Shown: piece after piece, positions 1 through 64,000 of the stretch | How the letters are laid out: each line of letters starts with the position of its first letter | How positions within the stretch are numbered: the first letter of the stretch is position 1 | Assembly: GCA_003165075.1 (NCBI GenBank) | Contig: PLSM01000094.1 | Location: 111,509 to 175,508 of the forward strand | Source: Acidobacteriaceae bacterium | Lineage (GTDB): Bacteria; Acidobacteriota; Terriglobia; Terriglobales; Acidobacteriaceae | Length of the DNA stretch: 64,000 nucleotides | Direction: 5' to 3' | Notes under the pieces: generated by a model | The model's input: only the letters and a program-made list of their open reading frames with translations | Databases searched by the model: none | Told to the model about the DNA's origin: nothing | Translations under genes and position numbers: made by a program

Positions 1-1014
1 TTCGGCGGCGACGGCTTCAAGCTGCCTGACGCGCTGGAACTCGCGATGGAAGAAGAGATTCTGCATTATGCAGCATCCGCAGCCATCCCCGATCCAGCCA
101 CACTGCCGCCCCTCGAGGACAATGCGGCGCTCCAGGCCGACTACATCGGATTCCTGATCGAATGCGTGCCGGGATTGAGGCTCGAGAACCTGCGTATCCT
201 TGCCGATTGCGCCAATGGCGCGGCGGCGGCGGTGGCCCCCGAGTTGTTCGCACGGCTGGGTGGCGGCGTGGTGCTGCTGAACATTACGCCCGACGGACGC
301 AACATTAACGACGGCTGTGGCGCGCTGCATCCCGAGTGGGTGGCGACGCAGGTGCAGGCACGCGGGGCCGAGTTGGGCCTGACCTTCGATGGTGACGCCG
401 ACCGCTGCATGTTGACCGGTGCGCATGGAAACATCGTCAACGGCGATGCAATTCTTCTGATGGCCGCGCGCGATCTTCAGAGCCGTGGCCTCTTGACGGG
501 CGATCTGTTAGTGGCCACAACCATGTCCAACATGGGCCTTGAAGCGGCGCTCAAACGCTCCGGCATCCGAATGCTGCGGGCGCCTGTGGGCGACCGCTAC
601 GTGCTGGAACAGATGCTGGCGCATAACGCGGCACTGGGCGGTGAGCAGTCCGGCCACATCCTGTTCCCTCACCTTGCCACCACCGGCGACGGTCTGCTGA
701 CTGCCCTTGTGGTCCTTGACTTGATCGCGCGCACCGGCAAAAGCATCGAGGAACTGACCGCGGATTTGAAAGTCTTCCCGCAGGTCATCGTCAACGTGAA
801 GGTGCGCGAAAAGAAGCCGCTCGAGGGAATTCCCTCCGTGGCCGCGCGCATCCGCGCCGCCGAAGAAGAGTTGAAAGATTCAGGCCGCGTGGTGATCCGC
901 TATTCGGGCACAGAAGCCTTGGCCCGCGTGATGATCGAAGCGGAAAGCGAAGATGCAATGCGCCGCCACGCGGATGCCATCGCCGAGGCCATCCGCGCCG
1001 AGTTAGGAATCTGA
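1..1014 (+). CDS. glmM: Phosphoglucosamine mutase, C-terminal part (5' end outside window)
   Basis: Frame open from base 1 (FGGDGFKLPDALE...); phosphohexomutase motifs TFDGDADRCML, GGEQSGHILF, TGDGLLTAL, RYSGTEALARVM. Confidence 0.9.
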   Translation, partial: FGGDGFKLPDALELAMEEEILHYAASAAIPDPATLPPLEDNAALQADYIGFLIECVPGLRLENLRILADCANGAAAAVAPELFARLGGGVVLLNITPDGRNINDGCGALHPEWVATQVQARGAELGLTFDGDADRCMLTGAHGNIVNGDAILLMAARDLQSRGLLTGDLLVATTMSNMGLEAALKRSGIRMLRAPVGDRYVLEQMLAHNAALGGEQSGHILFPHLATTGDGLLTALVVLDLIARTGKSIEELTADLKVFPQVIVNVKVREKKPLEGIPSVAARIRAAEEELKDSGRVVIRYSGTEALARVMIEAESEDAMRRHADAIAEAIRAELGI

Positions 1015-1030
1015 CACGAAAATCGAAGCA

Positions 1031-1106
1031 ATGGGTGCCCCAGGTCCCGGGGTCCCAGCGACAGGTCCTCGTCGCTGGGGTGAGGATTCGCTTTTGGGAC
1101 CTGGGA
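1031..1106. repeat. GC-rich nested inverted repeat (CCCAGGTCCC...GGGACCTGGG enclosing CCAGCGAC...GTCGCTGG)
   Basis: Read directly; similar core at 38240-38281; could act as a bidirectional terminator between glmM and the aldo/keto reductase. Confidence 0.6.
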
Positions 1107-1137
1107 TCTCTCGTGCCAATTCCTCTTGAACTCCCCC

Positions 1138-2094
1138 TTATCCCCTCAGGCTCGCCGGCGGAACGCTCACTGCGGAAAGCTCTTCGTAGACTGCCTGCGG
1201 TAACTCAAGGGCCGCCGCTGCGATGTTCTCTTCCACGTGCACAGGCGATGAAGTTCCCGGTATTGGCAGAATCACCTTGGACCGCTTGAGCAGCCATGCC
1301 AGAGCTACCTGGAACGGCGCGGCCTTCAGTTCCTTTGCCACCTTCTCAATAGCCTCATGCGCTTTTCTTGCCTGGCCCATCGGCGCCCAGGGCAGGAAAG
1401 CGATGCCGTTCTTCTCGCAATAATCCACGACGAAGTCATACTCGCGATCGGCAAAGCTGTAGCGGTTCTGCACCGCGGCAATGGGCACAATGCGGCGTGC
1501 GCGCTCAATGTGCTCGCGGGTAACGTTGGAGAGTGCCACGTGCCGGATCTTGCCTTGCTCGCGCAGCTTAGCCAGCGCCTCCACCGATGCCTCGAAGGAA
1601 ACCGCATTGTCGGGAGCGTGAAAATGGTGCACGTCGATGCGGTACAGGCGCAGCCGCTTGAGGCTGCCCTCCAGCGCTTGGGCCAGGTGCTTGGGGCTGC
1701 CATTGTGGGTCCACTGGCCGGGACCCGGGCGCTCCCATCCGCCTTTGGTCGCAATCACCAAGCCGGCCGGATAGGGATAGAGTGCTTCGGCAATCAATTC
1801 TTCCGATATGCCGGGGCCGTAGGAGTCGGCTGTGTCGATGAGGTTTACGCCTAATTCAACGGCACGGCGCAATGTGGCCAGCGCGGCCGGCTTATCGGCG
1901 GGAGGGCCCCAGATCCCGGGTCCGGTTATGCGCATGGCTCCATAGCCAAGACGGTTCACAGTGAGGTCGCCTCCAATAGTGAAGGTGCCCGCGGCGTCAG
2001 CAGAAATGGCTCGGGTTGTGCTCATGGAATTCGCTCCTGTAGTGATAAATAATGTCGGCAACCGCTCATTATAGGGCGATGGAATAATTCGCAC
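1138..2094 (-). CDS. Aldo/keto reductase family oxidoreductase
   Basis: GYGAMRITGPGIWGPP, GVNLIDTADSYGPGISEELIAEAL, IDVHHFHAPD motifs. Confidence 0.9.
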   Translation of the reverse strand: MRIIPSPYNERLPTLFITTGANSMSTTRAISADAAGTFTIGGDLTVNRLGYGAMRITGPGIWGPPADKPAALATLRRAVELGVNLIDTADSYGPGISEELIAEALYPYPAGLVIATKGGWERPGPGQWTHNGSPKHLAQALEGSLKRLRLYRIDVHHFHAPDNAVSFEASVEALAKLREQGKIRHVALSNVTREHIERARRIVPIAAVQNRYSFADREYDFVVDYCEKNGIAFLPWAPMGQARKAHEAIEKVAKELKAAPFQVALAWLLKRSKVILPIPGTSSPVHVEENIAAAALELPQAVYEELSAVSVPPASLRG

Positions 2095-2171
2095 CCACTG
2101 CTTGGATGAGCATTCCTGACCTGTTGATTCATGCCAACGGTCTCTTCCGGCTCAGAATGCGGGATGCGAAT

Positions 2172-4859
2172 CTACAAATCCCGCCAATTGGGGCCAAAGG
2201 CCACGTCTGCTACGAGGGGCACGCTCAGTTGAACGACGTCCTCCATCTCTTTGCGCACCAGTGCTTCCACTTCCGCGGCTTCATCGGCAGGAACTTCAAA
2301 CAGCAATTCGTCGTGAACCTGGAGGACCATGCGAGATTTGAGTTTGCGCTCGGCGAGCTTGCGATCGAGGGCAATCATGGCCAGCTTGATAAGGTCGGCG
2401 GCGGTGCCCTGCAGCGGCGTGTTGATGGCGGTGCGCTCGGCAAATCCGCGCTGGTTGGGGTTGCGGCTCTGGATGTCGGGAATAGGTCGCATGCGGCCAA
2501 ACATGGTGCGCACGCTGCCCTCGCGCCGCGTGGCTTCGAGAGTCTTTTCGATAAACGCTTTCACACCCAGGTAACGAGCAAAGTAGCGGTCGATGTAGGC
2601 GCGCGCCTCAGATTGTGGAATGCCTAACTGCGCGGCCAGCCCGAAGGCCGAGATGCCGTAGACAATGCCAAAGTTGACGGCCTTGGCGCGGTTGCGCGTC
2701 TCCTTGTCCATGGTCTCCGCGGGCACGCCGAAGACCTCGCTGGCAGTCAGGGTGTGAATGTCTTCGTTGTTCAGGTAGGCGCGCACCAGCAGCGGATCGC
2801 CGCTGAAGTGTGCCAGCAGGCGCAGCTCAATCTGCGAGTAATCGGCAGAGAGCAGTTGGGTGCCCGGCGCGGCAATGAACGCGGCGCGAATCTCGCGTCC
2901 CAGTTCGGTGCGCACGGGAATGTTCTGCAGATTGGGGTTGATGGACGATAGCCTGCCGGTGGCAGTGGCAGCAGCCTGAAAGGTGGTGTGGACACGCCCA
3001 TCGGCATCGGCCAGCAGCGGCAACGCATCCACGTAAGTGGACTTCAGCTTCGAGAGATGGCGAAATTCGAGCACCAGACGAGGGACTTCGTGGGTCTCGG
3101 CCAGTTGCTCCAGCACATCTTGCGCGGTGGAGATGGACTTGCTCTTTCCGCGCGCGGCAGGCGCCGGAAGACCCAGATGAGTAAAGAGCACATCGCCTAG
3201 TTGTTTGGGCGAATTGATATTGAAGCGGCGGCCTGCGAGTTCGAAGATGCGCTCGCCCACCCGCTCCAGTTCCAAGGCGAAGCGCTTTGACAGGCCGTCA
3301 AGCACGCCCAGATCGATGCGCACGCCGGCCCGCTCCATGCGATAGAGGACGGGCGCGAGAGGCAGGTCAATCTCCGTGTAAACACGCGCCACACCGGCCT
3401 TTTCAGCCTCCGCGCGCAATACCGGAACCAGCGCACGAATAGCTGCCGCCCCGGCCGCCAGCGAAGACGGCGGAGCCTGGCTGTGGCGGGCCGCCACATC
3501 GGCCAGCGACTGTGTGGTGTGGGTGGGGTTGAGCGCATATGACAGCAGCATGGTGTCGTCCACCGCGCCGGGCAGCGTGACCCCCTGCGCGCCGAGTAGG
3601 TGCAGAGCCAGTTTCCAATCGTGGATTCGCTTGGGTACCGCAGCATCTTCCAGCAGCGCCCGCAACTGGGGTGTGAGCGGCAGCCGCAACGCCGTCGCGG
3701 GCTGCGCGCATACGCCCATGCTGAAGCCCGCCTTCTTCTCTGCGGCCTCGGCCACATCCAGCAACGAGAGCGCCGCAGGCGGTTCGTCGTCCGCGTCCTG
3801 TGCGGCAGGCGTCGCAGCGTCTAGCGCAAACGCGAACCCATTCGCGCGCGCATCGGCGTAGAAGGCGGTGCCCTGCTCTTCGCTTGGCTCGTCGATCAGT
3901 TCGACGGCCGGTCCCGTCGTGGGGGGTGCAAGGTCGCGCAGCATCGAGGTAAATTCGAGTTCAGTAAAAAGCTCGCGGCAGGCCTCGAGGTCGGGCGGTT
4001 GCGTCTCCATCGCGCTCAAGTCAAGCGCCAGCGGCACATGGCTGTCGATAGTTACCAGTTCTTTCGACAAGAGAACCGCGTCGCGATTCTGCTCCAGCGA
4101 TTCGCGATAGCTTTTGCGCTTGACCTCGGCGGCACGCTTCAGCACCGCCTCCACGCTGCCGAACTCCACGATCAACTCCACGCTGCCTTTGTCGCCGATC
4201 CCGGGAGCGCCGGGGATATTATCGACCGCATCGCCGCGCAGTGCCATCACATCGACGACTTTCTCCGGCGGCACGCCCAGGGTCTCCGTCACCTTCGCCG
4301 GATCGAGAATCAGATTGTCCTTCTGCGGATTCAGTATCTTCACTCGCGGCGTCACTAACTGCATCATGTCCTTGTCGCCAGAGACGATAAAGACCTCGTG
4401 CTCGCTCTCCGCGGCCTCGCGGGCCAGCGTGCCAATCACGTCGTCGGCCTCAAACCCCACGGCCTCCAGGATTGGAATGCGTAGTGCTTCGAGAGCGCGG
4501 CGGATGTAGGGGATCTGGCGGCGCAGGTCTTCGGGCATCGAGGCGCGATTGGCCTTGTAGCCGTCGTAACTGACATCTTCGAAGCACTGCGTTTTGCCGT
4601 TCCACTTGCGCAGCGTGGTCAGGTCGCGCGCGCGGCCGTCGCGAAAGACCTCACCGCTGACGTCGAATACGGCGGCAAAGTAGAGCGGGGCAAAGTCCTG
4701 GCGCAGTTTCTTGATCATGTTGACAAAGACGTAAGTGGCCGCCGTGGGCAGCCCCGAGCGCGTGGACATGGGGCGGCTACGCTGCATCGCGTGGTAGGCG
4801 CGAAAAATGAACGACATGGCGTCGAGCAGGAAGACGGGCGGTTTGGCTTGATCCGGCAC
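2172..4859 (-). CDS. polA: DNA polymerase I (5' nuclease + degenerate 3'-5' exo + polymerase domains); likely GTG start at 4859
   Basis: FLLDAMSFIFRAYHAM; LSADYSQIELRLLAHFSGD; RNRAKAVNFGIVYGISAFGLA; QVHDELLFEVP. Confidence 0.95.
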   Translation of the reverse strand: MPDQAKPPVFLLDAMSFIFRAYHAMQRSRPMSTRSGLPTAATYVFVNMIKKLRQDFAPLYFAAVFDVSGEVFRDGRARDLTTLRKWNGKTQCFEDVSYDGYKANRASMPEDLRRQIPYIRRALEALRIPILEAVGFEADDVIGTLAREAAESEHEVFIVSGDKDMMQLVTPRVKILNPQKDNLILDPAKVTETLGVPPEKVVDVMALRGDAVDNIPGAPGIGDKGSVELIVEFGSVEAVLKRAAEVKRKSYRESLEQNRDAVLLSKELVTIDSHVPLALDLSAMETQPPDLEACRELFTELEFTSMLRDLAPPTTGPAVELIDEPSEEQGTAFYADARANGFAFALDAATPAAQDADDEPPAALSLLDVAEAAEKKAGFSMGVCAQPATALRLPLTPQLRALLEDAAVPKRIHDWKLALHLLGAQGVTLPGAVDDTMLLSYALNPTHTTQSLADVAARHSQAPPSSLAAGAAAIRALVPVLRAEAEKAGVARVYTEIDLPLAPVLYRMERAGVRIDLGVLDGLSKRFALELERVGERIFELAGRRFNINSPKQLGDVLFTHLGLPAPAARGKSKSISTAQDVLEQLAETHEVPRLVLEFRHLSKLKSTYVDALPLLADADGRVHTTFQAAATATGRLSSINPNLQNIPVRTELGREIRAAFIAAPGTQLLSADYSQIELRLLAHFSGDPLLVRAYLNNEDIHTLTASEVFGVPAETMDKETRNRAKAVNFGIVYGISAFGLAAQLGIPQSEARAYIDRYFARYLGVKAFIEKTLEATRREGSVRTMFGRMRPIPDIQSRNPNQRGFAERTAINTPLQGTAADLIKLAMIALDRKLAERKLKSRMVLQVHDELLFEVPADEAAEVEALVRKEMEDVVQLSVPLVADVAFGPNWRDL

Positions 4860-4900
4860 GCTACAGAGTCTATCAGTGTTGGCGCGGGTGCGAGCCGGAT

Positions 4901-6253
4901 TCAAACCGGCAAAGGCCTGGACGCAGCGTCTCCGGAACCTTGAGTCTCTACGGATACAGCAGGGGCAGAGCCATGGCGCACATAGACCCATAGATAGAAA
5001 ATGCTCATGACGAGAAGGATGAGCGGGATGGGACGAGCCAGCACCATGGTCAGCCACCGGCCGGAGAGACCCGACGACGCGGCAAGAAAGTGGCGAACCA
5101 GAAAGATACGTGCCAACGACGGGAAATCTCCATTCATCCCGATGCCGGCAGTGGTCAAAAGGAGGGCAAACCAGCCTCTCGCGCCGCCTTCGGCCCAGAG
5201 AATGGCACAGGCGGGGACGGCAAGCAGCAGGATCTTGGCATCGTGTTCCCGATGATAGAGCGGCAGCATGGAGAGCGGTGCGATTGCCGCCAGCGCCAGC
5301 CATGCCCTCATCGGTGATGCGCGCGACCGCAGAGTAGCCACTGCCCACACTATCAGGAGCCCCCCGCAGAGGATATAAGTTGCCAAGTTATAGACCAGAG
5401 GATCCGCAAAAAAGATGCTGATGTCCGATTGCAGTTCGACCACCGCATCGATATCTTCCCCAACCTTTGATGCTGGGCCGACGTCATCCAGGTCGCCGGG
5501 CGCAGAAAATACCTGCATATTGGTGTGCATTTCCTTTATCCAATTCGGCGCCACGTGCGTCACCCACAGAACCGGAGGCAAGCTGAGAAGAAGAGCGACC
5601 GCCAGTGTTTGCAATGCGCGTTTGCGACCAGCCCCGCCCGCAAGCAGGAAATACAGCCAGACCAGGCCGGTGTCGTGCGGCTTGACAATGAGGCTGATCG
5701 CCAGGCATGCGACACCGGCAAACGCAAACTGCTCTCGAAAAAAGCACCAAACGGCTATGGTACAAAGGGCAATCGCAATTCCTGCGGAATTGCCTATCAT
5801 AAAGAGCCATAGGCTATTCACAAGAAGGAACGCGGCCAAGCCTCCCGATATAACTTGGGAATAACTTGCTCCAGAACTCCAGATAAGAAAGCCGGCTAGG
5901 ATGAGGCTCGCTGCTGTAAGTGTCATCCAGAGCAGATGTGCGGAATAAAACGCCATTAGGGCGAAGGGTACGGTGAAGGCAAATGCAGTGGGTAGGTAAA
6001 AGTAGGATGTTACAACTCTGCGAATTCCTGCCGGGTCTGAATGAAGCTCTCCACTCTCTGTCTGATAAGTCCTCAGTAAGTCGCCCTGGCTATAGGGGTT
6101 GCCATGTTGCAGGAGACATCGTGCGCTGTAATACACCACTCGGAAATCTACTCCTGAGATGGCAGAGGCGCGTTCAAAGAGCGAGCCGAGCAGAACAAAC
6201 AGCGCACATCCCAACACCAACAGATACAGGCCATCGCGCCGCGTACTCGTCAT
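4901..6253 (-). CDS. GT87/DUF2029-like multi-TM glycosyltransferase, tandem paralogue 4 (operon-distal)
   Basis: VDFRVVYYSARCLLQHGNPY, SLIVKPHDTGLVWLYFLLAGG, LYHREHDAKILLLAVPACAILWAEGG; many TM stretches; paralogous to the three upstream ORFs. Confidence 0.75.
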   Translation of the reverse strand: MTSTRRDGLYLLVLGCALFVLLGSLFERASAISGVDFRVVYYSARCLLQHGNPYSQGDLLRTYQTESGELHSDPAGIRRVVTSYFYLPTAFAFTVPFALMAFYSAHLLWMTLTAASLILAGFLIWSSGASYSQVISGGLAAFLLVNSLWLFMIGNSAGIAIALCTIAVWCFFREQFAFAGVACLAISLIVKPHDTGLVWLYFLLAGGAGRKRALQTLAVALLLSLPPVLWVTHVAPNWIKEMHTNMQVFSAPGDLDDVGPASKVGEDIDAVVELQSDISIFFADPLVYNLATYILCGGLLIVWAVATLRSRASPMRAWLALAAIAPLSMLPLYHREHDAKILLLAVPACAILWAEGGARGWFALLLTTAGIGMNGDFPSLARIFLVRHFLAASSGLSGRWLTMVLARPIPLILLVMSIFYLWVYVRHGSAPAVSVETQGSGDAASRPLPV

Positions 6254-6336
6254 ATTCAGCCTAGCTCCATATCGCAGTGTACTTGACTATCTGAGGATAA
6301 GCCGTTGGAGCGGTCGTTGCTCTGCTGCATTGCGCA

Positions 6337-7701
6337 TCAAGGTACAGAAGATGCCGCAGGCGCACCTACCGCAGCTTCTCCCGGGACTTCAGGCCCAGCG
6401 AATGTGACCTGGACGCGTGTATGCCGCACATAGGCCCACAGATAAAAGATGCACATGGCCAGCAACACGAGCGGGACTGGCCGAGCCAGCACTACTGTCA
6501 GTATTTCGCCTGTAAGGCCTTGGGCAGTGGCAAGCAGAGGACGAGAGAGCCAGATGCGCGCTGCGCTTGGCGTATCTCCGTTGGCCACCAAGCCGGCGGC
6601 AGTGACCGCGAGCGCTGACCACCCTACAACGCCGCGCTCGGCCCAGAGCATGGCGCACGCGGGAATTGTAAGCAGCAGAAGCCGAGCATCGTCCTGCCGG
6701 TGATAGAGCGGCAGCATGGCGAGAGGCGCTATGGCCGCCAGCGCCAGCCAGGCCGTGGCCGGCGAGAAACGCGATCGTAGTGTAGCCAACACCCAGACCA
6801 GGAGAAGCGGCACACAAAAAAGATAACTGGCCGGGTTGTAGATGCGCGGATCATCCAGGAATACGCTGATCACCGTCTGCAGGTCGACGATTGAATCGGG
6901 AGTGTCGCGAGAGGCGGAGGTCGGTCCGGGATCGTTGATGTCGCTGCGCGCCGAAGTCGCGGTGAGGTTGGAGTGCAGCTCCGACATCCAGTGCGGCGCA
7001 ACATACGAGACCCACAGAACGCCCGGCAGGCCGAGGACGATGGTTACCACGAGGGTTTGCAGCGCGCGCTTGCGGCAGAGGCCGCCGGCCAACAGGAAAT
7101 AAAGCCAGATCAGACCCGCAACATGCGGCTTGATGGCCAGGCTAACAGCAAAACAGAGAATCCCGGCGGGCACAAACCTCCCCTTGAGAAAGCACCACAC
7201 GGCCACTGCGCAAAGGCCGACCACGACCCCGGCAGTATTGGCAACGTCGGTAAGCATGATGCTGGTGAGAAGAAAGAAGCAGATCAGGACTCCGGCCATT
7301 ATTGGCGCGTGATCGGCGGCTAGGTTCCACATCAGACATGCGCCAAGGACGATGCTCAGAGCAATAAGCGCAATCCAGAGCGCGTGCGCCCAGGCCCACG
7401 GCAGCAATGCAAGGGGTGCGATAAGTATCAGGCCGGTTGGCAGGTTGATATAGACCGCGACAAGGCGGCGCACGGGAGCAGCATCCGACATGCGATCGCC
7501 TCCCTCGGCCCGGTAGACGCGCAGCATCTCACTTTCCCGGTAGGGATCAGCATGTTGCAGCAGGCAGCGCGCTCCGTAATACACCGCCTTGAAGTCGATT
7601 ACGGTGGCCGTTGCGGAGCGCTCCATGGCGATGCTCACTAGGATGAAGATCACGCTGCCAAAGAGCAGAAAAATCAACCCATCGAGCCGCTCTCTCTTCA
7701 T
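6337..7701 (-). CDS. GT87/DUF2029-like multi-TM glycosyltransferase, tandem paralogue 3
   Basis: Same motif set (IDFKAVYYGARCLLQHADPY, SLAIKPHVAGLIWLYFLLAGG); start at 7701 overlaps the preceding stop as ATGA. Confidence 0.78.
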   Translation of the reverse strand: MKRERLDGLIFLLFGSVIFILVSIAMERSATATVIDFKAVYYGARCLLQHADPYRESEMLRVYRAEGGDRMSDAAPVRRLVAVYINLPTGLILIAPLALLPWAWAHALWIALIALSIVLGACLMWNLAADHAPIMAGVLICFFLLTSIMLTDVANTAGVVVGLCAVAVWCFLKGRFVPAGILCFAVSLAIKPHVAGLIWLYFLLAGGLCRKRALQTLVVTIVLGLPGVLWVSYVAPHWMSELHSNLTATSARSDINDPGPTSASRDTPDSIVDLQTVISVFLDDPRIYNPASYLFCVPLLLVWVLATLRSRFSPATAWLALAAIAPLAMLPLYHRQDDARLLLLTIPACAMLWAERGVVGWSALAVTAAGLVANGDTPSAARIWLSRPLLATAQGLTGEILTVVLARPVPLVLLAMCIFYLWAYVRHTRVQVTFAGPEVPGEAAVGAPAASSVP

Positions 7702-9020
7702 TGCGAGCCTCTCTCTGCGGCGCGGGCATAAGTGCGCCGCACGTAGACCCACAGATAGAAAATGCCCATCGTCAACAGAATGGGTGGAATTGGCCTTGTG
7801 ACCGCAACCGTGACTATCTTTCCTGGCAACCCCGCTGCGGAAATGTTGAAATCCTTGGTGAGCAGCCTGAGAGCTATAAGCGGAATATCACCAGTCAGAA
7901 CAACCGCTGCGGTATTCACCAGCAAGGCGAGCCAACGAATCAGGCCGCCTTCTGCCCAGAGCATCGCACATGCAGGAATACTGAGCAGCAGGAGCTTGGT
8001 GTCATAGGGCCGATGATAAACCGGGAGCATGGTCAGAGCCGCGATTGCCGCCAGCGCCAGCCAGGCTGTCGCCGGCGAGGAACGCGATCGCACGGTTACA
8101 AACATCCATACGAGCAGCAGCGGCGCACAAATCAGATAGGAAGCCAGATCGTAGAAGCGCGGATCATCCCGAAAGGGGCTGATGACTGTTTGCAGGTCAA
8201 TGACTGTATACGGCAGGCGGCCATCAAAATTAGCCCCTCTTGGGTCGCTGAGGCTTCCAGGCGCAGAATTCGCCGATAAATTGGCGCGTAGTTCCGGCAC
8301 CCAGTTGGGAGCAACATGTGTGATCCACAGGACAGCGGGAAGACTTAGCACCAGTGTCACAACGAGGGTTTGCAGAGCGCGTTTGCGATAAACTCCGCCT
8401 GCCAATAAAAAGTAGAGCCACACCAGAGCCGCGTCATGGGGCTTGACAGCGAGGGCAACCGCAAGACACAGAACACCTGTCGCGGCAAAGCGCTCCTCAA
8501 GAAAACACCAGGCGGCAATCACGCAAAGGCTCACCACTATCCCGGCCGAATTACCGACCGCGAACACAAATTCGCAGTTGGCAAGCACCATGCAAGCCAG
8601 GAAAATGGAAACTCCCGGCGCGCGTCTTGCTCCCAGATCCCACATCAGAAAGGCCGCGAGGATCAGGCAGCAGGCCATCAGCATCATCCAAAGAACATGC
8701 GCAGGCCCCCACGGCAGAATCGCGAAGAGAGCCACGAACGAAGCTGCAGTGGGCAAGTAGACCCACAGCGTTACACTGCGGCGAAGCTGGGCAAACTCCG
8801 GTGAACTTTCCCCGCCAGCCGCCAGATAGGAACTCTGTAGTTCGCTCTCCTGGTAGGGGTCGCACCGTTGAAGCAGGCAATGCGTACCGTAATAAACCGC
8901 TTTGAAGTCGATCATTCCGTACAGCGCCGTTCGTTCCAAAGAAGCGCCCCAGAGGATGAAAATCCCGCTGCTCAGCAGCAACAGAAGCACTCCACCCAGG
9001 CGCGCTCTTGTCATCTTCAA
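7698..9020 (-). CDS. GT87/DUF2029-like multi-TM glycosyltransferase, tandem paralogue 2
   Basis: MIDFKAVYYGTHCLLQRCDPY, ALAVKPHDAALVWLYFLLAGG, LPVYHRPYDTKLLLLSIPACAMLWAEGG; ATGA overlap with upstream gene. Confidence 0.78.
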   Translation of the reverse strand: MKMTRARLGGVLLLLLSSGIFILWGASLERTALYGMIDFKAVYYGTHCLLQRCDPYQESELQSSYLAAGGESSPEFAQLRRSVTLWVYLPTAASFVALFAILPWGPAHVLWMMLMACCLILAAFLMWDLGARRAPGVSIFLACMVLANCEFVFAVGNSAGIVVSLCVIAAWCFLEERFAATGVLCLAVALAVKPHDAALVWLYFLLAGGVYRKRALQTLVVTLVLSLPAVLWITHVAPNWVPELRANLSANSAPGSLSDPRGANFDGRLPYTVIDLQTVISPFRDDPRFYDLASYLICAPLLLVWMFVTVRSRSSPATAWLALAAIAALTMLPVYHRPYDTKLLLLSIPACAMLWAEGGLIRWLALLVNTAAVVLTGDIPLIALRLLTKDFNISAAGLPGKIVTVAVTRPIPPILLTMGIFYLWVYVRRTYARAAERGSQ

Positions 9021-10447
9021 CCTCTCTCTCCGTCAGGAATGGCGTGCAAGCTCTGAAACCGGTTGCTGAGTCCCCTTTCCTGGCGCGCGCTGGATGCGAG
9101 CGGCTCGGGTTCGTGCGGCTGCTGTTCAGGACTTCGCACATCTGTGAATCCCGCCGGAGTGCGCATGCGCCGCACGTAGACCCACAGATAAAAAATGCCC
9201 ATCGTCAAGAGGATGGGTGGAATTGGCCTTGTGACCGCAACCATCGCTATCTTTCCCAGCAGGCCCGTTGGACCTGGGTGCAGATCCTTGGTGAGCATTC
9301 CGAGAATTGCCAGCGGAATATCTCCTGTCAAAACAACCGCCGCAGTATTTACCAGAACAGCAACCCACCCAACCAGGCCGCCCTCGGCCCAGAGCAAGGC
9401 ACAGGCAGGAACGGTGAGCAGCAAGAGCTTCGCGTCATGATGGCGATGATAAACGGGGAGCAGGGAGAGCGCCGCGACTGCCGCTAGCGCCAACCATGCT
9501 GTTGCAGGCGAGCTGTGGGAGCGCAGAGTTACTAATATCCAAACGAGCAGGAGCGGTCCGCATATCAGATAGGTCACCGGGTTATAGAATTGCGGATTAT
9601 CGCGGAAGGCGCCGACGACGGCTTGCATGTCGATGACCGGATCCGGATCGCGGTTACCGGCTCGATTGAGCTCTGGATCGTTAAGACCGCCGTGTGCCGT
9701 TGTCTCCACCAGATTCGAGTGCAATTCCTGCATCCAACGGGGCGCAACGCTGGACGTCCACACGACCGCCGCGAGACCCAACACAAGAGTCACTGCGAGA
9801 GTTTGCAGTGCGCGCTTGCGGCAAATTCCCCCCGCCAGCAGGAAATAGAACCAGACCAGGCCCGCGACCTGGGGCTTGACGGCGAGGCTGATTGCCAGGC
9901 AGATCACACCCACCGCAGCAAGGCGCTCCTGGAGAAAACACCACGCGCCCACCAGGCAAAGGCTGACCACAATCCCTGCTGTATTTCCAGCCGCAAAGAT
10001 GTATTCGCAGTTAGCCAGCACCATGCAAGCCAGGAATACAGAAACGCCCGGCGCGCGTTTTGCCCCCACGCTCCACATCAAGAAGGCGGCGATGGTCAGG
10101 CCTGCGCCCGTCATGGCCATCCATAGCATATGCGCCGGCCCCCACGGCAGCATCGCCAAAGGAGCGATGAAAATAAATACAGTCGGCAGGTTTACGCATA
10201 TCGTGACAATCCCGGAAAGTTGGCTCAACTCCGGGGTATGATCGTGCTCTTCGGCCAGATAAACCGACTGCAGTTCACTTTGCCGGTAGGGGTCGCGATG
10301 CTGAAGCAGGCATCGCGCGCCGTAGTAGACCGCCTTGAAATCTATCATTCGGTGAGGCATGGAGCGCTCCAACGAAGCGCCCCAGGAAATGAAGATCCCA
10401 CTACTCAGCAGCAACAGAAGCACTCCGCCCAGCCGCGCTCTTGTCAT
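9017..10447 (-). CDS. GT87/DUF2029-like multi-TM glycosyltransferase, tandem paralogue 1 (operon-proximal)
   Basis: MIDFKAVYYGARCLLQHRDPY, SLAVKPQVAGLVWFYFLLAGG; ATG at 10447 preferred over the longer track ORF because MTRARLGG aligns with the N-terminus of paralogue 2. Confidence 0.78.
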   Translation of the reverse strand: MTRARLGGVLLLLLSSGIFISWGASLERSMPHRMIDFKAVYYGARCLLQHRDPYRQSELQSVYLAEEHDHTPELSQLSGIVTICVNLPTVFIFIAPLAMLPWGPAHMLWMAMTGAGLTIAAFLMWSVGAKRAPGVSVFLACMVLANCEYIFAAGNTAGIVVSLCLVGAWCFLQERLAAVGVICLAISLAVKPQVAGLVWFYFLLAGGICRKRALQTLAVTLVLGLAAVVWTSSVAPRWMQELHSNLVETTAHGGLNDPELNRAGNRDPDPVIDMQAVVGAFRDNPQFYNPVTYLICGPLLLVWILVTLRSHSSPATAWLALAAVAALSLLPVYHRHHDAKLLLLTVPACALLWAEGGLVGWVAVLVNTAAVVLTGDIPLAILGMLTKDLHPGPTGLLGKIAMVAVTRPIPPILLTMGIFYLWVYVRRMRTPAGFTDVRSPEQQPHEPEPLASSARQERGLSNRFQSLHAIPDGERG

Positions 10448-10464
10448 GTTCGACCTTTCCTTCT

Positions 10465-11274
10465 TCAGGGACGGTGCGTGAGCTCGGAATAGTACTTCTG
10501 TCTGACCTTTCTTCCTGATGCTTCGAAGCGCGGCAGGCGGACAAGGTGCCACTTGTGCGCCACAAAGCTCAACGTCGTGCCGAGAACTCCAAGTCCATAC
10601 TGCACGCTACGCTTGAAGTTGATGGACGAAGCTTCTCGAAAGTATTTCGTGGGGCAGGAGATTTCTCCGATGCGGAAGCCGAACATAACGGCCTGCGCGA
10701 TCATCTGGTTGTCAAAGACAAAGTCGTCGGAGTTCTCGAGTATCGGTAGAGTCTCAAGCAGCTCGCGCGAGAATGCACGGAAGCCGGTGTGATATTCCGA
10801 TAGCTTGACGCCCAGAAACAGATTTTGAAACGCGGTGAGGAAGCGGTTGGCGATGTACTTATAGAGCGGCATGCCGCCCCGGAGTGCGCCACCGCCCAGA
10901 ATCCGCGAGCCAAGCACCATGTCGTAAACACCACTGGCCACCATGCCAGCCATGGCCGGGACCAGGGAGGGTGTGTACTGATAATCGGGGTGGACCATGA
11001 CCACAATATCGGCGCCCGCAGCCAGAGCCTCTTGATAACAGGTCTGCTGGTTGCGGCCATAGCCGTAGTTGGTATCGTGAACGAAGGTCTGCACGCCGAG
11101 TTCACGGGACAGTTGCGCGGTTTGGTCCCTGCTGGAGTCATCGACAAGAATCTTGATATCCACCACAGCAGACAGCTCGCGCACTGTCACTTCCAAAGTT
11201 TTCTCGGCGTTGTAGGCCGGCATCACGACCGCAATTCGTTTTCCGTCGATCATGGATTCACGACCCTCATCCAT
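10465..11274 (-). CDS. Family 2 glycosyltransferase, dolichyl-phosphate-mannose/undecaprenyl-phosphate-sugar synthase-like
   Basis: RIAVVMPAYNAEKTLEVTVREL, ILVDDSSRDQTAQLSRELG, VMVHPDYQYTPSLVP, YHTGFRAFSRE. Confidence 0.88.
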   Translation of the reverse strand: MDEGRESMIDGKRIAVVMPAYNAEKTLEVTVRELSAVVDIKILVDDSSRDQTAQLSRELGVQTFVHDTNYGYGRNQQTCYQEALAAGADIVVMVHPDYQYTPSLVPAMAGMVASGVYDMVLGSRILGGGALRGGMPLYKYIANRFLTAFQNLFLGVKLSEYHTGFRAFSRELLETLPILENSDDFVFDNQMIAQAVMFGFRIGEISCPTKYFREASSINFKRSVQYGLGVLGTTLSFVAHKWHLVRLPRFEASGRKVRQKYYSELTHRP

Positions 11275-11304
11275 CTATTTTCTTACAAACATACCTCAGG
11301 CGGA

Positions 11305-13065
11305 TTACCGTGTTACCGGGGTTACCTGCTCAGGCACCGGATAAGGGACGGCCTCTGCCGGACTCAGATCCGGCTGCACCAGCCAGACCTTCCGATTCTT
11401 ATAGTACTGGAATAGCTCACGATTACTGGCCCCATCCATCTCGTGCGCCCAGATGACCTTCGAATCATCGATGTCGGCGGCATTGAAAATCCACTCCTGG
11501 GTGAGATACGGGTCCGCAGAGGCGCGGACTAAAACCAGTTGCTGGCCAGGAAGCTGTTCCAACCGGCTCTCAATATTCGCTCGTTCCGTACCGAAATGAT
11601 CAGGTCCATACCAACGGTCCATCCACGCGCTTGGCGGCGCCTCGGAAATTGGGAAATGGAGCGCACGGTCAAATAACCGTAGTCCTGCCATCACCAGGCA
11701 TATGGTTACGCTCAGTCGCACGATTGTCGTGCCCACTCGTTGACCCCCGGGGCTCCAATGCCACAGATGACGCATGGCCTGCAATCCCACGGCATAGAGG
11801 GCCCCCGCAAAAGGCGCCAGATAATGCGGGATCAGGTAGATCTCAATCAACATTCCTGCCACGAGAACGAGCAAACACACAACGAGGAACCGGATGCGCC
11901 GGTCGCGGAGTGTCCAGGGAAGAAAGACGAGCGGGGGAAACAACGCGAATCCGGCGAAAAACAACTCCGCCCTGACTGGTTTGATCAGCGTTTGGAGTAG
12001 GAAGCCCGACGGCTTACGGAATGAATTGAATTCTGCGAGCTCGACGTCGCGATAATAGTGGAGCATGACTTCGTGGTGATAAACCGGCTCCGGCCGCGGC
12101 GACTGCCAGAAGTAATAGGGCGCCATGGCGTAGGTCGCTCGATTGACGGTGTAGGGCAAGGTAAGTGGGTTGCCAAAGGCGCGGTAATCGTAATAACCCA
12201 ACCACGCGGCAACGGCAACGAGCAGCGCCAGCGCGGGCACGGTACGCCGGAAGAGGACCGCGGCGGTAGGCCGGCCTTTCGCGGTCAGCAACCAGTGGAG
12301 CATCGCCACCGCGACGGGGATGCAAAGAAGCACGCATTCATAGGGACGGGTAATGGCAAGGAGACCAATGCCCACGGCCATCAGCAGAGCATATCGCGGG
12401 CGCGCAGTGCGCATGAAGCGCGGCAGCCCACCCAGCACCAGTGCGCCGCCCAATGCAGCGATGGAACCGCCACCGGTGTAGCTATTGGTCCAGTAACTGA
12501 AAATGCCCAGGCGCAGAACTGAGAGGAATCCGCCCAGGAGTGCCCAGCAGGGCGGCAACCACGCCTGCAGCATCCAGCAAAGTGCAGAGCACATGAGGCC
12601 GCTGGCGATGAGAAGCCCGTACCAGGGATGGCCGAAAAGGACTTTCCCCGTGGCAAGCACAAGGCCTTGACCAGGAAAGTACATAGACATGTACGTTGGC
12701 TTCATGTCGACGAAGATGGCTTCGAAGTGAACCCACATGGCGGGCGTTGGATTGGCGAGACGCCCGTGAGCAAACGTGTCCCCCGAGAGCAGGAAGCTGA
12801 AATCGTCTGCGATAACCGGGAGCGGGCGGGGTAACAAAGGAAGAATCACAAGGCGCAGAAGAACCATGGTCAGCCCAACAACGGCCACTGCCAATTCCTG
12901 CTTTCGCGCCAGGCGCCCGAATCCACGCTCAATCTGTGAGAAACCAGCAAAACCGAGTCGCGGCCATGCAAAGGCAACGGCAACCCCGATTGCTGTGAGA
13001 CCACCCTCAACCAGCATCGGTGTAATCGATTCGCCCAAAGAAGGAGAAGTCTGAAGCATGTACAT
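11305..13065 (-). CDS. Multi-TM membrane protein, GT-C/PMT-like
   Basis: Long hydrophobic ORF; acidic first loop VIADDFSFLLSGDTFAHGRLANP; co-directional with the GT2 gene, short gap. Confidence 0.55.
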   Translation of the reverse strand: MYMLQTSPSLGESITPMLVEGGLTAIGVAVAFAWPRLGFAGFSQIERGFGRLARKQELAVAVVGLTMVLLRLVILPLLPRPLPVIADDFSFLLSGDTFAHGRLANPTPAMWVHFEAIFVDMKPTYMSMYFPGQGLVLATGKVLFGHPWYGLLIASGLMCSALCWMLQAWLPPCWALLGGFLSVLRLGIFSYWTNSYTGGGSIAALGGALVLGGLPRFMRTARPRYALLMAVGIGLLAITRPYECVLLCIPVAVAMLHWLLTAKGRPTAAVLFRRTVPALALLVAVAAWLGYYDYRAFGNPLTLPYTVNRATYAMAPYYFWQSPRPEPVYHHEVMLHYYRDVELAEFNSFRKPSGFLLQTLIKPVRAELFFAGFALFPPLVFLPWTLRDRRIRFLVVCLLVLVAGMLIEIYLIPHYLAPFAGALYAVGLQAMRHLWHWSPGGQRVGTTIVRLSVTICLVMAGLRLFDRALHFPISEAPPSAWMDRWYGPDHFGTERANIESRLEQLPGQQLVLVRASADPYLTQEWIFNAADIDDSKVIWAHEMDGASNRELFQYYKNRKVWLVQPDLSPAEAVPYPVPEQVTPVTR

Positions 13066-13598
13066 CGAGCTGCTATGCCGGACGGCAGGAAAGGAGGTGA
13101 CTGAGATAGGCGCGGAGTAGGAATTTCATATGCAGCATATTCTAACTCTTAACAAGTTGAAGCTGAGCGCATTAAGTACTGAAGCCGGCGTAGAAGGTAG
13201 AGGGAGTACCCACGGAAATATCTTGTTTTCCGCGAGCCACTCCCCCAGGAGAATGGAGGGAACTGGTGTTTGCATTAGCCCTGAGGGGAAGCTAAGCAGT
13301 ATGGGCCAAAACCAGGAGACCTTCCCATGCATCTTTGCAAATGATTTGCCAGGTTAATTTAGGGGCCAAGCCGCCACGAGTCCCGGTGGTTCCCGGATTC
13401 CCGCAGCCACCCCGTTCTGGCCATGATTCAGTGGTTGAACCACTAACGAGATCCCGATTTCGCTAGCTCTGACTCAGGATCGACCCCAAAAACAGAGCCT
13501 GCGCATTCGACATCCAGTTTGCACTTCGGCGATGGTCCGCTTCGTGCCGCGTGCAATTACCACTACGACTGGCTTTCCAACAGAACTGGAAATTCAGA

Positions 13599-13796
13599 CT
13601 ACGTAATGTAACTGCCGACGGTGGTAGAAACCTGTCGGAACGCCTTGTTGAGGCCAGACGCCATGGACGACATTCCCGCAGTCGCTCCGAAGGCAACCGT
13701 TGCAACAACAAGTGCGTACTCGACCAGATCCTGACCCTCTTTGTCGTTGATCAGGATCTGAAGCCTGAGAACCCAATTGTCTAGGACATCCCTCAT
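13599..13796 (-). CDS. flp: Flp/Fap-type type IVb pilin (copy 2)
   Basis: NDKEGQDLVEYALVVATVAFGATAGMSSMASGLNKAFRQVSTTVGSYIT; AGGAG ribosome-binding site. Confidence 0.9.
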   Translation of the reverse strand: MRDVLDNWVLRLQILINDKEGQDLVEYALVVATVAFGATAGMSSMASGLNKAFRQVSTTVGSYIT

Positions 13797-13836
13797 TAAA
13801 TGTCTCCTGCGGTTTGAAATCTGACGGCAATCCGTA

Positions 13837-13861
13837 CCGGGCTTGTCTCTGGCAAACCCGG
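13837..13861 (-). other. Intercistronic hairpin between the two flp genes
   Basis: CCGGGTTTG-CCAGAGA-CAAGCCCGG on the minus strand (9-bp stem with one G-T pair, 7-nt loop); no U-tract. Confidence 0.5.
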
Positions 13862-13870
13862 AATTCCAGA

Positions 13871-14068
13871 CTACGTAATGTAGGAGCCGAGGGTGGTGGA
13901 AACCTGCCCGAACGCCTTGTTGAGCCCGGTCGCCAGGGACGACATACCAGCTGTCGCGCCGAAAGCGATCAAAGCCACAACGAGGGCGTACTCAACCAAG
14001 TCCTGACCTTCTTCGCGAGACATCAGATCCTGGGCCTTAACGAACATCTTGAGCATCAGATCATTCAT
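13871..14068 (-). CDS. flp: Flp/Fap-type type IVb pilin (copy 1)
   Basis: SREEGQDLVEYALVVALIAFGATAGMSSLATGLNKAFGQVSTTLGSYIT. Confidence 0.92.
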   Translation of the reverse strand: MNDLMLKMFVKAQDLMSREEGQDLVEYALVVALIAFGATAGMSSLATGLNKAFGQVSTTLGSYIT

Positions 14069-14122
14069 GTGTGTTCTCTCCTTGATTTTCGAATCCAGTC
14101 ACAGACTGGTGTGCACTCTACT

Positions 14123-14139
14123 TAGCAAGCGCCGTGCCA
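14123..14139 (-). promoter_or_regulatory. Sigma-54 (-24/-12) promoter for flp
   Basis: Minus strand TGGCACG GCGC TTGCTA; GG-N10-GC spacing; predicted start ~14113, ~45 nt before the flp start. Confidence 0.85.
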
Positions 14140-14202
14140 TTTGGTTGTAGCATCGCGTCTCATTAGAAGTCAATAACTTACGAGAAGCTACCCTCAATGA
14201 TG

Positions 14203-14220
14203 TGTAACCTATTGTTTACA
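14203..14220. promoter_or_regulatory. Candidate activator binding dyad (TGTAACC-TATT-GTTTACA)
   Basis: 7-bp inverted half-sites with one mismatch, centred ~98 bp upstream of the predicted sigma-54 start. Confidence 0.4.
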
Positions 14221-14419
14221 GGAAGGACCCCATGACCCGTACTCGTATACATAACACATTAGAAGCATGCCATAACACAAATTTGCAGAGCCACCCGTGA
14301 TGAAAGTAACAAACAGCGCGCTCGAAAAGTTACTCAATGACTGGCAAGGAGTGGTCTCCTGTGGGTGTGTCGGCTGTGCACTGCAGCCCAGTCACAGAAT
14401 GGCAGAAACTGAGAATCGT

Positions 14420-14881
14420 CTAGTCGGGAGATATACAATCGTGCCCCGCAACCGGCGGAGCGGCAGGAAAGAATTCCAGGAAGTCTCCAGCCTCGGTGCA
14501 CGTCTCTCGGATCACTCCGGCGGCAAGCTCAATCACAGAATGCGCGGACAGGCAGGCAGACATGCGCCAAGGCGGCACGTTGCTCCTCACCTTTCTGATG
14601 CGGTGTCTTCGGTCAAGGAAGACAAGGTCGATCGGGAACTGCATTCCGATGGTATGCACGGCCTCACAGGGGAGTATCCACAAACCTTCACCAGGACCGA
14701 GGCCTTTGCGCCCCAGCAGGCCTTTGGTGCGCTTTGCGCCATGATCGGCAACTTCCATGCTGCTGGCCAGCTGGGTATGGCGCGTAGTGTTCAGAACCTG
14801 AAGGCGAATCTCCGCGCCGGGTTGCGTGCGCCCTGCGCCCCCTCCGTGCAGCGCCATGGAAAACCAGGCAGGCAGCTTCAT
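14420..14881 (-). CDS. DUF192 family protein
   Basis: KGLLGRKGLGPGEGLWILPCEAVHTIGMQFPIDLVFLDRRHRIRKVRSNVPPWRM; consistent with DUF192. Confidence 0.8.
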   Translation of the reverse strand: MKLPAWFSMALHGGGAGRTQPGAEIRLQVLNTTRHTQLASSMEVADHGAKRTKGLLGRKGLGPGEGLWILPCEAVHTIGMQFPIDLVFLDRRHRIRKVRSNVPPWRMSACLSAHSVIELAAGVIRETCTEAGDFLEFFPAAPPVAGHDCISPD

Positions 14882-15009
14882 CTTGTACCTGTGGCTCCTT
14901 TGAAGATGCTACGGCAGCCGGGAATAATCAGGTGCGACCGCAGCGACGGGGCACAGCCCCACAAAGAAGCGGTGAATGAGCGCTATGATGCCTCACCCGG
15001 ATAAGGTGG

Positions 15010-15038
15010 CGCCCCGGCTAGAAGTCCTCACCGGGGCG
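15010..15038. terminator. Hairpin downstream of rcpA (CGCCCCGG...CCGGGGCG)
   Basis: 8-bp stem, 13-nt loop; no clear U-tract. Confidence 0.4.
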
Positions 15039-15092
15039 AAATAAGAACGGTCACGCATGCTGCACGGTCCAGACCGACGATTGAATACCGCC

Positions 15093-16676
15093 TTACTGAG
15101 ATCCGGGTCCGGCGCTGGTGCCAACCGCCGTATTCGCGGTAGCGGCGCCGCCACCGTAACTACCGCCGCCACCCGACGCACTCATCGATCCGTCGATGTT
15201 CAGCGGCTGCTCCGGCTTCATGCTATCCAGCAGTTTCTCGACAGGAATGGTTGGAGGCGGAGGCGCCGGACTGTTCTCAGCCGTCTTTGCGTCAGGATTG
15301 TGCATCGGAATTCCGGAGTTGGGCGGAAGGAAGGCTTGAGGATACTTAAGCTCCGGCAACGCCGCGCCGGCCGGAATAGGAGCCACGATCTCCGGCGTCA
15401 CAAGCACAATCAGTTCGGTATTGGTCTTGGTCCTTTGAATCGACTGGAAAAACTTGCCCAGAATGGGAATGTCGCCCAGAAAGGGTATCTTCTGGAAAGA
15501 CTCATTTTCACGGTTATCGAGCAGGCCGCCAATGGCGAAACTCTGACCGTCCTGCAGTTCGACCTCCGTCTTCACTCGGCGAATGTCAATTGCAGGCACG
15601 TCAAATCCACCGATTTGGATGGCCTGGGTAAAATCCAGTGAACTGACTTCCGGGGCTACCTGAAGACGAATGGTTCCGCGCGGAGTGATGGTGGGAATGA
15701 AGTTTAGCCGGACCCCATACTCCTTGAACATGAGGGTAATGGTGGCCCCGCCGGTCGTTCCGGCTGCCTGGGCAACTGGATATGGATATTCGCCGCCGGC
15801 AAGGAAGCTGGCCTGTTTCCCGTTCAAGGCCATTACGTTGGGCTCGGCAAGCACCTCAACCAGGCCCTGGGTCTGGAGGGCTTCGATTGTCGCACCGAGA
15901 TCCAACCCGGGGTAAAAGGCGAAGAGGTTCAGCGCATTGGAAAGTGACACCGCGGACGCAGTCGAACCAGTGGGAATGGTAGGCGAAGGCGGACTGAATT
16001 GACCCGTCGAGACACTGCCGATGGTGTTTCCAAGCCCAGTGCTGAAGACGTTAATCCCCAGCTGCTTTTCTTTGGTGCGGTCCACACTGGCAAATCGCAC
16101 CTTGAGCAGAATCTGCGGGTCCGAGGCAGGCACGCTGACGTTGAGCAGGTTGACGACCTTGCCTATCGAAGCGGCGATCGTTTGCGCCCGGTCGGAACTG
16201 TTCAGATCCTTCACTGTGCCGCGAAGAAAGATGCTGCCATTCTCTTCGCTGACCCTGAGATTTTGACCCGGAAGTTCGTTCCTGAGTTCGCGGCGGACGG
16301 CCTCAAGGCGGTCATTGGTGACGTAGGAGCTGGGCCGAACAGTTACGTTGAAAAACTGCCGGCTGCCGCTCGTGTCCCAGAGAATCAGCGTGGTCTCTCC
16401 GGGAGTCTTGCCGTTGACCAGAATCTGATTAGGGCTGATTGCGACGGCCTCCGCAAAGTCGCCCAGACCCACAACAATCCGCGTCACGGGCCGCGCAAGG
16501 TCCAGCACCACTGACTTACCCACGGCAACGGACAGATCGTTTGTGGAGTCCTGGCTGGGAGCTGCTACCGGCGAAGTAGCGGGCGGAGCAGTCTGCGCCC
16601 AAAGGCCTGCCCCGGGGCTGAAGAGGAAAGTCAATGCACTGACAAAAGCAATGGCGACCCCAGTTCTTGCTCTCAC
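15093..16676 (-). CDS. rcpA: Flp pilus secretin RcpA/CpaC
   Basis: Signal peptide, BON-like segment, LAEPNVMALNGKQASFLAGGEYPYPV, VTEVELQDGQSFAIGGLLDNRE, PFLGDIPILGKFFQS. Confidence 0.92.
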   Translation of the reverse strand: MRARTGVAIAFVSALTFLFSPGAGLWAQTAPPATSPVAAPSQDSTNDLSVAVGKSVVLDLARPVTRIVVGLGDFAEAVAISPNQILVNGKTPGETTLILWDTSGSRQFFNVTVRPSSYVTNDRLEAVRRELRNELPGQNLRVSEENGSIFLRGTVKDLNSSDRAQTIAASIGKVVNLLNVSVPASDPQILLKVRFASVDRTKEKQLGINVFSTGLGNTIGSVSTGQFSPPSPTIPTGSTASAVSLSNALNLFAFYPGLDLGATIEALQTQGLVEVLAEPNVMALNGKQASFLAGGEYPYPVAQAAGTTGGATITLMFKEYGVRLNFIPTITPRGTIRLQVAPEVSSLDFTQAIQIGGFDVPAIDIRRVKTEVELQDGQSFAIGGLLDNRENESFQKIPFLGDIPILGKFFQSIQRTKTNTELIVLVTPEIVAPIPAGAALPELKYPQAFLPPNSGIPMHNPDAKTAENSPAPPPPTIPVEKLLDSMKPEQPLNIDGSMSASGGGGSYGGGAATANTAVGTSAGPGSQ

Positions 16677-17527
16677 TGTTTTCCCTCGGGAGTTGCGAAT
16701 TTTTCTTCCGTCCTTTGCGCACCGTTGATGACCACGACCGAAAACATCTGAGGAGCTGGCTTGACCGGCTTGTTCACATGCCCGGACAAGTGGGCCTTGA
16801 CTGGCGTCTTGGCCACGTCCTGAAAGATATTGGTCATGGCGCTACCCTCAACCGGGTCAATCTTGGTATCGAGGGGATTCCGGAGCACCAGCTGGATATG
16901 CGTCTGATTGCTGGCCAAGGCCAATACTTGCGCCTGTTCCGGAGTCACCAGCAGATTGACCACCTGTACCTGCTGAGGCTTGCCTTCGGCATCTTTCTGG
17001 ATGTCCGTGCCGGCGGACAGCACTTCGATGTTCTGCAGGATGGTTCTCACCTGCGTATCCCCCTGCACAGCCTGGGTGCCCGGAGGGGTGCCGGAGACGA
17101 TCACATCGACGCGCATGCCGGGAAGAACGAAACCGGCCACGCCCACCACCTCATCCACCTTGATTGCGCAGGCTCTCATACCCTGCTGAATGGTGGCAGC
17201 GAGTCCGCCACCGGAGCCCATTGGCGCCAAGCGGTTATCCAAAATAGGCTCACCGGCATAAATATTCGCGATGACGCCACGCCCGACGGCGCTCTTCGCA
17301 TCGAGAATCGCGCCCTTCGGAGCTGTACCCTGAACCTGAAGCGTGGTCAGGTCATTGGCGCTCAGCACGGTCCCAATTTTGATGTCTTGAGCTGCCGCAA
17401 CCACGCTGGTGGCAGGCACCGGCTTCGACGCCGCGATGCGCAAGCCGACCAGGCGATAGACGACAAAGGCGCACAGCGCTGCCACAATGAATGCGCTGAG
17501 GAGAATGGTTGCCAGTCTTCGGTTCAT
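16673..17527 (-). CDS. rcpC: Flp pilus assembly protein RcpC/CpaB
   Basis: N-terminal TM, SAF-like segment (VVAAAQDIKIGTVLSANDLT), VVGVAGFVLPGMRVDVIVSGTP. Confidence 0.9.
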   Translation of the reverse strand: MNRRLATILLSAFIVAALCAFVVYRLVGLRIAASKPVPATSVVAAAQDIKIGTVLSANDLTTLQVQGTAPKGAILDAKSAVGRGVIANIYAGEPILDNRLAPMGSGGGLAATIQQGMRACAIKVDEVVGVAGFVLPGMRVDVIVSGTPPGTQAVQGDTQVRTILQNIEVLSAGTDIQKDAEGKPQQVQVVNLLVTPEQAQVLALASNQTHIQLVLRNPLDTKIDPVEGSAMTNIFQDVAKTPVKAHLSGHVNKPVKPAPQMFSVVVINGAQRTEEKFATPEGKQ

Positions 17528-18184
17528 TCAGAATCCTGTCTTCACAAGGTGAATGGCCCGTTCCAAACTCTCTTGCACTTGATACCTGTTAGTGCAGCAG
17601 AGAAGAACAAGCAGTCGCACGCCGAGTTACTAATCGACTTGGTGGAGCGCTGAGCATGCCTTGATGCCGCTAGAGTATAGCACCATAAGGGATGAAGAGT
17701 GCACCAAAATTAATGCCTGGCATCTGAGGAACCACGAACGCTATATCTCTCCTTCTTTACCTCAACGACGAGGCGCTCGCTTTTAGCAAATCCAGTGGTT
17801 AATGAACATGCTCCCACGGGGACCGAGAAGCGTCAATTACTCATTTCTCCGATAAGAACAAAGGTAATCACAAGGGATAAACCATTCGCTTCGAAACGTG
17901 GCCGGCCAAGGCGGCAGAAAGGCCGTGCGAGCCGGAGTGCTATCTTGAATAACCGTGTGTGCTCCCGAATCCTCACCTTGCGCGTCCGGAGAGAGCTATC
18001 TTACGGAGCTCGAAACACCCAATAATTACGCCTCGACTGGGGATGGAAGCGCCACTTATCACGCCGTAGCGACCAAAGCGTTCAGTTACAAAAGAGTAGC
18101 TTAACGAACAGCAGACCAGATGTTACTTCTGTTCGCGCCAATGTAAAGTAGGAGGAGAAGCGCGAGAGAGAGGTTCCCCCGGCA

Positions 18185-19675
18185 ATGGCGTCTTCCCACA
18201 CCATCACGCTTTTCTCGGATCAATCGCAGGTGGGCCAGAGACCAACCTCATTTTTGTTATCGGTTCTGGTTCATGGCGCCGTGGTTGGCTTGATCGCGCT
18301 CGGATTCATTCTCACGCCTGATATAAGGCCCCGCAGGGGCGTCCATTATGTAGTGCGGCAGGTAGATCTCGACCAGGCCGAAGCGGAAATCCGTCGGGCC
18401 GGAGGCCAGGGCAGCATGTATCCGGCCCCGCTCCCCGACTCCCACGCAGAGGATGCACGTGGCGGACTCCAGGCTCCGGCATCAAGCCAGCGACAAATGG
18501 CGAACCGCAAACCCGCCCCGCAAACCATCGTGCAGCCGGACATCCCCCCTAATACGATCCTGCCCAAAGCCCTTCCCTTGCCTGCCATGCTTCTCTGGAA
18601 GGTCTCCAAACCGAATGTGAAGAAGCTGACTCCGCCGCCGCCCCAGCCGGCAAAGGCTCAGTTGCCTCCCAAGCCTGACATCCCGAATCAGGAGACAATC
18701 CTGGCCGATGTCCAGATCACGTCTACGCCTTTCCGCAGGGAGACTCTCAAACAGCTGCCCAGTACCACCACACCGGTTCCGGCTCACCAGAACGCACCCG
18801 TCCAGCTCATTCCACAAACAACCTCCGTCTCGTCCCTTGATACGGCTTCGGCGGCAGTGATGTCGGTCTCTGATATCAGCCTGGCGCGGGGCAGCGTTTC
18901 GCTGCCGCCAGCCAACCAGAGCGCGACGGGCAACCCGAACGGGGGGATGGCGCCAGGCCGGTCAGGCGATGCATCCAAGCCGGGCAATGGCGACCCGGCC
19001 AACAGCGGCAACGCAACGGGCAAGGGGGCGGGCCGGATCGATACCGGGGGACAGGGTGCGGGCGCAGGAAAAGGCGGTGCGCAAAAAGGCGCAGGGAATG
19101 GCGCAGGCAACGGTACTATTGCAGGCTCACGGCCTGGCCAGGGTTCGGGGTCCGGCTCCGCATCGGGATCGGGTTCAGGCAACGGCGATGGTGACAGTGG
19201 TTATTCAACCGCGAGGATCACCCTGCCCAAAGGCGGAAATTTCTCAGCAGTCATGGTAGGCAATACCATGGAGGACCAGTATCCTGAGACGTCTTCTGTC
19301 TGGGGCGGCAGAGCAGCCTACACGGCCTATTTGCATGTGGGACTGGCGAAGAGCTGGATTGTGCAATACGCGCTTCCTCGCTCGGCGGATATGGTCGCGG
19401 AGGACAGCGTGTCCCACCTGGACGCCCCCTGGCCCTTCTACATTGTGCGTCCCAATCTTGACCCCTATGAAGTGAATGCTGATGCGCTGCTGGTTCGCGG
19501 CATTGTGAACGAGGCGGGCCGATTTGAAGAACTGGCAGTAGTATTCCCTGCCGCGTTTGAGCGGGCGCAGTTTGTCTTGGACGCGCTGAAACAGTGGCAA
19601 TTCAGGCCTGCGAAGCAGAATGGTCAAAACACAAAGGTGGAAGTCCTGGTAATTATTCCCGAGTTAACGAATTAA
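18185..19675 (+). CDS. TonB-like periplasmic protein with Gly/Ser/Ala-rich linker and TonB-C-like domain
   Basis: N-terminal TM LLSVLVHGAVVGLIALGFI, Pro-rich stretch, repetitive GAGKGGAQKGAGNGAGN linker, C-terminal ALLVRGIVNEAGRFEELAVV...ALKQWQFRPAKQNGQNTKVEVLVIIPE. Confidence 0.75.
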   Translation: MASSHTITLFSDQSQVGQRPTSFLLSVLVHGAVVGLIALGFILTPDIRPRRGVHYVVRQVDLDQAEAEIRRAGGQGSMYPAPLPDSHAEDARGGLQAPASSQRQMANRKPAPQTIVQPDIPPNTILPKALPLPAMLLWKVSKPNVKKLTPPPPQPAKAQLPPKPDIPNQETILADVQITSTPFRRETLKQLPSTTTPVPAHQNAPVQLIPQTTSVSSLDTASAAVMSVSDISLARGSVSLPPANQSATGNPNGGMAPGRSGDASKPGNGDPANSGNATGKGAGRIDTGGQGAGAGKGGAQKGAGNGAGNGTIAGSRPGQGSGSGSASGSGSGNGDGDSGYSTARITLPKGGNFSAVMVGNTMEDQYPETSSVWGGRAAYTAYLHVGLAKSWIVQYALPRSADMVAEDSVSHLDAPWPFYIVRPNLDPYEVNADALLVRGIVNEAGRFEELAVVFPAAFERAQFVLDALKQWQFRPAKQNGQNTKVEVLVIIPELTN

Positions 19676-19695
19676 AAACTCCTCTCCAAGTCTTG

Positions 19696-20667
19696 CTACT
19701 TGACCTGCTTCAGCGCCTTCAGGAACTTATCTAGCTTCTTCTTGTTTGCCCCACCATCCATCAGGTTCTGCTCCAGCGTCCGAGTCCCGGCCTTCGACAC
19801 GATAAACGAAAGCGCCATTCCATCTGAACTCCAACGAATGACCTTTGACTGCACGGTGATGGAATCGTCGGGGTCCTCTCCCTCGGTGTTCGTCCTTTGC
19901 AGAGTCATCAGGATCATGGTGCCCGGGAACCAGCGCTCGTCCGTCAACAGGTGGAGACCGCTATGACTGACGTCGCCGATGTGGTAGGCCTGTGGTCCGC
20001 CTCCCGTCCAGTAATAAGCCACTAGCCCCGGCAACGGCTCGCGGTTTGCCTTACGGCGATCACTCACCAGCCAGCGTAGAAATCGAATGAAAACCGAATC
20101 GGGGCTCGGCTCCTCGTCCTCTTCAGACTCATCCTTCTCTTTCAACTCCTGAAGAACCATTTCCAAAGTCCTGGCGCGGTGCCGGGCCGACTCCGTATCT
20201 GTGCTGCCACCGCTGGCGGACGGTTGCTCAACGGACTCCCTGACTAGGACACTCTCCGAAGCGGTGGGCGAAGGGGATGCGCTTTCGAGACGATGCTCCA
20301 TCTCTTCGGCCACACAAATTACCAGCAGGTCTCCGGGCTGAGTCTGCGACGAATAGATCGTGTGTGCGGGCAGAACAAGAGCACTGGCGGCGGGAGTCCT
20401 GAGGGGTTCAAGATCGGAGGTGGGAAACGACTCCACTTCCAGAACAACGCGATATTGGTCGTCCAGGCAGACCACGTCCACGGGAGCGAATCCTCGCGTC
20501 GCAGGAATTCCTATAAAAGGTGTAATCCAAAGTCCGGTATCGGGCTTGACGGCCAGCCGCTCAATGAGCGCGTTGACCGGCGCCTCAGAGGTATCGGCGA
20601 TAGTCACCCCCAGGCTGAGGAAGCTCTCGCGGGTTTGGTTGTATACACAGTACTTCTGGGTTTCCAT
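19696..20667 (-). CDS. DUF192-like N-terminal region fused to C-terminal PilZ domain
   Basis: PilZ motifs RKANR (RxxxR) and DVSHSG (DxSxxG); N-terminus DTGLWITPFIGIPATRGFAPVDVVCLDDQYRVVLEVESFP...ALVLPAHTIYSSQTQPGDLLVI matches the DUF192 pattern. Confidence 0.72.
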   Translation of the reverse strand: METQKYCVYNQTRESFLSLGVTIADTSEAPVNALIERLAVKPDTGLWITPFIGIPATRGFAPVDVVCLDDQYRVVLEVESFPTSDLEPLRTPAASALVLPAHTIYSSQTQPGDLLVICVAEEMEHRLESASPSPTASESVLVRESVEQPSASGGSTDTESARHRARTLEMVLQELKEKDESEEDEEPSPDSVFIRFLRWLVSDRRKANREPLPGLVAYYWTGGGPQAYHIGDVSHSGLHLLTDERWFPGTMILMTLQRTNTEGEDPDDSITVQSKVIRWSSDGMALSFIVSKAGTRTLEQNLMDGGANKKKLDKFLKALKQVK

Positions 20668-20991
20668 ATCCTCTCACCCCTATGGATTCCGCCAGACTGC
20701 AAGGCTCAATCGCAGAGATCCGGATGTCGCTTCGGCCTGCACTACGACCAGTTTGTGCAGACCTATCAACTGCGCCAGCGGAATCGCGGACGAGTCTTGC
20801 TCAATCGGAAAAGTACTGGTGAGAGCAGCAGAAGGGGGGACAGACCTACATCTGCGCTCCGGGTTTGCGGCATAGTCGTTACACAACCGGCCATACCGCC
20901 TGAGCGGCAGTCTTCCCGATCAACGGAAGTGCGGGTGAGCGCCCGGACATACAGTTCTGCGCGGTGCACCCGCCTTTCGCTGCAGGCCCTC

Positions 20992-21087
20992 TTACTTCAC
21001 CCGCGTACGACGACGCTGGATCAAAATGACCAGCACGATGACAAAGAGCACGCCGGCTACAATCCGGATAATCGTGGTACTGTCCAT
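20992..21087 (-). CDS. 31-aa single-TM basic-tail protein, downstream of tadC
   Basis: MDSTTIIRIVAGVLFVIVLVILIQRRRTRVK; GGAAGGGAG ribosome-binding site; starts ~25 nt after the tadC stop; below the ORF-track length cutoff. Confidence 0.6.
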   Translation of the reverse strand: MDSTTIIRIVAGVLFVIVLVILIQRRRTRVK

Positions 21088-21111
21088 ATTGTCGAATCTC
21101 CCTTCCTTTGT

Positions 21112-22020
21112 TTACTTGAAAAACTTGCCGAACGATTGCGCCATGGTGATTACCGCGGGACCAAGCACGACTACAAAGAGCGATGGGAAGATAAAGAGCA
21201 CGAGCGGGAAGATCAGCTTGACCGACAGCTTGGCCGCCTTCTCTTCGATCTCCTGGACGCGCTTGGTTCTGAGCGTTTCGGAATGAACGCGTAACGTCTT
21301 GCCGATGCTTGTGCCAAACTGTTCGGCCTGCACCAGCATCGATACGAGGTTGCGAATCACGTCAACGTCGGTGCGTTCTGCCAGGTGCTTCCAGGCTTCT
21401 GCGCGCGGGCGTCCTGCACGCTGCTCAAGTGCCACGATTCCAAATTCGTCGCTGAGAGCCGGTTGAGCAGTGTGCAGTTCTTCCGCGGTGCGCGCCGTAG
21501 CCTGGTCAAGACTCAGGCCTGCCTCGATGCAGATGATCAGCATATCGAGGACGTCGGGCAGGCCACGCTTCAAGCTCGCCTGCCGTTTGGATATCTGCCT
21601 GCCTAGCCAGAAATCGGGCGCCAGAAATCCGACCCCCAGAGCAGCGGTATAAACAAACAGCGGACTGGTGTGCCCGAGCCCGGTCACCAGGGCAAGGATG
21701 CAAAGCACCACCGGCACAACTACCTTGGCACCATAGAAGAGCTTGGCGGCTCCATCCTTGCGATAGCCGGCACGGACCAGCCGTTGCTGCAGCACCCCGA
21801 TTTCGGCTTGGCTCCTGGGCAGCACACGCTCGAAGTGCTCTACCACGCCCCCGATTACGTTGCGCGTTTCCTCCAGGGTGGTGGAGAGGCTTCTCTTTTT
21901 GGTGCGTGGATAGAGCGCGGCGGTAATCCGCTCCTGAATCGTATCGCGATAGAAGATCAGCAATCCGCCACTGGCGATAAGCAGGAAGGCAACCACAAAA
22001 GAAACAACCGCAAAGATCAT
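21112..22020 (-). CDS. tadC: Tad pilus inner-membrane platform protein TadC (T2SSF family)
   Basis: LKRGLPDVLDMLIICIEAGLSLDQATARTAEEL, FGTSIGKTLRVHSETLRTKRVQEIEEKAAKLSVKLIFPLVLFIFPSLFVVVLGPA. Confidence 0.93.
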   Translation of the reverse strand: MIFAVVSFVVAFLLIASGGLLIFYRDTIQERITAALYPRTKKRSLSTTLEETRNVIGGVVEHFERVLPRSQAEIGVLQQRLVRAGYRKDGAAKLFYGAKVVVPVVLCILALVTGLGHTSPLFVYTAALGVGFLAPDFWLGRQISKRQASLKRGLPDVLDMLIICIEAGLSLDQATARTAEELHTAQPALSDEFGIVALEQRAGRPRAEAWKHLAERTDVDVIRNLVSMLVQAEQFGTSIGKTLRVHSETLRTKRVQEIEEKAAKLSVKLIFPLVLFIFPSLFVVVLGPAVITMAQSFGKFFK

Positions 22021-22029
22021 ATCTCTCCC

Positions 22030-23007
22030 TCACACATCCATCTTGACGATCTTGCGAATAATGAATCCACCAATGACGATTAAGGTTCCCGCGATCCACA
22101 AGAGCTTGACGCCGATTTCAGTTTTCCAGAGGAGGCTCATCATGGTGGGATTGACGGTATAGAGCAAGCCGGCCAGCACGACGGGAAGCAAAGTCAGAAT
22201 CCACCCCGTGAGCCGCCCCTGCGCAGTATGGGTATTGATCTGCCGCTTCAGGCGGAATCTCTCCCGGATCACAGTCGAAGACTTTTCCAGCACTTCTGCC
22301 AGGTTGCCTCCGCTCTCTCTCTGGATCAGGATGGCCGTGGCCACAATCTTCAGATCCTGCAATGGAACTCGGGTCACCAGGTTGTCCATGGCGGATTTCA
22401 GATCGAGGCCGTAATTCATCTCGTCGAAGGTAACTCGAAATTCTGCGCCGACCGGGTCAGGGCACTCGCGGGACACCAGGCCCATTGCTGCGTTCAGGCT
22501 ATGGCCCACACGCAGCGCGCTCACGACCAGATCGAGGGCTTCAGGCAAACCCTGTTCAAATTGACCCATTCGGCGGGACCGCTTTTGCACCACCACGAGA
22601 AATGGCAGCGTGGACAATGCCAGTCCCACAACCAGGGCGAACAACAGGGCATGGGTGCGGAGCCAGATCAGGTAGGCGGGGACGATGAAAGCTCCGCCGC
22701 ACATCAGCATCAGGCCTCCCACTGTCCACTTGAGATCTGCCTGATAGAGCAGACGGCGCATGCGCGGCGCTAGTTCCAGCTTCGTCAGCCAGCGATCCAG
22801 CCAGGGAATGGTGCTCATCAGTTCGCTCTTGCGAACGTCGACGATCAACTCGCTCATTTCCGCCTTGGCGCCGGTCGATGCCAAAGCAGTGTCAAGCCTG
22901 GCCAGGGCCATCTTGGCGTTGCGCTCTGCGCTGGAACCGCTGGCAATTGCCACCACGGCTATCACGCCGAAGACGCCCAAGAATACGAGAATGACGATCA
23001 GAGCCAT
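22030..23007 (-). CDS. tadB: Tad pilus inner-membrane platform protein TadB (T2SSF family)
   Basis: QFEQGLPEALDLVVSALRVGHSLNAAMGLVSRE, RESGGNLAEVLEKSSTVIRERFRLKRQINTHTAQGRLTGWIL; start MALIVILVF at 23007. Confidence 0.93.
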   Translation of the reverse strand: MALIVILVFLGVFGVIAVVAIASGSSAERNAKMALARLDTALASTGAKAEMSELIVDVRKSELMSTIPWLDRWLTKLELAPRMRRLLYQADLKWTVGGLMLMCGGAFIVPAYLIWLRTHALLFALVVGLALSTLPFLVVVQKRSRRMGQFEQGLPEALDLVVSALRVGHSLNAAMGLVSRECPDPVGAEFRVTFDEMNYGLDLKSAMDNLVTRVPLQDLKIVATAILIQRESGGNLAEVLEKSSTVIRERFRLKRQINTHTAQGRLTGWILTLLPVVLAGLLYTVNPTMMSLLWKTEIGVKLLWIAGTLIVIGGFIIRKIVKMDV

Positions 23008-23030
23008 ATCGATCCGACCCCCCTTTCCGG

Positions 23031-24302
23031 TCAGCTGACTTCCGTGGAACGCTCGAACAGCGTCGACGGAAGGAAGATGCCTGAGGTTTTGAGCTGTTCG
23101 AGGAACCGGGGACGGATGCGGCTGGGCTGGAAGACGCCCTGCACCTTGCCGTTGGGCCCAATTCCCTTCTTGTTGAACGTGAATATTTCCTGCATGCTGA
23201 TGACGTTCTCTTCCATGCCCGTGATCTCGTGAATGCTGACCACTTTGCGGGAGCCGTCGCTCATGCGCGTGCACTGCACAACGATGGTGAGAGCCGAGGC
23301 AATCTGCTGCCGCACAGTCTTTTCGGGCATATTCAGATTACTCATGGCTACCATGGACTCGAGCCTGGTCAGCGCATCGCGCGCGGTATTGGCGTGCACT
23401 GTGGTCATCGAGCCCTCGTGGCCGGTGTTCATCGCCTGCAGCATGTCGAAGGCTTCCTCGCCGCGGACCTCACCGATGATGATGCGGTCGGGGCGCATAC
23501 GGAGGCTGTTAATAAGCAGTTGACGCTGGCGGATGGCTCCCTGCCCCTCCACGTTGGGCGGGCGCGTCTCAAGGCGCACAATGTTTTCCTGCGCCAACTG
23601 CAGTTCCGCCGCGTCCTCGATGGTGATGACGCGCTCATTCTGCGGGATGTATTGCGACAGAATATTGAGGAAGGTGGTTTTTCCGGCGCCGGTACCGCCG
23701 GAGATGAGGATGCTGAGGCGCGCGCGCACAGCAGAGGAGAGCAGTTCCATCATCTCTGCGGAAATGCTCTTCAATTGCACCAGTTGGTTGGCGGCCAGGG
23801 GGCCGGTGCCGAAGCGGCGGATCGACAAGCTCGGGCCGTCGAGCGCCAAAGGGGGGATGATCGCGTTGACGCGGGAGCCGTCGGGCAGGCGTGCGTCGAC
23901 CATGGGCGACGACTCATCCACTCTGCGGCCCACGCGCGATACGATGCGGTCGATGATCTGCAGCAGGTGGCGGTCGTCGCGAAACGCTGCATCGGCCCTC
24001 TGTAGCAGGCCGCCTTTTTCAATGAAGACGTGGTCCTTGTCATTGACCAGAATGTCGGAGATCTTCTGGTCCTTGAGCAGTGGCTCCAGCGGGCCCAGGC
24101 CAAAGACTTCGTCCAGCAGGTCTGTCTCGATCTTTTCCTGTTCGTCAAAGCTCAGCGGCACCCTGCGGTCGCTGATGATTTCGTTGATGATGCTCGAAAC
24201 TGCCTGGCGCGCCTGGCTGGAATTAATTCGCGACAGCTTTTCCAGATCCAGCTTGGAAAGCAGAGTCCGGTGCACTTCGGCCTTGAAATTCTCCAGATTC
24301 AT
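23031..24302 (-). CDS. tadA: Tad pilus assembly ATPase TadA/CpaF
   Basis: [76 protein letters not shown]. Confidence 0.95.
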
Positions 24303-24361
24303 CGATGCCCCGCATTGCCGCTAATGAAGTTGGACTGCAATGAAATTCCCACGCTCTGGAT

Positions 24362-25561
24362 TTAGCCTCCAAAAAGGCTGAATCCCTTCCGCTTTTCCGG
24401 CTTGGGAGGCATTCCTGCCGCCTCTCGCGCCATTTGCTGGATGACCCTTCCAATGCTCGAGTCATCCGTAGCCAGCGACGTAGCCTCGTTCTGCAGCCGC
24501 CGGATGGTGAAGTAATCACTGGGAATCTTCCACTGAATGGGCCGTGTAAGAGCTTTCTCTATATGCTCTTCATCGACACCCATGGACTGTTTGACGTAGC
24601 GGTTCAGAACAATTTCGAGTTTGGGACCGCCGGATTTGAAAAACTCCGAAATCAGGCGGTGCGAGTTTCTCAATTCAGGAATTCCGGCTTGCATGACCAG
24701 GTAGAAGGTATCCACCTGCTCTAACCAGGTGGCATCGGTCAAATCGCATCTTGAACCCGCGTCAACCACCACAAAACCAAATTCCTGCTGCGCGACGGCC
24801 AGCAGTTTTCCGATGGCGTCGTTGCTGGCTGGAATTTGAGGAAACCTTCCCGGAGCGGCCAACACCTGCAGACCCGATGGGTGCTTGGTGAGCAGCTTGG
24901 TAAAGAAATTCGCATCCAGCCGGTCCGCGTTCTGGATGGCATCGGCAGTGGAGAACTGGTTGGTCAGGCCGAGGCTGAGGGCCGCGTCTCCAAGGGGAAG
25001 ATCGAGGTCGATCAATGCCGTAGTCTGACTGCACTCCTGCACCAGGGCCACGGCAAAATTGCAAGCCACCGTGGTCACCCCGGAGCCGCCCTTGCCACCC
25101 AGGAAGACAAGAAGTTTGCCACCGGTCTTCTTTGCTGTGCGCGGCGTCCTGCGGCGAGCACCGGCCCGGCTCAGCGCATCGCTAAGAGCGCCGGCGTCGA
25201 TGGGGTCGGCCAGAAACTCGCGCGCTCCCGCCCGCATCGAACGAACCATCATGTTGGGGTCGATCCGCGTGGAGTAGACCATCACCGTCGCCGTATTCAT
25301 GCCGGCCATGGCCTCTACCAGTTGCAAGGCGTACTCGGGATCGCTTTCCAGGTCGATGATGATCGCGTCAAACTGCTGTTCCATGAACCTCGGAACGTCT
25401 TTGATCGTCGGAGGGTAGGAGGAATACTCCCGAACTACCGCCGCATGAGACACGGCCAGAGCGCTGGCCACAGTCCTCCGGCGCCCGTCTTGCGGGCCAA
25501 TTAGTGCAACAGACAATACACTGCTGCTTAAGGGATCCGAATCTTGATTCTGAGTATCCAT
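24362..25561 (-). CDS. cpaE: Tad pilus localisation ATPase TadZ/CpaE
   Basis: Atypical receiver-like N-terminus, deviant Walker A FLGGKGGSGVTTVACNFAVAL, LIDLDLPLGDAALSLGL. Confidence 0.9.
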   Translation of the reverse strand: MDTQNQDSDPLSSSVLSVALIGPQDGRRRTVASALAVSHAAVVREYSSYPPTIKDVPRFMEQQFDAIIIDLESDPEYALQLVEAMAGMNTATVMVYSTRIDPNMMVRSMRAGAREFLADPIDAGALSDALSRAGARRRTPRTAKKTGGKLLVFLGGKGGSGVTTVACNFAVALVQECSQTTALIDLDLPLGDAALSLGLTNQFSTADAIQNADRLDANFFTKLLTKHPSGLQVLAAPGRFPQIPASNDAIGKLLAVAQQEFGFVVVDAGSRCDLTDATWLEQVDTFYLVMQAGIPELRNSHRLISEFFKSGGPKLEIVLNRYVKQSMGVDEEHIEKALTRPIQWKIPSDYFTIRRLQNEATSLATDDSSIGRVIQQMAREAAGMPPKPEKRKGFSLFGG

Positions 25562-25658
25562 TAGAAAGTCAACGCTCCCACTTTCCTGAAACAGCACTGC
25601 CTGTTGAATTCAATTTGTTGCGTTGTCTGCATACTCTACATGGCCCAGAGGTAGTTTC

Positions 25659-26297
25659 TCAATGGGAAAAGAAAGAAAGAACAGTACCAATGGCCATGGC
25701 TGGAGCATACGGTATCTTGCGTGCCTTCGGATTGGAAAGCACTAGCTCTTCCGGAGGACGCATGCCGCGCTTCTTCCAGCCAAAGACAAGATCGCCCGTT
25801 CCGCTGAACAATTCACCCAGAAATCCTCCGCACACCGCCCACCCAATAGCCATGATCCCCCCCACCATACCGGTTACAACCAGCGCAAACACCAGTTGGG
25901 ATGGGCCGATCCAGGCTCCGATTGCGGCGCATAGTTTCACGTCGCCCATACCCATCCCGCCCATCCAGAACAGAATGCCGTAAAGCAGCGCTCCCAACCC
26001 CAGACCCTCCAGGCTGTGCCAGATCCCGATACCGCGCGGCAGGAAAGACACACCAATCCCCACCACCAGGTAGGGAAACACCAGCCAGTTGGGAATGCGG
26101 CGGCTGCGCAGATCCGTAAACGTGGCCACAGCGAGAACCACCACTGTGGGCCACCAGGCGATCAAGTGCAAATCCGGCCTCCCCGATTTAATTTCAGGCG
26201 ATATTGGTGTTGAAGCAATTGTCCCTCCAAATTGCAGTCTGTCAAGAGTACATGAATTCAATGTGTTACCAAGCAGTTCATTTACCGCTGTGTACAC
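25659..26297 (-). CDS. tadV: Prepilin peptidase TadV/CpaA (A24 family); start uncertain
   Basis: TFTDLRSRRIPNWLVFPYLVVGI, WMGGMGMGDVKLCAAIGAWIG (GxGD-type aspartyl protease). Confidence 0.88.
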   Translation of the reverse strand: MYTAVNELLGNTLNSCTLDRLQFGGTIASTPISPEIKSGRPDLHLIAWWPTVVVLAVATFTDLRSRRIPNWLVFPYLVVGIGVSFLPRGIGIWHSLEGLGLGALLYGILFWMGGMGMGDVKLCAAIGAWIGPSQLVFALVVTGMVGGIMAIGWAVCGGFLGELFSGTGDLVFGWKKRGMRPPEELVLSNPKARKIPYAPAMAIGTVLSFFSH

Positions 26298-26748
26298 ACA
26301 TGTATACGGGCGCCGAGGTGCTATGGAGCGCAGCGTTTACACTGATCAACAGGAATAGGCATTTCCGATAATCTCTCCTCCGCATGCCCGTTTTGATCGA
26401 TTGCCGGCCTTCTGATTTCGCCCGCCGGGTCAGACGTAACTGCAACTATTACTCAAACTTACACGATCGTCTCTATTACTTTAGTGTTACCCACGTTACC
26501 AGTTTCACACCAAGGTGGGATTGACCATTAGAGCAGGGCCGTCCAGAGTGAAAGATAACAACTCTCTCGCAGAGTCCGATCTTGCGTCTCTTCGCTCGCC
26601 AATCGGCTCTCTGGTAACCCGTAAGGCTCCTCAAAGCTGCGTGAATTTGAGGAGTCAGTACCCGTAGTTCTCCTACGCCTTGGTTCTCAAGATAGGTTCT
26701 TAAGCTGCGCTGATTAGGTGTTGCGCAAGAGGGGAATGAGATCATCCT

Positions 26749-28146
26749 TTGATGATTCAAATAGGACTACTTTCAGACGACCGCGCGCTGCAACCGCTTC
26801 TTTCTTCGGCATTGGGGAGAGAATTTCGCGTTCTGCAGGAAGCCAATGAAGACGGCATCGACGAGCGCCTCGCTGCGGCGGAATGCGATGTCTTGATTCT
26901 TGATCTGCACGCTGAGAACGGGTCGCTGAAAGAGCGGATCGCTTGTTCCCGGCGACTGATCGCCTCGCAGGTTCCCCTGGTAGTCATGGCCGACGACGGC
27001 TATCGTTCGGTCGCTTTGGAATTGGTGCGAGTGGGAGCCTTTGGCTACTGCCGCCGTCCACCCTCTATTCGCGAGTTGAAAACGATGTTGTGCCGGGCGC
27101 ACGAGAATTCTGCGCTCAAGCGCGAGATCCAGACCGTGCAACAGCGCCTGGAGTCAGTCAGCAGCTGCGATCGCCTGATCGGTTCCAGTGTGCGCATGCA
27201 GCGGGTCTATCAGCTGGTGAAGCGCGTGGCTAATATCAACGCGTCGGTGCTTGTGTCCGGCGAAAGCGGCACCGGCAAGGAACTCATCGCCCGCGCCATT
27301 CACAATCTCGGTTCCCGTGCGGACAAGCCGTTTGTGGCCGTATCTTGTAGCGCCATCCCTGAGACCTTGATCGAGGCGGAACTTTTCGGCCACGAAAAGG
27401 GAGCGTTTACCGGTACTGTTGGGGCGCGGGAAGGCTACTTCGAGCAGGCACAGGACGGCACCCTCTTCCTCGATGAAATCGGTGACCTGAGCCCCTTTAC
27501 CCAGGTCAAGCTTCTGCGCGTTTTGCAGGAAATGGAATTCAACCGCCTGGGGAGCACCCGCATCATCCCGCTGCGGGCTCGGCTGATCTTCGCCACCCAT
27601 CAGGACCTGCAGAAACTGGCTACTGAAGGCAAATTCCGCCGCGATCTCTACTACCGCATCAATGTGATGCGAATCGATGCCCCGGCGCTTGCGGACCGCC
27701 CGGAAGACATCGAGCAGATCGCTGCTCACTATCTGGACCATTATTCCGAGATGTTTCAAAAGCCGATGGACCGGATTGAACCGGAAGCAATGTCCCTGCT
27801 CAACACCTATTCGTGGCCCGGCAACGTGCGCGAGCTCGAAAATGTGATTCAGAGGGCGATCATCCTTGCTCCCGGACGGCGCATCCGTATGGATGATCTG
27901 CCACTGGTGATGCATACGGATAAGGTAGTCGATATCAGCGACTACAACCCTGCCGGATCGTTCGAGCGTCAGCTTCGCGACTACAAAATCAAGCTGGCCA
28001 CCGACGCGGTGAAGGAAAACAACGGAAACAAGACCCTGGCGGCGCGCAGCCTGGGCATTTCCCGCGCTTACCTCCATCGCCTGATTCGGCTTTCAGAGCC
28101 GGATCCGATGTTCGAAACGGAATCCGTGGGTTCCGCTTCGGCATAA
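26749..28146 (+). CDS. Sigma-54-dependent activator: receiver-like, AAA+, Fis-type HTH
   Basis: [105 protein letters not shown]. Confidence 0.95.
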
Positions 28147-28379
28147 GATTCGAGTCCCCGCGATGCGTGGTGCACTGGCGCCACATTCATTCAGTCCCCT
28201 GACGAGAGCATTCCCTGCTAGCCCTGTTTCCCCCGGACGGGCTTTGTCCTGTTCCGGGAATGCCCCGTTTCGGGAAGCCGCGCCAGCCCTCAAACCATCC
28301 ATTCCAGACAGTTCTTTAGTAAGGTTCAAACCTTGTGGCGAACCGGGATAGCCCATCCAATCTGGTATATGCTTCTGTC

Positions 28380-29309
28380 ATGTCGAGGCGGCTCGCTCTA
28401 CTGATTCTGCTGTGGATGACGGCGCAGATGCTGGCGCCAGTGGCGGGCTGGGCAGCCGATGTTGTTCTCGCGGCTACTCCCCAGCCCGGACAAGCGGCTG
28501 CAGGCAGCGCAAAGCCGGCTCCTAAGGTCTCGGCCGCGAACGCTACGCAAAGCCCGGCCGCCACGGACCCCAACTCCAATTGCAACGGTGGCCCCTGCGG
28601 CAGCCAACCGCCCCAGATTATTGTGAACAGCCCGCCGCCTGCGAATCCGCCGTGGGCCTGGTATCAGCGGGTGGCTTGGGCCGCCAACATCATCCTTGCG
28701 GTGTTGGGATACGTGGGCATTATGCTCGCCCTGAGGACCCTCAAAAACATCGAACGTCACGCGGAGTCCAGTGCCGCCGCCGTGCAAGCTGCCCAGGAAA
28801 CTGCCAGCGCCGCATTGGCGCAGAGTCAGGCGCTGGTGGATTCCGAGAGACCGTGGATTGTGGTCTCGGTCGAGCCCTTCCTGACCATGGAAAACAGTTT
28901 CAAGGTCATAGCTACGAATCGCGGCCGCACCCCGGCCAAGATCGTGTCCACCGTGGATCAGGTCGAGGTGGCCATCGACGAAACCCGCCTGGCGGAGACA
29001 CCGGAGTTCGAAAGCGTGGAGTCGGGTGCGCTGCCCAACCCCATCATCCTTCTCCCTGGCGAATCGGTAGGCATTCGACCCTTCCGCCGCGAAGACATGC
29101 GCTCGGTTTGCGAGGATGACGCCCAATTCGAACGCATTGAGCTGTGGCAGGAGAAGGTGTTTCTCTTTGGCCGGGTCACCTACATGGACCTGCTCTCCAG
29201 CCCCGGAAAACAAATCCACGAAACCGACTGGTGTTGCTGGTACGTCCACGGCGAGAAAGAAAGTGCTCTGCTGGTTGCCGGGCCGCCGGAGTATAACCGG
29301 CATACCTAG
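28380..29309 (+). CDS. Hypothetical membrane protein (signal peptide, Pro-rich segment, one TM, coiled-coil-like stretch)
   Basis: MSRRLALLILLWMTAQMLAP..., PPWAWYQRVAWAANIILAVLGYVGIMLALRTLKNIERHAESSAAAVQAAQETA. Confidence 0.65.
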   Translation: MSRRLALLILLWMTAQMLAPVAGWAADVVLAATPQPGQAAAGSAKPAPKVSAANATQSPAATDPNSNCNGGPCGSQPPQIIVNSPPPANPPWAWYQRVAWAANIILAVLGYVGIMLALRTLKNIERHAESSAAAVQAAQETASAALAQSQALVDSERPWIVVSVEPFLTMENSFKVIATNRGRTPAKIVSTVDQVEVAIDETRLAETPEFESVESGALPNPIILLPGESVGIRPFRREDMRSVCEDDAQFERIELWQEKVFLFGRVTYMDLLSSPGKQIHETDWCCWYVHGEKESALLVAGPPEYNRHT

Positions 29310-29335
29310 GGTTTCGTATCTAATCTTCCCGTCAC

Positions 29336-29495
29336 AACTGCTGTCATCTTGAGCGAACGCAGTACCCGGTCTCAGAAGTTCCTTTCATAAAAGTTGTCGT
29401 CCTGAGCGACCGTACCGAAGCGAAGGAAGTCGAAGGACCCGCGGTTGTCTTTTCCTCAAATCCCGTTGACCTTGTTTGCATCAACATTCGTCACT
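29336..29495. repeat. Interspersed CATCCTGAGCGAAG...GTCGAAGGACCTGCGG-type element (copy 1)
   Basis: Read directly; shares order of motifs with 57793-57900, including CCCGTTgAC...TTTGTTTtcaaca tail. Confidence 0.6.
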
Positions 29496-29598
29496 AGATG
29501 AGTCCGCGGCATGCCGTCGCGAGCTTTGCTAAAATCCTTCCAGACCGTTTCCCACGACCCATCCATTTCCAATTGCAAACCGAGCGGCAGGAGAATTC

Positions 29599-30501
29599 AT
29601 GCCAGTTGTTGAACTCGCGGGAGTCACCAAGGCCTACGAGAGCAAAGTTGCCGTCCGCGATTTGAGCCTTTCCATCGAGGCGGGCCAGATGTTTGGCCTG
29701 CTGGGGCCGAACGGAGCGGGCAAAACCAGCTCCATCCGCATGATGATGGGCATCACCTTGCCCGACTCCGGCACCGTGAGTCTCTTCGACAAGCCCTTTG
29801 AACGCCAAAGCCTGGAGCGGGTAGGCTACCTGCCCGAGGAACGCGGGCTTTACAAGAAGATGAAGGTGCTGGAGCAGTTGGTCTTCTTCGGCGAGTTGCA
29901 CGGCCTCAGTGCCGCGGAGTCCCGCAAGCGGGCTACCGATTGGGCCCAGCGCCTGGAGATTGCCGACGCGCTGGCCAAGAGGACTGAAGAACTCTCCAAG
30001 GGTATGCAGCAGAAGATTCAGTTCATCGGTTCGGTGCTGCACGATCCCGGCCTGATCGTCATGGACGAACCCTTTGCCGGACTGGACCCGGTAAACGCAA
30101 CCCTGCTGGAACGCACCCTGCTGGACTTCAAGGATCAGGGCAAGGCTATTCTCTTCTCCACCCATCGCATGGACCAGGTGGAGAAGCTGTGCGACTCCAT
30201 CTGCCTCATCAATAACGGCGAAGCGGTGCTCGCCGGCAGGGTGCGCGAAATCAAGTCGCGTTACGAGCGCAACCACGTGATTGTGGAATTTGAAGGCAGT
30301 GCGGATTTCCTCTCCAGCGCGGAGATCGCGCAGGCCAAAAACTTCTCCGGCCACGCCGAGATACGGCTCAAGCCGCACGGCGACGCGCAGAAGCTGCTCC
30401 ATGAGGCAACGGCCGCGGCCACCATCTACCGCTTCGAACTGGTCGAGCCTTCGCTCGAAGAGATTTTCATCCAGACCGTGGGAGGCAAGGCCGATGCGTA
30501 A
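29599..30501 (+). CDS. ABC transporter ATP-binding protein (NatA-like)
   Basis: GLLGPNGAGKTSSIRMMMGI, ELSKGMQQKIQFIGSVLHDPGLIVMDEPFAGLDPVN. Confidence 0.93.
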   Translation: MPVVELAGVTKAYESKVAVRDLSLSIEAGQMFGLLGPNGAGKTSSIRMMMGITLPDSGTVSLFDKPFERQSLERVGYLPEERGLYKKMKVLEQLVFFGELHGLSAAESRKRATDWAQRLEIADALAKRTEELSKGMQQKIQFIGSVLHDPGLIVMDEPFAGLDPVNATLLERTLLDFKDQGKAILFSTHRMDQVEKLCDSICLINNGEAVLAGRVREIKSRYERNHVIVEFEGSADFLSSAEIAQAKNFSGHAEIRLKPHGDAQKLLHEATAAATIYRFELVEPSLEEIFIQTVGGKADA

Positions 30502-31741
30502 CATTCTTCTCATCGCCCGGCGCGAGTACCTTGAGCAGGTGCGCGGGCGGGCCTTCAAAACCACCACCATCGGCCTGCCGGCCGTGTTCGCATTGGTCGT
30601 CGCCATTGCCTACCTTTCCAGTCTCGGTCTCGGCTCCAACCGCCACATGGCCGTCACGGCCTCTGACCCCGTGCTGGCCGGCCAGATCCGCAGCCAGTTG
30701 CTGGGCGACAAGGAAGCCAAGGCCAGCGTGGACGTGATTGCGCCCGCCACTCCCGAACAACGGGCCGCGCTGGTGAACATGGTGCGGACCAAGGCTCTCG
30801 ACGGGCTGCTGTGGGTGGATACGCCGGCCGGAGCGGCGCCCACTGCCACCTACACCTCGCAGTCTGCCGGCGACTTCATCACCAACGATCGGCTGAAGTC
30901 GGCCTTGAATCACGCTCTTGTCGATGCGCGCTTAACCGGCGGCGGCATGAACCAGGCCGACGCGGATACGCTGGTCAAGGGCGTATCCATCCAGACCTTC
31001 CAGGTGAAAAAAGATGGCAGTGTGGTAAAGAGCAACGCCGCAGCGTCGTTTTACAAGGGCTATGCGATGGCCATCCTGCTCTCGATGACCACCATGATCT
31101 ACGGCATGAACGTGGCCCGCTCCATCATCCAGGAAAAAACGTCGCGCATCTTTGAGGTGATGCTGGCCATCGCCAAGCCGGGAGACATGCTGGCCGGAAA
31201 GCTGATCGGCGTGGGCGCCGTAGGCCTGACCCAGATTGCGATCTGGCTGGTGGCGGGCGCGGCCATTCTGTTTTCGCCTTTCGCTGCCGCCCTTATGACA
31301 GGCGACTTTGTCATCCATATTTCGTGGAGCGAGACGGTCCTGTTTCCGGTCTATTTTGTGCTCGGCTACTTGCTCTACAGCTCGTTGTTTGCCGGCCTGG
31401 CCGCCACCTGCGAAACCGAGCAGGAGTTGCAGATGTACATGCCCCTGGCTGCTGCGCCCACCTGGCTGAGCTTCGCGCTGATCCTGCTGGTCATCAACGA
31501 CTCCAACTCGTTCTGGTCGGTGGCAGCCTCCCTCTTTCCGCCCACCGCGCCGGTCATCATGTTCTTGCGCATGGCGGCGGAGATTCCTCCGGTGTGGCAG
31601 TTCGCAGCCTCCATCGGTCTGCTGGTGGTGAGCATCTGGGCCACGTTGTGGTTCTCCTCGCGCCTTTATCGCGTAGGCATCCTAATGTATGGCAAGCGGG
31701 CGACGCTGCCCGAACTGCTGCGCTGGCTGCGTTACAGCTAG
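30494..31741 (+). CDS. ABC-2 type permease (NatB-like)
   Basis: MRNILLIARREYLEQVRGRAFK..., IIQEKTSRIFEVMLAIAKPGDMLAGKLIGVGAVGLTQ; overlaps upstream ATPase by 8 nt. Confidence 0.9.
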   Translation: MRNILLIARREYLEQVRGRAFKTTTIGLPAVFALVVAIAYLSSLGLGSNRHMAVTASDPVLAGQIRSQLLGDKEAKASVDVIAPATPEQRAALVNMVRTKALDGLLWVDTPAGAAPTATYTSQSAGDFITNDRLKSALNHALVDARLTGGGMNQADADTLVKGVSIQTFQVKKDGSVVKSNAAASFYKGYAMAILLSMTTMIYGMNVARSIIQEKTSRIFEVMLAIAKPGDMLAGKLIGVGAVGLTQIAIWLVAGAAILFSPFAAALMTGDFVIHISWSETVLFPVYFVLGYLLYSSLFAGLAATCETEQELQMYMPLAAAPTWLSFALILLVINDSNSFWSVAASLFPPTAPVIMFLRMAAEIPPVWQFAASIGLLVVSIWATLWFSSRLYRVGILMYGKRATLPELLRWLRYS

Positions 31742-31751
31742 AATCAGTGCA

Positions 31752-32447
31752 GTGAACGTTGAGGACAATCCCAGATTCACACTTGGCCAGCGCCTGGTAC
31801 TGGCCGTGGTTCCGCGCCTCGTGTGGGCGCTGTTTCGGGTTGTAGGCCTCACCTGGCGCTTTGAAGTCATCGCCGAAGAAGGCGTCACGCCGGTCCTCTT
31901 TGGTCAGAAGCCCGGACCGGAGATTTACTGTTTCTGGCATCAGTGCGTGTTGCCCTGCACGGTATACTTCCGTCACTCCTTAGCCGTCATTCTCATCAGC
32001 CGCAGCTTCGACGGCGAGCTGATTACGCGCACTCTCCAGCTGTTCGGCTTTGACGCGGTGCGCGGCTCAAGCTCGCGTGGCGCGCGCAAAGGGCTGCTCG
32101 GGCTAAAACACATCATCGAGACCGGTCGCACCGCAATCTTCACCGCCGATGGTCCGCGCGGTCCCATTTACCAGACGAAGATGGGCCCCATCAAACTGGC
32201 GCAGATGACTGGCGCGCCCATCGGCGCTTTCCATCTGCAACCGCAACACGCCTGGACCATTGGCTCCTGGGATCGCTTCCTGGTGCCGTGGCCGTTCACA
32301 CGCATCTGCGTTAGTTGGGCGCAGTGGACACACGTTCCCGCCGAGCTGCCCGCTGAGGATTTCGAGACCATGCGCGAGCAACTGAATGCGGCCATCGAGC
32401 GTGCCCGGCTGCGCGCCCTTGCGCACTTTGGAAAGGCTTCCCAGTGA
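31752..32447 (+). CDS. DUF374-type lysophospholipid acyltransferase family protein; GTG start
   Basis: [79 protein letters not shown]. Confidence 0.88.
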
Positions 32448-33520
32448 GTGGCCTGCGCGTTGCCGATTTTGACTTTGATCTGCCCCCGGAGTTGATTGCG
32501 CAGGAGCCGCCGCCGCAGCGCGGTCAGAGCCGCATGCTGGCGTTGGACCGCGCCACCGGCGCACTGACCGACACGCAGTTTGCCCAATTCCCTTCTCTGC
32601 TGCGGCCCGGAGATCTGCTGGTCATCAACGATAGCCGCGTGATTCCGGCACGCCTGTTTGCGCGGCGCACGCTGGTACGTGATCGCCGACAGCCCAGCGG
32701 CCTGGTGGAAGTGCTGCTGACCGAGCCCGCCGGCGACAACGTGTGGCGCGCGCTGGTCAAGCCGGGGAAAAAGGTCGGAGTGGGCGAGCGCCTGGCTTTT
32801 TTCGCGCCTTCCGGGGCGCTCGTGCTGGAGGCTGAGGTCACGGAACGCGGAGCGTTTGGCGAGCGGGTGCTGCGCTTTGCGCCGGTGGACGATTTCTTTC
32901 GCGCCCTGGAAAGCATCGGCCACATGCCCCTGCCACCCTACATTCGCCGTCATGACGAGGACGCGGATCGCGAGCGATATCAGACCGTCTTCGCGCGCCG
33001 CCAAGGTTCTGTGGCCGCACCCACCGCTGGGTTGCACTTTACGCAGCAGATGTTGGATGCGGTGGCCGCGCAGGGTGTCGAGGTGGCGCGCATCACGCTC
33101 CACGTGGGCCTGGGCACCTTTGCTCCGCTGCGCGTGGACCTCGTGGACGACGTGCGCTTGCACCGCGAACGCTACACGCTGCCCGAGGCCACGGCCCAGG
33201 CCATTCAGCGCGCATCCGGTGAAGGCCGGCGCATCGTCGCCGTAGGGACCACAGTCGTGCGCACCCTGGAAGCCGTCGCACAGCAGGCAGGCGGCGCAGC
33301 GCTCCAGGCGCATTCGGGCGAGACCGAGATCTTTATTGCGCCCGGCTTCCACTTCCGCCTGGTGGGTGCGCTGCTGACCAATTTCCATCTGCCCCAGTCA
33401 AGCCTCCTCATGCTGGTCAGCGCCTTTGCCGGACGCGAGCGCGTGCTCGCCGCCTACCGCCATGCCGTCGAGGCACGCTACCGCTTCTTCAGCTACGGCG
33501 ATTGCATGTTCTTTTTCTGA
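32444..33520 (+). CDS. queA: S-adenosylmethionine:tRNA ribosyltransferase-isomerase; GTG start
   Basis: [80 protein letters not shown]. Confidence 0.97.
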
Positions 33521-33616
33521 ATCTGATCGTGAGGCTCATTGCCGGCAGTACCATCGAATGTTCGATCTCAAGCCTGCCTCTTCCCGGCAAGCTCGGGACG
33601 CAGGTAACGTAGTGGT

Positions 33617-35158
33617 ATGGACGCCTCGCCCATCGTCGCAACAGCCAGCCCCATCACGCGCCTCTTCAACCGTATCTTCACCCGGCATGCAATGAATGTG
33701 GCCATTCTGCTGATGCTGCCCATGCTCCTCGCACCCACCCTGAACCCGGGGAGATTTCTGATGGTCGACCCGGATATCTGGTGGCATCTCGCCGACGCGC
33801 GCATTCTTTGCGCCACCCATCAGTTCATCTACACTGACCCGTACTCGTTTACCGTTGCCGGCCAGCGCTGGGTCAACTTTGAATGGCTTTCCGAGCTACC
33901 CTTTTGGTTCAGCTTCCGGGCGTTCCAGCTACGAGGCATTTATCTGATCGCCTGGCTGGCGCTGGGCGCCAATGTGTTGTTTGTCTACTGGCGTGGCTAT
34001 TTGAAATCGCGTCATGGAGGAGCCGCGTTGTGGGCGGCGGGCCTCGCTCTTGTACTGATGACCGTGAACTCCGGGCCCCGCACCATCGCCCTTGCCTATC
34101 TGGCGATGTCGGCCGAGATGGCCATTCTGGAGGCTGCGGAGCGCGGAAACGCACGCCTGCTGTGGCTGCTGCCGCCGCTGTTCTGCGTGTGGATCAACCT
34201 CCATGGAAGCTGGCCGGTCGGCATCGTCCTGCTGGTTCTGTACATCGCTTGCGGATCGTTCAGCGTCGAGCTAGGGGCGTTTAGGCAAACGGCCTTTTCC
34301 GCCAGGGAGCGCAATCGCCTGCTGGCGGTGCTGGCGGCTAGCCTGGCGGCGCTGATGGTCAACCCCTACGGCTGGCGGCTGCTGTGGAAACCGTTTGACA
34401 TGATGCTCAACGAAGGCCTCAGCGTCGCCAATAGCGCCGAATTTCAGCCCTTGCGAATCGAATCCATGGAGGGCAGGGGAGTCGTGCTGGCCATCGGCCT
34501 CATGATCGTGGCCAACTTCATTCGCGGACGGAAGTGGAAGGTCTACGAACTCGCAGTGATCGTCTTCGCCTGGTATTCGGCCGTCGATCATTTGCGCTTT
34601 ACCTACCTCGCCGCAGTCTTGACGACTCCGATGCTCGCCGCAGACATCAAGCGGAGCTTCTATACAGAGGAGGACAACAAAACCATTCCGGCAATGAATG
34701 CACTGATTGCCGCCGCAGCCGTTTGCGTGATGGTGTTCATGTACCCATCGGAGGACACTCTGCAGAAGAAGCTGGCCTCCCTGTTCCCTCTCCAGACCAT
34801 TGCATCCATTCAGCCCTCTTGGCGAACATTGAATTGGGACTACGTGGGCGGCATGATGGCATTTGAGTCCAAGCCCAATTTTTTCGACTCCCGATACGAC
34901 ATCTTCGACCATCACGGAGTGCTGGCGGATTACCTCGGCATCATGAATGACCGTGACGCCCTGGAGTTGATGGACCGCTACCGCGTGGACCACGTCCTGC
35001 TCCAGGATCCGTCGCCACTTGCCTACCTGCTGCAGCACACGCCGGGCTGGAAGGTGGAACGGCGCGAGATAACTGATAGCTTCACCTTCGTCCTGTACTC
35101 CAAGGTTGGCGCCGCAGAGGTCCCAGTCGCGGCTGCTAGGGCATCGGGGCAGCACTAA
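33617..35158 (+). CDS. Multi-TM membrane protein, GT-C-like
   Basis: FLMVDPDIWWHLADARILCATHQFIYTDPYSFTVAGQRWVNFEWLSELPFW, then repeated TM stretches and soluble C-terminus. Confidence 0.65.
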   Translation: MDASPIVATASPITRLFNRIFTRHAMNVAILLMLPMLLAPTLNPGRFLMVDPDIWWHLADARILCATHQFIYTDPYSFTVAGQRWVNFEWLSELPFWFSFRAFQLRGIYLIAWLALGANVLFVYWRGYLKSRHGGAALWAAGLALVLMTVNSGPRTIALAYLAMSAEMAILEAAERGNARLLWLLPPLFCVWINLHGSWPVGIVLLVLYIACGSFSVELGAFRQTAFSARERNRLLAVLAASLAALMVNPYGWRLLWKPFDMMLNEGLSVANSAEFQPLRIESMEGRGVVLAIGLMIVANFIRGRKWKVYELAVIVFAWYSAVDHLRFTYLAAVLTTPMLAADIKRSFYTEEDNKTIPAMNALIAAAAVCVMVFMYPSEDTLQKKLASLFPLQTIASIQPSWRTLNWDYVGGMMAFESKPNFFDSRYDIFDHHGVLADYLGIMNDRDALELMDRYRVDHVLLQDPSPLAYLLQHTPGWKVERREITDSFTFVLYSKVGAAEVPVAAARASGQH

Positions 35159-35454
35159 GACCTGGCCCATCCTGCGGATCTGCCGGCCGGATTAAGGTCC
35201 CCGGCTCATCTGATGACCGCCAATACGTGATGAGGATCACAAGGTTTATTCCAGTTTTCAGCGGACCATGGGTGAGAAGTGGTTTCACAACACCTGCGCC
35301 CTTTCCAATTCCTCGCCGGCTGGCTTGTCCCTGAGGGAAGAGTCACTGCGCCGAGGTAGTGCAAGGATCAGGCATTGTGAGTCCCCTGCTTACGAGGCGT
35401 GAGCGAGCTTCCTCGTCACGCGCCATCTCTCATCCAAACCTACGGAGACCCGGA

Positions 35455-35868
35455 GTGAAGCTAGATTCATCTGCCTTTGTTGCCGATTCGGCGTTGATCC
35501 AGGCGCTGCAAGGCTTTGCCGTGCCCGTCACCTGCGACGAAGACCGCCTGCTGTTCAAGCAGGGAGAGATGCCTTCGGGCCTTTACATTCTCCGCAGTGG
35601 AGGCGCCACGCTCACCATGACTTCGCCCCTGGGCGGCGTGGTGACGTGCACATCGGCTCAGCCGGGCTCGCTGTTGGGTTTACCGGCACTGATCGGCAAG
35701 CGGCCCTACACCTTGTCGGCCATGGTTCTCAAGGACTCCGATGTCAGTTTTGTAACCTGCGAGGACTTTTCCCAGTTGATGCTGACCCAGCCTTCCCTGT
35801 CGCTGATGGTGCTGCGTGTGCTGGCAGCCGAGGTGCGCAGCGCGCGCAGCGCCATTTCGGAGCTCTGA
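35455..35868 (+). CDS. Stand-alone cyclic-nucleotide-binding-like (Crp/Fnr N-terminal) domain protein; GTG start assumed
   Basis: DRLLFKQGEMPSGLYILRSGGATLTMTSPLGGVVTCTSAQPGSLLGLPALIGKRPYTLSAMVLKDSDVSFVT; stops before any HTH. Confidence 0.7.
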   Translation: MKLDSSAFVADSALIQALQGFAVPVTCDEDRLLFKQGEMPSGLYILRSGGATLTMTSPLGGVVTCTSAQPGSLLGLPALIGKRPYTLSAMVLKDSDVSFVTCEDFSQLMLTQPSLSLMVLRVLAAEVRSARSAISEL

Positions 35869-35934
35869 GCGGCCCAGCGCACCCTTCTCATCCCAATATG
35901 CGCCGCCCCGGCACAATGCGTTAGCATCCGGAGT

Positions 35935-38199
35935 GTGCCCGGCCTCGATACCCCAGTCCAGTATGTATCCGGCGTAGGTCCGCGGGTGGCGGAGATGCTG
36001 TCCGCCAAGGGGATCCAGACCGCCGAAGACCTGCTCTACCACCTTCCCTTCCGCTACGAAGACCGCCAGAATCCGCGCAGCCTGGACGAACTGAAGCCGG
36101 GCGAGACGGCCAGCGTAATCGCTGAAGTGCGTGGCGCTGCGCTCTTGCGTACCCGCAAAATGCCCCTCTTCGAGATGACCGTGGGCCAGGGCCGGTTGGC
36201 GCTCAAGTGTATCTGGTTCAATGCCACCTACCTGCAGGGCAAGTTCCACGCCGGGCAAACCGTGGCCTTGTTCGGTAAGGTGGAGCCCTCCCGCTCCAGC
36301 AGTAACCTAAAGATGATTCAACCCCAGTTCGAGTTGCTGCCTGACTCCAGCGACGATGCGGAGACCAGGCTGCTTGAAGTGGGCCGCATCACCCCGGTCT
36401 ACGAGTCGCTGGGCGGCAGCCGCCTGGCCTCGCGGTGGCAGCGCAAGGTGATCTTCAATCTGCTTGAGAGCATGCGCGGCACGGTGCCGGAGTGCCTGCC
36501 GCAGGCCATGCTGGCGCGGCTCGATTTGCCCGGCCGCGAAGCGGCGCTACGCGAGGTGCACTATCCGCCTGAAGGCACATCGCTCACCCAGTTGCAAGCC
36601 TCGGCCACGCCCGCGCACAGGCGCCTGATCTTTGAAGAGCTGTTTTTTCTGGAGCTGGGGCTGGAGTTGAAGCGGCGTCGCATGCGGCAGCGCACTGGCA
36701 TCGGATTTGCCACCACCGACAAAGTCCGCGAAGCCATACGCGAGGTGCTTCCGTTTCATCCTACTGCAGCGCAAAAGCGGGCCCTGGGCGAGATCGTGGC
36801 CGACATGCGCGGGCCCAGCCCCATGCGCCGCCTGCTCCAGGGCGACGTCGGCTCGGGCAAGACGATTGTTGCCTTGCAGGCCATGCTGGTGGCCATGGAG
36901 AACGGCTACCAGGCAGCGCTGATGGCGCCCACTGAGATCCTCGCCACACAGCATTTTCTGGCCGCGCGCAAGCTCCTCGAGCGGTCCAGCCGCCGCTACC
37001 GTATTGTCCTGCTGACCGGGTCGCTGGACGAGGACCGCAAGCGATCCACGCGGGGCCTCATCAACCGCGGTGAGGCGCAACTGGTGATTGGAACCCATGC
37101 GTTGATTGAAGAGAAGGTCGAGTTCGACCGCCTGGGCCTGGTGGTCGTCGACGAGCAGCACCGCTTCGGTGTGCTGCAGCGCTTCAAGCTGATGAAGAAG
37201 CCCCATCAGGCCGAGCCGGATGTGCTGGTAATGACCGCCACGCCCATTCCCCGCACCTTGGCCCTGTCCCTCTATGGCGACCTGGACGTGAGCGTGCTCG
37301 ACCAGCTGCCCCCGGGCCGTACGCCGATTGTGACCCGGCGCGTGCCCGGCGAGCGTGCCGGCGAAGTGTGGGACTTCGTCCGTAAAGAAGTGGCGCGCAA
37401 GCACCAGGCGTATATCGTGTACCCGGTGATCGAGGGAACGAAGGACGACGAGCCGGAACTGGACTTTTCCCACGATCCGGCCGATGCCCCTGCGGAAGCG
37501 CCTCCCAGAAAGGCCGCACGCAAGGGCAAGGCGCCGGAGTTGTTTCCTGCTGCTGTGCAGGAGGCGAATCCGGCGGCAAAGTCGGGGCTGAAGTCCGCAG
37601 TGGAGATGTATGAAAAGCTGCGCACGGGACCCCTGGCCGGGCTGCGCGTGGGCCTGCTGCATGGCCGCCTCGACCCCGATGAAAAGGAAGTCATCATGCA
37701 CCGCTTCCAGCGCGGTGAGATTGACGTGCTGGTGGCCACCACGGTGATTGAGGTGGGCGTGGATGTCCCCAACGCCACCGTCATGGTGGTGGAGCACGCG
37801 GAGCGCTTTGGCCTGGCGCAACTGCATCAGTTGCGTGGCCGCGTTGGCCGTGGAGCGGCGAAAAGCTATTGCATTTTGATCACCGGGCCGCGCGTTTCGC
37901 CGCCGGGCGAGGAGCGGCTGAATGCCATGGTGCGCACTCAAGACGGCTTCGAACTGGCGGAGCTCGACCTGAGCCTGCGCGGGCCAGGCGAGTTTTTCGG
38001 CACCCGCCAGGCAGGACTGCCCGACTTTCGCGTGGCCAATCTGCTCCGCGACCGGCAGTTGCTTGAACTGGCCAAGCAGGAAGCCGCGCACTTTGCGAAC
38101 AATCCCGCCCCCGAGGGAACCGAGGCCGAGCGCGCACGGGTGTGGGCGCGCCTCAAAATGGCCTGGCAGCGCCGTTACGGACTGCTAGAGGCAGGCTAA
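35935..38199 (+). CDS. recG: ATP-dependent DNA helicase RecG; GTG start
   Basis: RLLQGDVGSGKTIVALQAM, VVVDEQHRFGVLQR, VMTATPIPRTLALSLYGDLDVS, VATTVIEVGVDVPNATVMVVEHAERFGLAQLHQLRGRVGRG. Confidence 0.97.
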   Translation: MPGLDTPVQYVSGVGPRVAEMLSAKGIQTAEDLLYHLPFRYEDRQNPRSLDELKPGETASVIAEVRGAALLRTRKMPLFEMTVGQGRLALKCIWFNATYLQGKFHAGQTVALFGKVEPSRSSSNLKMIQPQFELLPDSSDDAETRLLEVGRITPVYESLGGSRLASRWQRKVIFNLLESMRGTVPECLPQAMLARLDLPGREAALREVHYPPEGTSLTQLQASATPAHRRLIFEELFFLELGLELKRRRMRQRTGIGFATTDKVREAIREVLPFHPTAAQKRALGEIVADMRGPSPMRRLLQGDVGSGKTIVALQAMLVAMENGYQAALMAPTEILATQHFLAARKLLERSSRRYRIVLLTGSLDEDRKRSTRGLINRGEAQLVIGTHALIEEKVEFDRLGLVVVDEQHRFGVLQRFKLMKKPHQAEPDVLVMTATPIPRTLALSLYGDLDVSVLDQLPPGRTPIVTRRVPGERAGEVWDFVRKEVARKHQAYIVYPVIEGTKDDEPELDFSHDPADAPAEAPPRKAARKGKAPELFPAAVQEANPAAKSGLKSAVEMYEKLRTGPLAGLRVGLLHGRLDPDEKEVIMHRFQRGEIDVLVATTVIEVGVDVPNATVMVVEHAERFGLAQLHQLRGRVGRGAAKSYCILITGPRVSPPGEERLNAMVRTQDGFELAELDLSLRGPGEFFGTRQAGLPDFRVANLLRDRQLLELAKQEAAHFANNPAPEGTEAERARVWARLKMAWQRRYGLLEAG

Positions 38200-38239
38200 T
38201 ACTACAGTTGGCGCTCGCCCGCGTCTGAACCGCCGATAG

Positions 38240-38281
38240 AAATGGATGCCCCAGGTGCCTCGCTTTTGGGCACCTGGGAGA
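38240..38281. repeat. Inverted-repeat element (CCCCAGGTGCC-tcgcttttg-GGCACCTGGG)
   Basis: Core related to 1031-1106 (AATGG[AG]TGCCCCAGGT...TCGCTTTTGGG). Confidence 0.6.
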
Positions 38282-38370
38282 CCACGAACCTCGACCATCT
38301 GTCTTCAATTCCGGCAGGTGGCCTACTCGATGTCCTTCCATTTATCTGTCCTTCCCGGAAAAATGAATCT

Positions 38371-38412
38371 GTGCCCCATTCATCGCGGCTTTATCGCGAT
38401 GAGTGGGCCGCG
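38371..38412 (-). repeat. REP-like hairpin, left of the RAYT pseudogene
   Basis: TCATCGCG-GCTTTAT-CGCGATGA (8-bp stem, 7-nt loop), followed on minus strand by AATGGGGCACA. Confidence 0.75.
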
Positions 38413-38893
38413 GAGTCTCGCCGTCCAGTCCGACTCGATTTCGACCACTCCTCGTATTCCGGCGGCGTAGTGGTTGAAGCTGCTCCATCGATACTGCCCG
38501 GGCAATGAGACAAGTCCCCCTTGACCGGATTTCTATGGATATATCGGATCACTTCGGACCGGGCAGTTTCGCCATGGATGTTCGCGTCAAAATAACGGGG
38601 TTGCCAAAACTGCCGGCGATCGCTTCTCAGCTTGCGGGAAGTGATCTGCTTGAGCGCCTTCAGAAACTGCGCTACGAGGATGGAGGGCGGCTCGTTGATC
38701 AGCAGGTGAACATATTCGGGCATCAGCACGTAGGCGTAAACCCTGGCCTCATGACGCGCCCGGGTCTGTTCCAAAATGGCTCCACCGTTTCCTTGGGTTC
38801 CGGGGCTTCAAGCAGCGGAAGCCGGTGAAAGCAACTGAACGTGATGAAGTGAAGCGCTTCCGCTCTCTGAAAACGCTTCAGGCCGTAAGGCAT
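38391..38893 (-). pseudogene. REP-associated tyrosine transposase (RAYT, Y1 IS200-like), two frameshifts
   Basis: Piecewise MPYGLKRFQRAEALHFITFSCFHRLPLLEAPEPKETVE / ILEQTRARHEARVYAYVLMPEYVHLLINEPP...YIHRNPVK / GLVSLPGQYRWSSFNHYAAGIRGVVEIESDWTARLRG in successive frames. Confidence 0.85.
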
Positions 38894-38930
38894 AGTGCTG
38901 TGGTGGTTCCACTACGGCATGGTCCGAAGA

Positions 38931-38992
38931 CCCGCTCATCGCGATGAGGCCGCGATGAACGGGGCACAATCCCTGATACCTCGATGAGCGGG
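38931..38992 (+). repeat. REP-like hairpin, right of the RAYT pseudogene (inverted relative to left copy)
   Basis: TCATCGCG-ATGAGGC-CGCGATGAACGGGGCACA; outer inverted pair CCCGCTCATCG/CGATGAGCGGG. Confidence 0.75.
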
Positions 38993-39006
38993 CCACCTGC
39001 CAATCG

Positions 39007-39918
39007 TCAGAGGAACGTCACGCGGGTCGCTTCCTGCTTGCCTTGGGCGAAACCGGCACGGGCGGCGGGGATGCGGGTCGCCAGATCCATCTGGTTCGTG
39101 CCCATTGCGGCTCGGGAATCGGCGTCCGGTGTGATCACCTCAACGTGGCTGCCCTGCTTGCACAGGGCCTCGACCTGGCTCGCCAGGTCCGCGCCCGGGA
39201 ATTTGCGCAGACCCTCGAACTGGCCTGCCGGTAGTGTCCCGCTCCGTCCGCCAAACGGTGAGAGCACCACGACGTTCGCATAGCCCACTGCGAGGTCGGC
39301 GTTTTCGGTGGAGCGCACGCCACCGTTGATGTAGCGGGCGCCGTTGATGCTGTGCGTGGGCGCCAGACCAGGCATTGCGGTGCCTGCGGTCACTGCGTCT
39401 ACGAGGTCGACGCCGGAATCGCGGTCGAATGCAGCCAGCTCGCCGGTATGCGCGTCGACGGCCACCACGATCATCGGCCTATCCGGCCATTGCTGGCGAG
39501 GCAACCTGGAGGCGACCAGCGCGCGCCGCTGTTCCGCCGCTGCGGGTCCAAGGGTGGCATCGCTTTCTAACCCGAACGCGCCCATCGCACAGCGTAGATC
39601 GGCTGCCGAGGTGGCTGCGGCGCCGATGGCCCTCATCCGCTCGAACACCGTGCCCATCGACAGGGACGGCGGCTCCTGCCGGTTCTGTCCGACCGGTCGA
39701 ACCGGCTCAGACAGAATCGAAGCAAACAGTTCGGCTGGCGGTATGCCGCTGCGCATATGCGCCGCCGCGGTTGCGCCGGACGAGGTGCCGATCACCAGAT
39801 CGGCGGCCTCTGTCATATCGATGCCAGCTTCGGCCAGTCCTGCGATGACACCGATCAGCCACGCATTTCCGGCAGCCCCACCACCACCGAGAACCAGAGC
39901 AACATTTTTGTGAATCAT
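39007..39918 (-). CDS. Patatin-like phospholipase family protein
   Basis: LVLGGGGAAGNAWLIGVIAGLAEAG, LVIGTSSGATAAAHM (GxSxG), INGGVRSTENADLA. Confidence 0.85.
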   Translation of the reverse strand: MIHKNVALVLGGGGAAGNAWLIGVIAGLAEAGIDMTEAADLVIGTSSGATAAAHMRSGIPPAELFASILSEPVRPVGQNRQEPPSLSMGTVFERMRAIGAAATSAADLRCAMGAFGLESDATLGPAAAEQRRALVASRLPRQQWPDRPMIVVAVDAHTGELAAFDRDSGVDLVDAVTAGTAMPGLAPTHSINGARYINGGVRSTENADLAVGYANVVVLSPFGGRSGTLPAGQFEGLRKFPGADLASQVEALCKQGSHVEVITPDADSRAAMGTNQMDLATRIPAARAGFAQGKQEATRVTFL

Positions 39919-40564
39919 CTGCCCACTTTTTCAGCCTGTGGAATCTCCTGTCAATCGAAATACCCTTCCGTTCTCACTCGATTCGGCATAGAAATGGGTG
40001 GCAGGTGGCCCACCCTAACCCCGCCACAAATCGGGGTGCCCCGTCTAGCTCCGCTAGGGCGGGATAGATATCGTCCTCATCACAGACACTCCTCTTCGGC
40101 GGGTGCCCATCGGTTCCACAGTTTCATCGTGGAAGGGTAGAAGGCCGCAAACCTCAACCGCCGCGAACTTCAATTCTCCGGCCAGATGCTCCGTCTCCTG
40201 CTCCTGTCGAATGAGTCGCAAGCTCCCGAAGGGAACTTTGCCGATTATTTCCTCGGTTTCTTGCACAATGAATGAGGAGATAAAGCAGGCAGCGCAGACG
40301 TCTCACCCGTGTAACCTCCGTAAGTCCTTTCCTGAGAAGATTCTGCAGCCAACTCCAATGTTCTCAATATTTTAGCAACCCTACCATGCTCTAAGTCCAT
40401 TAGGCTCAAGAATTTACTCACAGAATAGGGGGGAGAGGGGTATCCCTGAAAAGGGTACGGACCGGTGACTGTAGCCGTGCTGCTCGCTGCTCCCCCCGGT
40501 GCCGGCCCCCTTGTTCCCGCACCGGCGCTGCTTTCGCAGCTTTTGGACAGGCTCTGAGACCCCG

Positions 40565-40903
40565 CTACGCCGCCGGCATAACGGCAGTGCTCTCCGTCTC
40601 CGTGGGAAAAGTCTGAATCTCGAGGTCGATGCTGGCGATTTCTTCTCCGCGGTCCGCCCCCTGGAAACGGGTGCACTGGCACAGTTCGGTAAAGCGGCTG
40701 TGGCCGTTCTGGCTCAGTTCCAGGCCCACGGCGATCAGGATGCTGTAGATATCGACGCAGGATCGGCGTTCGAACTCAAACAGCACATTCACCAATCCGG
40801 TATCGTTGGCGCCGCGGCTCAGGACCCAGCCGCCGCAGCCCAGGATAGCTCCCGTGAGGCTCCGCACCAGCCGGTCCGGCTCCTCCATTGAAATGGCCCT
40901 CAT
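40565..40903 (-). CDS. Conserved-looking hypothetical protein (~112 aa)
   Basis: MRAISMEEPDRLVRSLTGAILGCGGWVLSRGANDTGLVNVLFEFERRSCVDIYSILIAVGLELSQNGHSRFTELCQCTR; protein-like composition; start assumed. Confidence 0.55.
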   Translation of the reverse strand: MRAISMEEPDRLVRSLTGAILGCGGWVLSRGANDTGLVNVLFEFERRSCVDIYSILIAVGLELSQNGHSRFTELCQCTRFQGADRGEEIASIDLEIQTFPTETESTAVMPAA

Positions 40904-41166
40904 CTGCAGCGCCCACGGGATAGCAGATGCTTGCACTGGTTCGCGAAGTGGAACTGTCCTTCTCACACTTGGTATATCGGATTCACTCCGAAGAGCATCA
41001 CCGATGTGCGGGAGTTGCACGCCGCGTGACCGGCTTTGATACATTCCCAGCCCACCCGGCGACCCATGCAGCGCTCCTGGCTGGTGGAAGTCCGTGGTCC
41101 CCCTGCAGAGCTCCCTGCCACCGCCGGCACTCAAACCAAACAGAATGTTGTAGCTTCATAGACAGC

Positions 41167-41550
41167 ATGATCGTCGGCAGCGGCATCGACCTGATCGAGA
41201 TCGGGCGCATCCAGCGTTCCGTGGAGCGCTATGGCCCGCGCTTCCTTAATCGCGTCTATACCGCTGCGGAGCAGGCCTACAGTCTGCGCAAACGCCAGGC
41301 CGCCGAGAGCCTCGCCGCTCGCTTTGCGGCCAAGGAAGCGGGCGCGAAGGCGTTGGGCACAGGCATCAGCCATGGTGTGAACTGGCTGGAAATCGAGGTG
41401 GTGCGCGAGCCGGGTGGCCGGCCCACTTTGCGCTTTCACGGCCGTGCCGCCCAGATTGCCGCCCGCATGGGCGTGTCCCGCGCCGCGCTCTCCATCACCC
41501 ACACGGCCACCCTGGCCATGGCCAGTGTGGTGCTCGAAAATGGGCCGTAA
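41167..41550 (+). CDS. acpS: Holo-[acyl-carrier-protein] synthase
   Basis: MIVGSGIDLIEIGRIQRSVERYG, LAARFAAKEAGAKALGTG, ALSITHTATLAMASVVLE. Confidence 0.95.
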   Translation: MIVGSGIDLIEIGRIQRSVERYGPRFLNRVYTAAEQAYSLRKRQAAESLAARFAAKEAGAKALGTGISHGVNWLEIEVVREPGGRPTLRFHGRAAQIAARMGVSRAALSITHTATLAMASVVLENGP

Positions 41551-41622
41551 CCCACGCCCTTTCTGCTATTCTCAAGGCGTTGATGGAAGCATTACCCGGC
41601 TCCATTCAGTAAGGGGATTGCC

Positions 41623-42699
41623 TTGCCCAGCCGCAAAGAGATTCAGTGGTCGCAGCTCAAAGTTGGCGCATTGGTCCTCGCGGGCTCGGCCGTACTGATT
41701 TTTCTCATCTTTTTGATGACGGGCTCGTCGGGCGGGCTGTTTGCGCACAAGCTGATCTTGCGCTCGTATTTTGAGAATGCCGCGGGCCTGAAGAACGGTG
41801 CACCCGTCACCCTTGAGGGTGTAACCATCGGCAACGTCACCCGTATCCGCGTGGTTCCTGAGCGCAATCCCACCCCGGTGGAGGTGACCATGCGCGTGGG
41901 CCGCGACTATCTCCAGGACCTGCATACCACTTCGACTACCGCAATTACCCAGGCAGGCGTGCTCGGCGACAGCTACGTCGACATCGACTCCGGCCATGCC
42001 ACCGGCCCCCCGCCGGCCGAAAACGCCGAACTCACGGCCACCCAGTCGCCCAGCATTCAAACCGTAATCAGCACCAGCGAGACCTCCATCGAGCAGGTCG
42101 CCGTACTGCTCCACAAACTCGAAATCCTCGTGGACTCGCTTAACTCGAAGCGCGGCACAATCGGAGGGTTGATCAACGATCCGGTGTTTTATGCCAAGGT
42201 TTCCCACATCACCAACGATCTTGAAAAGATTACCAGCGCCATCAGCCAGGGCCGCGGCACCATGGGCAAGCTGGTCAACGACGACACGCTCTACACCCAT
42301 GCCAGCTCCGTCGTCGACCACCTCGACAATATCGCCACCGGGCTGGACGAGGGCAAGGGCTCCGCGGGCAAACTGCTGCGCGACGAGACGCTCTACAACA
42401 ATCTGAACACCACCGTGGCCAACGCCAACCAGTTGATGGCCGAGGTTAACCAGGGCAAGGGCTCCCTGGGCAAGCTGGCCAAGGACCCGGCCTTTGCGCA
42501 AAAGCTGGATGACACCATCAGCCGCCTCGACAGCATTCTCAAAAGCGTGGACGAGGGCAAGGGCACACTGGGACAAATGGTGCAAAGCCGCGCGCTCTAC
42601 GATCATGCCGACCAGACCATGGACCAGGCGCAGCAGTTAATCAAGAGCATGCGCGAGGATCCGAAGAAGTATCTGGTCATCCGCCTCAAGCTCTTCTAG
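41623..42699 (+). CDS. MlaD/MCE-domain protein with C-terminal imperfect repeats
   Basis: N-terminal TM, LRSYFENAAGLKNGAPVTLEGVTIGNVTRIRVVPERNPTPVEVTMRVGRDY, GVLGDSYVDID. Confidence 0.88.
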   Translation: MPSRKEIQWSQLKVGALVLAGSAVLIFLIFLMTGSSGGLFAHKLILRSYFENAAGLKNGAPVTLEGVTIGNVTRIRVVPERNPTPVEVTMRVGRDYLQDLHTTSTTAITQAGVLGDSYVDIDSGHATGPPPAENAELTATQSPSIQTVISTSETSIEQVAVLLHKLEILVDSLNSKRGTIGGLINDPVFYAKVSHITNDLEKITSAISQGRGTMGKLVNDDTLYTHASSVVDHLDNIATGLDEGKGSAGKLLRDETLYNNLNTTVANANQLMAEVNQGKGSLGKLAKDPAFAQKLDDTISRLDSILKSVDEGKGTLGQMVQSRALYDHADQTMDQAQQLIKSMREDPKKYLVIRLKLF

Positions 42700-42783
42700 G
42701 CCCGCTCCCAGGCTCAGGCAAGCTGGCTGTTTGTGTAGACTTCCTGCGAACTCACACAACGGATTTTCGCGGAGGATAGCCCC

Positions 42784-43880
42784 ATATACAGACTGCGTCG
42801 CGCCGGTTTCGCACTTATCATTTGCCTTCCGGCCTGTCTGCTTGCGCAGCAGGGCGCGGTTCCCGCTGAGCAGGCGCCTGCTGCTCAGGAGCCCGTCCTC
42901 GCCGAGCGTCCCACTCCCTCGCCTGACAACGCCATGGGCCGCATCGAGCTTGATGTCGTAGTGACCGACAAGTCGGGAAAGCCGATCTCTGGTCTCGAGC
43001 GCGAGGACTTCACACTGCTCGACGACAAACAGCCCGCGAAGATTCTCTCCTTTCAGGCCTACAACGCAACCACCCCAACAGAGGACCCGCTGCCTGAGGT
43101 CATTCTTATGTTCGATACGGTCAATGTTGGGGACCCGTATGTTGTCACCGTGGGCCGGGCGATCGAGAAATTTCTACGCCAGAACGGCGGACATCTCGCC
43201 CAGCCGGTTGCCATCCTGCTGATGACTAACCTCGGTGTCACCCTCGCGGCCCAGCCCTCGCGTGACGGAAATGCGCTGGCTACCACTGTGGAGCAGCTCC
43301 AAACCAGATTGCGCACCGTTGGCCCCCCCAGGGATGGGGCGATCTGGAACGGGCCCAGTTCTGCACCAAGTCGTTGGCCTCCATTGTTCAGTTCGCGGCG
43401 TAGGAGCCGGGCAAAAAGCTGCTGATCTGGATCGGACCCGGCTGGCCCATGCTCGATGGGCCCGAATTCAATTTTTCACCCCGTGCCAAGCAGGCGAATT
43501 TCGATGTCATCGTTAGTTTTTCCACCCTTATACGTCAGGCGCGGATGTCCCTGTATAGCGTTGCAGAGGGCACAGGAGACATTCACTCGACTGACTACCA
43601 GGATTATGTAAAAGGGCTGAAGCAGGCCAAGCAAGTCGACCCTGCCGACCTCACCTTGAGGGTAATGGCAGCGCAAAGCGGCGGACGCGTCCTCGGTCCG
43701 GATAATGACCTGGTCGCTCAAATCAACCACTCTGTCGCCGACGTCACTGCCTTCTACACCATCTCGTTCGATCCTCCACGCGCTGACCTGCCTGACGAAT
43801 ATCACGACCTGAAGGTGCAAATCGGCAAGCCAGGTTTGACTGCGAGGACGAATACCGGCTATTACAACCAGCCGCAATGA
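42784..43880 (+). pseudogene. VWFA-type protein, decayed first copy
   Basis: Against 44350-45450: ATGAATAGA became ATATACAGA (start lost), net -4 nt at ~43325-43345, in-frame TAG at 43401. Confidence 0.85.
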
Positions 43881-43977
43881 GAGGAATTTTTACGTTGGAT
43901 GCACCCACGAGCGTCGCCACGTCAGAAGTCGTGCTTATGCTAATCTCCATCCGGTTGGTATTTTTCGAGAAATCGTC

Positions 43978-44265
43978 GTGGCGAATCTGTACCGCCGCCA
44001 ATTCGCCTGCACGTTGATTCTCTTGGCTATCTTCTGTTTCCTGCCCATTGCAGCTGGCGCCCAGGCGCACAGTGTCGTATGCAGCGGAGGGTTCGGCAGC
44101 ATTCTTAAAAGCGTGGACGAGGGCAAGGGCACACTGGGACAACTGCTGCAGAGCCGATCGCTTTTCGATCATGCCGACCAGGCCATGGACCAGGCGCAGC
44201 AGTTGATTAAGGGCATGCGGGAGAACCTAAAGAAGTGTCTGGTCATCCGCCTCAAGCTCTTCTAG
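43978..44265 (+). CDS. Chimeric ORF: signal peptide of the 45548 gene fused in frame to MlaD C-terminal repeat; GTG start
   Basis: MANLYRRQFACTLILLAIFCFLPIAAGAQAHSVVCSGGFGS|ILKSVDEGKGTLGQLLQSRSLFDHADQAMDQAQQLIKGMRENLKKCLVIRLKLF. Confidence 0.6.
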   Translation: MANLYRRQFACTLILLAIFCFLPIAAGAQAHSVVCSGGFGSILKSVDEGKGTLGQLLQSRSLFDHADQAMDQAQQLIKGMRENLKKCLVIRLKLF

Positions 44266-44349
44266 ATCCGCTGCCAGGCACAGGCAGGCTGGCTGTTAGA
44301 ATAGACTTCCTGCAAGCTCACACAGCGGATTTTCGCGGAGGATAGCCCC

Positions 44350-45450
44350 ATGAATAGACTGCGTCGCGCCGGTTTCGCACTTATCATTTGCATCCCGGCC
44401 TGTCTGCTTGCGCAGCAGGGGGCAGTTCCCGCTGAGCAGGCGCCTGCTGCCCAGGTGCCCACCCTCGCCGAGCGTCCCGCTCCCCCGCCTGACCACGCAA
44501 CGGGCCGCATCAAGCTTGATGTCGTAGTGACCGACAAGGCAGGAAATCCTATCTCCGGCCTTGAACGCGCCGACTTCACCCTGCTCGACGATAAACAGCC
44601 CGCGAAGATTCTCTCTTTCCAGCCTCATAACCCAAGACCTTCTGCCAACAACCTGCCGCCTGAAGTCATTCTTCTTATCGACACGGTGAACGTTGGGGAC
44701 AGCAATGTTGTCATTGTTCGTAAGGAAATCGAAAAGTTTCTGCGCCAGAACGGCGGACATCTCGCCCAGCCGGTAGCCGTCCTGCTGATGACTAACCTCG
44801 GTGTCACCCTCGCGGCCCAACCCTCGCTTGACGGTAATGCGCTGGCTACCGCTGTGGAGCAACTCCAACCCAGATTGCGCACCATTGGCCCCGCCCAGGG
44901 CGCCTGGGGCGATCTGGAACGTTTCCAGTTCAGTACCAAGTCGTTGGGCTCCATTGTTCAACCCGCGGCGCATGTGCCGGGCAAGAAGCTGCTGGTCTGG
45001 ATTGGATCCGGCTGGCCCATGCTCGATGGGCCGATATTTAATTTCTCACCCCGCGATATGCAGGCGAATTTCGATGCGATCGTTAGGTTTTCCAACCTTA
45101 TGCGTGAGGCGCGGATGTCCCTGTATAGCGTCTCAGAGGGCACAGGAGACATTCGCTCGACTGATTATCAGAATTATGTAAAAGGGGTGAAACAAGCCAA
45201 CCAAGCCGAGCCTGCCTGCCTCGGTTTGAAGGTAGTGGCGGCGCAGAGCGGCGGGCGCGTCCTCGGTCCGGATAACGACCTGGTCGCTCAAATCAACCAC
45301 TCTGTCGCCGACGCCACTGCCTTCTACACCATCTCGTTCGATCCTCCGCGCGCTGACCGGCCTGACGAATATCACGACTTGAAGGTGCAAATCGGCAAGC
45401 CAGGTTTCACTGCGAGGACGAATACCGGCTATTACGACCAGCCGCAATGA
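44350..45450 (+). CDS. VWFA-related domain protein (intact second copy)
   Basis: IKLDVVVTDKAGNPISGLERADFTLLDDKQPAKILSF, PPEVILLIDTVNVGDSNV, YSVSEGTGDIRSTDY, DYHDLKVQIGKPGFTARTNTGYY. Confidence 0.85.
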   Translation: MNRLRRAGFALIICIPACLLAQQGAVPAEQAPAAQVPTLAERPAPPPDHATGRIKLDVVVTDKAGNPISGLERADFTLLDDKQPAKILSFQPHNPRPSANNLPPEVILLIDTVNVGDSNVVIVRKEIEKFLRQNGGHLAQPVAVLLMTNLGVTLAAQPSLDGNALATAVEQLQPRLRTIGPAQGAWGDLERFQFSTKSLGSIVQPAAHVPGKKLLVWIGSGWPMLDGPIFNFSPRDMQANFDAIVRFSNLMREARMSLYSVSEGTGDIRSTDYQNYVKGVKQANQAEPACLGLKVVAAQSGGRVLGPDNDLVAQINHSVADATAFYTISFDPPRADRPDEYHDLKVQIGKPGFTARTNTGYYDQPQ

Positions 45451-45547
45451 CCGGAATTTTTCCGTTTGATGCACCCATGAGCGTCACCACATCCGAAGTC
45501 GTGCTTGTGCTAATCTCCATCCGGTTGGTATTGTTCGAGAAATCGCC

Positions 45548-46852
45548 ATGTCGAATCTGCAACGCCGCCAATTCGCCTGCACGTTGATCCTCTTGGCTAT
45601 CTTCTGTTTCTTGCCCATTGCAGCCGGCGCCCAGGCGCACAGTGTCGTGTGCAGCGGAGGGTTCGGCAGCTTCGACGCCAAATCCACCACCGGTGTCGCA
45701 GTATCCGTGGGGCCCGAGCGCAGTGGGGAATTCGCCAAACACGCCTGCCAGGCAAAATTCAGATGGGAAAGGCAGGACCTGCGGGCTGTGCCCGATGCCT
45801 CCGAGGTCGATGTCGATGCCATGGGTATCGATCTGGGCCTGGGCTCGCTCGTCGTGGCGCTGCAGGTGAAGGCGACCGACAGCGATCCGCTCATGAAATA
45901 CGAAATCTACTCCCTGAAGAAGCCTCCGCGCCTGCTGAAAGAGATCACAGGAGGCGATTATTACAGCGCTGCCGATACCGATTTGGACGGTCTCATCGAG
46001 ATATGGACCGACGATGCCGGAGCCTTAAAGGACTTCGACAACATACCTCTAAGCTCATTCGATCTCCCTCCTACAGTCGTCCTGAGGTATGAAAAAGAGC
46101 GCTTGATCGACGTAAGTTCCGAGTTCCGATCTGCCTTCGATCGCCAAATTGAGGCGCTGCGCACCCAAATTGATCCCCGCGACTTAGCCGACTTCAAGAC
46201 CAGCGATGGAAAGTTGTCGACCATGTTTCATATGTCCGCCGACCAGATGCATCGCGACCTGACCACCAAGATCAGGGTGCTGGAGATTGTATGGGGTTAT
46301 CTCTACAGCGACCGTGAACAGGACGCATGGAATGCCCTCGGCGCCATGTGGCCCCCGGCCGACGTCGACCGGATTCGCGCCTCCATCCTTGATGCGCGAG
46401 CGCACGGAATCCGCAGCAGGGTTGACGGCGTCTCCCACGAATTGGCTCCTTCGCGCCGGCCTAAACATGCCATGATCTTCGATCGGGTCACAGGAAAAGT
46501 GTCGGACGCCACCGTAGACCTGCCTCACCAGGGTCACGGTGACCCGTCGATGGGTTCCGGTGGTTCAGGTGGTTCACAGGACCACATGAGTTCCTTCGAG
46601 GCCGACAGCTTTCCGGTGCAGATTCTCATGCGGCGTCCGCCTCCGCCGGAAGGTTCTGAGGCCGCGCCCGTCACTGAAGTTGCCGTAAACCTGGTGGTTG
46701 ACGCGGCGGGAAAGGTCCGCTCCGCCAAGGTGGAAGGAAGTCCCGACAAGGACTTGGTCGGCTCCACTGTGGGCTGGAAATTCATTCCCGCCTACAAAGA
46801 TGGCAAGGCTGTCGCAAGCCGCTTGCGCATGGGGGTCACGCCTTCACAATAG
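45548..46852 (+). CDS. Secreted hypothetical protein with TonB-C-like domain
   Basis: Signal peptide; C-terminal VTEVAVNLVVDAAGKVRSAKVEGSPDKDLVGSTVGWKFIPAYKDGKAVASRLRMGV. Confidence 0.75.
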   Translation: MSNLQRRQFACTLILLAIFCFLPIAAGAQAHSVVCSGGFGSFDAKSTTGVAVSVGPERSGEFAKHACQAKFRWERQDLRAVPDASEVDVDAMGIDLGLGSLVVALQVKATDSDPLMKYEIYSLKKPPRLLKEITGGDYYSAADTDLDGLIEIWTDDAGALKDFDNIPLSSFDLPPTVVLRYEKERLIDVSSEFRSAFDRQIEALRTQIDPRDLADFKTSDGKLSTMFHMSADQMHRDLTTKIRVLEIVWGYLYSDREQDAWNALGAMWPPADVDRIRASILDARAHGIRSRVDGVSHELAPSRRPKHAMIFDRVTGKVSDATVDLPHQGHGDPSMGSGGSGGSQDHMSSFEADSFPVQILMRRPPPPEGSEAAPVTEVAVNLVVDAAGKVRSAKVEGSPDKDLVGSTVGWKFIPAYKDGKAVASRLRMGVTPSQ

Positions 46853-46885
46853 CGGGGCGCGGCTTGAGTCTAAGGCGCAATCGAC

Positions 46886-47626
46886 ATGAGGCTGAACAAC
46901 GTGCATCGCAACATATTGCTTGTGGTATTCCTGATTCCGGCGCTCAATCTACAGCCACAGCAGCCTGCGAGCCCGCCCGCCGGCACTGCCACGCCTGCGC
47001 AAATCTTCCAAGCCTATGCCCTCGCGGATCTGGGCCGGCACGCCGAAGCCGTCGCCGCATTCGAATCAATCTTCGGCTCCGATCCTGCCCAGCACGATTA
47101 CGCACAGGAGCGCGTCGCCGTGAACATGGCGCTCAAATATACACAGAACTGCGCGTCCAGCCAGTCGTGCATGGCCGACGATTTTCTAGCCATCGGAAAC
47201 GCCAAGGAAGCACTCCATTGGCAGAGCAAGCAATTCAAATCCCTGCAACAGGGCGAGAAGGTCAATGTGCATCAGGGTGAGGAACTGGATCCCGGAAGCG
47301 CCAAGTCTGTGGCTCTGGCCGATGCCTATGATTTGAATGCGAGAATTCAGGCGGCGATGGGCAAGCTCGGTCCCGCTCTTCGCGATCTCGATTCTGCCCT
47401 CGATACCCTACCCCGGAGCGCCAAGACCGCGCCGCGCGAAGCCGCCTACCACTATCATCGCGCCCTGATTCTTGCCGAGAATCACAAGTTGGCCGATGCT
47501 GCCAGGGCCTGCCGTAAATCGCTCGATATTGACGCCAATGTCAGCGGCCCCGGCGATCATCGCGGGCCGCAATGCCTTGAAATCGACGCCTTGGCATCTC
47601 CTCCGCATTCCGCTGCAGCTCAATAA
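46886..47626 (+). CDS. TPR-like secreted protein
   Basis: N-terminal signal, FQAYALADLGRHAEAVAAFESIFG, AAYHYHRALILAENHKLADAARACRKSLDID. Confidence 0.65.
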   Translation: MRLNNVHRNILLVVFLIPALNLQPQQPASPPAGTATPAQIFQAYALADLGRHAEAVAAFESIFGSDPAQHDYAQERVAVNMALKYTQNCASSQSCMADDFLAIGNAKEALHWQSKQFKSLQQGEKVNVHQGEELDPGSAKSVALADAYDLNARIQAAMGKLGPALRDLDSALDTLPRSAKTAPREAAYHYHRALILAENHKLADAARACRKSLDIDANVSGPGDHRGPQCLEIDALASPPHSAAAQ

Positions 47627-48522
47627 CTGGCGGACTGTGCGCTGCGAAACATCTTCCAGAACTCCACAAAGCTCTTCAGCCGCACCACTTGGAAATAGTC
47701 ACTGGCAACCATATAGAAGACCGTTGCGGCAGCCCAAACCGCGTGAAGGGCGTCACCCAACTGATCGCTGAAGGGCAGCGGCGCAGCGGACAGCACCATG
47801 GCCAGCACAATGAGCGCCAGCTTCACAATCCCCATCACCAGGTTGATCTCCATCAGTTTGCTCGTAAATGCCCTGCCCAGCTTGAGACTCTCGCCCAGGG
47901 CCGAAAGCGCGGAGCGCCCCTCCAGCAGCACCAGCAGCGGCGCGAGCGATACCGCCCAGTTGATCAGCGCCCACAGCGTAAAGAAGCCCAGCGACAGAAA
48001 GATGGCCCACATCGAGTAGCCCACCAAATCGGGCTCGCCTCCAGGAGCGATGTGCGCGGCCGCCACTGCTTGCATCGAACCGAACCAGCCCCACAGAGTG
48101 AGCCCAAGCAGCACCAGCCATGCGGCCTGCAAAACCATCATCGACACGGGTCGAAAGCGCAGACGCGGCTCAAGGCGCTGCAGCACAAGTCCGCGTCCCA
48201 ACGCGGAGATGACCACCCATGCCAGCGCCGCCATCGGCGCAAACCAGCGCAATACTGCCTCAACATGCGGCTGGTAGAGCGCCCATGCGTTGGCCAGTTG
48301 CACCGCAGCCACCCACGGGTTCATCGCATCCAGCCCCGTGAGTCCTGCCGACTCCAACGGAATCGCGGCCAGGATGTGCTGCGCCTGCACCCAGCAGACC
48401 AGCAGAAACAGCACGCCGAAGAGCCAGCGCCATCCCACTTCAAGGGCCGTGAGCGATGGCCGGCTGAAAACCCAGCCCATCTGGCCCACCAGCGACTGGG
48501 TGCCGCGCAACGGCGGTGCCAT
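47620..48522 (-). CDS. Multi-TM hypothetical membrane protein
   Basis: MAPPLRGTQSLVGQMGWVFSRPSLTALEVGWRWLFGVLFLLVCWVQ...; start at 48522 adjacent to the leuS stop. Confidence 0.7.
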   Translation of the reverse strand: MAPPLRGTQSLVGQMGWVFSRPSLTALEVGWRWLFGVLFLLVCWVQAQHILAAIPLESAGLTGLDAMNPWVAAVQLANAWALYQPHVEAVLRWFAPMAALAWVVISALGRGLVLQRLEPRLRFRPVSMMVLQAAWLVLLGLTLWGWFGSMQAVAAAHIAPGGEPDLVGYSMWAIFLSLGFFTLWALINWAVSLAPLLVLLEGRSALSALGESLKLGRAFTSKLMEINLVMGIVKLALIVLAMVLSAAPLPFSDQLGDALHAVWAAATVFYMVASDYFQVVRLKSFVEFWKMFRSAQSASY

Positions 48523-48523
48523 G

Positions 48524-51088
48524 TTACTTGACCACCAGGTTCGCGGCCCTTCCCGGCACAACAATGATCTTCGCCACGGTCTTTCCCGCCGTCCGCAACT
48601 GCACTTTCGCGTCGGCCAGCGCCGCCGCTTCAATGTCTTTGGCGGCAGCGCCCGCTGCCACGCGCACCACGGTCACCAGTTTGCCGTTGATCTGTACCGG
48701 AATCTCCAGTTCGTCTTCCTTGGCCAATTCCGGATCGCTCACCGGCCACGGTGCGCGCAACACCGAACCGGCTTCGCCCAGTTCTTCCCACAACTCCGCG
48801 GCCAGGTACGGCGCGAAAATTGCCAGCAACAGAACCAGCGAACTCAGGAGTTCATGCAACACCGGCGGCTCAACTTCGCCTGCTGCCAACCGTGCGTCAA
48901 CAGCCTGCACTTCATTCACCAGTTCCATGATGGCCGCAACGCAGGTGTTGAAGTGCCATCGGCCTTCGAATTCCAAAGTGATCTTCGCCGTGGTCTGGTG
49001 CAGTTTGCGCAGAAGCTTGAGCGAAAGGCCTGTGGCGCCTTCTTTTCGCGATTGAGACCACCCCGAACGCCCCATATTAGCCACAGGCGCATACTTCGTC
49101 ACCAGTCGCCACACGCGGCCCAGGAACCGGCTCACACCGGCCACGCCGTCTTCCTGCCAGTCGAGGTCGCGGTCGGGCGGCGCGGCAAACAGCGCATACA
49201 TGCGCGTCGCGTCAGCGCCGTAGCGAGCCACCATGTCGTCGGGCGAAACCACGTTGCCCTTGGACTTCGACATCTTGGCCCCGTCCTTGATCACCATGCC
49301 CTGCGTGAACAACCGGCGCACCGGCTCATCGTTCTTGATCAGCCCCAGGTCGCGCATCACCTTGGTCCAAAAGCGCGAGTAGATCAGATGCAGAATCGCG
49401 TGCTCCACGCCGCCGATGTACTGGTCGATGGGGAACCAGTAGCCCACGCGCGCCGGATCAAATGGCTGCGCGGCGTTCTTCGCATCGGTGTAGCGATAGA
49501 AGTACCAGCTCGAGTCGACGAACGTGTCCATGGTGTCCGTTTCGCGCCGCGCCGGACCTCCGCACTTTGGACAAGTCACATGGACAAACTCCGCCACCCT
49601 GCCCAGCGGCGAGCCGCCCTGCTGCGTGATCTCTATCTGCGGCGGCAGCAGCACGGGCAACTGCTCGTCGGGCACCTGCACCAGCCCGTCGCGCTCGCAG
49701 TGGATCATGGGAATGGGCGTACCCCAATAGCGCTGACGGCTCACGCCCCAGTCTTTAAGGCGGAACGTCACGGTGGCCTTGCCGAACCCCTCGCGCTCTG
49801 CCACCGCTTGTAATCTCTTCTCCGCCTCCGTGCAGGTCAGTCCGTCGTACTCACCGGAGTTCACCAACACGCCGTCTTCCGTGGTAAATGGCAGCGCGGC
49901 ATCTTCGCCGCCGGGCTGCGCAGGCGCGATCACTCTGCGAATCTCAATGCCGTACTTGGTGGCAAACTCGAAGTCCCGCTCGTCGTGTCCCGGCACGCTC
50001 ATGATGGCCCCGGTGCCATAGTCCATCAGGATGTAGTTGGCCACCCAGATGGGAACGCGCTCTCCGTTGTAAGGGTTGAGGGCGAAGCGGCCTGTGGCTA
50101 CGCCGTGTTTCTCGATTGCACCCAGGTCGCCCGCTTCACGAGCCTTCTTCTGCTGCTCGATCAGTTCGTCCACCTGCGCCTTCAACACCGCATCGGCAGC
50201 GGTGAAGCTGGCCACCAACGCGTGCTGCGGCGCCAGTTGCACGCTGGTGGCGCCGAAGATGGTGTCCACCCGCGTAGTAAAGACGCGAATGCGCTGGCCT
50301 TTCGTTCCCTGTTCCCTGTTCCCTGCTCCCTGTTCACTGTTCACTGCTTCCTGTTCTTCCAGGAAGAAATCCACCTCCGTGCCTTCGCTGCGGCCGATCC
50401 AGTTGCGCTGCATGGTACGCACTTTTTCCGGCCAGCCTTCCAGTTTGTCCAGGTCGTCGAGCAGTTCGTCCGCATACGCCGTGATGCGGAAGAACCACTG
50501 CTCCAGGTCGCGCTGTTCCACGATGGTGTCTTCGTGCCGCCAGCAGCGCCCGTCGATCACCTGCTCATTGGCCAGCACGGTTGCGCAGTCGGGGCACCAG
50601 TTCACCTTGCTCTTCTTGCGATAAACCAGGCCCTTCTCATACATACGCAGGAAAAACCACTGGTTCCAGCGGTAGTAGTCGGGCAGGCAGGTCGTCACTT
50701 CGGTGGCCCAGTCGTAGCCCAACCCCAGGCGCTGCATCTGCCGCTTCATCGCGGCGATGTTGTTCAGCGTCCACTCCCGCGGCGGGGTATTGTTTTTGAG
50801 CGCCGCGTTCTCCGCCGGCAATCCGAAGGCGTCCCACCCCATGGGGTGCAGCACGTTGTAGCCCCGCATCCACATGTGCCGGGCCAGCGCGTCGCCGATC
50901 GAATAGTTGCGCACGTGCCCCATGTGCAACTGGCCGCTGGGATAGGGCAGCATCTCCAGCACGTAATACTTGGGCTTGCCGCTCGCAGCCGGCTCCGCCG
51001 CATAGAGCGCGGGGTCCGCAGCCCAGCGCTCCTGCCATTTGGGTTCAATCAGCGCCGGATCGTATCGAAACTCTTTTTCTTCCGCCAT
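48524..51088 (-). CDS. leuS: Leucyl-tRNA synthetase
   Basis: YVLEMLPYPSGQLHMGHVRNYSIGDALARHMWMRGYNVLHPMGWDAFGLPAENAA, GAKMSKSKGNVVSPDDMV. Confidence 0.97.
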   Translation of the reverse strand: MAEEKEFRYDPALIEPKWQERWAADPALYAAEPAASGKPKYYVLEMLPYPSGQLHMGHVRNYSIGDALARHMWMRGYNVLHPMGWDAFGLPAENAALKNNTPPREWTLNNIAAMKRQMQRLGLGYDWATEVTTCLPDYYRWNQWFFLRMYEKGLVYRKKSKVNWCPDCATVLANEQVIDGRCWRHEDTIVEQRDLEQWFFRITAYADELLDDLDKLEGWPEKVRTMQRNWIGRSEGTEVDFFLEEQEAVNSEQGAGNREQGTKGQRIRVFTTRVDTIFGATSVQLAPQHALVASFTAADAVLKAQVDELIEQQKKAREAGDLGAIEKHGVATGRFALNPYNGERVPIWVANYILMDYGTGAIMSVPGHDERDFEFATKYGIEIRRVIAPAQPGGEDAALPFTTEDGVLVNSGEYDGLTCTEAEKRLQAVAEREGFGKATVTFRLKDWGVSRQRYWGTPIPMIHCERDGLVQVPDEQLPVLLPPQIEITQQGGSPLGRVAEFVHVTCPKCGGPARRETDTMDTFVDSSWYFYRYTDAKNAAQPFDPARVGYWFPIDQYIGGVEHAILHLIYSRFWTKVMRDLGLIKNDEPVRRLFTQGMVIKDGAKMSKSKGNVVSPDDMVARYGADATRMYALFAAPPDRDLDWQEDGVAGVSRFLGRVWRLVTKYAPVANMGRSGWSQSRKEGATGLSLKLLRKLHQTTAKITLEFEGRWHFNTCVAAIMELVNEVQAVDARLAAGEVEPPVLHELLSSLVLLLAIFAPYLAAELWEELGEAGSVLRAPWPVSDPELAKEDELEIPVQINGKLVTVVRVAAGAAAKDIEAAALADAKVQLRTAGKTVAKIIVVPGRAANLVVK
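50301..50357. repeat. Degenerate heptanucleotide tandem repeat (GTTCCCT)n inside leuS
   Basis: ttcgttccctgttccctgttccctgctccctgttcactgttcactgcttcctgttc; encodes EAVNSEQGAGNREQGTKG. Confidence 0.85.
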
Positions 51089-51117
51089 AACCTTTCAGTG
51101 TAAATGGAGAAGACGCT

Positions 51118-51990
51118 TCATTTTGCGAGCACCGCAACCAGGCTCTTCAGCACCCGCACATTGCGTTCTTCGTCCCCGGGTTCATCCACCGGCGTCTCCG
51201 CAATAAATGCCGCATGAGCAAACCGCTCATCGTTCAGCAGCCGCCGAAAAGGCTCTACGCCCATGGTGCCCTGCCCAATATGCTCGTGGCGATCCAGTTT
51301 CGACCCGCGCTCCGCCTTGGCGTCGTTGCAGTGCCATACGAGGACGGCGTCCAACCCCACCGTATTCGCGATCTGTGTCACGGTTTCCGCATAGCCTTCC
51401 CCGGTTATCAGGTCGTATCCGGCCACGTGGCTGTGGCACGTATCCAGGCACACGCCCACTGGCGCCGCGGACTTCAAGCGCTCCACCAGTTCCGCCACCT
51501 GCTCAAAACTGCCGCCCAGTGAAAATTCCGCGCCGGCCGTGTTCTCGATCAGGATGTGGAAGCCCGTTCCCTGCCACGGCAGCCCGTCGATGGCCCGGGT
51601 GATGGAGTCGGCCGCCAGCTTCAAGCCTTCGTCTCGCGTCAGCCCCTTCCACGAGCCAGGATGCAGCACCAGGTATTCAGCGCCCCACATCAAGGCCCGC
51701 TCAATCTCTCCGCGAAACGCGTCGATGCTCTTCTTGCGAATCTCATCCGACTGGCTGCACACGTTGACCAGGTAACTGGTATGAATCACCAGCGGGCCCA
51801 CATCGAGCGCGGCACGAAGTACGCGCATGCGCTCGGCCTGTTTAGGATCTACCTTGGGCGCGCGCCACATCCGTGGGCTCGACGAAAATATCTGAAACGT
51901 GTTGGCGCCGATCTCCCGCGCCCGCTCCACGGCGTTGGACGCCCCGCCTGCCGTGCCCAGATGCACTCCGATGCGCTTGACCATTCCCAC
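51118..51990 (-). CDS. nfo: Deoxyribonuclease IV / endonuclease IV
   Basis: IGVHLGTAGGASNAVERAREIGANTFQIFSSSPRMW, LVLHPGSWKG, GVCLDTCHSHVAGYD, HIGQGTMGVEPFRRLLND. Confidence 0.95.
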   Translation of the reverse strand: MGMVKRIGVHLGTAGGASNAVERAREIGANTFQIFSSSPRMWRAPKVDPKQAERMRVLRAALDVGPLVIHTSYLVNVCSQSDEIRKKSIDAFRGEIERALMWGAEYLVLHPGSWKGLTRDEGLKLAADSITRAIDGLPWQGTGFHILIENTAGAEFSLGGSFEQVAELVERLKSAAPVGVCLDTCHSHVAGYDLITGEGYAETVTQIANTVGLDAVLVWHCNDAKAERGSKLDRHEHIGQGTMGVEPFRRLLNDERFAHAAFIAETPVDEPGDEERNVRVLKSLVAVLAK

Positions 51991-52088
51991 AGTCTAACCG
52001 CTGCTCAGCTCTTCTGTTTCACGCAAAAAAATCCGCGCCGTTTCCATTGTGAGGAACCGGCGCGGAGTAATTTCAAAACCAGATTGTC

Positions 52089-53441
52089 TTACACCACTTT
52101 CATCGCATCCGGGTCCCACTTGATCACCGCGCCGCGCTCGATGCTGAGATTGCTCAGCAGGGCCGCTCCGGCAGCACGATAGCCAAACACCGCGTCTTCC
52201 ACCACCGGCTTGCGCGAGCGCACCGATGCAAAGAAGTTCTTGAAGTGGTCGTAGCTATCGCTGTAACCGTCTGGAGCCATATATTTCTCGTAGCCCACAG
52301 GCGGCGCGCCTTCGGGATGCGTGCGCGGATACTTTTCTGCATGCGACGCCAGAATCTGCTTCTGCATCGCTTCAGGGAACGTGTCGATCATCAGGCCCGG
52401 GTCCGTCTCGCGCGGCACCCGGTTCACACTTACGCCGCCTCCGCCAATCTCCATGGTGCCTTCGGAGCCGGTAAAGATGAGGCCCTCGCTCTCTTCGCCG
52501 CCGTCCACAAAGTTGACCCGTAGGCTCAGGTTGAAGCCCTCGCGATAGTCAAACAGGCCCAGCATTACGTCGGGCACGTCGCGGCCATCTTTCCAGAAGC
52601 GCAGTGCGCCGGTAGCCATGCCGCGTGTGGGGCCGTTGGAGCCGGTAATAAAGTGTGTGCCGCTGAAGAGGTGGACAAACAGGTCGCCGGCCACGCCGCT
52701 GCCGTAAGCCTTCCACTTGCGCCACTGGAAGAAGTGTTCGGCGTTGAAGGGAATCTTGGGCGCGGTGCCCAGAAAGCGCGGCCAGTCGCAGGTTTCCGTC
52801 GAGGCATCGGGCGGAACGGTATAGCTCCACGCGCCCATGGCCGAGTTGCGGTCCCAGCGCGCGGTCACCATGTTCAGCTTGCCGATGGCGCCTGCGGCCA
52901 GCAGTTCCTTGGCTTTGGCATAGATCACCGAACTGACCCGCTGGCTGCCAATCTGGATGATGCGGTTGGTGCGCCGCGCCGTCTCGATCATCTCCGGCCC
53001 GTCGGAATAGAGATGGATCATCGGCTTTTCGCAGTACACATCCTTGCCCGCCTTCATCGCGTCCACTGCCACTTGCTTGTGCCAGTGGTCGGGCGTGCCG
53101 ATGATCACCGCGTCAATGTCTTTACGCGCCAGAATCTCGTTGTAGTCGCGCGTAGTGAAAATGTCGTCGCCCCACAGTTCCTTGGCGTGCGCTAGGCGGC
53201 CGGTATAGCAGTCGGCCACAGCTACCAGCTTCACGCCCGGCACCTGCACCGCGTTTTTTGTATCGCCCTGGCCCTGTCCGCCCGCGCCGATCAGCGCAAT
53301 CTGAATGTGGTCGTTGGCCCCTACCGCCCGCGCCCCTTCGTCTTGCAATACCGACAATGCGTGCACCCTCGTCCCAATCAATGAAGCGGCTGACGCCGCC
53401 CCCGCCACTCTAAGAAAACTTCTCCGATTCAATGGACTCAC
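52089..53441 (-). CDS. Gfo/Idh/MocA family oxidoreductase with Tat signal
   Basis: NRRSFLRVAGAASAASLIG Tat motif; IALIGAGGQGQGDTKNAVQVPGVKLVAVADCY, VIIGTPDHWHKQVAVDAMKAGKDVYCEKPM. Confidence 0.92.
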   Translation of the reverse strand: MSPLNRRSFLRVAGAASAASLIGTRVHALSVLQDEGARAVGANDHIQIALIGAGGQGQGDTKNAVQVPGVKLVAVADCYTGRLAHAKELWGDDIFTTRDYNEILARKDIDAVIIGTPDHWHKQVAVDAMKAGKDVYCEKPMIHLYSDGPEMIETARRTNRIIQIGSQRVSSVIYAKAKELLAAGAIGKLNMVTARWDRNSAMGAWSYTVPPDASTETCDWPRFLGTAPKIPFNAEHFFQWRKWKAYGSGVAGDLFVHLFSGTHFITGSNGPTRGMATGALRFWKDGRDVPDVMLGLFDYREGFNLSLRVNFVDGGEESEGLIFTGSEGTMEIGGGGVSVNRVPRETDPGLMIDTFPEAMQKQILASHAEKYPRTHPEGAPPVGYEKYMAPDGYSDSYDHFKNFFASVRSRKPVVEDAVFGYRAAGAALLSNLSIERGAVIKWDPDAMKVV

Positions 53442-53567
53442 AAGTTCCTCCCACGCGGAATATTTCTGCCCATATAACCATACACGCGCGGGTAGGGTTT
53501 AGCATCGCGTGTGCACCGAACTTGAGAACCTACTGAAGCACCGTCCTCTAATCGCAGCCATCCAGCA

Positions 53568-56426
53568 TTAATCGTCGTCATCCTTGCCCGTCTTCTTCCG
53601 GCGCTCCGTCAACATGGCCGGCACCGGCCGCTTGCCCATGGCGTCCTTCCATAGAATCACGTTCAGTTTTTGCGCGTCGGCGCGGTCGGCATGGCGAAAG
53701 TCCATCTTCATGCTCTCTTTGGCGCCCTCCGCCGTCTTTTCATTGGCCGTGTAGATGAGGCCATTGTCGCGATTGGAATAATCGGCTGCATAGGGTGCCT
53801 GGTCGCCCGACCCACTGAACAACGGCGAGAGCAGCGAACTGAAAGCGTCATTGTTGTTCATTGGCGGCAGGCCCAGCAGCGACTCCATGGTGCGCACCAC
53901 GCTCACGGTGGAGTAGAAGCGGCTGTCAACGAATGGCTTGCCTTCAACTCCCTGGGGCGCATACTTGCTGACGACCAGCGCGTAGCTGCGATGCGCGTCC
54001 ACGTGGTCCGCGCCGTTCTGTGCATCGTCTTCCAGAATGAAGAAAGCCGTCGAGTCCCAGAACGGCGAGTGGGAGATGGCTTCCACCGCGCGCCCCACCG
54101 CCAGGTCGTTATCGGCCACCGACGATTTCGGCGTGGGTCCTCCGGGCCGCGTTCCTGCCGTGTGGTCGTTGCCCAGCCGCAGCATCACGAAGTTGGGCAT
54201 CGTATCTTTGCCCTGCTCTTTGTCCGCAACCCACTGCTTCAAGTGCTTCATGAAAATGTCGGCGCGGATCTGGTCCGGAACCGCCAGGTCGAAGTCCGGC
54301 TCCTCCGGCGCAAAGTGACCCACAAGCTCCGGCTTGGTGGCGATGTTGTAGGCGATCCGCGGAATCGGCCATGGCCATTTGTTTCGCCCGCCGCCCCATT
54401 CGTCGGGCAGCGCCTCGCCCGGTGCAATCTCCTTGCTCGCGCAGCTTTGCCCCGGCAGCATCGGTCCTTGCTGCGGATTCCCTGCCTTGATGTCTCCGCA
54501 GAAAGTGGTGGCGATAAATTCGCCAAAGTGGTAATACGTCTTTCCGTGCGCGGCCAGGTTGCCCCACAGGTAGCCGCTGGCCGGCTCGTTCACGTCGGGA
54601 ATCTTTTGCAGCAGCGGATAGCCGTCTGCCACCACGCCCTCGTAGTCATAGGTGCGCTGCTCGCCGCGATAGGCCTGCTGCCAGGTCTTCTCAAGATAGT
54701 CGGTGCCAATGGCCGCCGTGGACCACACATGCCCGTCACCCGACACTTCGCCCGAATCGAAGAAGTTATCCAGCACGCCGAACCGCAGCGCCAGCTTGTG
54801 CATGTTGGGCGTGATGGCCGCACCGTACATCGTCAGGCTGGGGTCACCGTTGCCCACCGCTTTGCCGTCCTGTTGCAGGTCGCCGAGTACCTGGTCGTAG
54901 GTGCGATTCTCCTTGATGATGTAGATGATGTGCCGGATCGGATTCCGCGTTTCAACGGCAAACGGAATCTTCTCTGCCGCCGCCTTCATGCGGTTCGATT
55001 CCAGCACCACTGCCGTCCATTGCAGCAAATTTTTTTCGATCTCCGCTGCGTCCAGCGTGGCCAGCGAGCCATACAACAACGTGGGGATGTATGTGCTCTC
55101 CGAGTGGTAATTGTGAGCCGTCGTCTCTGCTGTCTCGCGCTGCGCGAAATTGTTCGCCACCGTTCCCTGCCCTTTCGCAGTCGCCACATAGAGGCTTCCG
55201 CCGGTGGACGACGGCAGAAACGCCATCGACATCGGCATCCACTCGGTGGGAATGAATCCATCCGGCTCCACCATGCTTGCGCGAGCAGCCTTGGCGGTCA
55301 GCTTGCGCGTGTCAATTACGGCCACGGCATCGCTGATCGCATTCGCTGCGTAGAGCCGGCTGCCGTCGCCATTCAAAGCCAGCGCCTCCGGCTCCGCGCC
55401 AAAGTAGCTCTGCCCCGGGAGCCGGGTATCGAAGAAGCCCTTCACGGCGAACTCATCCCCGCCCACATTCACAGCCGCCACGGCATCGCGGTTAGCCATG
55501 GCCACGTAGAGCGTCTTGCCGTCCGGCGCCAGCGCCAGCGCGCATGGATGCGTGCCCGGCGCGACAGGACTGGTCGGCTTCAGCAGCGCCAGCTTGCGGC
55601 CGACCAGGTTCTTCTCCAGGTCGAGTTCCACAATCTCCGATGCATTCCACAGCGCAACAAAAGCGCGGCGGCCGTCCTTGGCGAGTTGCAGCGCCACGGG
55701 ATAGGTAGCCGGCACGGCATCGCTCTCAGATAAATCGAAGCGATGTTCAATAGCCCCGCTGGCAGGATCGAGCAGCAGCACGTCGTCCGACAGGTTATCC
55801 GCCACCAGCAGCCTTTCCGCGCCGCCACGACTCACTAGAGCGATGTCCGCCGGGAAAGGAATGCCCTGCAGGCTCTCCGCGCCCTGCGGCGACTTTGACT
55901 TCCTCCCCGCAGCCAGCGCCTGCATCGGCAGGTGGAGCAGCCGCTCCGGCTCGATCGCGCCATCGCTGAAGCGGTAGACCACAATGCCGCTGCCCATGTC
56001 CTCTTTGCCGCTGCCCATGTCCTCTTTGCCGTCGCCCATCGGATCGGTAATCGAGCCCATGCTGGCGTACAGGCGGCTGCCGTCACTACTGAACGCAAGG
56101 CCGGAGTAAAGCGTCTGCCGCGCTACCCGCGCCAGCGTGCGCGCGTCGGGAAAGTCCCTGACGGCGCCGCTGCGCGTGTCCAGCACTGCCAGCGATTGAT
56201 CGTAGTGCGACTCGAAGGTTCCGTACCCGGCATTGACCGTGACCACGTAGCGCCCATCCGGTGAGACGGCCATCGACATGGGCAGGCTGTTCAGCCGCTG
56301 CGGATGGCCTGGAATTGGCCCGATCAACTGTTTGCTGGTGGGCAGGTCCCGCGTCTGTGCCGCCATTTGCCCGGCGGCCAGAGCGAGAAACGAAGATACA
56401 ACCGTCAACAGCGCCCTGATCTGCAT
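53568..56426 (-). CDS. Secreted beta-propeller (YncE-like) / phosphoesterase fusion; start at 56426 preferred
   Basis: MSMAVSPDGRYVVTVNAGYGTFESHYDQSLAVLD, HIIYIIKENRTYDQVLGD, VVSKYAPQGV; signal peptide MQIRALLTVVSSFLALAAGQ. Confidence 0.85.
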   Translation of the reverse strand: MQIRALLTVVSSFLALAAGQMAAQTRDLPTSKQLIGPIPGHPQRLNSLPMSMAVSPDGRYVVTVNAGYGTFESHYDQSLAVLDTRSGAVRDFPDARTLARVARQTLYSGLAFSSDGSRLYASMGSITDPMGDGKEDMGSGKEDMGSGIVVYRFSDGAIEPERLLHLPMQALAAGRKSKSPQGAESLQGIPFPADIALVSRGGAERLLVADNLSDDVLLLDPASGAIEHRFDLSESDAVPATYPVALQLAKDGRRAFVALWNASEIVELDLEKNLVGRKLALLKPTSPVAPGTHPCALALAPDGKTLYVAMANRDAVAAVNVGGDEFAVKGFFDTRLPGQSYFGAEPEALALNGDGSRLYAANAISDAVAVIDTRKLTAKAARASMVEPDGFIPTEWMPMSMAFLPSSTGGSLYVATAKGQGTVANNFAQRETAETTAHNYHSESTYIPTLLYGSLATLDAAEIEKNLLQWTAVVLESNRMKAAAEKIPFAVETRNPIRHIIYIIKENRTYDQVLGDLQQDGKAVGNGDPSLTMYGAAITPNMHKLALRFGVLDNFFDSGEVSGDGHVWSTAAIGTDYLEKTWQQAYRGEQRTYDYEGVVADGYPLLQKIPDVNEPASGYLWGNLAAHGKTYYHFGEFIATTFCGDIKAGNPQQGPMLPGQSCASKEIAPGEALPDEWGGGRNKWPWPIPRIAYNIATKPELVGHFAPEEPDFDLAVPDQIRADIFMKHLKQWVADKEQGKDTMPNFVMLRLGNDHTAGTRPGGPTPKSSVADNDLAVGRAVEAISHSPFWDSTAFFILEDDAQNGADHVDAHRSYALVVSKYAPQGVEGKPFVDSRFYSTVSVVRTMESLLGLPPMNNNDAFSSLLSPLFSGSGDQAPYAADYSNRDNGLIYTANEKTAEGAKESMKMDFRHADRADAQKLNVILWKDAMGKRPVPAMLTERRKKTGKDDDD
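55990..56031. repeat. Perfect 21-bp x2 in-frame tandem repeat
   Basis: ctgcccatgtcctctttgccg twice; encodes GKEDMGSGKEDMGSG. Confidence 0.85.
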
Positions 56427-56562
56427 GCACAAAACCATAACAAAGCCGGGGTCGATAGCGCTTGACATTGCCATGACAGCGGCCGCTTCACCCGCCTTCA
56501 CTCCATCTCGATTCAACCGTTGCCCGATGCGCAAAGCGGCAACCCCTGCAATAATTGGCCCT

Positions 56563-57735
56563 ATGCGCACTGTACTTACCGCGGCGAGGCTTTGGGACGG
56601 CAGCCGTCTGACCAGCCACCCGCAAGTGGTAATCGAAGACGGCAAAATTGGATCCATCACCAGTCGCGAGGCGGCGCCACTACCGGCAGGCGCTGAGGTC
56701 CTCGACTTTCCCAGCGCTACACTGGCCCCCGCGTTCTTTGACGTCCACATTCACGGCGCTGCCGGCCACGACTTGATGGAAGCAACGCCCCAGGCGCTTG
56801 ACGCCATCACCGGCTTTCTGGCTTCGCATGGAACAGGCAGCTTTCTGGCCACCACCGTCACCTCTCCTTTAGACGTGACTCTGCGCGCGGTTGAGGGGTT
56901 GGCGAAGTTGCTCGCCGAGCCTCCACACCCGGGGCACGCGCGGCCGCTGGGCATTCACCTTGAAGGCCCGTTTCTCTCCCACGCCCGCCGCGGCGCTCAG
57001 CCGGCGGAGCACCTGCTGGCCCCGGACATCTCCATCTTCGACCGGCTTGTCGACGCCGCTGAAGGACATGTCAAGCTCATCACCCTTGCGCCGGAACTGC
57101 CCGGCGCAGTCGAGTTGACCGCGCACGCCACTAGCCGCGGAGTTCGTGTCTCGCTGGGACACTCCGATGCCACCGCCGCCCAGACCCGCCTCGCCATTGC
57201 TGCCGGAGCGGTCAGCACCACGCACATATTTAACGGCATGCGCCCCCTGCATCACCACGAACCGGGCATCCTTGGCGTCATGCTCACCAACGACGCCATG
57301 TATGCCGAGCTGATCTGCGACGGCATCCACTCCCAGCCGGAAATCGTGAGCCTGTGGTGGCGGGCCAAGGGACCGGAACGGGCGATCCTGATCACCGACG
57401 CCATGAGCGCCACCGGTATGCCCGACGGGGAATATCTGCTCGGCGGATTTCCGGTGCTGGTGGCCGCCGGTCGCGCCGTGGTCAAAGACGCTCCGACCGA
57501 CGGTACCCTGGCCGGAAGTGTGCTCACCCTGGACCGCGCACTGGTCAACTTTGTGCAGTTTACCGGCGCTACTGTGCCGCAGGGTCTGCGCCTCTTGACG
57601 GCCAATCCCGCGGCCATGACCGGCCTTTCCGGCCAGACCGGCGCGCTCGCCGTGGGAATGCCAGCCAGCCTGGTGGCCGTGGATGCAGCCGGCCGTCTGG
57701 TCGGCTCCGTCGTCGGCGGGCAATCCGTCCGCTAA
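56563..57735 (+). CDS. nagA: N-acetylglucosamine-6-phosphate deacetylase
   Basis: LAPAFFDVHIHGAAGHDLMEAT, GIHLEGPFLSHARRGAQP, LGHSDATAAQ, THIFNGMRPLHHHEPGILG, LITDAMSATGMPDGEYLLGG. Confidence 0.95.
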   Translation: MRTVLTAARLWDGSRLTSHPQVVIEDGKIGSITSREAAPLPAGAEVLDFPSATLAPAFFDVHIHGAAGHDLMEATPQALDAITGFLASHGTGSFLATTVTSPLDVTLRAVEGLAKLLAEPPHPGHARPLGIHLEGPFLSHARRGAQPAEHLLAPDISIFDRLVDAAEGHVKLITLAPELPGAVELTAHATSRGVRVSLGHSDATAAQTRLAIAAGAVSTTHIFNGMRPLHHHEPGILGVMLTNDAMYAELICDGIHSQPEIVSLWWRAKGPERAILITDAMSATGMPDGEYLLGGFPVLVAAGRAVVKDAPTDGTLAGSVLTLDRALVNFVQFTGATVPQGLRLLTANPAAMTGLSGQTGALAVGMPASLVAVDAAGRLVGSVVGGQSVR

Positions 57736-57792
57736 GCTGCTAGGCCGTATCGACATATGATATCAATGCAAGTCATTGATAATTATAATACT

Positions 57793-57900
57793 TGTCATCC
57801 TGAGCGAAGCCTTTCGCAGCTTCATCGCGAGAGGCGTAGTCGAAGGACCTGCGGCTGCACTCTTCCGCCAACCCGTTACACTTTGTTTTCAACAACGCTT
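57793..57900. repeat. Interspersed CATCCTGAGCGAAG...GTCGAAGGACCTGCGG-type element (copy 2)
   Basis: Same motif order as 29336-29495. Confidence 0.6.
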
Positions 57901-57925
57901 AGCCTGTCCAGTCTCCCCCAACCAT

Positions 57926-58840
57926 TTAGCTCGCTTCCGCCAGCCGCTGGGCACGCCAGATTGCGCCTTCGATCCCCGCCACTTCGCTCTCCTTCACCGG
58001 CATCTGCGGCGCGGCGGCGCGCAGTCCGGCGAAGAACGGCTCGCGGACCAGGCGCGCTTTGCCAATCACGCTGCCGATCCACGCCGCCGGAACTTCTTCC
58101 GTCAGGTTGTGCTTGCGGCGGAGCTTCCCCCGCACCAGCAGCACCGATTCCACCAGGTCCTCGGCTGCCTCCTGCAAAACCCCCGCTGCCACCGCGTCGC
58201 CTTCCTCCGCAAGCTGGCTGATTGCCGGGGCCAGTGCGGCAAAGTCCGGGCCAGGCGTGCTGTCGCCCAGGTTCACCAGTTGGTCGATGGTCGGCGTTCC
58301 CCATATCTGGCCCACCGTCTCCAGCACGCGCGTCGGCTCTTCGCGGTCATGGGCTTTCAGCGCGCGGCGCACAGCGTGCAGGCCGATCCAATAGCCCGAG
58401 CCGTTGTCGCCCAGCCGCGAACTCCAGCCGCCGTAGCACTCGCGGCCTCCGTCGGGTGCGCGCCCGATGCAATTTGTACCGGTCCCGGCGATTTGCAGGA
58501 TTCCCGGCCCACCCTTGAATGCCGCATCCAGCGCAATCACTTCGTCGCCTACAACCTCTGAGCGCTCCACACCAAAATCGCGAAAAACAACCGAAATCCA
58601 TTCCGCTACGCCGGGCATGTTCGCGCTGGCCACACCCGCGGATGCCGCCCGCACGCCCTGCACACCCGCCTGCTTGAAAACTTCGCCCAGCAGGGTGCGC
58701 AGATTCTCTTCCGCCACCCGCGCGCCCACGCGCAGACGCTTGATCGATCCATGCTCGACGAAAGCCAGCACCCGCTCGCCTTCCACAATGGAAGCGCGGG
58801 TGCGCGTCCCTCCACCGTCAATTCCCAGCACCGTGTTCAT
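57926..58840 (-). CDS. BadF/BadG/BcrA-type ATPase, N-acetylglucosamine kinase-like
   Basis: MNTVLGIDGGGTRTRASIVEG, GGPGILQIAGTGTNCIGRAPDGGRECYGGWSSRLGDNGSGYWIG. Confidence 0.88.
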   Translation of the reverse strand: MNTVLGIDGGGTRTRASIVEGERVLAFVEHGSIKRLRVGARVAEENLRTLLGEVFKQAGVQGVRAASAGVASANMPGVAEWISVVFRDFGVERSEVVGDEVIALDAAFKGGPGILQIAGTGTNCIGRAPDGGRECYGGWSSRLGDNGSGYWIGLHAVRRALKAHDREEPTRVLETVGQIWGTPTIDQLVNLGDSTPGPDFAALAPAISQLAEEGDAVAAGVLQEAAEDLVESVLLVRGKLRRKHNLTEEVPAAWIGSVIGKARLVREPFFAGLRAAAPQMPVKESEVAGIEGAIWRAQRLAEAS

Positions 58841-58859
58841 CGGTCCCTTGCTCCTTGCA

Positions 58860-60182
58860 TCACTTTGCTTGTGCGGCGCCGCCATCCCGCAAAGTTCCAG
58901 ATAGCACATTCAAGCTGCCATCCGTCTTGGGGGCGGTCAGGCCCAACAAGTGAGCCAGCCACGGATACAGATTCACATTCTCAAACGGCGCCACCGTGCG
59001 CCCACGCACAATGTCCGGACCGGCGGCGAAAAAGCTGGCCTTCATCTCCACCATCCTGTGGGGGTCAAAACCGTGCATCCCCGCATTGGGCGGCTGGTCT
59101 GGCTTGCCGTCGGCAGGCCCGTGGGCGCGGATGGCGTAAGGTCCGGTGGCAATCACCACAGGGTCGCCCTCGCGCGGATTCTGGCTGAAGTTCAGGCTTG
59201 CGGGAACGTCCTTGCGGCGATAGACGATAAATTGCGACGAGGCCTTCTTTAGCTGGTTGTATACCCGGGCGCGGTCCGCCTCGGTTTTGCCGTAGAGCAG
59301 CGCCCCCACAGCTTCAAAACCGGAAAGGTCGGCGAATTGATCCAGGGTGATCCAGCCCCCCTCCACCTTCGCCATGCCGTGGTCGCTCACCACCACCAGG
59401 TCCACGGGCAGTCCGCTCGCGTCCAGTCCGGCCTTCAGCTTGCCCACCAGCGCATCCACCTTCAGCACCGCGGCCTTGGTCTCCGCCGCGTCGGGGCCGA
59501 ACGCATGGCCCTCATGGTCAGGTTCGGAATAGTAAAGCGTAATGAAATGGGGACGCTCTGCTGCCGGTAACCGCAGCCACGCCAGCACCTGCTCGATGCG
59601 GGCATTATCGTCGATCTTGTCGTCATAATGGAGGTAGTAGCTGGGAAGGTAGCCGGCGATCTTCGCTTCTGAGCCCGGCCAGAAAAAGCAGGCCGACCGC
59701 ATCCCCTGGCTCTCAGCCAGGCTCCACAGGGGCACGCCGCTGTACCAGCTTCCGTCGGTCACTGCCTTGGCGTCGTTGATCGCGTAGCGTGCCTGCCTGC
59801 TTTCATCGTAGAAACTGTTCGCCACCAGCCCGTGGTGTTCGGGATAGAGGCCGGTAACGATGGTGAAGTGGTTGGGAAAAGTGAGCGAAGGATAGCTGGG
59901 CAGCATGCCTTGCGGGGCCCATGCGCCCTGCCTGCCCAAGGCCAGCAGATGCACCGCCCCATCGCGTTTGGCGTAGTCCCAGCGGAATCCGTCCAGCGAA
60001 ACCAGCACCACATAGTGGGCCTGCTGCGCGGCAGGTGAGTTAGGGCCGTTATCTACATGAAGAACCGGCAGGGACGCATCGGGGCCGCTTCCCTGTGCCG
60101 CCAATTGCCACGGAGCAACCGCCAGCCCTAAGGCCAGCGCCAAGCTTGCAAGGGCTTCGCGGCCCCCTTTCCAAAGTCGCAT
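58860..60182 (-). CDS. Ectonucleotide pyrophosphatase/phosphodiesterase-type alkaline phosphatase family protein
   Basis: YVVLVSLDGFRWDYAKR, PSYPSLTFPNHFTIVTGLYPEHHGLVANSFYD, YYSEPDHEGHAFGPD, VVSDHGMAKVEGGW. Confidence 0.92.
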   Translation of the reverse strand: MRLWKGGREALASLALALGLAVAPWQLAAQGSGPDASLPVLHVDNGPNSPAAQQAHYVVLVSLDGFRWDYAKRDGAVHLLALGRQGAWAPQGMLPSYPSLTFPNHFTIVTGLYPEHHGLVANSFYDESRQARYAINDAKAVTDGSWYSGVPLWSLAESQGMRSACFFWPGSEAKIAGYLPSYYLHYDDKIDDNARIEQVLAWLRLPAAERPHFITLYYSEPDHEGHAFGPDAAETKAAVLKVDALVGKLKAGLDASGLPVDLVVVSDHGMAKVEGGWITLDQFADLSGFEAVGALLYGKTEADRARVYNQLKKASSQFIVYRRKDVPASLNFSQNPREGDPVVIATGPYAIRAHGPADGKPDQPPNAGMHGFDPHRMVEMKASFFAAGPDIVRGRTVAPFENVNLYPWLAHLLGLTAPKTDGSLNVLSGTLRDGGAAQAK

Positions 60183-60408
60183 CAGACACACCCCCGCCTC
60201 AGCTTATCGCACGAGGGATGAGATGGTTTCGAGCCGGTGGTTGGTACTCCTCAAGCGCCCGGTCCGGAGTCAGATCATTGCAACCCGCTAAAGCCAGCAG
60301 CCAGGTCTTTAACCGCTGGATGTTGTGCCAATGTGGGTACCCCATCTTCGCGGCGTATCGGTTCTTGCCGCAAGGGTGGGAATGCACAAAATCACGCGGT
60401 CAGAAGCT

Positions 60409-60870
60409 CTAGTTGTTTGGCGCAGGTGGAGTGGCCGGTGTACTTCCCTCCGTAGCCGGGGCGGGCTGTCCCTTCGACATGTTGCGAATGTAACTGATGA
60501 GGTTCCACACCACGTCGTTCGGCGCGCGGCCTTCGGCTTCTGCCGGCATCTTGCCCTTGCCGCTGCGAATCGTGTCGAACAGCACTTGGTCCTGCTTGTC
60601 GGCCAGCGACTTGGGATCGGTCCAGTCGGCTAGGCTCAGCCCCATGTCCTTGGCAACATCGGTTTTGCCGTCTCCGCTGGCCCCATGGCACAGTGCGCAG
60701 TCGATCTGATAGAGCCCTTTGGCCTTTGCTTGCAATTGTGCATTCGGCTTTCCGGAACTCTTTTGGGCGGATGCGGCGGGAGTCTTCTCTTGCGGCGGAC
60801 CCGCCGGTGCGGACGCGGGTAAAAACGCAAACATGGCCACCGCGAAAAGAAGCAGGAACGGCTTGAACAT
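60409..60870 (-). CDS. Secreted c-type cytochrome
   Basis: Signal peptide; KGLYQIDCALCHGASGDGKTDVAKDMGLSLADWTDP; distal Met in KGKMPAEAEG. Confidence 0.9.
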   Translation of the reverse strand: MFKPFLLLFAVAMFAFLPASAPAGPPQEKTPAASAQKSSGKPNAQLQAKAKGLYQIDCALCHGASGDGKTDVAKDMGLSLADWTDPKSLADKQDQVLFDTIRSGKGKMPAEAEGRAPNDVVWNLISYIRNMSKGQPAPATEGSTPATPPAPNN

Positions 60871-61052
60871 AACAGTCTCCTCAGCGGCAGGTGACGGAGA
60901 GAGGCATCTGCCAGCTGTATTCTTGATTCGATTGCATTATAGGCCCATTTGAACCCCAGGCGCAGCAACGCATGAGCGCAGCGAACATTGCTCGCCATTT
61001 CCAGAATCTGGCTCGCGGTTCGTGGGTAGGCCGATGTGGTATACGTTTACGC

Positions 61053-62438
61053 ATGACTCGTCGCCTCGTTTTCTCCCTCGCTCTTTTTGCCCTCGTCACC
61101 CTCTGCGCACATTCAGTACCTGCGCAGATTCTCGCGCCCACTCCGCCCATGGGGTGGAACAGTTGGGACTCTTACGGGCTGACCATTAACGAGCAGGATT
61201 ACCGGGCCAACACCACGGTACTGGCGGAGCTCAAGCAATTCGGCTGGCAGTACGCGGTGATCGACGAGGGGTGGTACGCCCAGCAACCCTCTGCGGAAAA
61301 GGTGCTCGCACGAAAATATGTATGGGACAACAATGGGATTCTGATTCCGGCGCTGAACCGCTTTCCGTCAGCTGCCGGCGGTGTGGGCTTCAAGCCGCTG
61401 GCTGACTGGGTTCACGCACAAGGGCTCAAGTTCGGCATCCACATCCTGCGTGGCATTCCGCGCCAGGTAGTTAAGCAGAATCTGCCTATCGCCGGGTCGA
61501 GCTTTCACGCCCAGGATGCGGCCGACACCGCTTCCCCTTGCCCGTGGGCCGAGGACAACTGGGGCATCCGCGATAACCCCGCCGGGCAGGCTTATTACGA
61601 CTCCATGCTGAAGCTCTATGCGGGTTGGGGACTGGATTTCATCAAGGTGGATTGCATCTCCGACCACCCCTACCGCCCCACCGAGATCCGGCAAATTGCC
61701 GAGGCAATCAGGAAAACCGGGCGGCCCATTGTGTTGAGCCTTTCACCCGGCCCGACCGCTGTGGAACATGGAACGGAGGTGGCCAAATATGCCCAGATGT
61801 GGCGCATCACCGACGACCACTGGGATGCATGGACGTTCACTCACGACAAATCCGGTGCCGAGTACCCGTTCGGGTTGAGGGATGAGTTCGATCGGCTTGA
61901 GAAGTGGTCTCCCTACGTCAAATCTGGAAACTGGCCAGATCCTGACATGCTGCCCGAGGGCTGGCTGGGGCCACAACCAGGAAAGGGCGATCCGCGCATG
62001 TCCAACCTGACCCATGATGAGCAGCGCACCGAGATTACGCTGTGGGCCATCACGCGTTCGCCGCTGATCCTGGGCACTAACCTCACCAAACTGGACGATT
62101 TCACGCGTTCGCTCATCACCAATGCGGAGGTGATGGCCCTCGACCAGACTGCGGTGGAGAGCGCGCCTGGTCTGGCGCCTGCGCCGAAGCCCGGCGCTCA
62201 ACCCTTCCCAGAGCGCTACTGGTTTGCGCGCACCGGTGGCCCGCATCCCCATCAGTACCTGGCGGTATTCAATTTGGGCGACAATCCAACCAGATCCAAT
62301 CTGCCCTGGATGGTCTTCCACCTGGCCGACAAACCGCACGCCGTCTTCGATGTCTGGAACCAGAAACACATACCCGGCGCCAAGTCTCTGCATGTGGAGC
62401 TTCCACCCCACGGTTGCGCGCTCTTCCGCGTGGAGTAG
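61053..62438 (+). CDS. Glycoside hydrolase family 27-like (alpha-galactosidase-type); internal ATG start assumed
   Basis: LAPTPPMGWNSWDSYGLTINEQDYRANTTVLAE, YAVIDEGWY, GLDFIKVDCISDHPYRPTEIRQIAEAIRKTGRPIVLSLSPG. Confidence 0.9.
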   Translation: MTRRLVFSLALFALVTLCAHSVPAQILAPTPPMGWNSWDSYGLTINEQDYRANTTVLAELKQFGWQYAVIDEGWYAQQPSAEKVLARKYVWDNNGILIPALNRFPSAAGGVGFKPLADWVHAQGLKFGIHILRGIPRQVVKQNLPIAGSSFHAQDAADTASPCPWAEDNWGIRDNPAGQAYYDSMLKLYAGWGLDFIKVDCISDHPYRPTEIRQIAEAIRKTGRPIVLSLSPGPTAVEHGTEVAKYAQMWRITDDHWDAWTFTHDKSGAEYPFGLRDEFDRLEKWSPYVKSGNWPDPDMLPEGWLGPQPGKGDPRMSNLTHDEQRTEITLWAITRSPLILGTNLTKLDDFTRSLITNAEVMALDQTAVESAPGLAPAPKPGAQPFPERYWFARTGGPHPHQYLAVFNLGDNPTRSNLPWMVFHLADKPHAVFDVWNQKHIPGAKSLHVELPPHGCALFRVE

Positions 62439-62535
62439 GGGGCCGGCACTCACCGCCATGCCCCGCCACCGTGTGCGAATCTAATCATTCCGGCTTGAGA
62501 GCCTCAACCCGGGCCCTCACCGGCAGGATCCCCCA

Positions 62536-63462
62536 ATGTCTCTGCTTCGTTCGGCCTTCATCGCGCTCTCCCGCAATCGCAAATTGCGCCACTTCGGCGA
62601 GCGCTCCAGCATTGGCAGCAAGCTCAGCTCCCGGTTTGTGGCTGGCATGGAGATCGACGACGCTCTGCGTGTGGCCGAGGCCGTCAATCGCCAGGGAATC
62701 TTTGTCACCCTCGATTCGCTGGGCGAAAGCGTAACCACCGAGGCCGAGGCGCACGCCTCCGCCGCCGTCTACCATCGACTGCTCGACACCATTGGCGAAC
62801 GCAAGCTGAAAGCCAACATCAGCGTTAAGCTCACCCAGATGGGGCTGCTGCTGGACCCCACGTTGGCCCAGACCATTGCCGCCGGCCTCGCAGAGCACGC
62901 CAAGTCGATCGGCCATTTTGTGCGGATCGATATGGAGGACTCGGCGCTGACTCAGGTCACTCTGGACATTGTGCGCCGCCTGCATGCGCGGCCGGACCTG
63001 CGCGGCGCCATCGGCATCGTCATCCAGGCCTATCTCTACCGCTCCAAGTCCGACGTCGAGCAACTGGTGGCCGACGGAGTGCGTGTGCGGTTGTGCAAGG
63101 GCGCCTACAATGAGCCCGCTGAAGTAGCCTACCCGCGCAAGGCTGATGTGGATGCGAACTTTATCCGCCTCAGTTGCATGTTGCTGAAGAGCCCCATCTA
63201 TCACGGCCTTGCCACACACGATGAGGCCATGATCTCCGCGGCAAAGTCGTTCGCCGCCCAGCACGCAATTCCTCCTCGCAGCTTTGAGTTCCAGATGCTC
63301 TTCGGCGTGCGCCGCGATCTGCAGCGCAAGCTGGTGGCGGAGGGTTACAACGTCCGTGTGTATATCCCCTTCGGCCGGGAATGGTATCCCTACTTCATGC
63401 GCAGGCTGGCCGAACGCCCCGCCAATGTGCTCTTCATCGCCAAGAATTTTCTGCGCCGCTGA
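62536..63462 (+). CDS. Proline dehydrogenase
   Basis: VTLDSLGESVTTEAEA, ANISVKLTQMGLLLD, VRIDMEDSALTQVTLDI, VRVRLCKGAYNEPAEVAYP, VRVYIPFGREWYPYFMRRLAERPAN. Confidence 0.93.
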   Translation: MSLLRSAFIALSRNRKLRHFGERSSIGSKLSSRFVAGMEIDDALRVAEAVNRQGIFVTLDSLGESVTTEAEAHASAAVYHRLLDTIGERKLKANISVKLTQMGLLLDPTLAQTIAAGLAEHAKSIGHFVRIDMEDSALTQVTLDIVRRLHARPDLRGAIGIVIQAYLYRSKSDVEQLVADGVRVRLCKGAYNEPAEVAYPRKADVDANFIRLSCMLLKSPIYHGLATHDEAMISAAKSFAAQHAIPPRSFEFQMLFGVRRDLQRKLVAEGYNVRVYIPFGREWYPYFMRRLAERPANVLFIAKNFLRR

Positions 63463-63523
63463 ATGCAACACCAAGGTCAGCTGATCTCTGACCTCTGATC
63501 CCTGAAACGGCCTTGTCTGCTTC

Positions 63524-63745
63524 CTATTCCACCCGGCGACTTCTTCTTACCCGCTTGCCGCGCTTGTGCAGAATCTTGACTTCCCTGCAAATAGGGCATT
63601 CCCAGGGGTAGAGGCCAAACAGGGGCAATACTCTTCTTTGCAGAAATCCTACCCGCGCGACGCGACGCATGCGGTTGTTTCCGCAGGAAGAACACGTTGC
63701 AGCGGAAGCTTCCCCGGCATCGGATGAAGTGTTGGCGTGCGGCAC
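63524..63745 (-). CDS. Small four-Cys zinc-ribbon-like basic protein
   Basis: CSSCGNNRMRRVARVGFLQRRVLPLFGLYPWECPICREVKILHKRGKRVRRSRR: two CxxC knuckles and basic tail. Confidence 0.6.
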   Translation of the reverse strand: MPHANTSSDAGEASAATCSSCGNNRMRRVARVGFLQRRVLPLFGLYPWECPICREVKILHKRGKRVRRSRRVE

Positions 63746-64000
63746 GGATGACCCCCTCTTTCTGGATCCAACTGATCGGCGTGTCGCCCAAAACTACCGC
63801 CGCATTTCCCCCGCTGGATGAGCCTCTGTGCGGAGCAAAGCTGCGTCCATCGACATGCCTGAATGATGGGGCATCGGCAGCCGGCCTTCAGAACTCCCGG
63901 CAATTGGTTCTCAGTTCGTTCCCGCCTCGGAAGCCTGTCGCCACCCGCCGCTGCCCTTTCGAAACCCTAAGCCGCAGGTTACGAAAAGAGCCTCATCTAT

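Follow-up and report, generated by a model that had tools for sequence, protein, structure and literature searches.

What controls transcription of the pilin genes and the assembly genes of an acidobacterial Tad pilus? The stretch of DNA analysed here (64,000 nucleotides, hereafter the window) contains tadV, tadZ, tadA, tadB, tadC, a gene for a PilZ protein, cpaB, cpaC and two Flp pilin genes, which together identify it as a Tad/Flp locus. Judging from its sequence and from comparison with related genomes, we consider it highly probable that the flp and tadVZABC operons are controlled by sigma-54 promoters and by an NtrC-family activator encoded beside tadV, with a UAS and an IHF/HU-type bend. 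The genes concerned are the following.

13599..13796, minus strand: flp2, the second Flp pilin, placed in one putative operon with flp1 (PF04964, E=1.7e-6, slightly short of the curated cut-off)
13871..14068, minus strand: flp1, Flp/Fap-type pilin (PF04964, E=7e-7, slightly short of the curated cut-off)
15093-16676, minus strand: cpaC secretin (Pfam)
16673-17527, minus strand: cpaB (Pfam)
21112..25597, minus strand: tadZ/cpaE, tadA, tadB and tadC (Pfam matches)
25659..26171, minus strand: tadV prepilin peptidase (PF01478; start probably TTG 26171, MHLIAWW, by homology)
26752..28146, plus strand: NtrC-family sigma-54 activator with an atypical receiver, an AAA+ domain with GAFTGT and a Fis-type HTH (PF00158, E=7.5e-68; orthologue alignment)

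The two pilins are 67% identical. A DUF192 protein is encoded between cpaC and flp (14420-14881, minus strand), and an ORF of similar size occupies the same place in the related genome G002. Downstream of flp2, the minus strand at 9017-13065 encodes a polytopic membrane protein, a glycosyltransferase-2-like protein and another membrane protein; the corresponding cluster of G002 encodes GT87 and GT2 proteins. A role of these genes in pilin glycosylation is possible.

The control region of flp

The elements below were located upstream of flp1 and in its predicted leader.

14095..14109, minus strand: 5'-leader hairpin CCAGTC-TGT-GACTGG, spanning roughly +5 to +19 of the predicted transcript
14124..14139, minus strand: sigma-54 promoter of flp, TGGCACGGCGCTTGCT (-24/-12), exact consensus with GG-N10-GC
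14168..14180, minus strand: IHF-like site TAAGTTATTGACT, reverse of WATCAANNNNTTR with 1 mismatch, 41 bp upstream of the sigma-54 site
14203..14220, no strand assigned: UAS dyad TGTAACC-TATT-GTTTACA (equivalently TGTAAAC-AATA-GGTTACA), 1 mismatch to the clade consensus
14245..14251, minus strand: distal half-site TGTATAC, 31 bp upstream of the flp dyad

The consensus tested, TGGCACG-N4-TTGCW with GG-N10-GC, is matched exactly at flp. The minus strand reads TGGCACGGCGCTTGCT at 14139-14124, and the TGGCACG-GCGC-TTGCTA of the preliminary description was confirmed. The C of the -12 GC lies at 14125 and the predicted +1 near 14113, which leaves the expected leader of 45 nt before the flp ATG (14068/14069). 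TGGCACGGCGCTTGCT is the single zero-mismatch match in the window. The genome scan for TGGCACGN4TTGCW that had been suggested returned five exact sites in 5.68 Mb, the flp site among them; two of the remaining four are apparently intragenic and two lie ahead of short or unrelated ORFs. When up to 2 mismatches were allowed, the pattern was not enriched in the window (12 found against 14.4 expected from shuffles), and the promoter pattern by itself is thus weak evidence. The genome encodes rpoN (PF04552, E=1.5e-56). A sigma-70 promoter for flp was also considered and was rejected, as positions 13500-14500 of the window contain no sigma-70-like site.

The clade consensus of the dyad is TGTAWAC-N4-GTWTACA, 18 bp in length, and the copy at 14203-14220 is the only one in the genome with at most 1 mismatch to it. 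The preliminary description had placed a TGTAACC-N4-GTTTACA dyad about 98 bp upstream of the predicted start, and both sequence and distance proved correct, the centre of the dyad being 98 bp upstream of the predicted +1.

The leader hairpin is conserved. In an alignment of 26 congener leaders 92.8% of its cells are paired, as against 18-54% in slid controls, and three pairs carry changes on both sides. It occurs in species that lack the activator as well, and a comparison with Rfam gave no match. The simplest reading is that the hairpin would stabilise the 5' end of an abundant mRNA.

Conservation of the control region in related genomes

The activator and flp were looked for in 60 related genomes, and the sequence preceding the flp copies was inspected. 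Of the 90 flp copies in activator-positive congeners, 33 have a high-scoring sigma-54 site at 66-82 nt before the start of the flp match, versus 0-2 of 90 for other intervals of the same 17-nt width. This conservation argues decisively against a chance match. Counted by genome, the site is present in 27/30 activator-positive and in 0/4 flp-bearing activator-less congeners (P=7.5e-4 if the genomes are taken as independent, a value that is optimistic because the congener sample is phylogenetically correlated). The activator-positive exceptions at the flp copies examined were G012 and G023, which have no good sigma-54 site, and G018, which has a weak site together with a good UAS. The -24/-12 element at its fixed distance is among the best conserved features in activator-positive species.

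Exact dyads were found at 26 places in 19 genomes, every one of them an activator-positive congener. They lie directly upstream of flp in 21 cases and ahead of other genes with a like-built sigma-54 site in three; the remaining two are at a contig end and at a place without a promoter. No exact dyad was found in 24 genomes of other families or in six activator-less congeners, and a reversed dyad used as a control pattern had zero matches in the searched genomes. The distance from dyad centre to promoter is either 70-73 bp (n=12) or 81-84 bp (n=18) with no values between, and the two groups differ by one helical turn, that is, they show same-face phasing. The dyad is located as a UAS would be: upstream, on the same helical face as the promoter and conserved together with the activator. 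Pairwise identity is 0.77 for the dyad and 0.70 for the promoter but only 0.30-0.32 for the linkers, indicating that these blocks are under selection and that shared ancestry alone is insufficient to account for them.

Two further elements recur at the conserved promoters. In 28 of them a TGTAWAC half-site precedes the dyad by 30-34 bp. Between dyad and promoter, a match to WATCAANNNNTTR with at most 1 mismatch falls into one 5-nt interval in 25/29 conserved promoters, the mean elsewhere in those promoters being 0.02 per interval of this kind. The block lies on the opposite strand at a constant position between the UAS and the sigma-54 site, which is where IHF sites are usually found in promoters of the sigma-54 type. 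Binding of the TAAGTTATTGATT block by a specific regulator instead of IHF or HU would change the bending step only, and it is a realistic though somewhat unlikely alternative. The block is rich in AT and contains a core resembling a -35 element, and the genome has three HU/IHF-family genes, an assignment at the family level that does not distinguish HU from IHF. Against a specific regulator, the fit to WATCAANNNNTTR is maintained at a constant position in the promoter architecture.

Similar sites also occur outside the flp setting. In G020 (L334), G031 (L335) and G016 (L332), the same UAS and sigma-54 site precede genes other than flp, which are possible further regulon members; in G020 and G031 they are followed by a gene for a proline-rich lipoprotein-like protein. 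One dyad breaks the rule: an exact copy in G020 (L333, C295) lies upstream of a radical-SAM-like gene (MqnC-like by eye) that has no sigma-54 site. A different dyad, ACACTTTNGTGT, was seen upstream of the distal half-site at L071, L072, L073 and several activator-positive flp upstream regions (among them L065, L070 and L076). It is also present in activator-less species and may be the site of another regulator.

The activator, the tadV promoter and species that lack the activator

Twelve strong PF00158 matches mark the sigma-54 activators of the genome, and one of them is in the window. The preliminary description was right that the ORF at 26749-28146 is the only such activator in the window and that it lies beyond tadV, in divergent orientation, where the locus ends; its start is probably ATG 26752, as homology indicates, and not TTG 26749. 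The protein has the features of an enhancer-binding protein, namely an AAA+ sigma-54 domain, Walker A (GESGTGKE), GAFTGT and a C-terminal Fis-type HTH. Walker A and GAFTGT are shared with most of its 27 orthologues, among which the recognition helix SRAYLHRL is nearly identical. The HTH_8 match of the window protein (E=0.002) is below the curated cut-off, and six of nine orthologues match. A wider search of genome contigs returned only distant matches (34-48% identity) from many phyla.

The N-terminal domain of the activator is degenerate in sequence. A structure model, which is mostly below pLDDT 50 across the AAA+ part and informative mainly for the N-terminal domain, gives the first 120 residues a (beta-alpha)5 receiver fold at pLDDT 80-90. 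The Pfam receiver model matches one of nine orthologues, and that weakly. Receiver residues were assigned by alignment with the conserved positions of NtrC: D52 and the acidic residues are kept, the conserved Thr is replaced by Ala81 and the Lys by Arg103. D52 is invariant in nine representatives and retained in nearly all of the 27 orthologues. Two of the residues that define a phosphorylation-controlled response regulator (acidic pair, Asp, Thr/Ser and Lys) are thus lost. Since these are the conserved Thr and Lys, ordinary phosphorylation control of the activator is doubtful, and its activity may instead be set by protein level or by a partner. No kinase gene was seen next to it. A more specific idea is that the activator is a phosphorylation-independent sigma-54 switch whose pseudo-receiver serves as an interaction domain sensing the condition of the pilus machinery (TadZ/CpaE, with a receiver-like domain of its own, being one conceivable contact), and so couples pilin and assembly genes to pilus assembly or surface contact. 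We regard this idea as speculative and improbable.

The intergenic region between the activator gene and tadV contains an arrangement of the flp type oriented towards tadV.

26214..26229, minus strand: sigma-54 promoter of the tadV operon, TGGAGGGACAATTGCT, predicted +1 near 26203; conserved as TGGnnnGACAATTGCW in congeners
26256..26268, minus strand: IHF-like site TAACACATTGAAT, weaker than that of flp
26291..26308, minus strand: UAS of the tadV promoter, CGTATACATGTGTGTACA; UAS and core conserved in congener loci
26335..26341, minus strand: distal half-site TGTAAAC, same half-site arrangement in congeners

The tadV sigma-54 site retains GG and TTGCT. UAS and GG/TTGCW core are both present in 17/19 congener loci with tadV in reach, and the UAS starts 76-80 bp upstream of the core in 14 of these 17, the other three being one or two turns off. 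With a like-built promoter before tadV, it is plausible that one regulator controls both the pilin and the assembly operons. A UAS half-site was also sought upstream of cpaB and was not found.

Six congeners lack an activator orthologue, also when searched with the DNA-binding region alone. In a tree of 28 RpoN sequences, G001, G002 and G009 fall among the activator-positive species, grouping with the activator-positive G000 and G026 (support 97/96), and G005 and G021 group with G008. The absence of the activator requires at least two changes on this tree, which we read as losses. The five activator-less genomes covered by the search for rpoN retain it (G036 was outside that search). At flp of G001, G002 and G009, the dyad and the -24 GG are absent. 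Upstream of tadV (L296, L290 and L297, respectively), the same three species keep a partial UAS, GGTGTATACCC ... GTGTACACTTGGCT, and G001 also keeps GG-N10-GC. Such remnants would fit decay after loss of the activator. Since these sites are partly kept, however, another protein may use the tadV UAS in these species.

This last observation bears on whether the sigma-54 promoter is real but its dyad is bound by a different activator or by a regulator unrelated to sigma-54, with the tad activator serving something else. The genome does encode 11 sigma-54 activators besides the tad-encoded one, and a partial tadV UAS survives where the tad activator is missing. On the other hand, exact dyads are confined to activator-positive congeners, species without the activator lack the flp dyad and promoter as well, the activator gene adjoins one of the two promoters, and the recognition helix of the activator equals the dyad in conservation. 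Binding by another regulator is therefore very unlikely.

The activator-less species also supply what can be said for sigma-70 as the driver of flp, with the -24/-12 match being incidental. TTGACT occurs around the IHF-like block at flp of G001, G002 and G009, and TTGACA-N16-CAGAAT occupies the place expected for the sigma-54 site at tadV of G002; sigma-70 may therefore have replaced sigma-54 in these species. The strong conservation of the -24/-12 element at a fixed distance in activator-positive species makes a sigma-70 promoter at flp of the window scarcely credible.

The proposed circuit and known systems

We propose that sigma-54 RNA polymerase would transcribe the flp and tadVZABC operons from two like-built promoters, each with the order distal TGTAWAC half-site, 18-bp dyad, IHF/HU-type bend site and -24/-12 element. 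The divergently encoded activator would bind the dyad, and a bend of the IHF/HU type would let it reach the closed complex at the promoter. Using ATP, the AAA+ ring of the activator, which carries the GAFTGT loop, would then open this complex, and transcription would start near 14113 (flp) and 26203 (tadV). The link between activator, dyad and promoter, which the preliminary description had offered as inference, gains support from conservation in about 30 species, co-loss, helical phasing, the near-invariant recognition helix and the like-built tadV promoter, all of which are comparisons of sequences. The elements named in that description stood, and it had overlooked the IHF-like site, the distal half-site, the tadV promoter and the degenerate receiver.

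These results offer a testable control circuit for a Tad pilus, consisting of a regulator, a binding motif and two target promoters, in a lineage for which we found no report of sigma-54 control of pili. Natural species without the regulator could be used as controls. The conserved but degenerate receiver raises the question of which signal turns the pilus on. No publication on sigma-54 control of Tad pili or pilins in Acidobacteria turned up in a search that covered subscription journals thinly, and two multi-phylum sigma-54 surveys (PMC3162934, PMC12316311) do not mention Flp or Tad.

Of the precedents we found, DVU2114 from Desulfovibrio vulgaris comes closest; the targets of this sigma-54-dependent regulator were mapped by DAP-chip (Rajeev 2011, PMC3333781; Kazakov 2015, PMC4641369). 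They comprise pilin genes beside Tad-type (cpa/tad) assembly genes as well as a second pilus operon, and in a few species the regulator and its binding motif are conserved as a pair (PMC3333781, PMC4641369). Compared by regulator class and targets, the window activator would, like DVU2114, be a sigma-54 regulator of pilins by a Tad-type locus; DVU2114 differs in that it is from another phylum, is listed as a two-component response regulator and has a GAFTGA loop motif. A sigma-54 pilin promoter with an NtrC-family activator is also known from PilR-PilA of type IVa pili in Pseudomonas, Myxococcus and Geobacter (see also PMC3333781). There, as proposed here, the gene for the major pilin is preceded by a sigma-54 promoter, and an NtrC-family activator binds upstream of this promoter. 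PilR works with the kinase PilS and serves another pilus class, whereas the window activator has a degenerate receiver and no kinase adjacent to it was seen.

PprB, as cited in PMC3333781, is encoded with tad/flp genes and controls them. The same relation between a regulator and neighbouring tad/flp genes is proposed here. PprB is not known to be a sigma-54 activator, in which it differs from the window activator. Promoters of the nif/ntr type have the order UAS, IHF, -24/-12 and show helical phasing. The promoters described here are alike in both respects and differ in UAS sequence and target genes. The control design is of a textbook style, and what is new is the lineage, the binding motif and the altered receiver.

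Follow-up and report, generated by a model that had tools for sequence, protein, structure and literature searches.

The Tad locus of the window

The window, i.e. the whole stretch of 64,000 nucleotides analysed here, carries a Tad locus on its reverse strand. All the components by which such a locus was recognised are present. Pfam matches identify a TadV-type prepilin peptidase (Peptidase_A24, 25659..26297), a TadZ/CpaE-like protein (24362..25597), the motor ATPase TadA/CpaF (23031..24302), the platform proteins TadB (22030..23274) and TadC (21112..22020), CpaB/RcpC (16673..17527) and the secretin RcpA/CpaC (15093..16676), and two Flp-like pilins can be read in the sequence at 13871..14068 and 13599..13796. 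Right after the secretin gene comes a stand-alone DUF192 gene (14420..14881, 153 aa, Pfam 5.7e-19), whose product has the hallmark motifs intact and lacks a hydrophobic N-terminus. The gene under study (19696..20667, ATG at 20667, 323 aa) is on the same strand, with tadC immediately upstream; between it and CpaB lies, on the forward strand, the gene of a TonB_C-like Pro/Gly-rich protein (18185..19675, Pfam). An earlier note had described it as a fusion of a DUF192-like domain to PilZ, placed in a Tad locus that also has a separate DUF192 gene. The open reading frame, the separate gene and the Tad locus are all genuine, with one refinement: TadE-type pseudopilins are absent from the window's Tad locus, their homologues being found in other clusters of the genome.

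Eight TadE-like matches were located in these orphan clusters, on contigs C174, C15, C2, C58 and C54 of the same genome. The 25 Pfam matches listed include no c-di-GMP-binding MshEN domain for TadA, and Rfam reported neither a c-di-GMP riboswitch nor any other RNA in the window, the gap between tadC and the DUF192 gene included. A sigma-54 activator gene (26749-28146, forward strand, Sigma54_activat 7.5e-68) is divergent from the TadV gene and could encode a regulator of this locus. After the pilin genes, four GT87-like and one GT2 glycosyltransferase genes (4901-11274, reverse strand) may serve pilin or surface glycosylation.

The fusion protein is cytosolic. Its residues 1-127 (20287..20667, reverse strand as for all its parts) form a divergent DUF192 domain, detected by BLASTP, hhalign, Foldseek and Pfam on the N-domains. 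Residues 128-202 (20062..20286) are a linker, of low confidence and partly helical in the AlphaFold2 model, and residues 203-290 (19798..20061) form the PilZ domain (Pfam and Foldseek). The chain finishes with C-terminal helices (19699..19776), conserved according to alignment and model, in a segment ending GANKKKLDKFLKALKQVK; a similar segment in relatives stands immediately before TadE.

The PilZ domain of the window's protein scores barely above the Pfam cut-off (22.6 bits for a cut-off of 22.5, PF07238), and those of its relatives mostly reach 24-41 bits. As the note had claimed, it keeps both c-di-GMP motifs: RxxxR is RKANR (20041..20055, R205 to R209) and DxSxxG is DVSHSG (19957..19974, with S234 and G237). 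Both are read in the DNA and in the alignment, where R205, R209, S234 and G237 do not vary among the 44 members compared. Across the 60 fused members described below, RxxxR and DxSxxG are kept in 56 and degenerate in 4, so that c-di-GMP binding is not universal in fused proteins. In Foldseek, the PilZ half of the fold model matches the c-di-GMP-bound PilZ structures 4rt0 and 4xrn, as well as 5kgo and 5y6f. Binding of c-di-GMP by the PilZ half is a prediction that is well supported at the motif level.

Identity and history of the DUF192 domain

DUF192 is a widespread family. Run on the whole 323-aa protein, Pfam does not find it; the N-terminus alone scores 13.9 bits against PF02643 (E 0.061), for a cut-off of 27. 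Neither the profile of the divergent N-domain nor that of the fused proteins gave a meaningful match in a direct search of PDB sequences, and NCBIfam has no specific name for either the fusion protein or the stand-alone DUF192 protein.

The N-domain is 29% identical over 108 aa to the stand-alone DUF192 protein of the window (BLASTP, 7e-11, a value for one pairwise comparison), and a search of its own genome recovers the stand-alone locus at 1e-5. PF02643 is matched by 17 of 21 N-domains of the family (best 8.8e-14), and hhalign places the N-domain profile on the stand-alone DUF192 set at 99.6% (E 1.7e-24, 115 columns). The best solved Foldseek matches of the AlphaFold2 model (pLDDT 77) are the DUF192 structures 3pjy and 3m7a, both of which the stand-alone DUF192 profile also matches by sequence. 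Split relatives, from three other genera of the family, encode the halves in neighbouring genes, DUF192 first and PilZ second, and there the DUF192 gene passes Pfam at 1e-11 to 1e-13 (51.4, 50.1 and 45.0 bits). This split-gene evidence rules out a chance resemblance. The proposal that the first ~120 residues are DUF192-like, and that they should find a structural match in this family, is confirmed, and we regard the identity of the N-terminus as a divergent DUF192 paralogue as settled.

In a tree rooted on canonical DUF192 proteins as outgroup, the stand-alone genes adjacent to RcpA form one group. A second group has at its base the genes that follow TadC in other families, and contains the cluster of all split and fused forms (100 SH-aLRT). 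Within the split clade, a single branch sets all fused forms apart (80, and 95 for 33 of 35 of them); the alignment is that of the short N-domain, and deeper branches are weakly resolved. No PilZ gene was present behind DUF192 in other families among the neighbours listed. Fusion seems to have happened once, within Acidobacteriaceae, and the simplest order is that of a solo DUF192 gene after tadC, then the arrival of a PilZ gene behind it in Acidobacteriaceae, and finally one fusion.

The fate of the DUF192 motifs follows this division. The GL(L/M)xR motif is kept in 20 of 20 split, 43 of 44 stand-alone, 14 of 19 other Tad-linked and 28 of 30 canonical proteins, against none of the 60 fused ones. 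The W/H..M motif is present in 16 of 20 split proteins versus 3 of 60 fused. By a simple hydropathy test, a hydrophobic N-terminus is found in 0-5% of Tad-linked DUF192 proteins and in 73% of the 30 canonical ones. Since both motifs were lost while those of PilZ were kept, the fused DUF192 domain would no longer do its ancestral job, and this paralogue is probably devoid of the family's original activity. It could be objected that N10, W47, D64, D69 and S95 vary little or not at all among fused members, as expected of a domain that is still active or ligand-binding, and regulated by c-di-GMP via PilZ. The loss of GL(L/M)xR in 60 of 60 and of W/H..M in 57 of 60 fused proteins, when nearly all others have kept them, makes this highly improbable. 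We infer instead that the fused DUF192 domain serves as an interaction module, with a PilZ sensor half under strong constraint. The single ‘DUF192 role’ of the earlier note thus probably stands for two distinct roles, one for each copy of the locus, because only the fused domain is without hallmark motifs.

Linkage to Tad genes and other contexts of the module

Scanning one genome per species with the N-domain yielded 80 loci, which belong to Acidobacteria/Acidobacteriaceae, or to a genus thereof, wherever the group is named (Occallatibacter, Edaphobacter, Granulicella, Terriglobus, Terracidiphilus and Acidicapsa). The survey for DUF192-PilZ fusions suggested in the note thus gave 60 fused loci, versus 20 in which DUF192 and PilZ are separate. 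Of these 80 loci, 76 also carry Tad genes, and in each of the 76 loci holding both, the DUF192-PilZ or DUF192 gene adjoins tadC, downstream and on the same strand (median gap 446 bp for fused and 334 bp for split forms). The TonB_C-like gene points the other way in 51 of 52 loci. Stand-alone DUF192 is present in 43 of the 46 loci with RcpA, two of the three exceptions reaching the locus end.

This association extends beyond close relatives. Lower-scoring Tad-type DUF192 genes across the phylum have Tad genes around them in 16 of the 17 loci examined, usually with DUF192 directly after TadC. Among 199 genomes, 131 hold together the Tad marker RcpC and a DUF192 of the Tad-linked class, 5 hold Tad alone, 9 this DUF192 class alone, and 54 neither. 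The class is therefore found in 131 of 136 genomes with RcpC versus 9 of 63 without (Fisher p 4e-33, a value that overstates the case as kinship is ignored). The association of DUF192 with Tad loci elsewhere, on which the earlier note depended, is thereby borne out: a cytosolic DUF192 gene is a standard part of Tad loci across the phylum Acidobacteriota.

We also considered, and rejected, that DUF192 might belong to Tad systems in general. TadA-like matches covering 80% or more of the query were found on 351 plasmids, the weaker ones possibly including conjugation ATPases, and only one plasmid has a match to stand-alone DUF192, with a coverage of 46%. The link between DUF192 and Tad is therefore not universal.

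Nor is the DUF192-PilZ module exclusive to Tad. Genomes contain up to 7 N-domain matches, and the source genome has five further DUF192-PilZ paralogues, one with a long insert, around which no recognised Tad gene was found in the stretches examined. One of them (L041:8202-12532, contig C20) has a response-regulator GGDEF (diguanylate cyclase) gene immediately upstream and MotA/MotB beside it, which suggests that the module also has a variant for flagella or signalling. The proximity of the diguanylate cyclase supports c-di-GMP signalling. Three paralogues of ~680-890 aa (L042:9020-11203, L058:7292-9949 and L074:9160-11208) have several hundred residues without a Pfam match between DUF192 and PilZ.

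The multiple N-domain matches per genome, the several non-Tad copies and the one between the GGDEF and motA/motB genes are what would be expected of a general c-di-GMP adaptor, acting as a flagellar brake or as a scaffold for signalling; its Tad-linked copy would merely be co-transcribed with pilus genes. We find this explanation quite improbable: the Tad-linked copy is the near-universal one, a DUF192 of this class being present in nearly all genomes with RcpC and in few without, and the linkage to Tad is older than the paralogues, because the solo DUF192 gene already follows tadC in other families.

Another partner of PilZ was found in relatives. In several split-gene genomes, PilZ continues into TadE (L065:9724-10575, L066:10299-11276, L092:10418-11317, L108:5479-6813, L109:10433-11347, L121:10435-11310 and L127:10404-11432), and in L095 it runs into a TadG-like protein (10579-12336). 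In the PilZ-TadE proteins, PilZ precedes a typical pseudopilin processing site, G|QALIEY. We know of no described case of a PilZ domain in front of TadE, upstream of the prepilin cleavage site. That the same PilZ is joined to DUF192 or to TadE, depending on the lineage, argues for a physical action at the Tad machine.

Since TadE is matured by TadV in known systems (PMC12307814), the PilZ part of such proteins would be an outsize, removable leader. PilZ could then act on the supply of pseudopilins (TadE/F/G) rather than on the motor, and control minor-pilin entry or tip assembly. Its history would have begun as a TadE leader removable by TadV, after which TadE left the clade of the window and PilZ joined DUF192. 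This scenario accounts for the PilZ-TadE fusions of at least seven loci with their typical site, and for the C-terminal helix that the fused protein retains and that precedes TadE in relatives. It also fits genome G002 (L060), where a DUF192-PilZ paralogue stands right before a TadG-TadE-TadE cluster. Against it, the window's locus has no TadE, and yet the gene is beside tadC in every locus holding both; moreover, a downstream membrane segment is found in 0 of the 60 fused open reading frames. We therefore hold an action on pseudopilin supply to be unlikely, and return to one on the platform or motor.

A putative c-di-GMP input to the Tad pilus

From synteny and gene fusions, we infer a part for the fusion protein in pilus control. 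We lean towards reading its gene as that of a cytosolic c-di-GMP effector or adaptor specific to the Tad (type IVc) pilus of Acidobacteria, and acting on the platform or motor of this pilus. c-di-GMP is the attach-or-swim signal molecule. In the proposed mechanism, the PilZ domain would bind it through RxxxR and DxSxxG, and the DUF192 domain would dock on the inner-membrane platform TadB/TadC or on the motor TadA. Binding would re-order the RxxxR hinge and alter the docking contact; the extension, retraction or assembly of pili would thereby track the cellular c-di-GMP level. The stand-alone DUF192 beside RcpA would retain, with its intact motifs, the original activity of the family.

Precedents exist for parts of this scheme. 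In other type IV pili, e.g. type IVa, PilZ-type proteins are partners of the motor ATPases (PMC11656802). The resemblance to the PilZ/FimX-PilB system described there is that of a PilZ-domain protein at a pilus motor, a position deduced here from genes. In that system, however, PilZ contacts PilB and FimX binds c-di-GMP, whereas here PilZ itself keeps the binding motifs, and the setting is a Tad system whose TadA has no recognised c-di-GMP domain among the matches listed. The N-terminal c-di-GMP-binding domains of MshEN/GspE ATPases, according to literature cited in PMC11656802, likewise give c-di-GMP a direct input to a pilus or secretion motor; here the putative binding domain is a PilZ on a separate protein and not the ATPase N-terminus. 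Alg44, YcgR and MrkH share the principle of a PilZ with RxxxR and DxSxxG whose output comes from a partner domain, but in the fusion protein this partner is DUF192 and the genetic setting is Tad. As for the DUF192 family itself (PF02643, COG1430; 3pjy, 3m7a), the N-domain can be aligned with it along its length and shares the predicted fold, and its unfused orthologues pass Pfam. Unlike canonical members, which usually have a hydrophobic N-terminal segment with GLMxR and WMxNT-like motifs, the fusion protein is cytosolic and both motifs are lost.

PilZ adaptors are thus already known, and what seems new is the partnership with DUF192, the setting in a Tad locus and the fusion to TadE. A literature search, mostly of open-access papers, returned no paper tying DUF192 to Tad or pili, none combining it with PilZ and Tad, and none assigning DUF192 a function; this is suggestive only.

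A more specific version of the scheme can be put forward, possible but doubtful at present. In Acidobacteriota, DUF192 would be a hitherto unrecognised part of Tad machines, cytosolic and ancestral, and the copy fused to PilZ a c-di-GMP switch setting the direction or activity of a bifunctional motor. A single Tad ATPase drives both extension and retraction, and the switch between them is left open in a recent paper on the motor (PMC11300603). How one motor does both is the question to which c-di-GMP may bring part of the answer. Position and gene fusions now place one subclass of DUF192 at a defined machine, and the lost motifs of the fused domain offer a natural contrast for working out the function of intact DUF192 proteins. 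For the Tad pilus, the fusion protein is a candidate specific c-di-GMP input and, if this is true, the adhesion pilus of these soil bacteria would have a built-in sensor.
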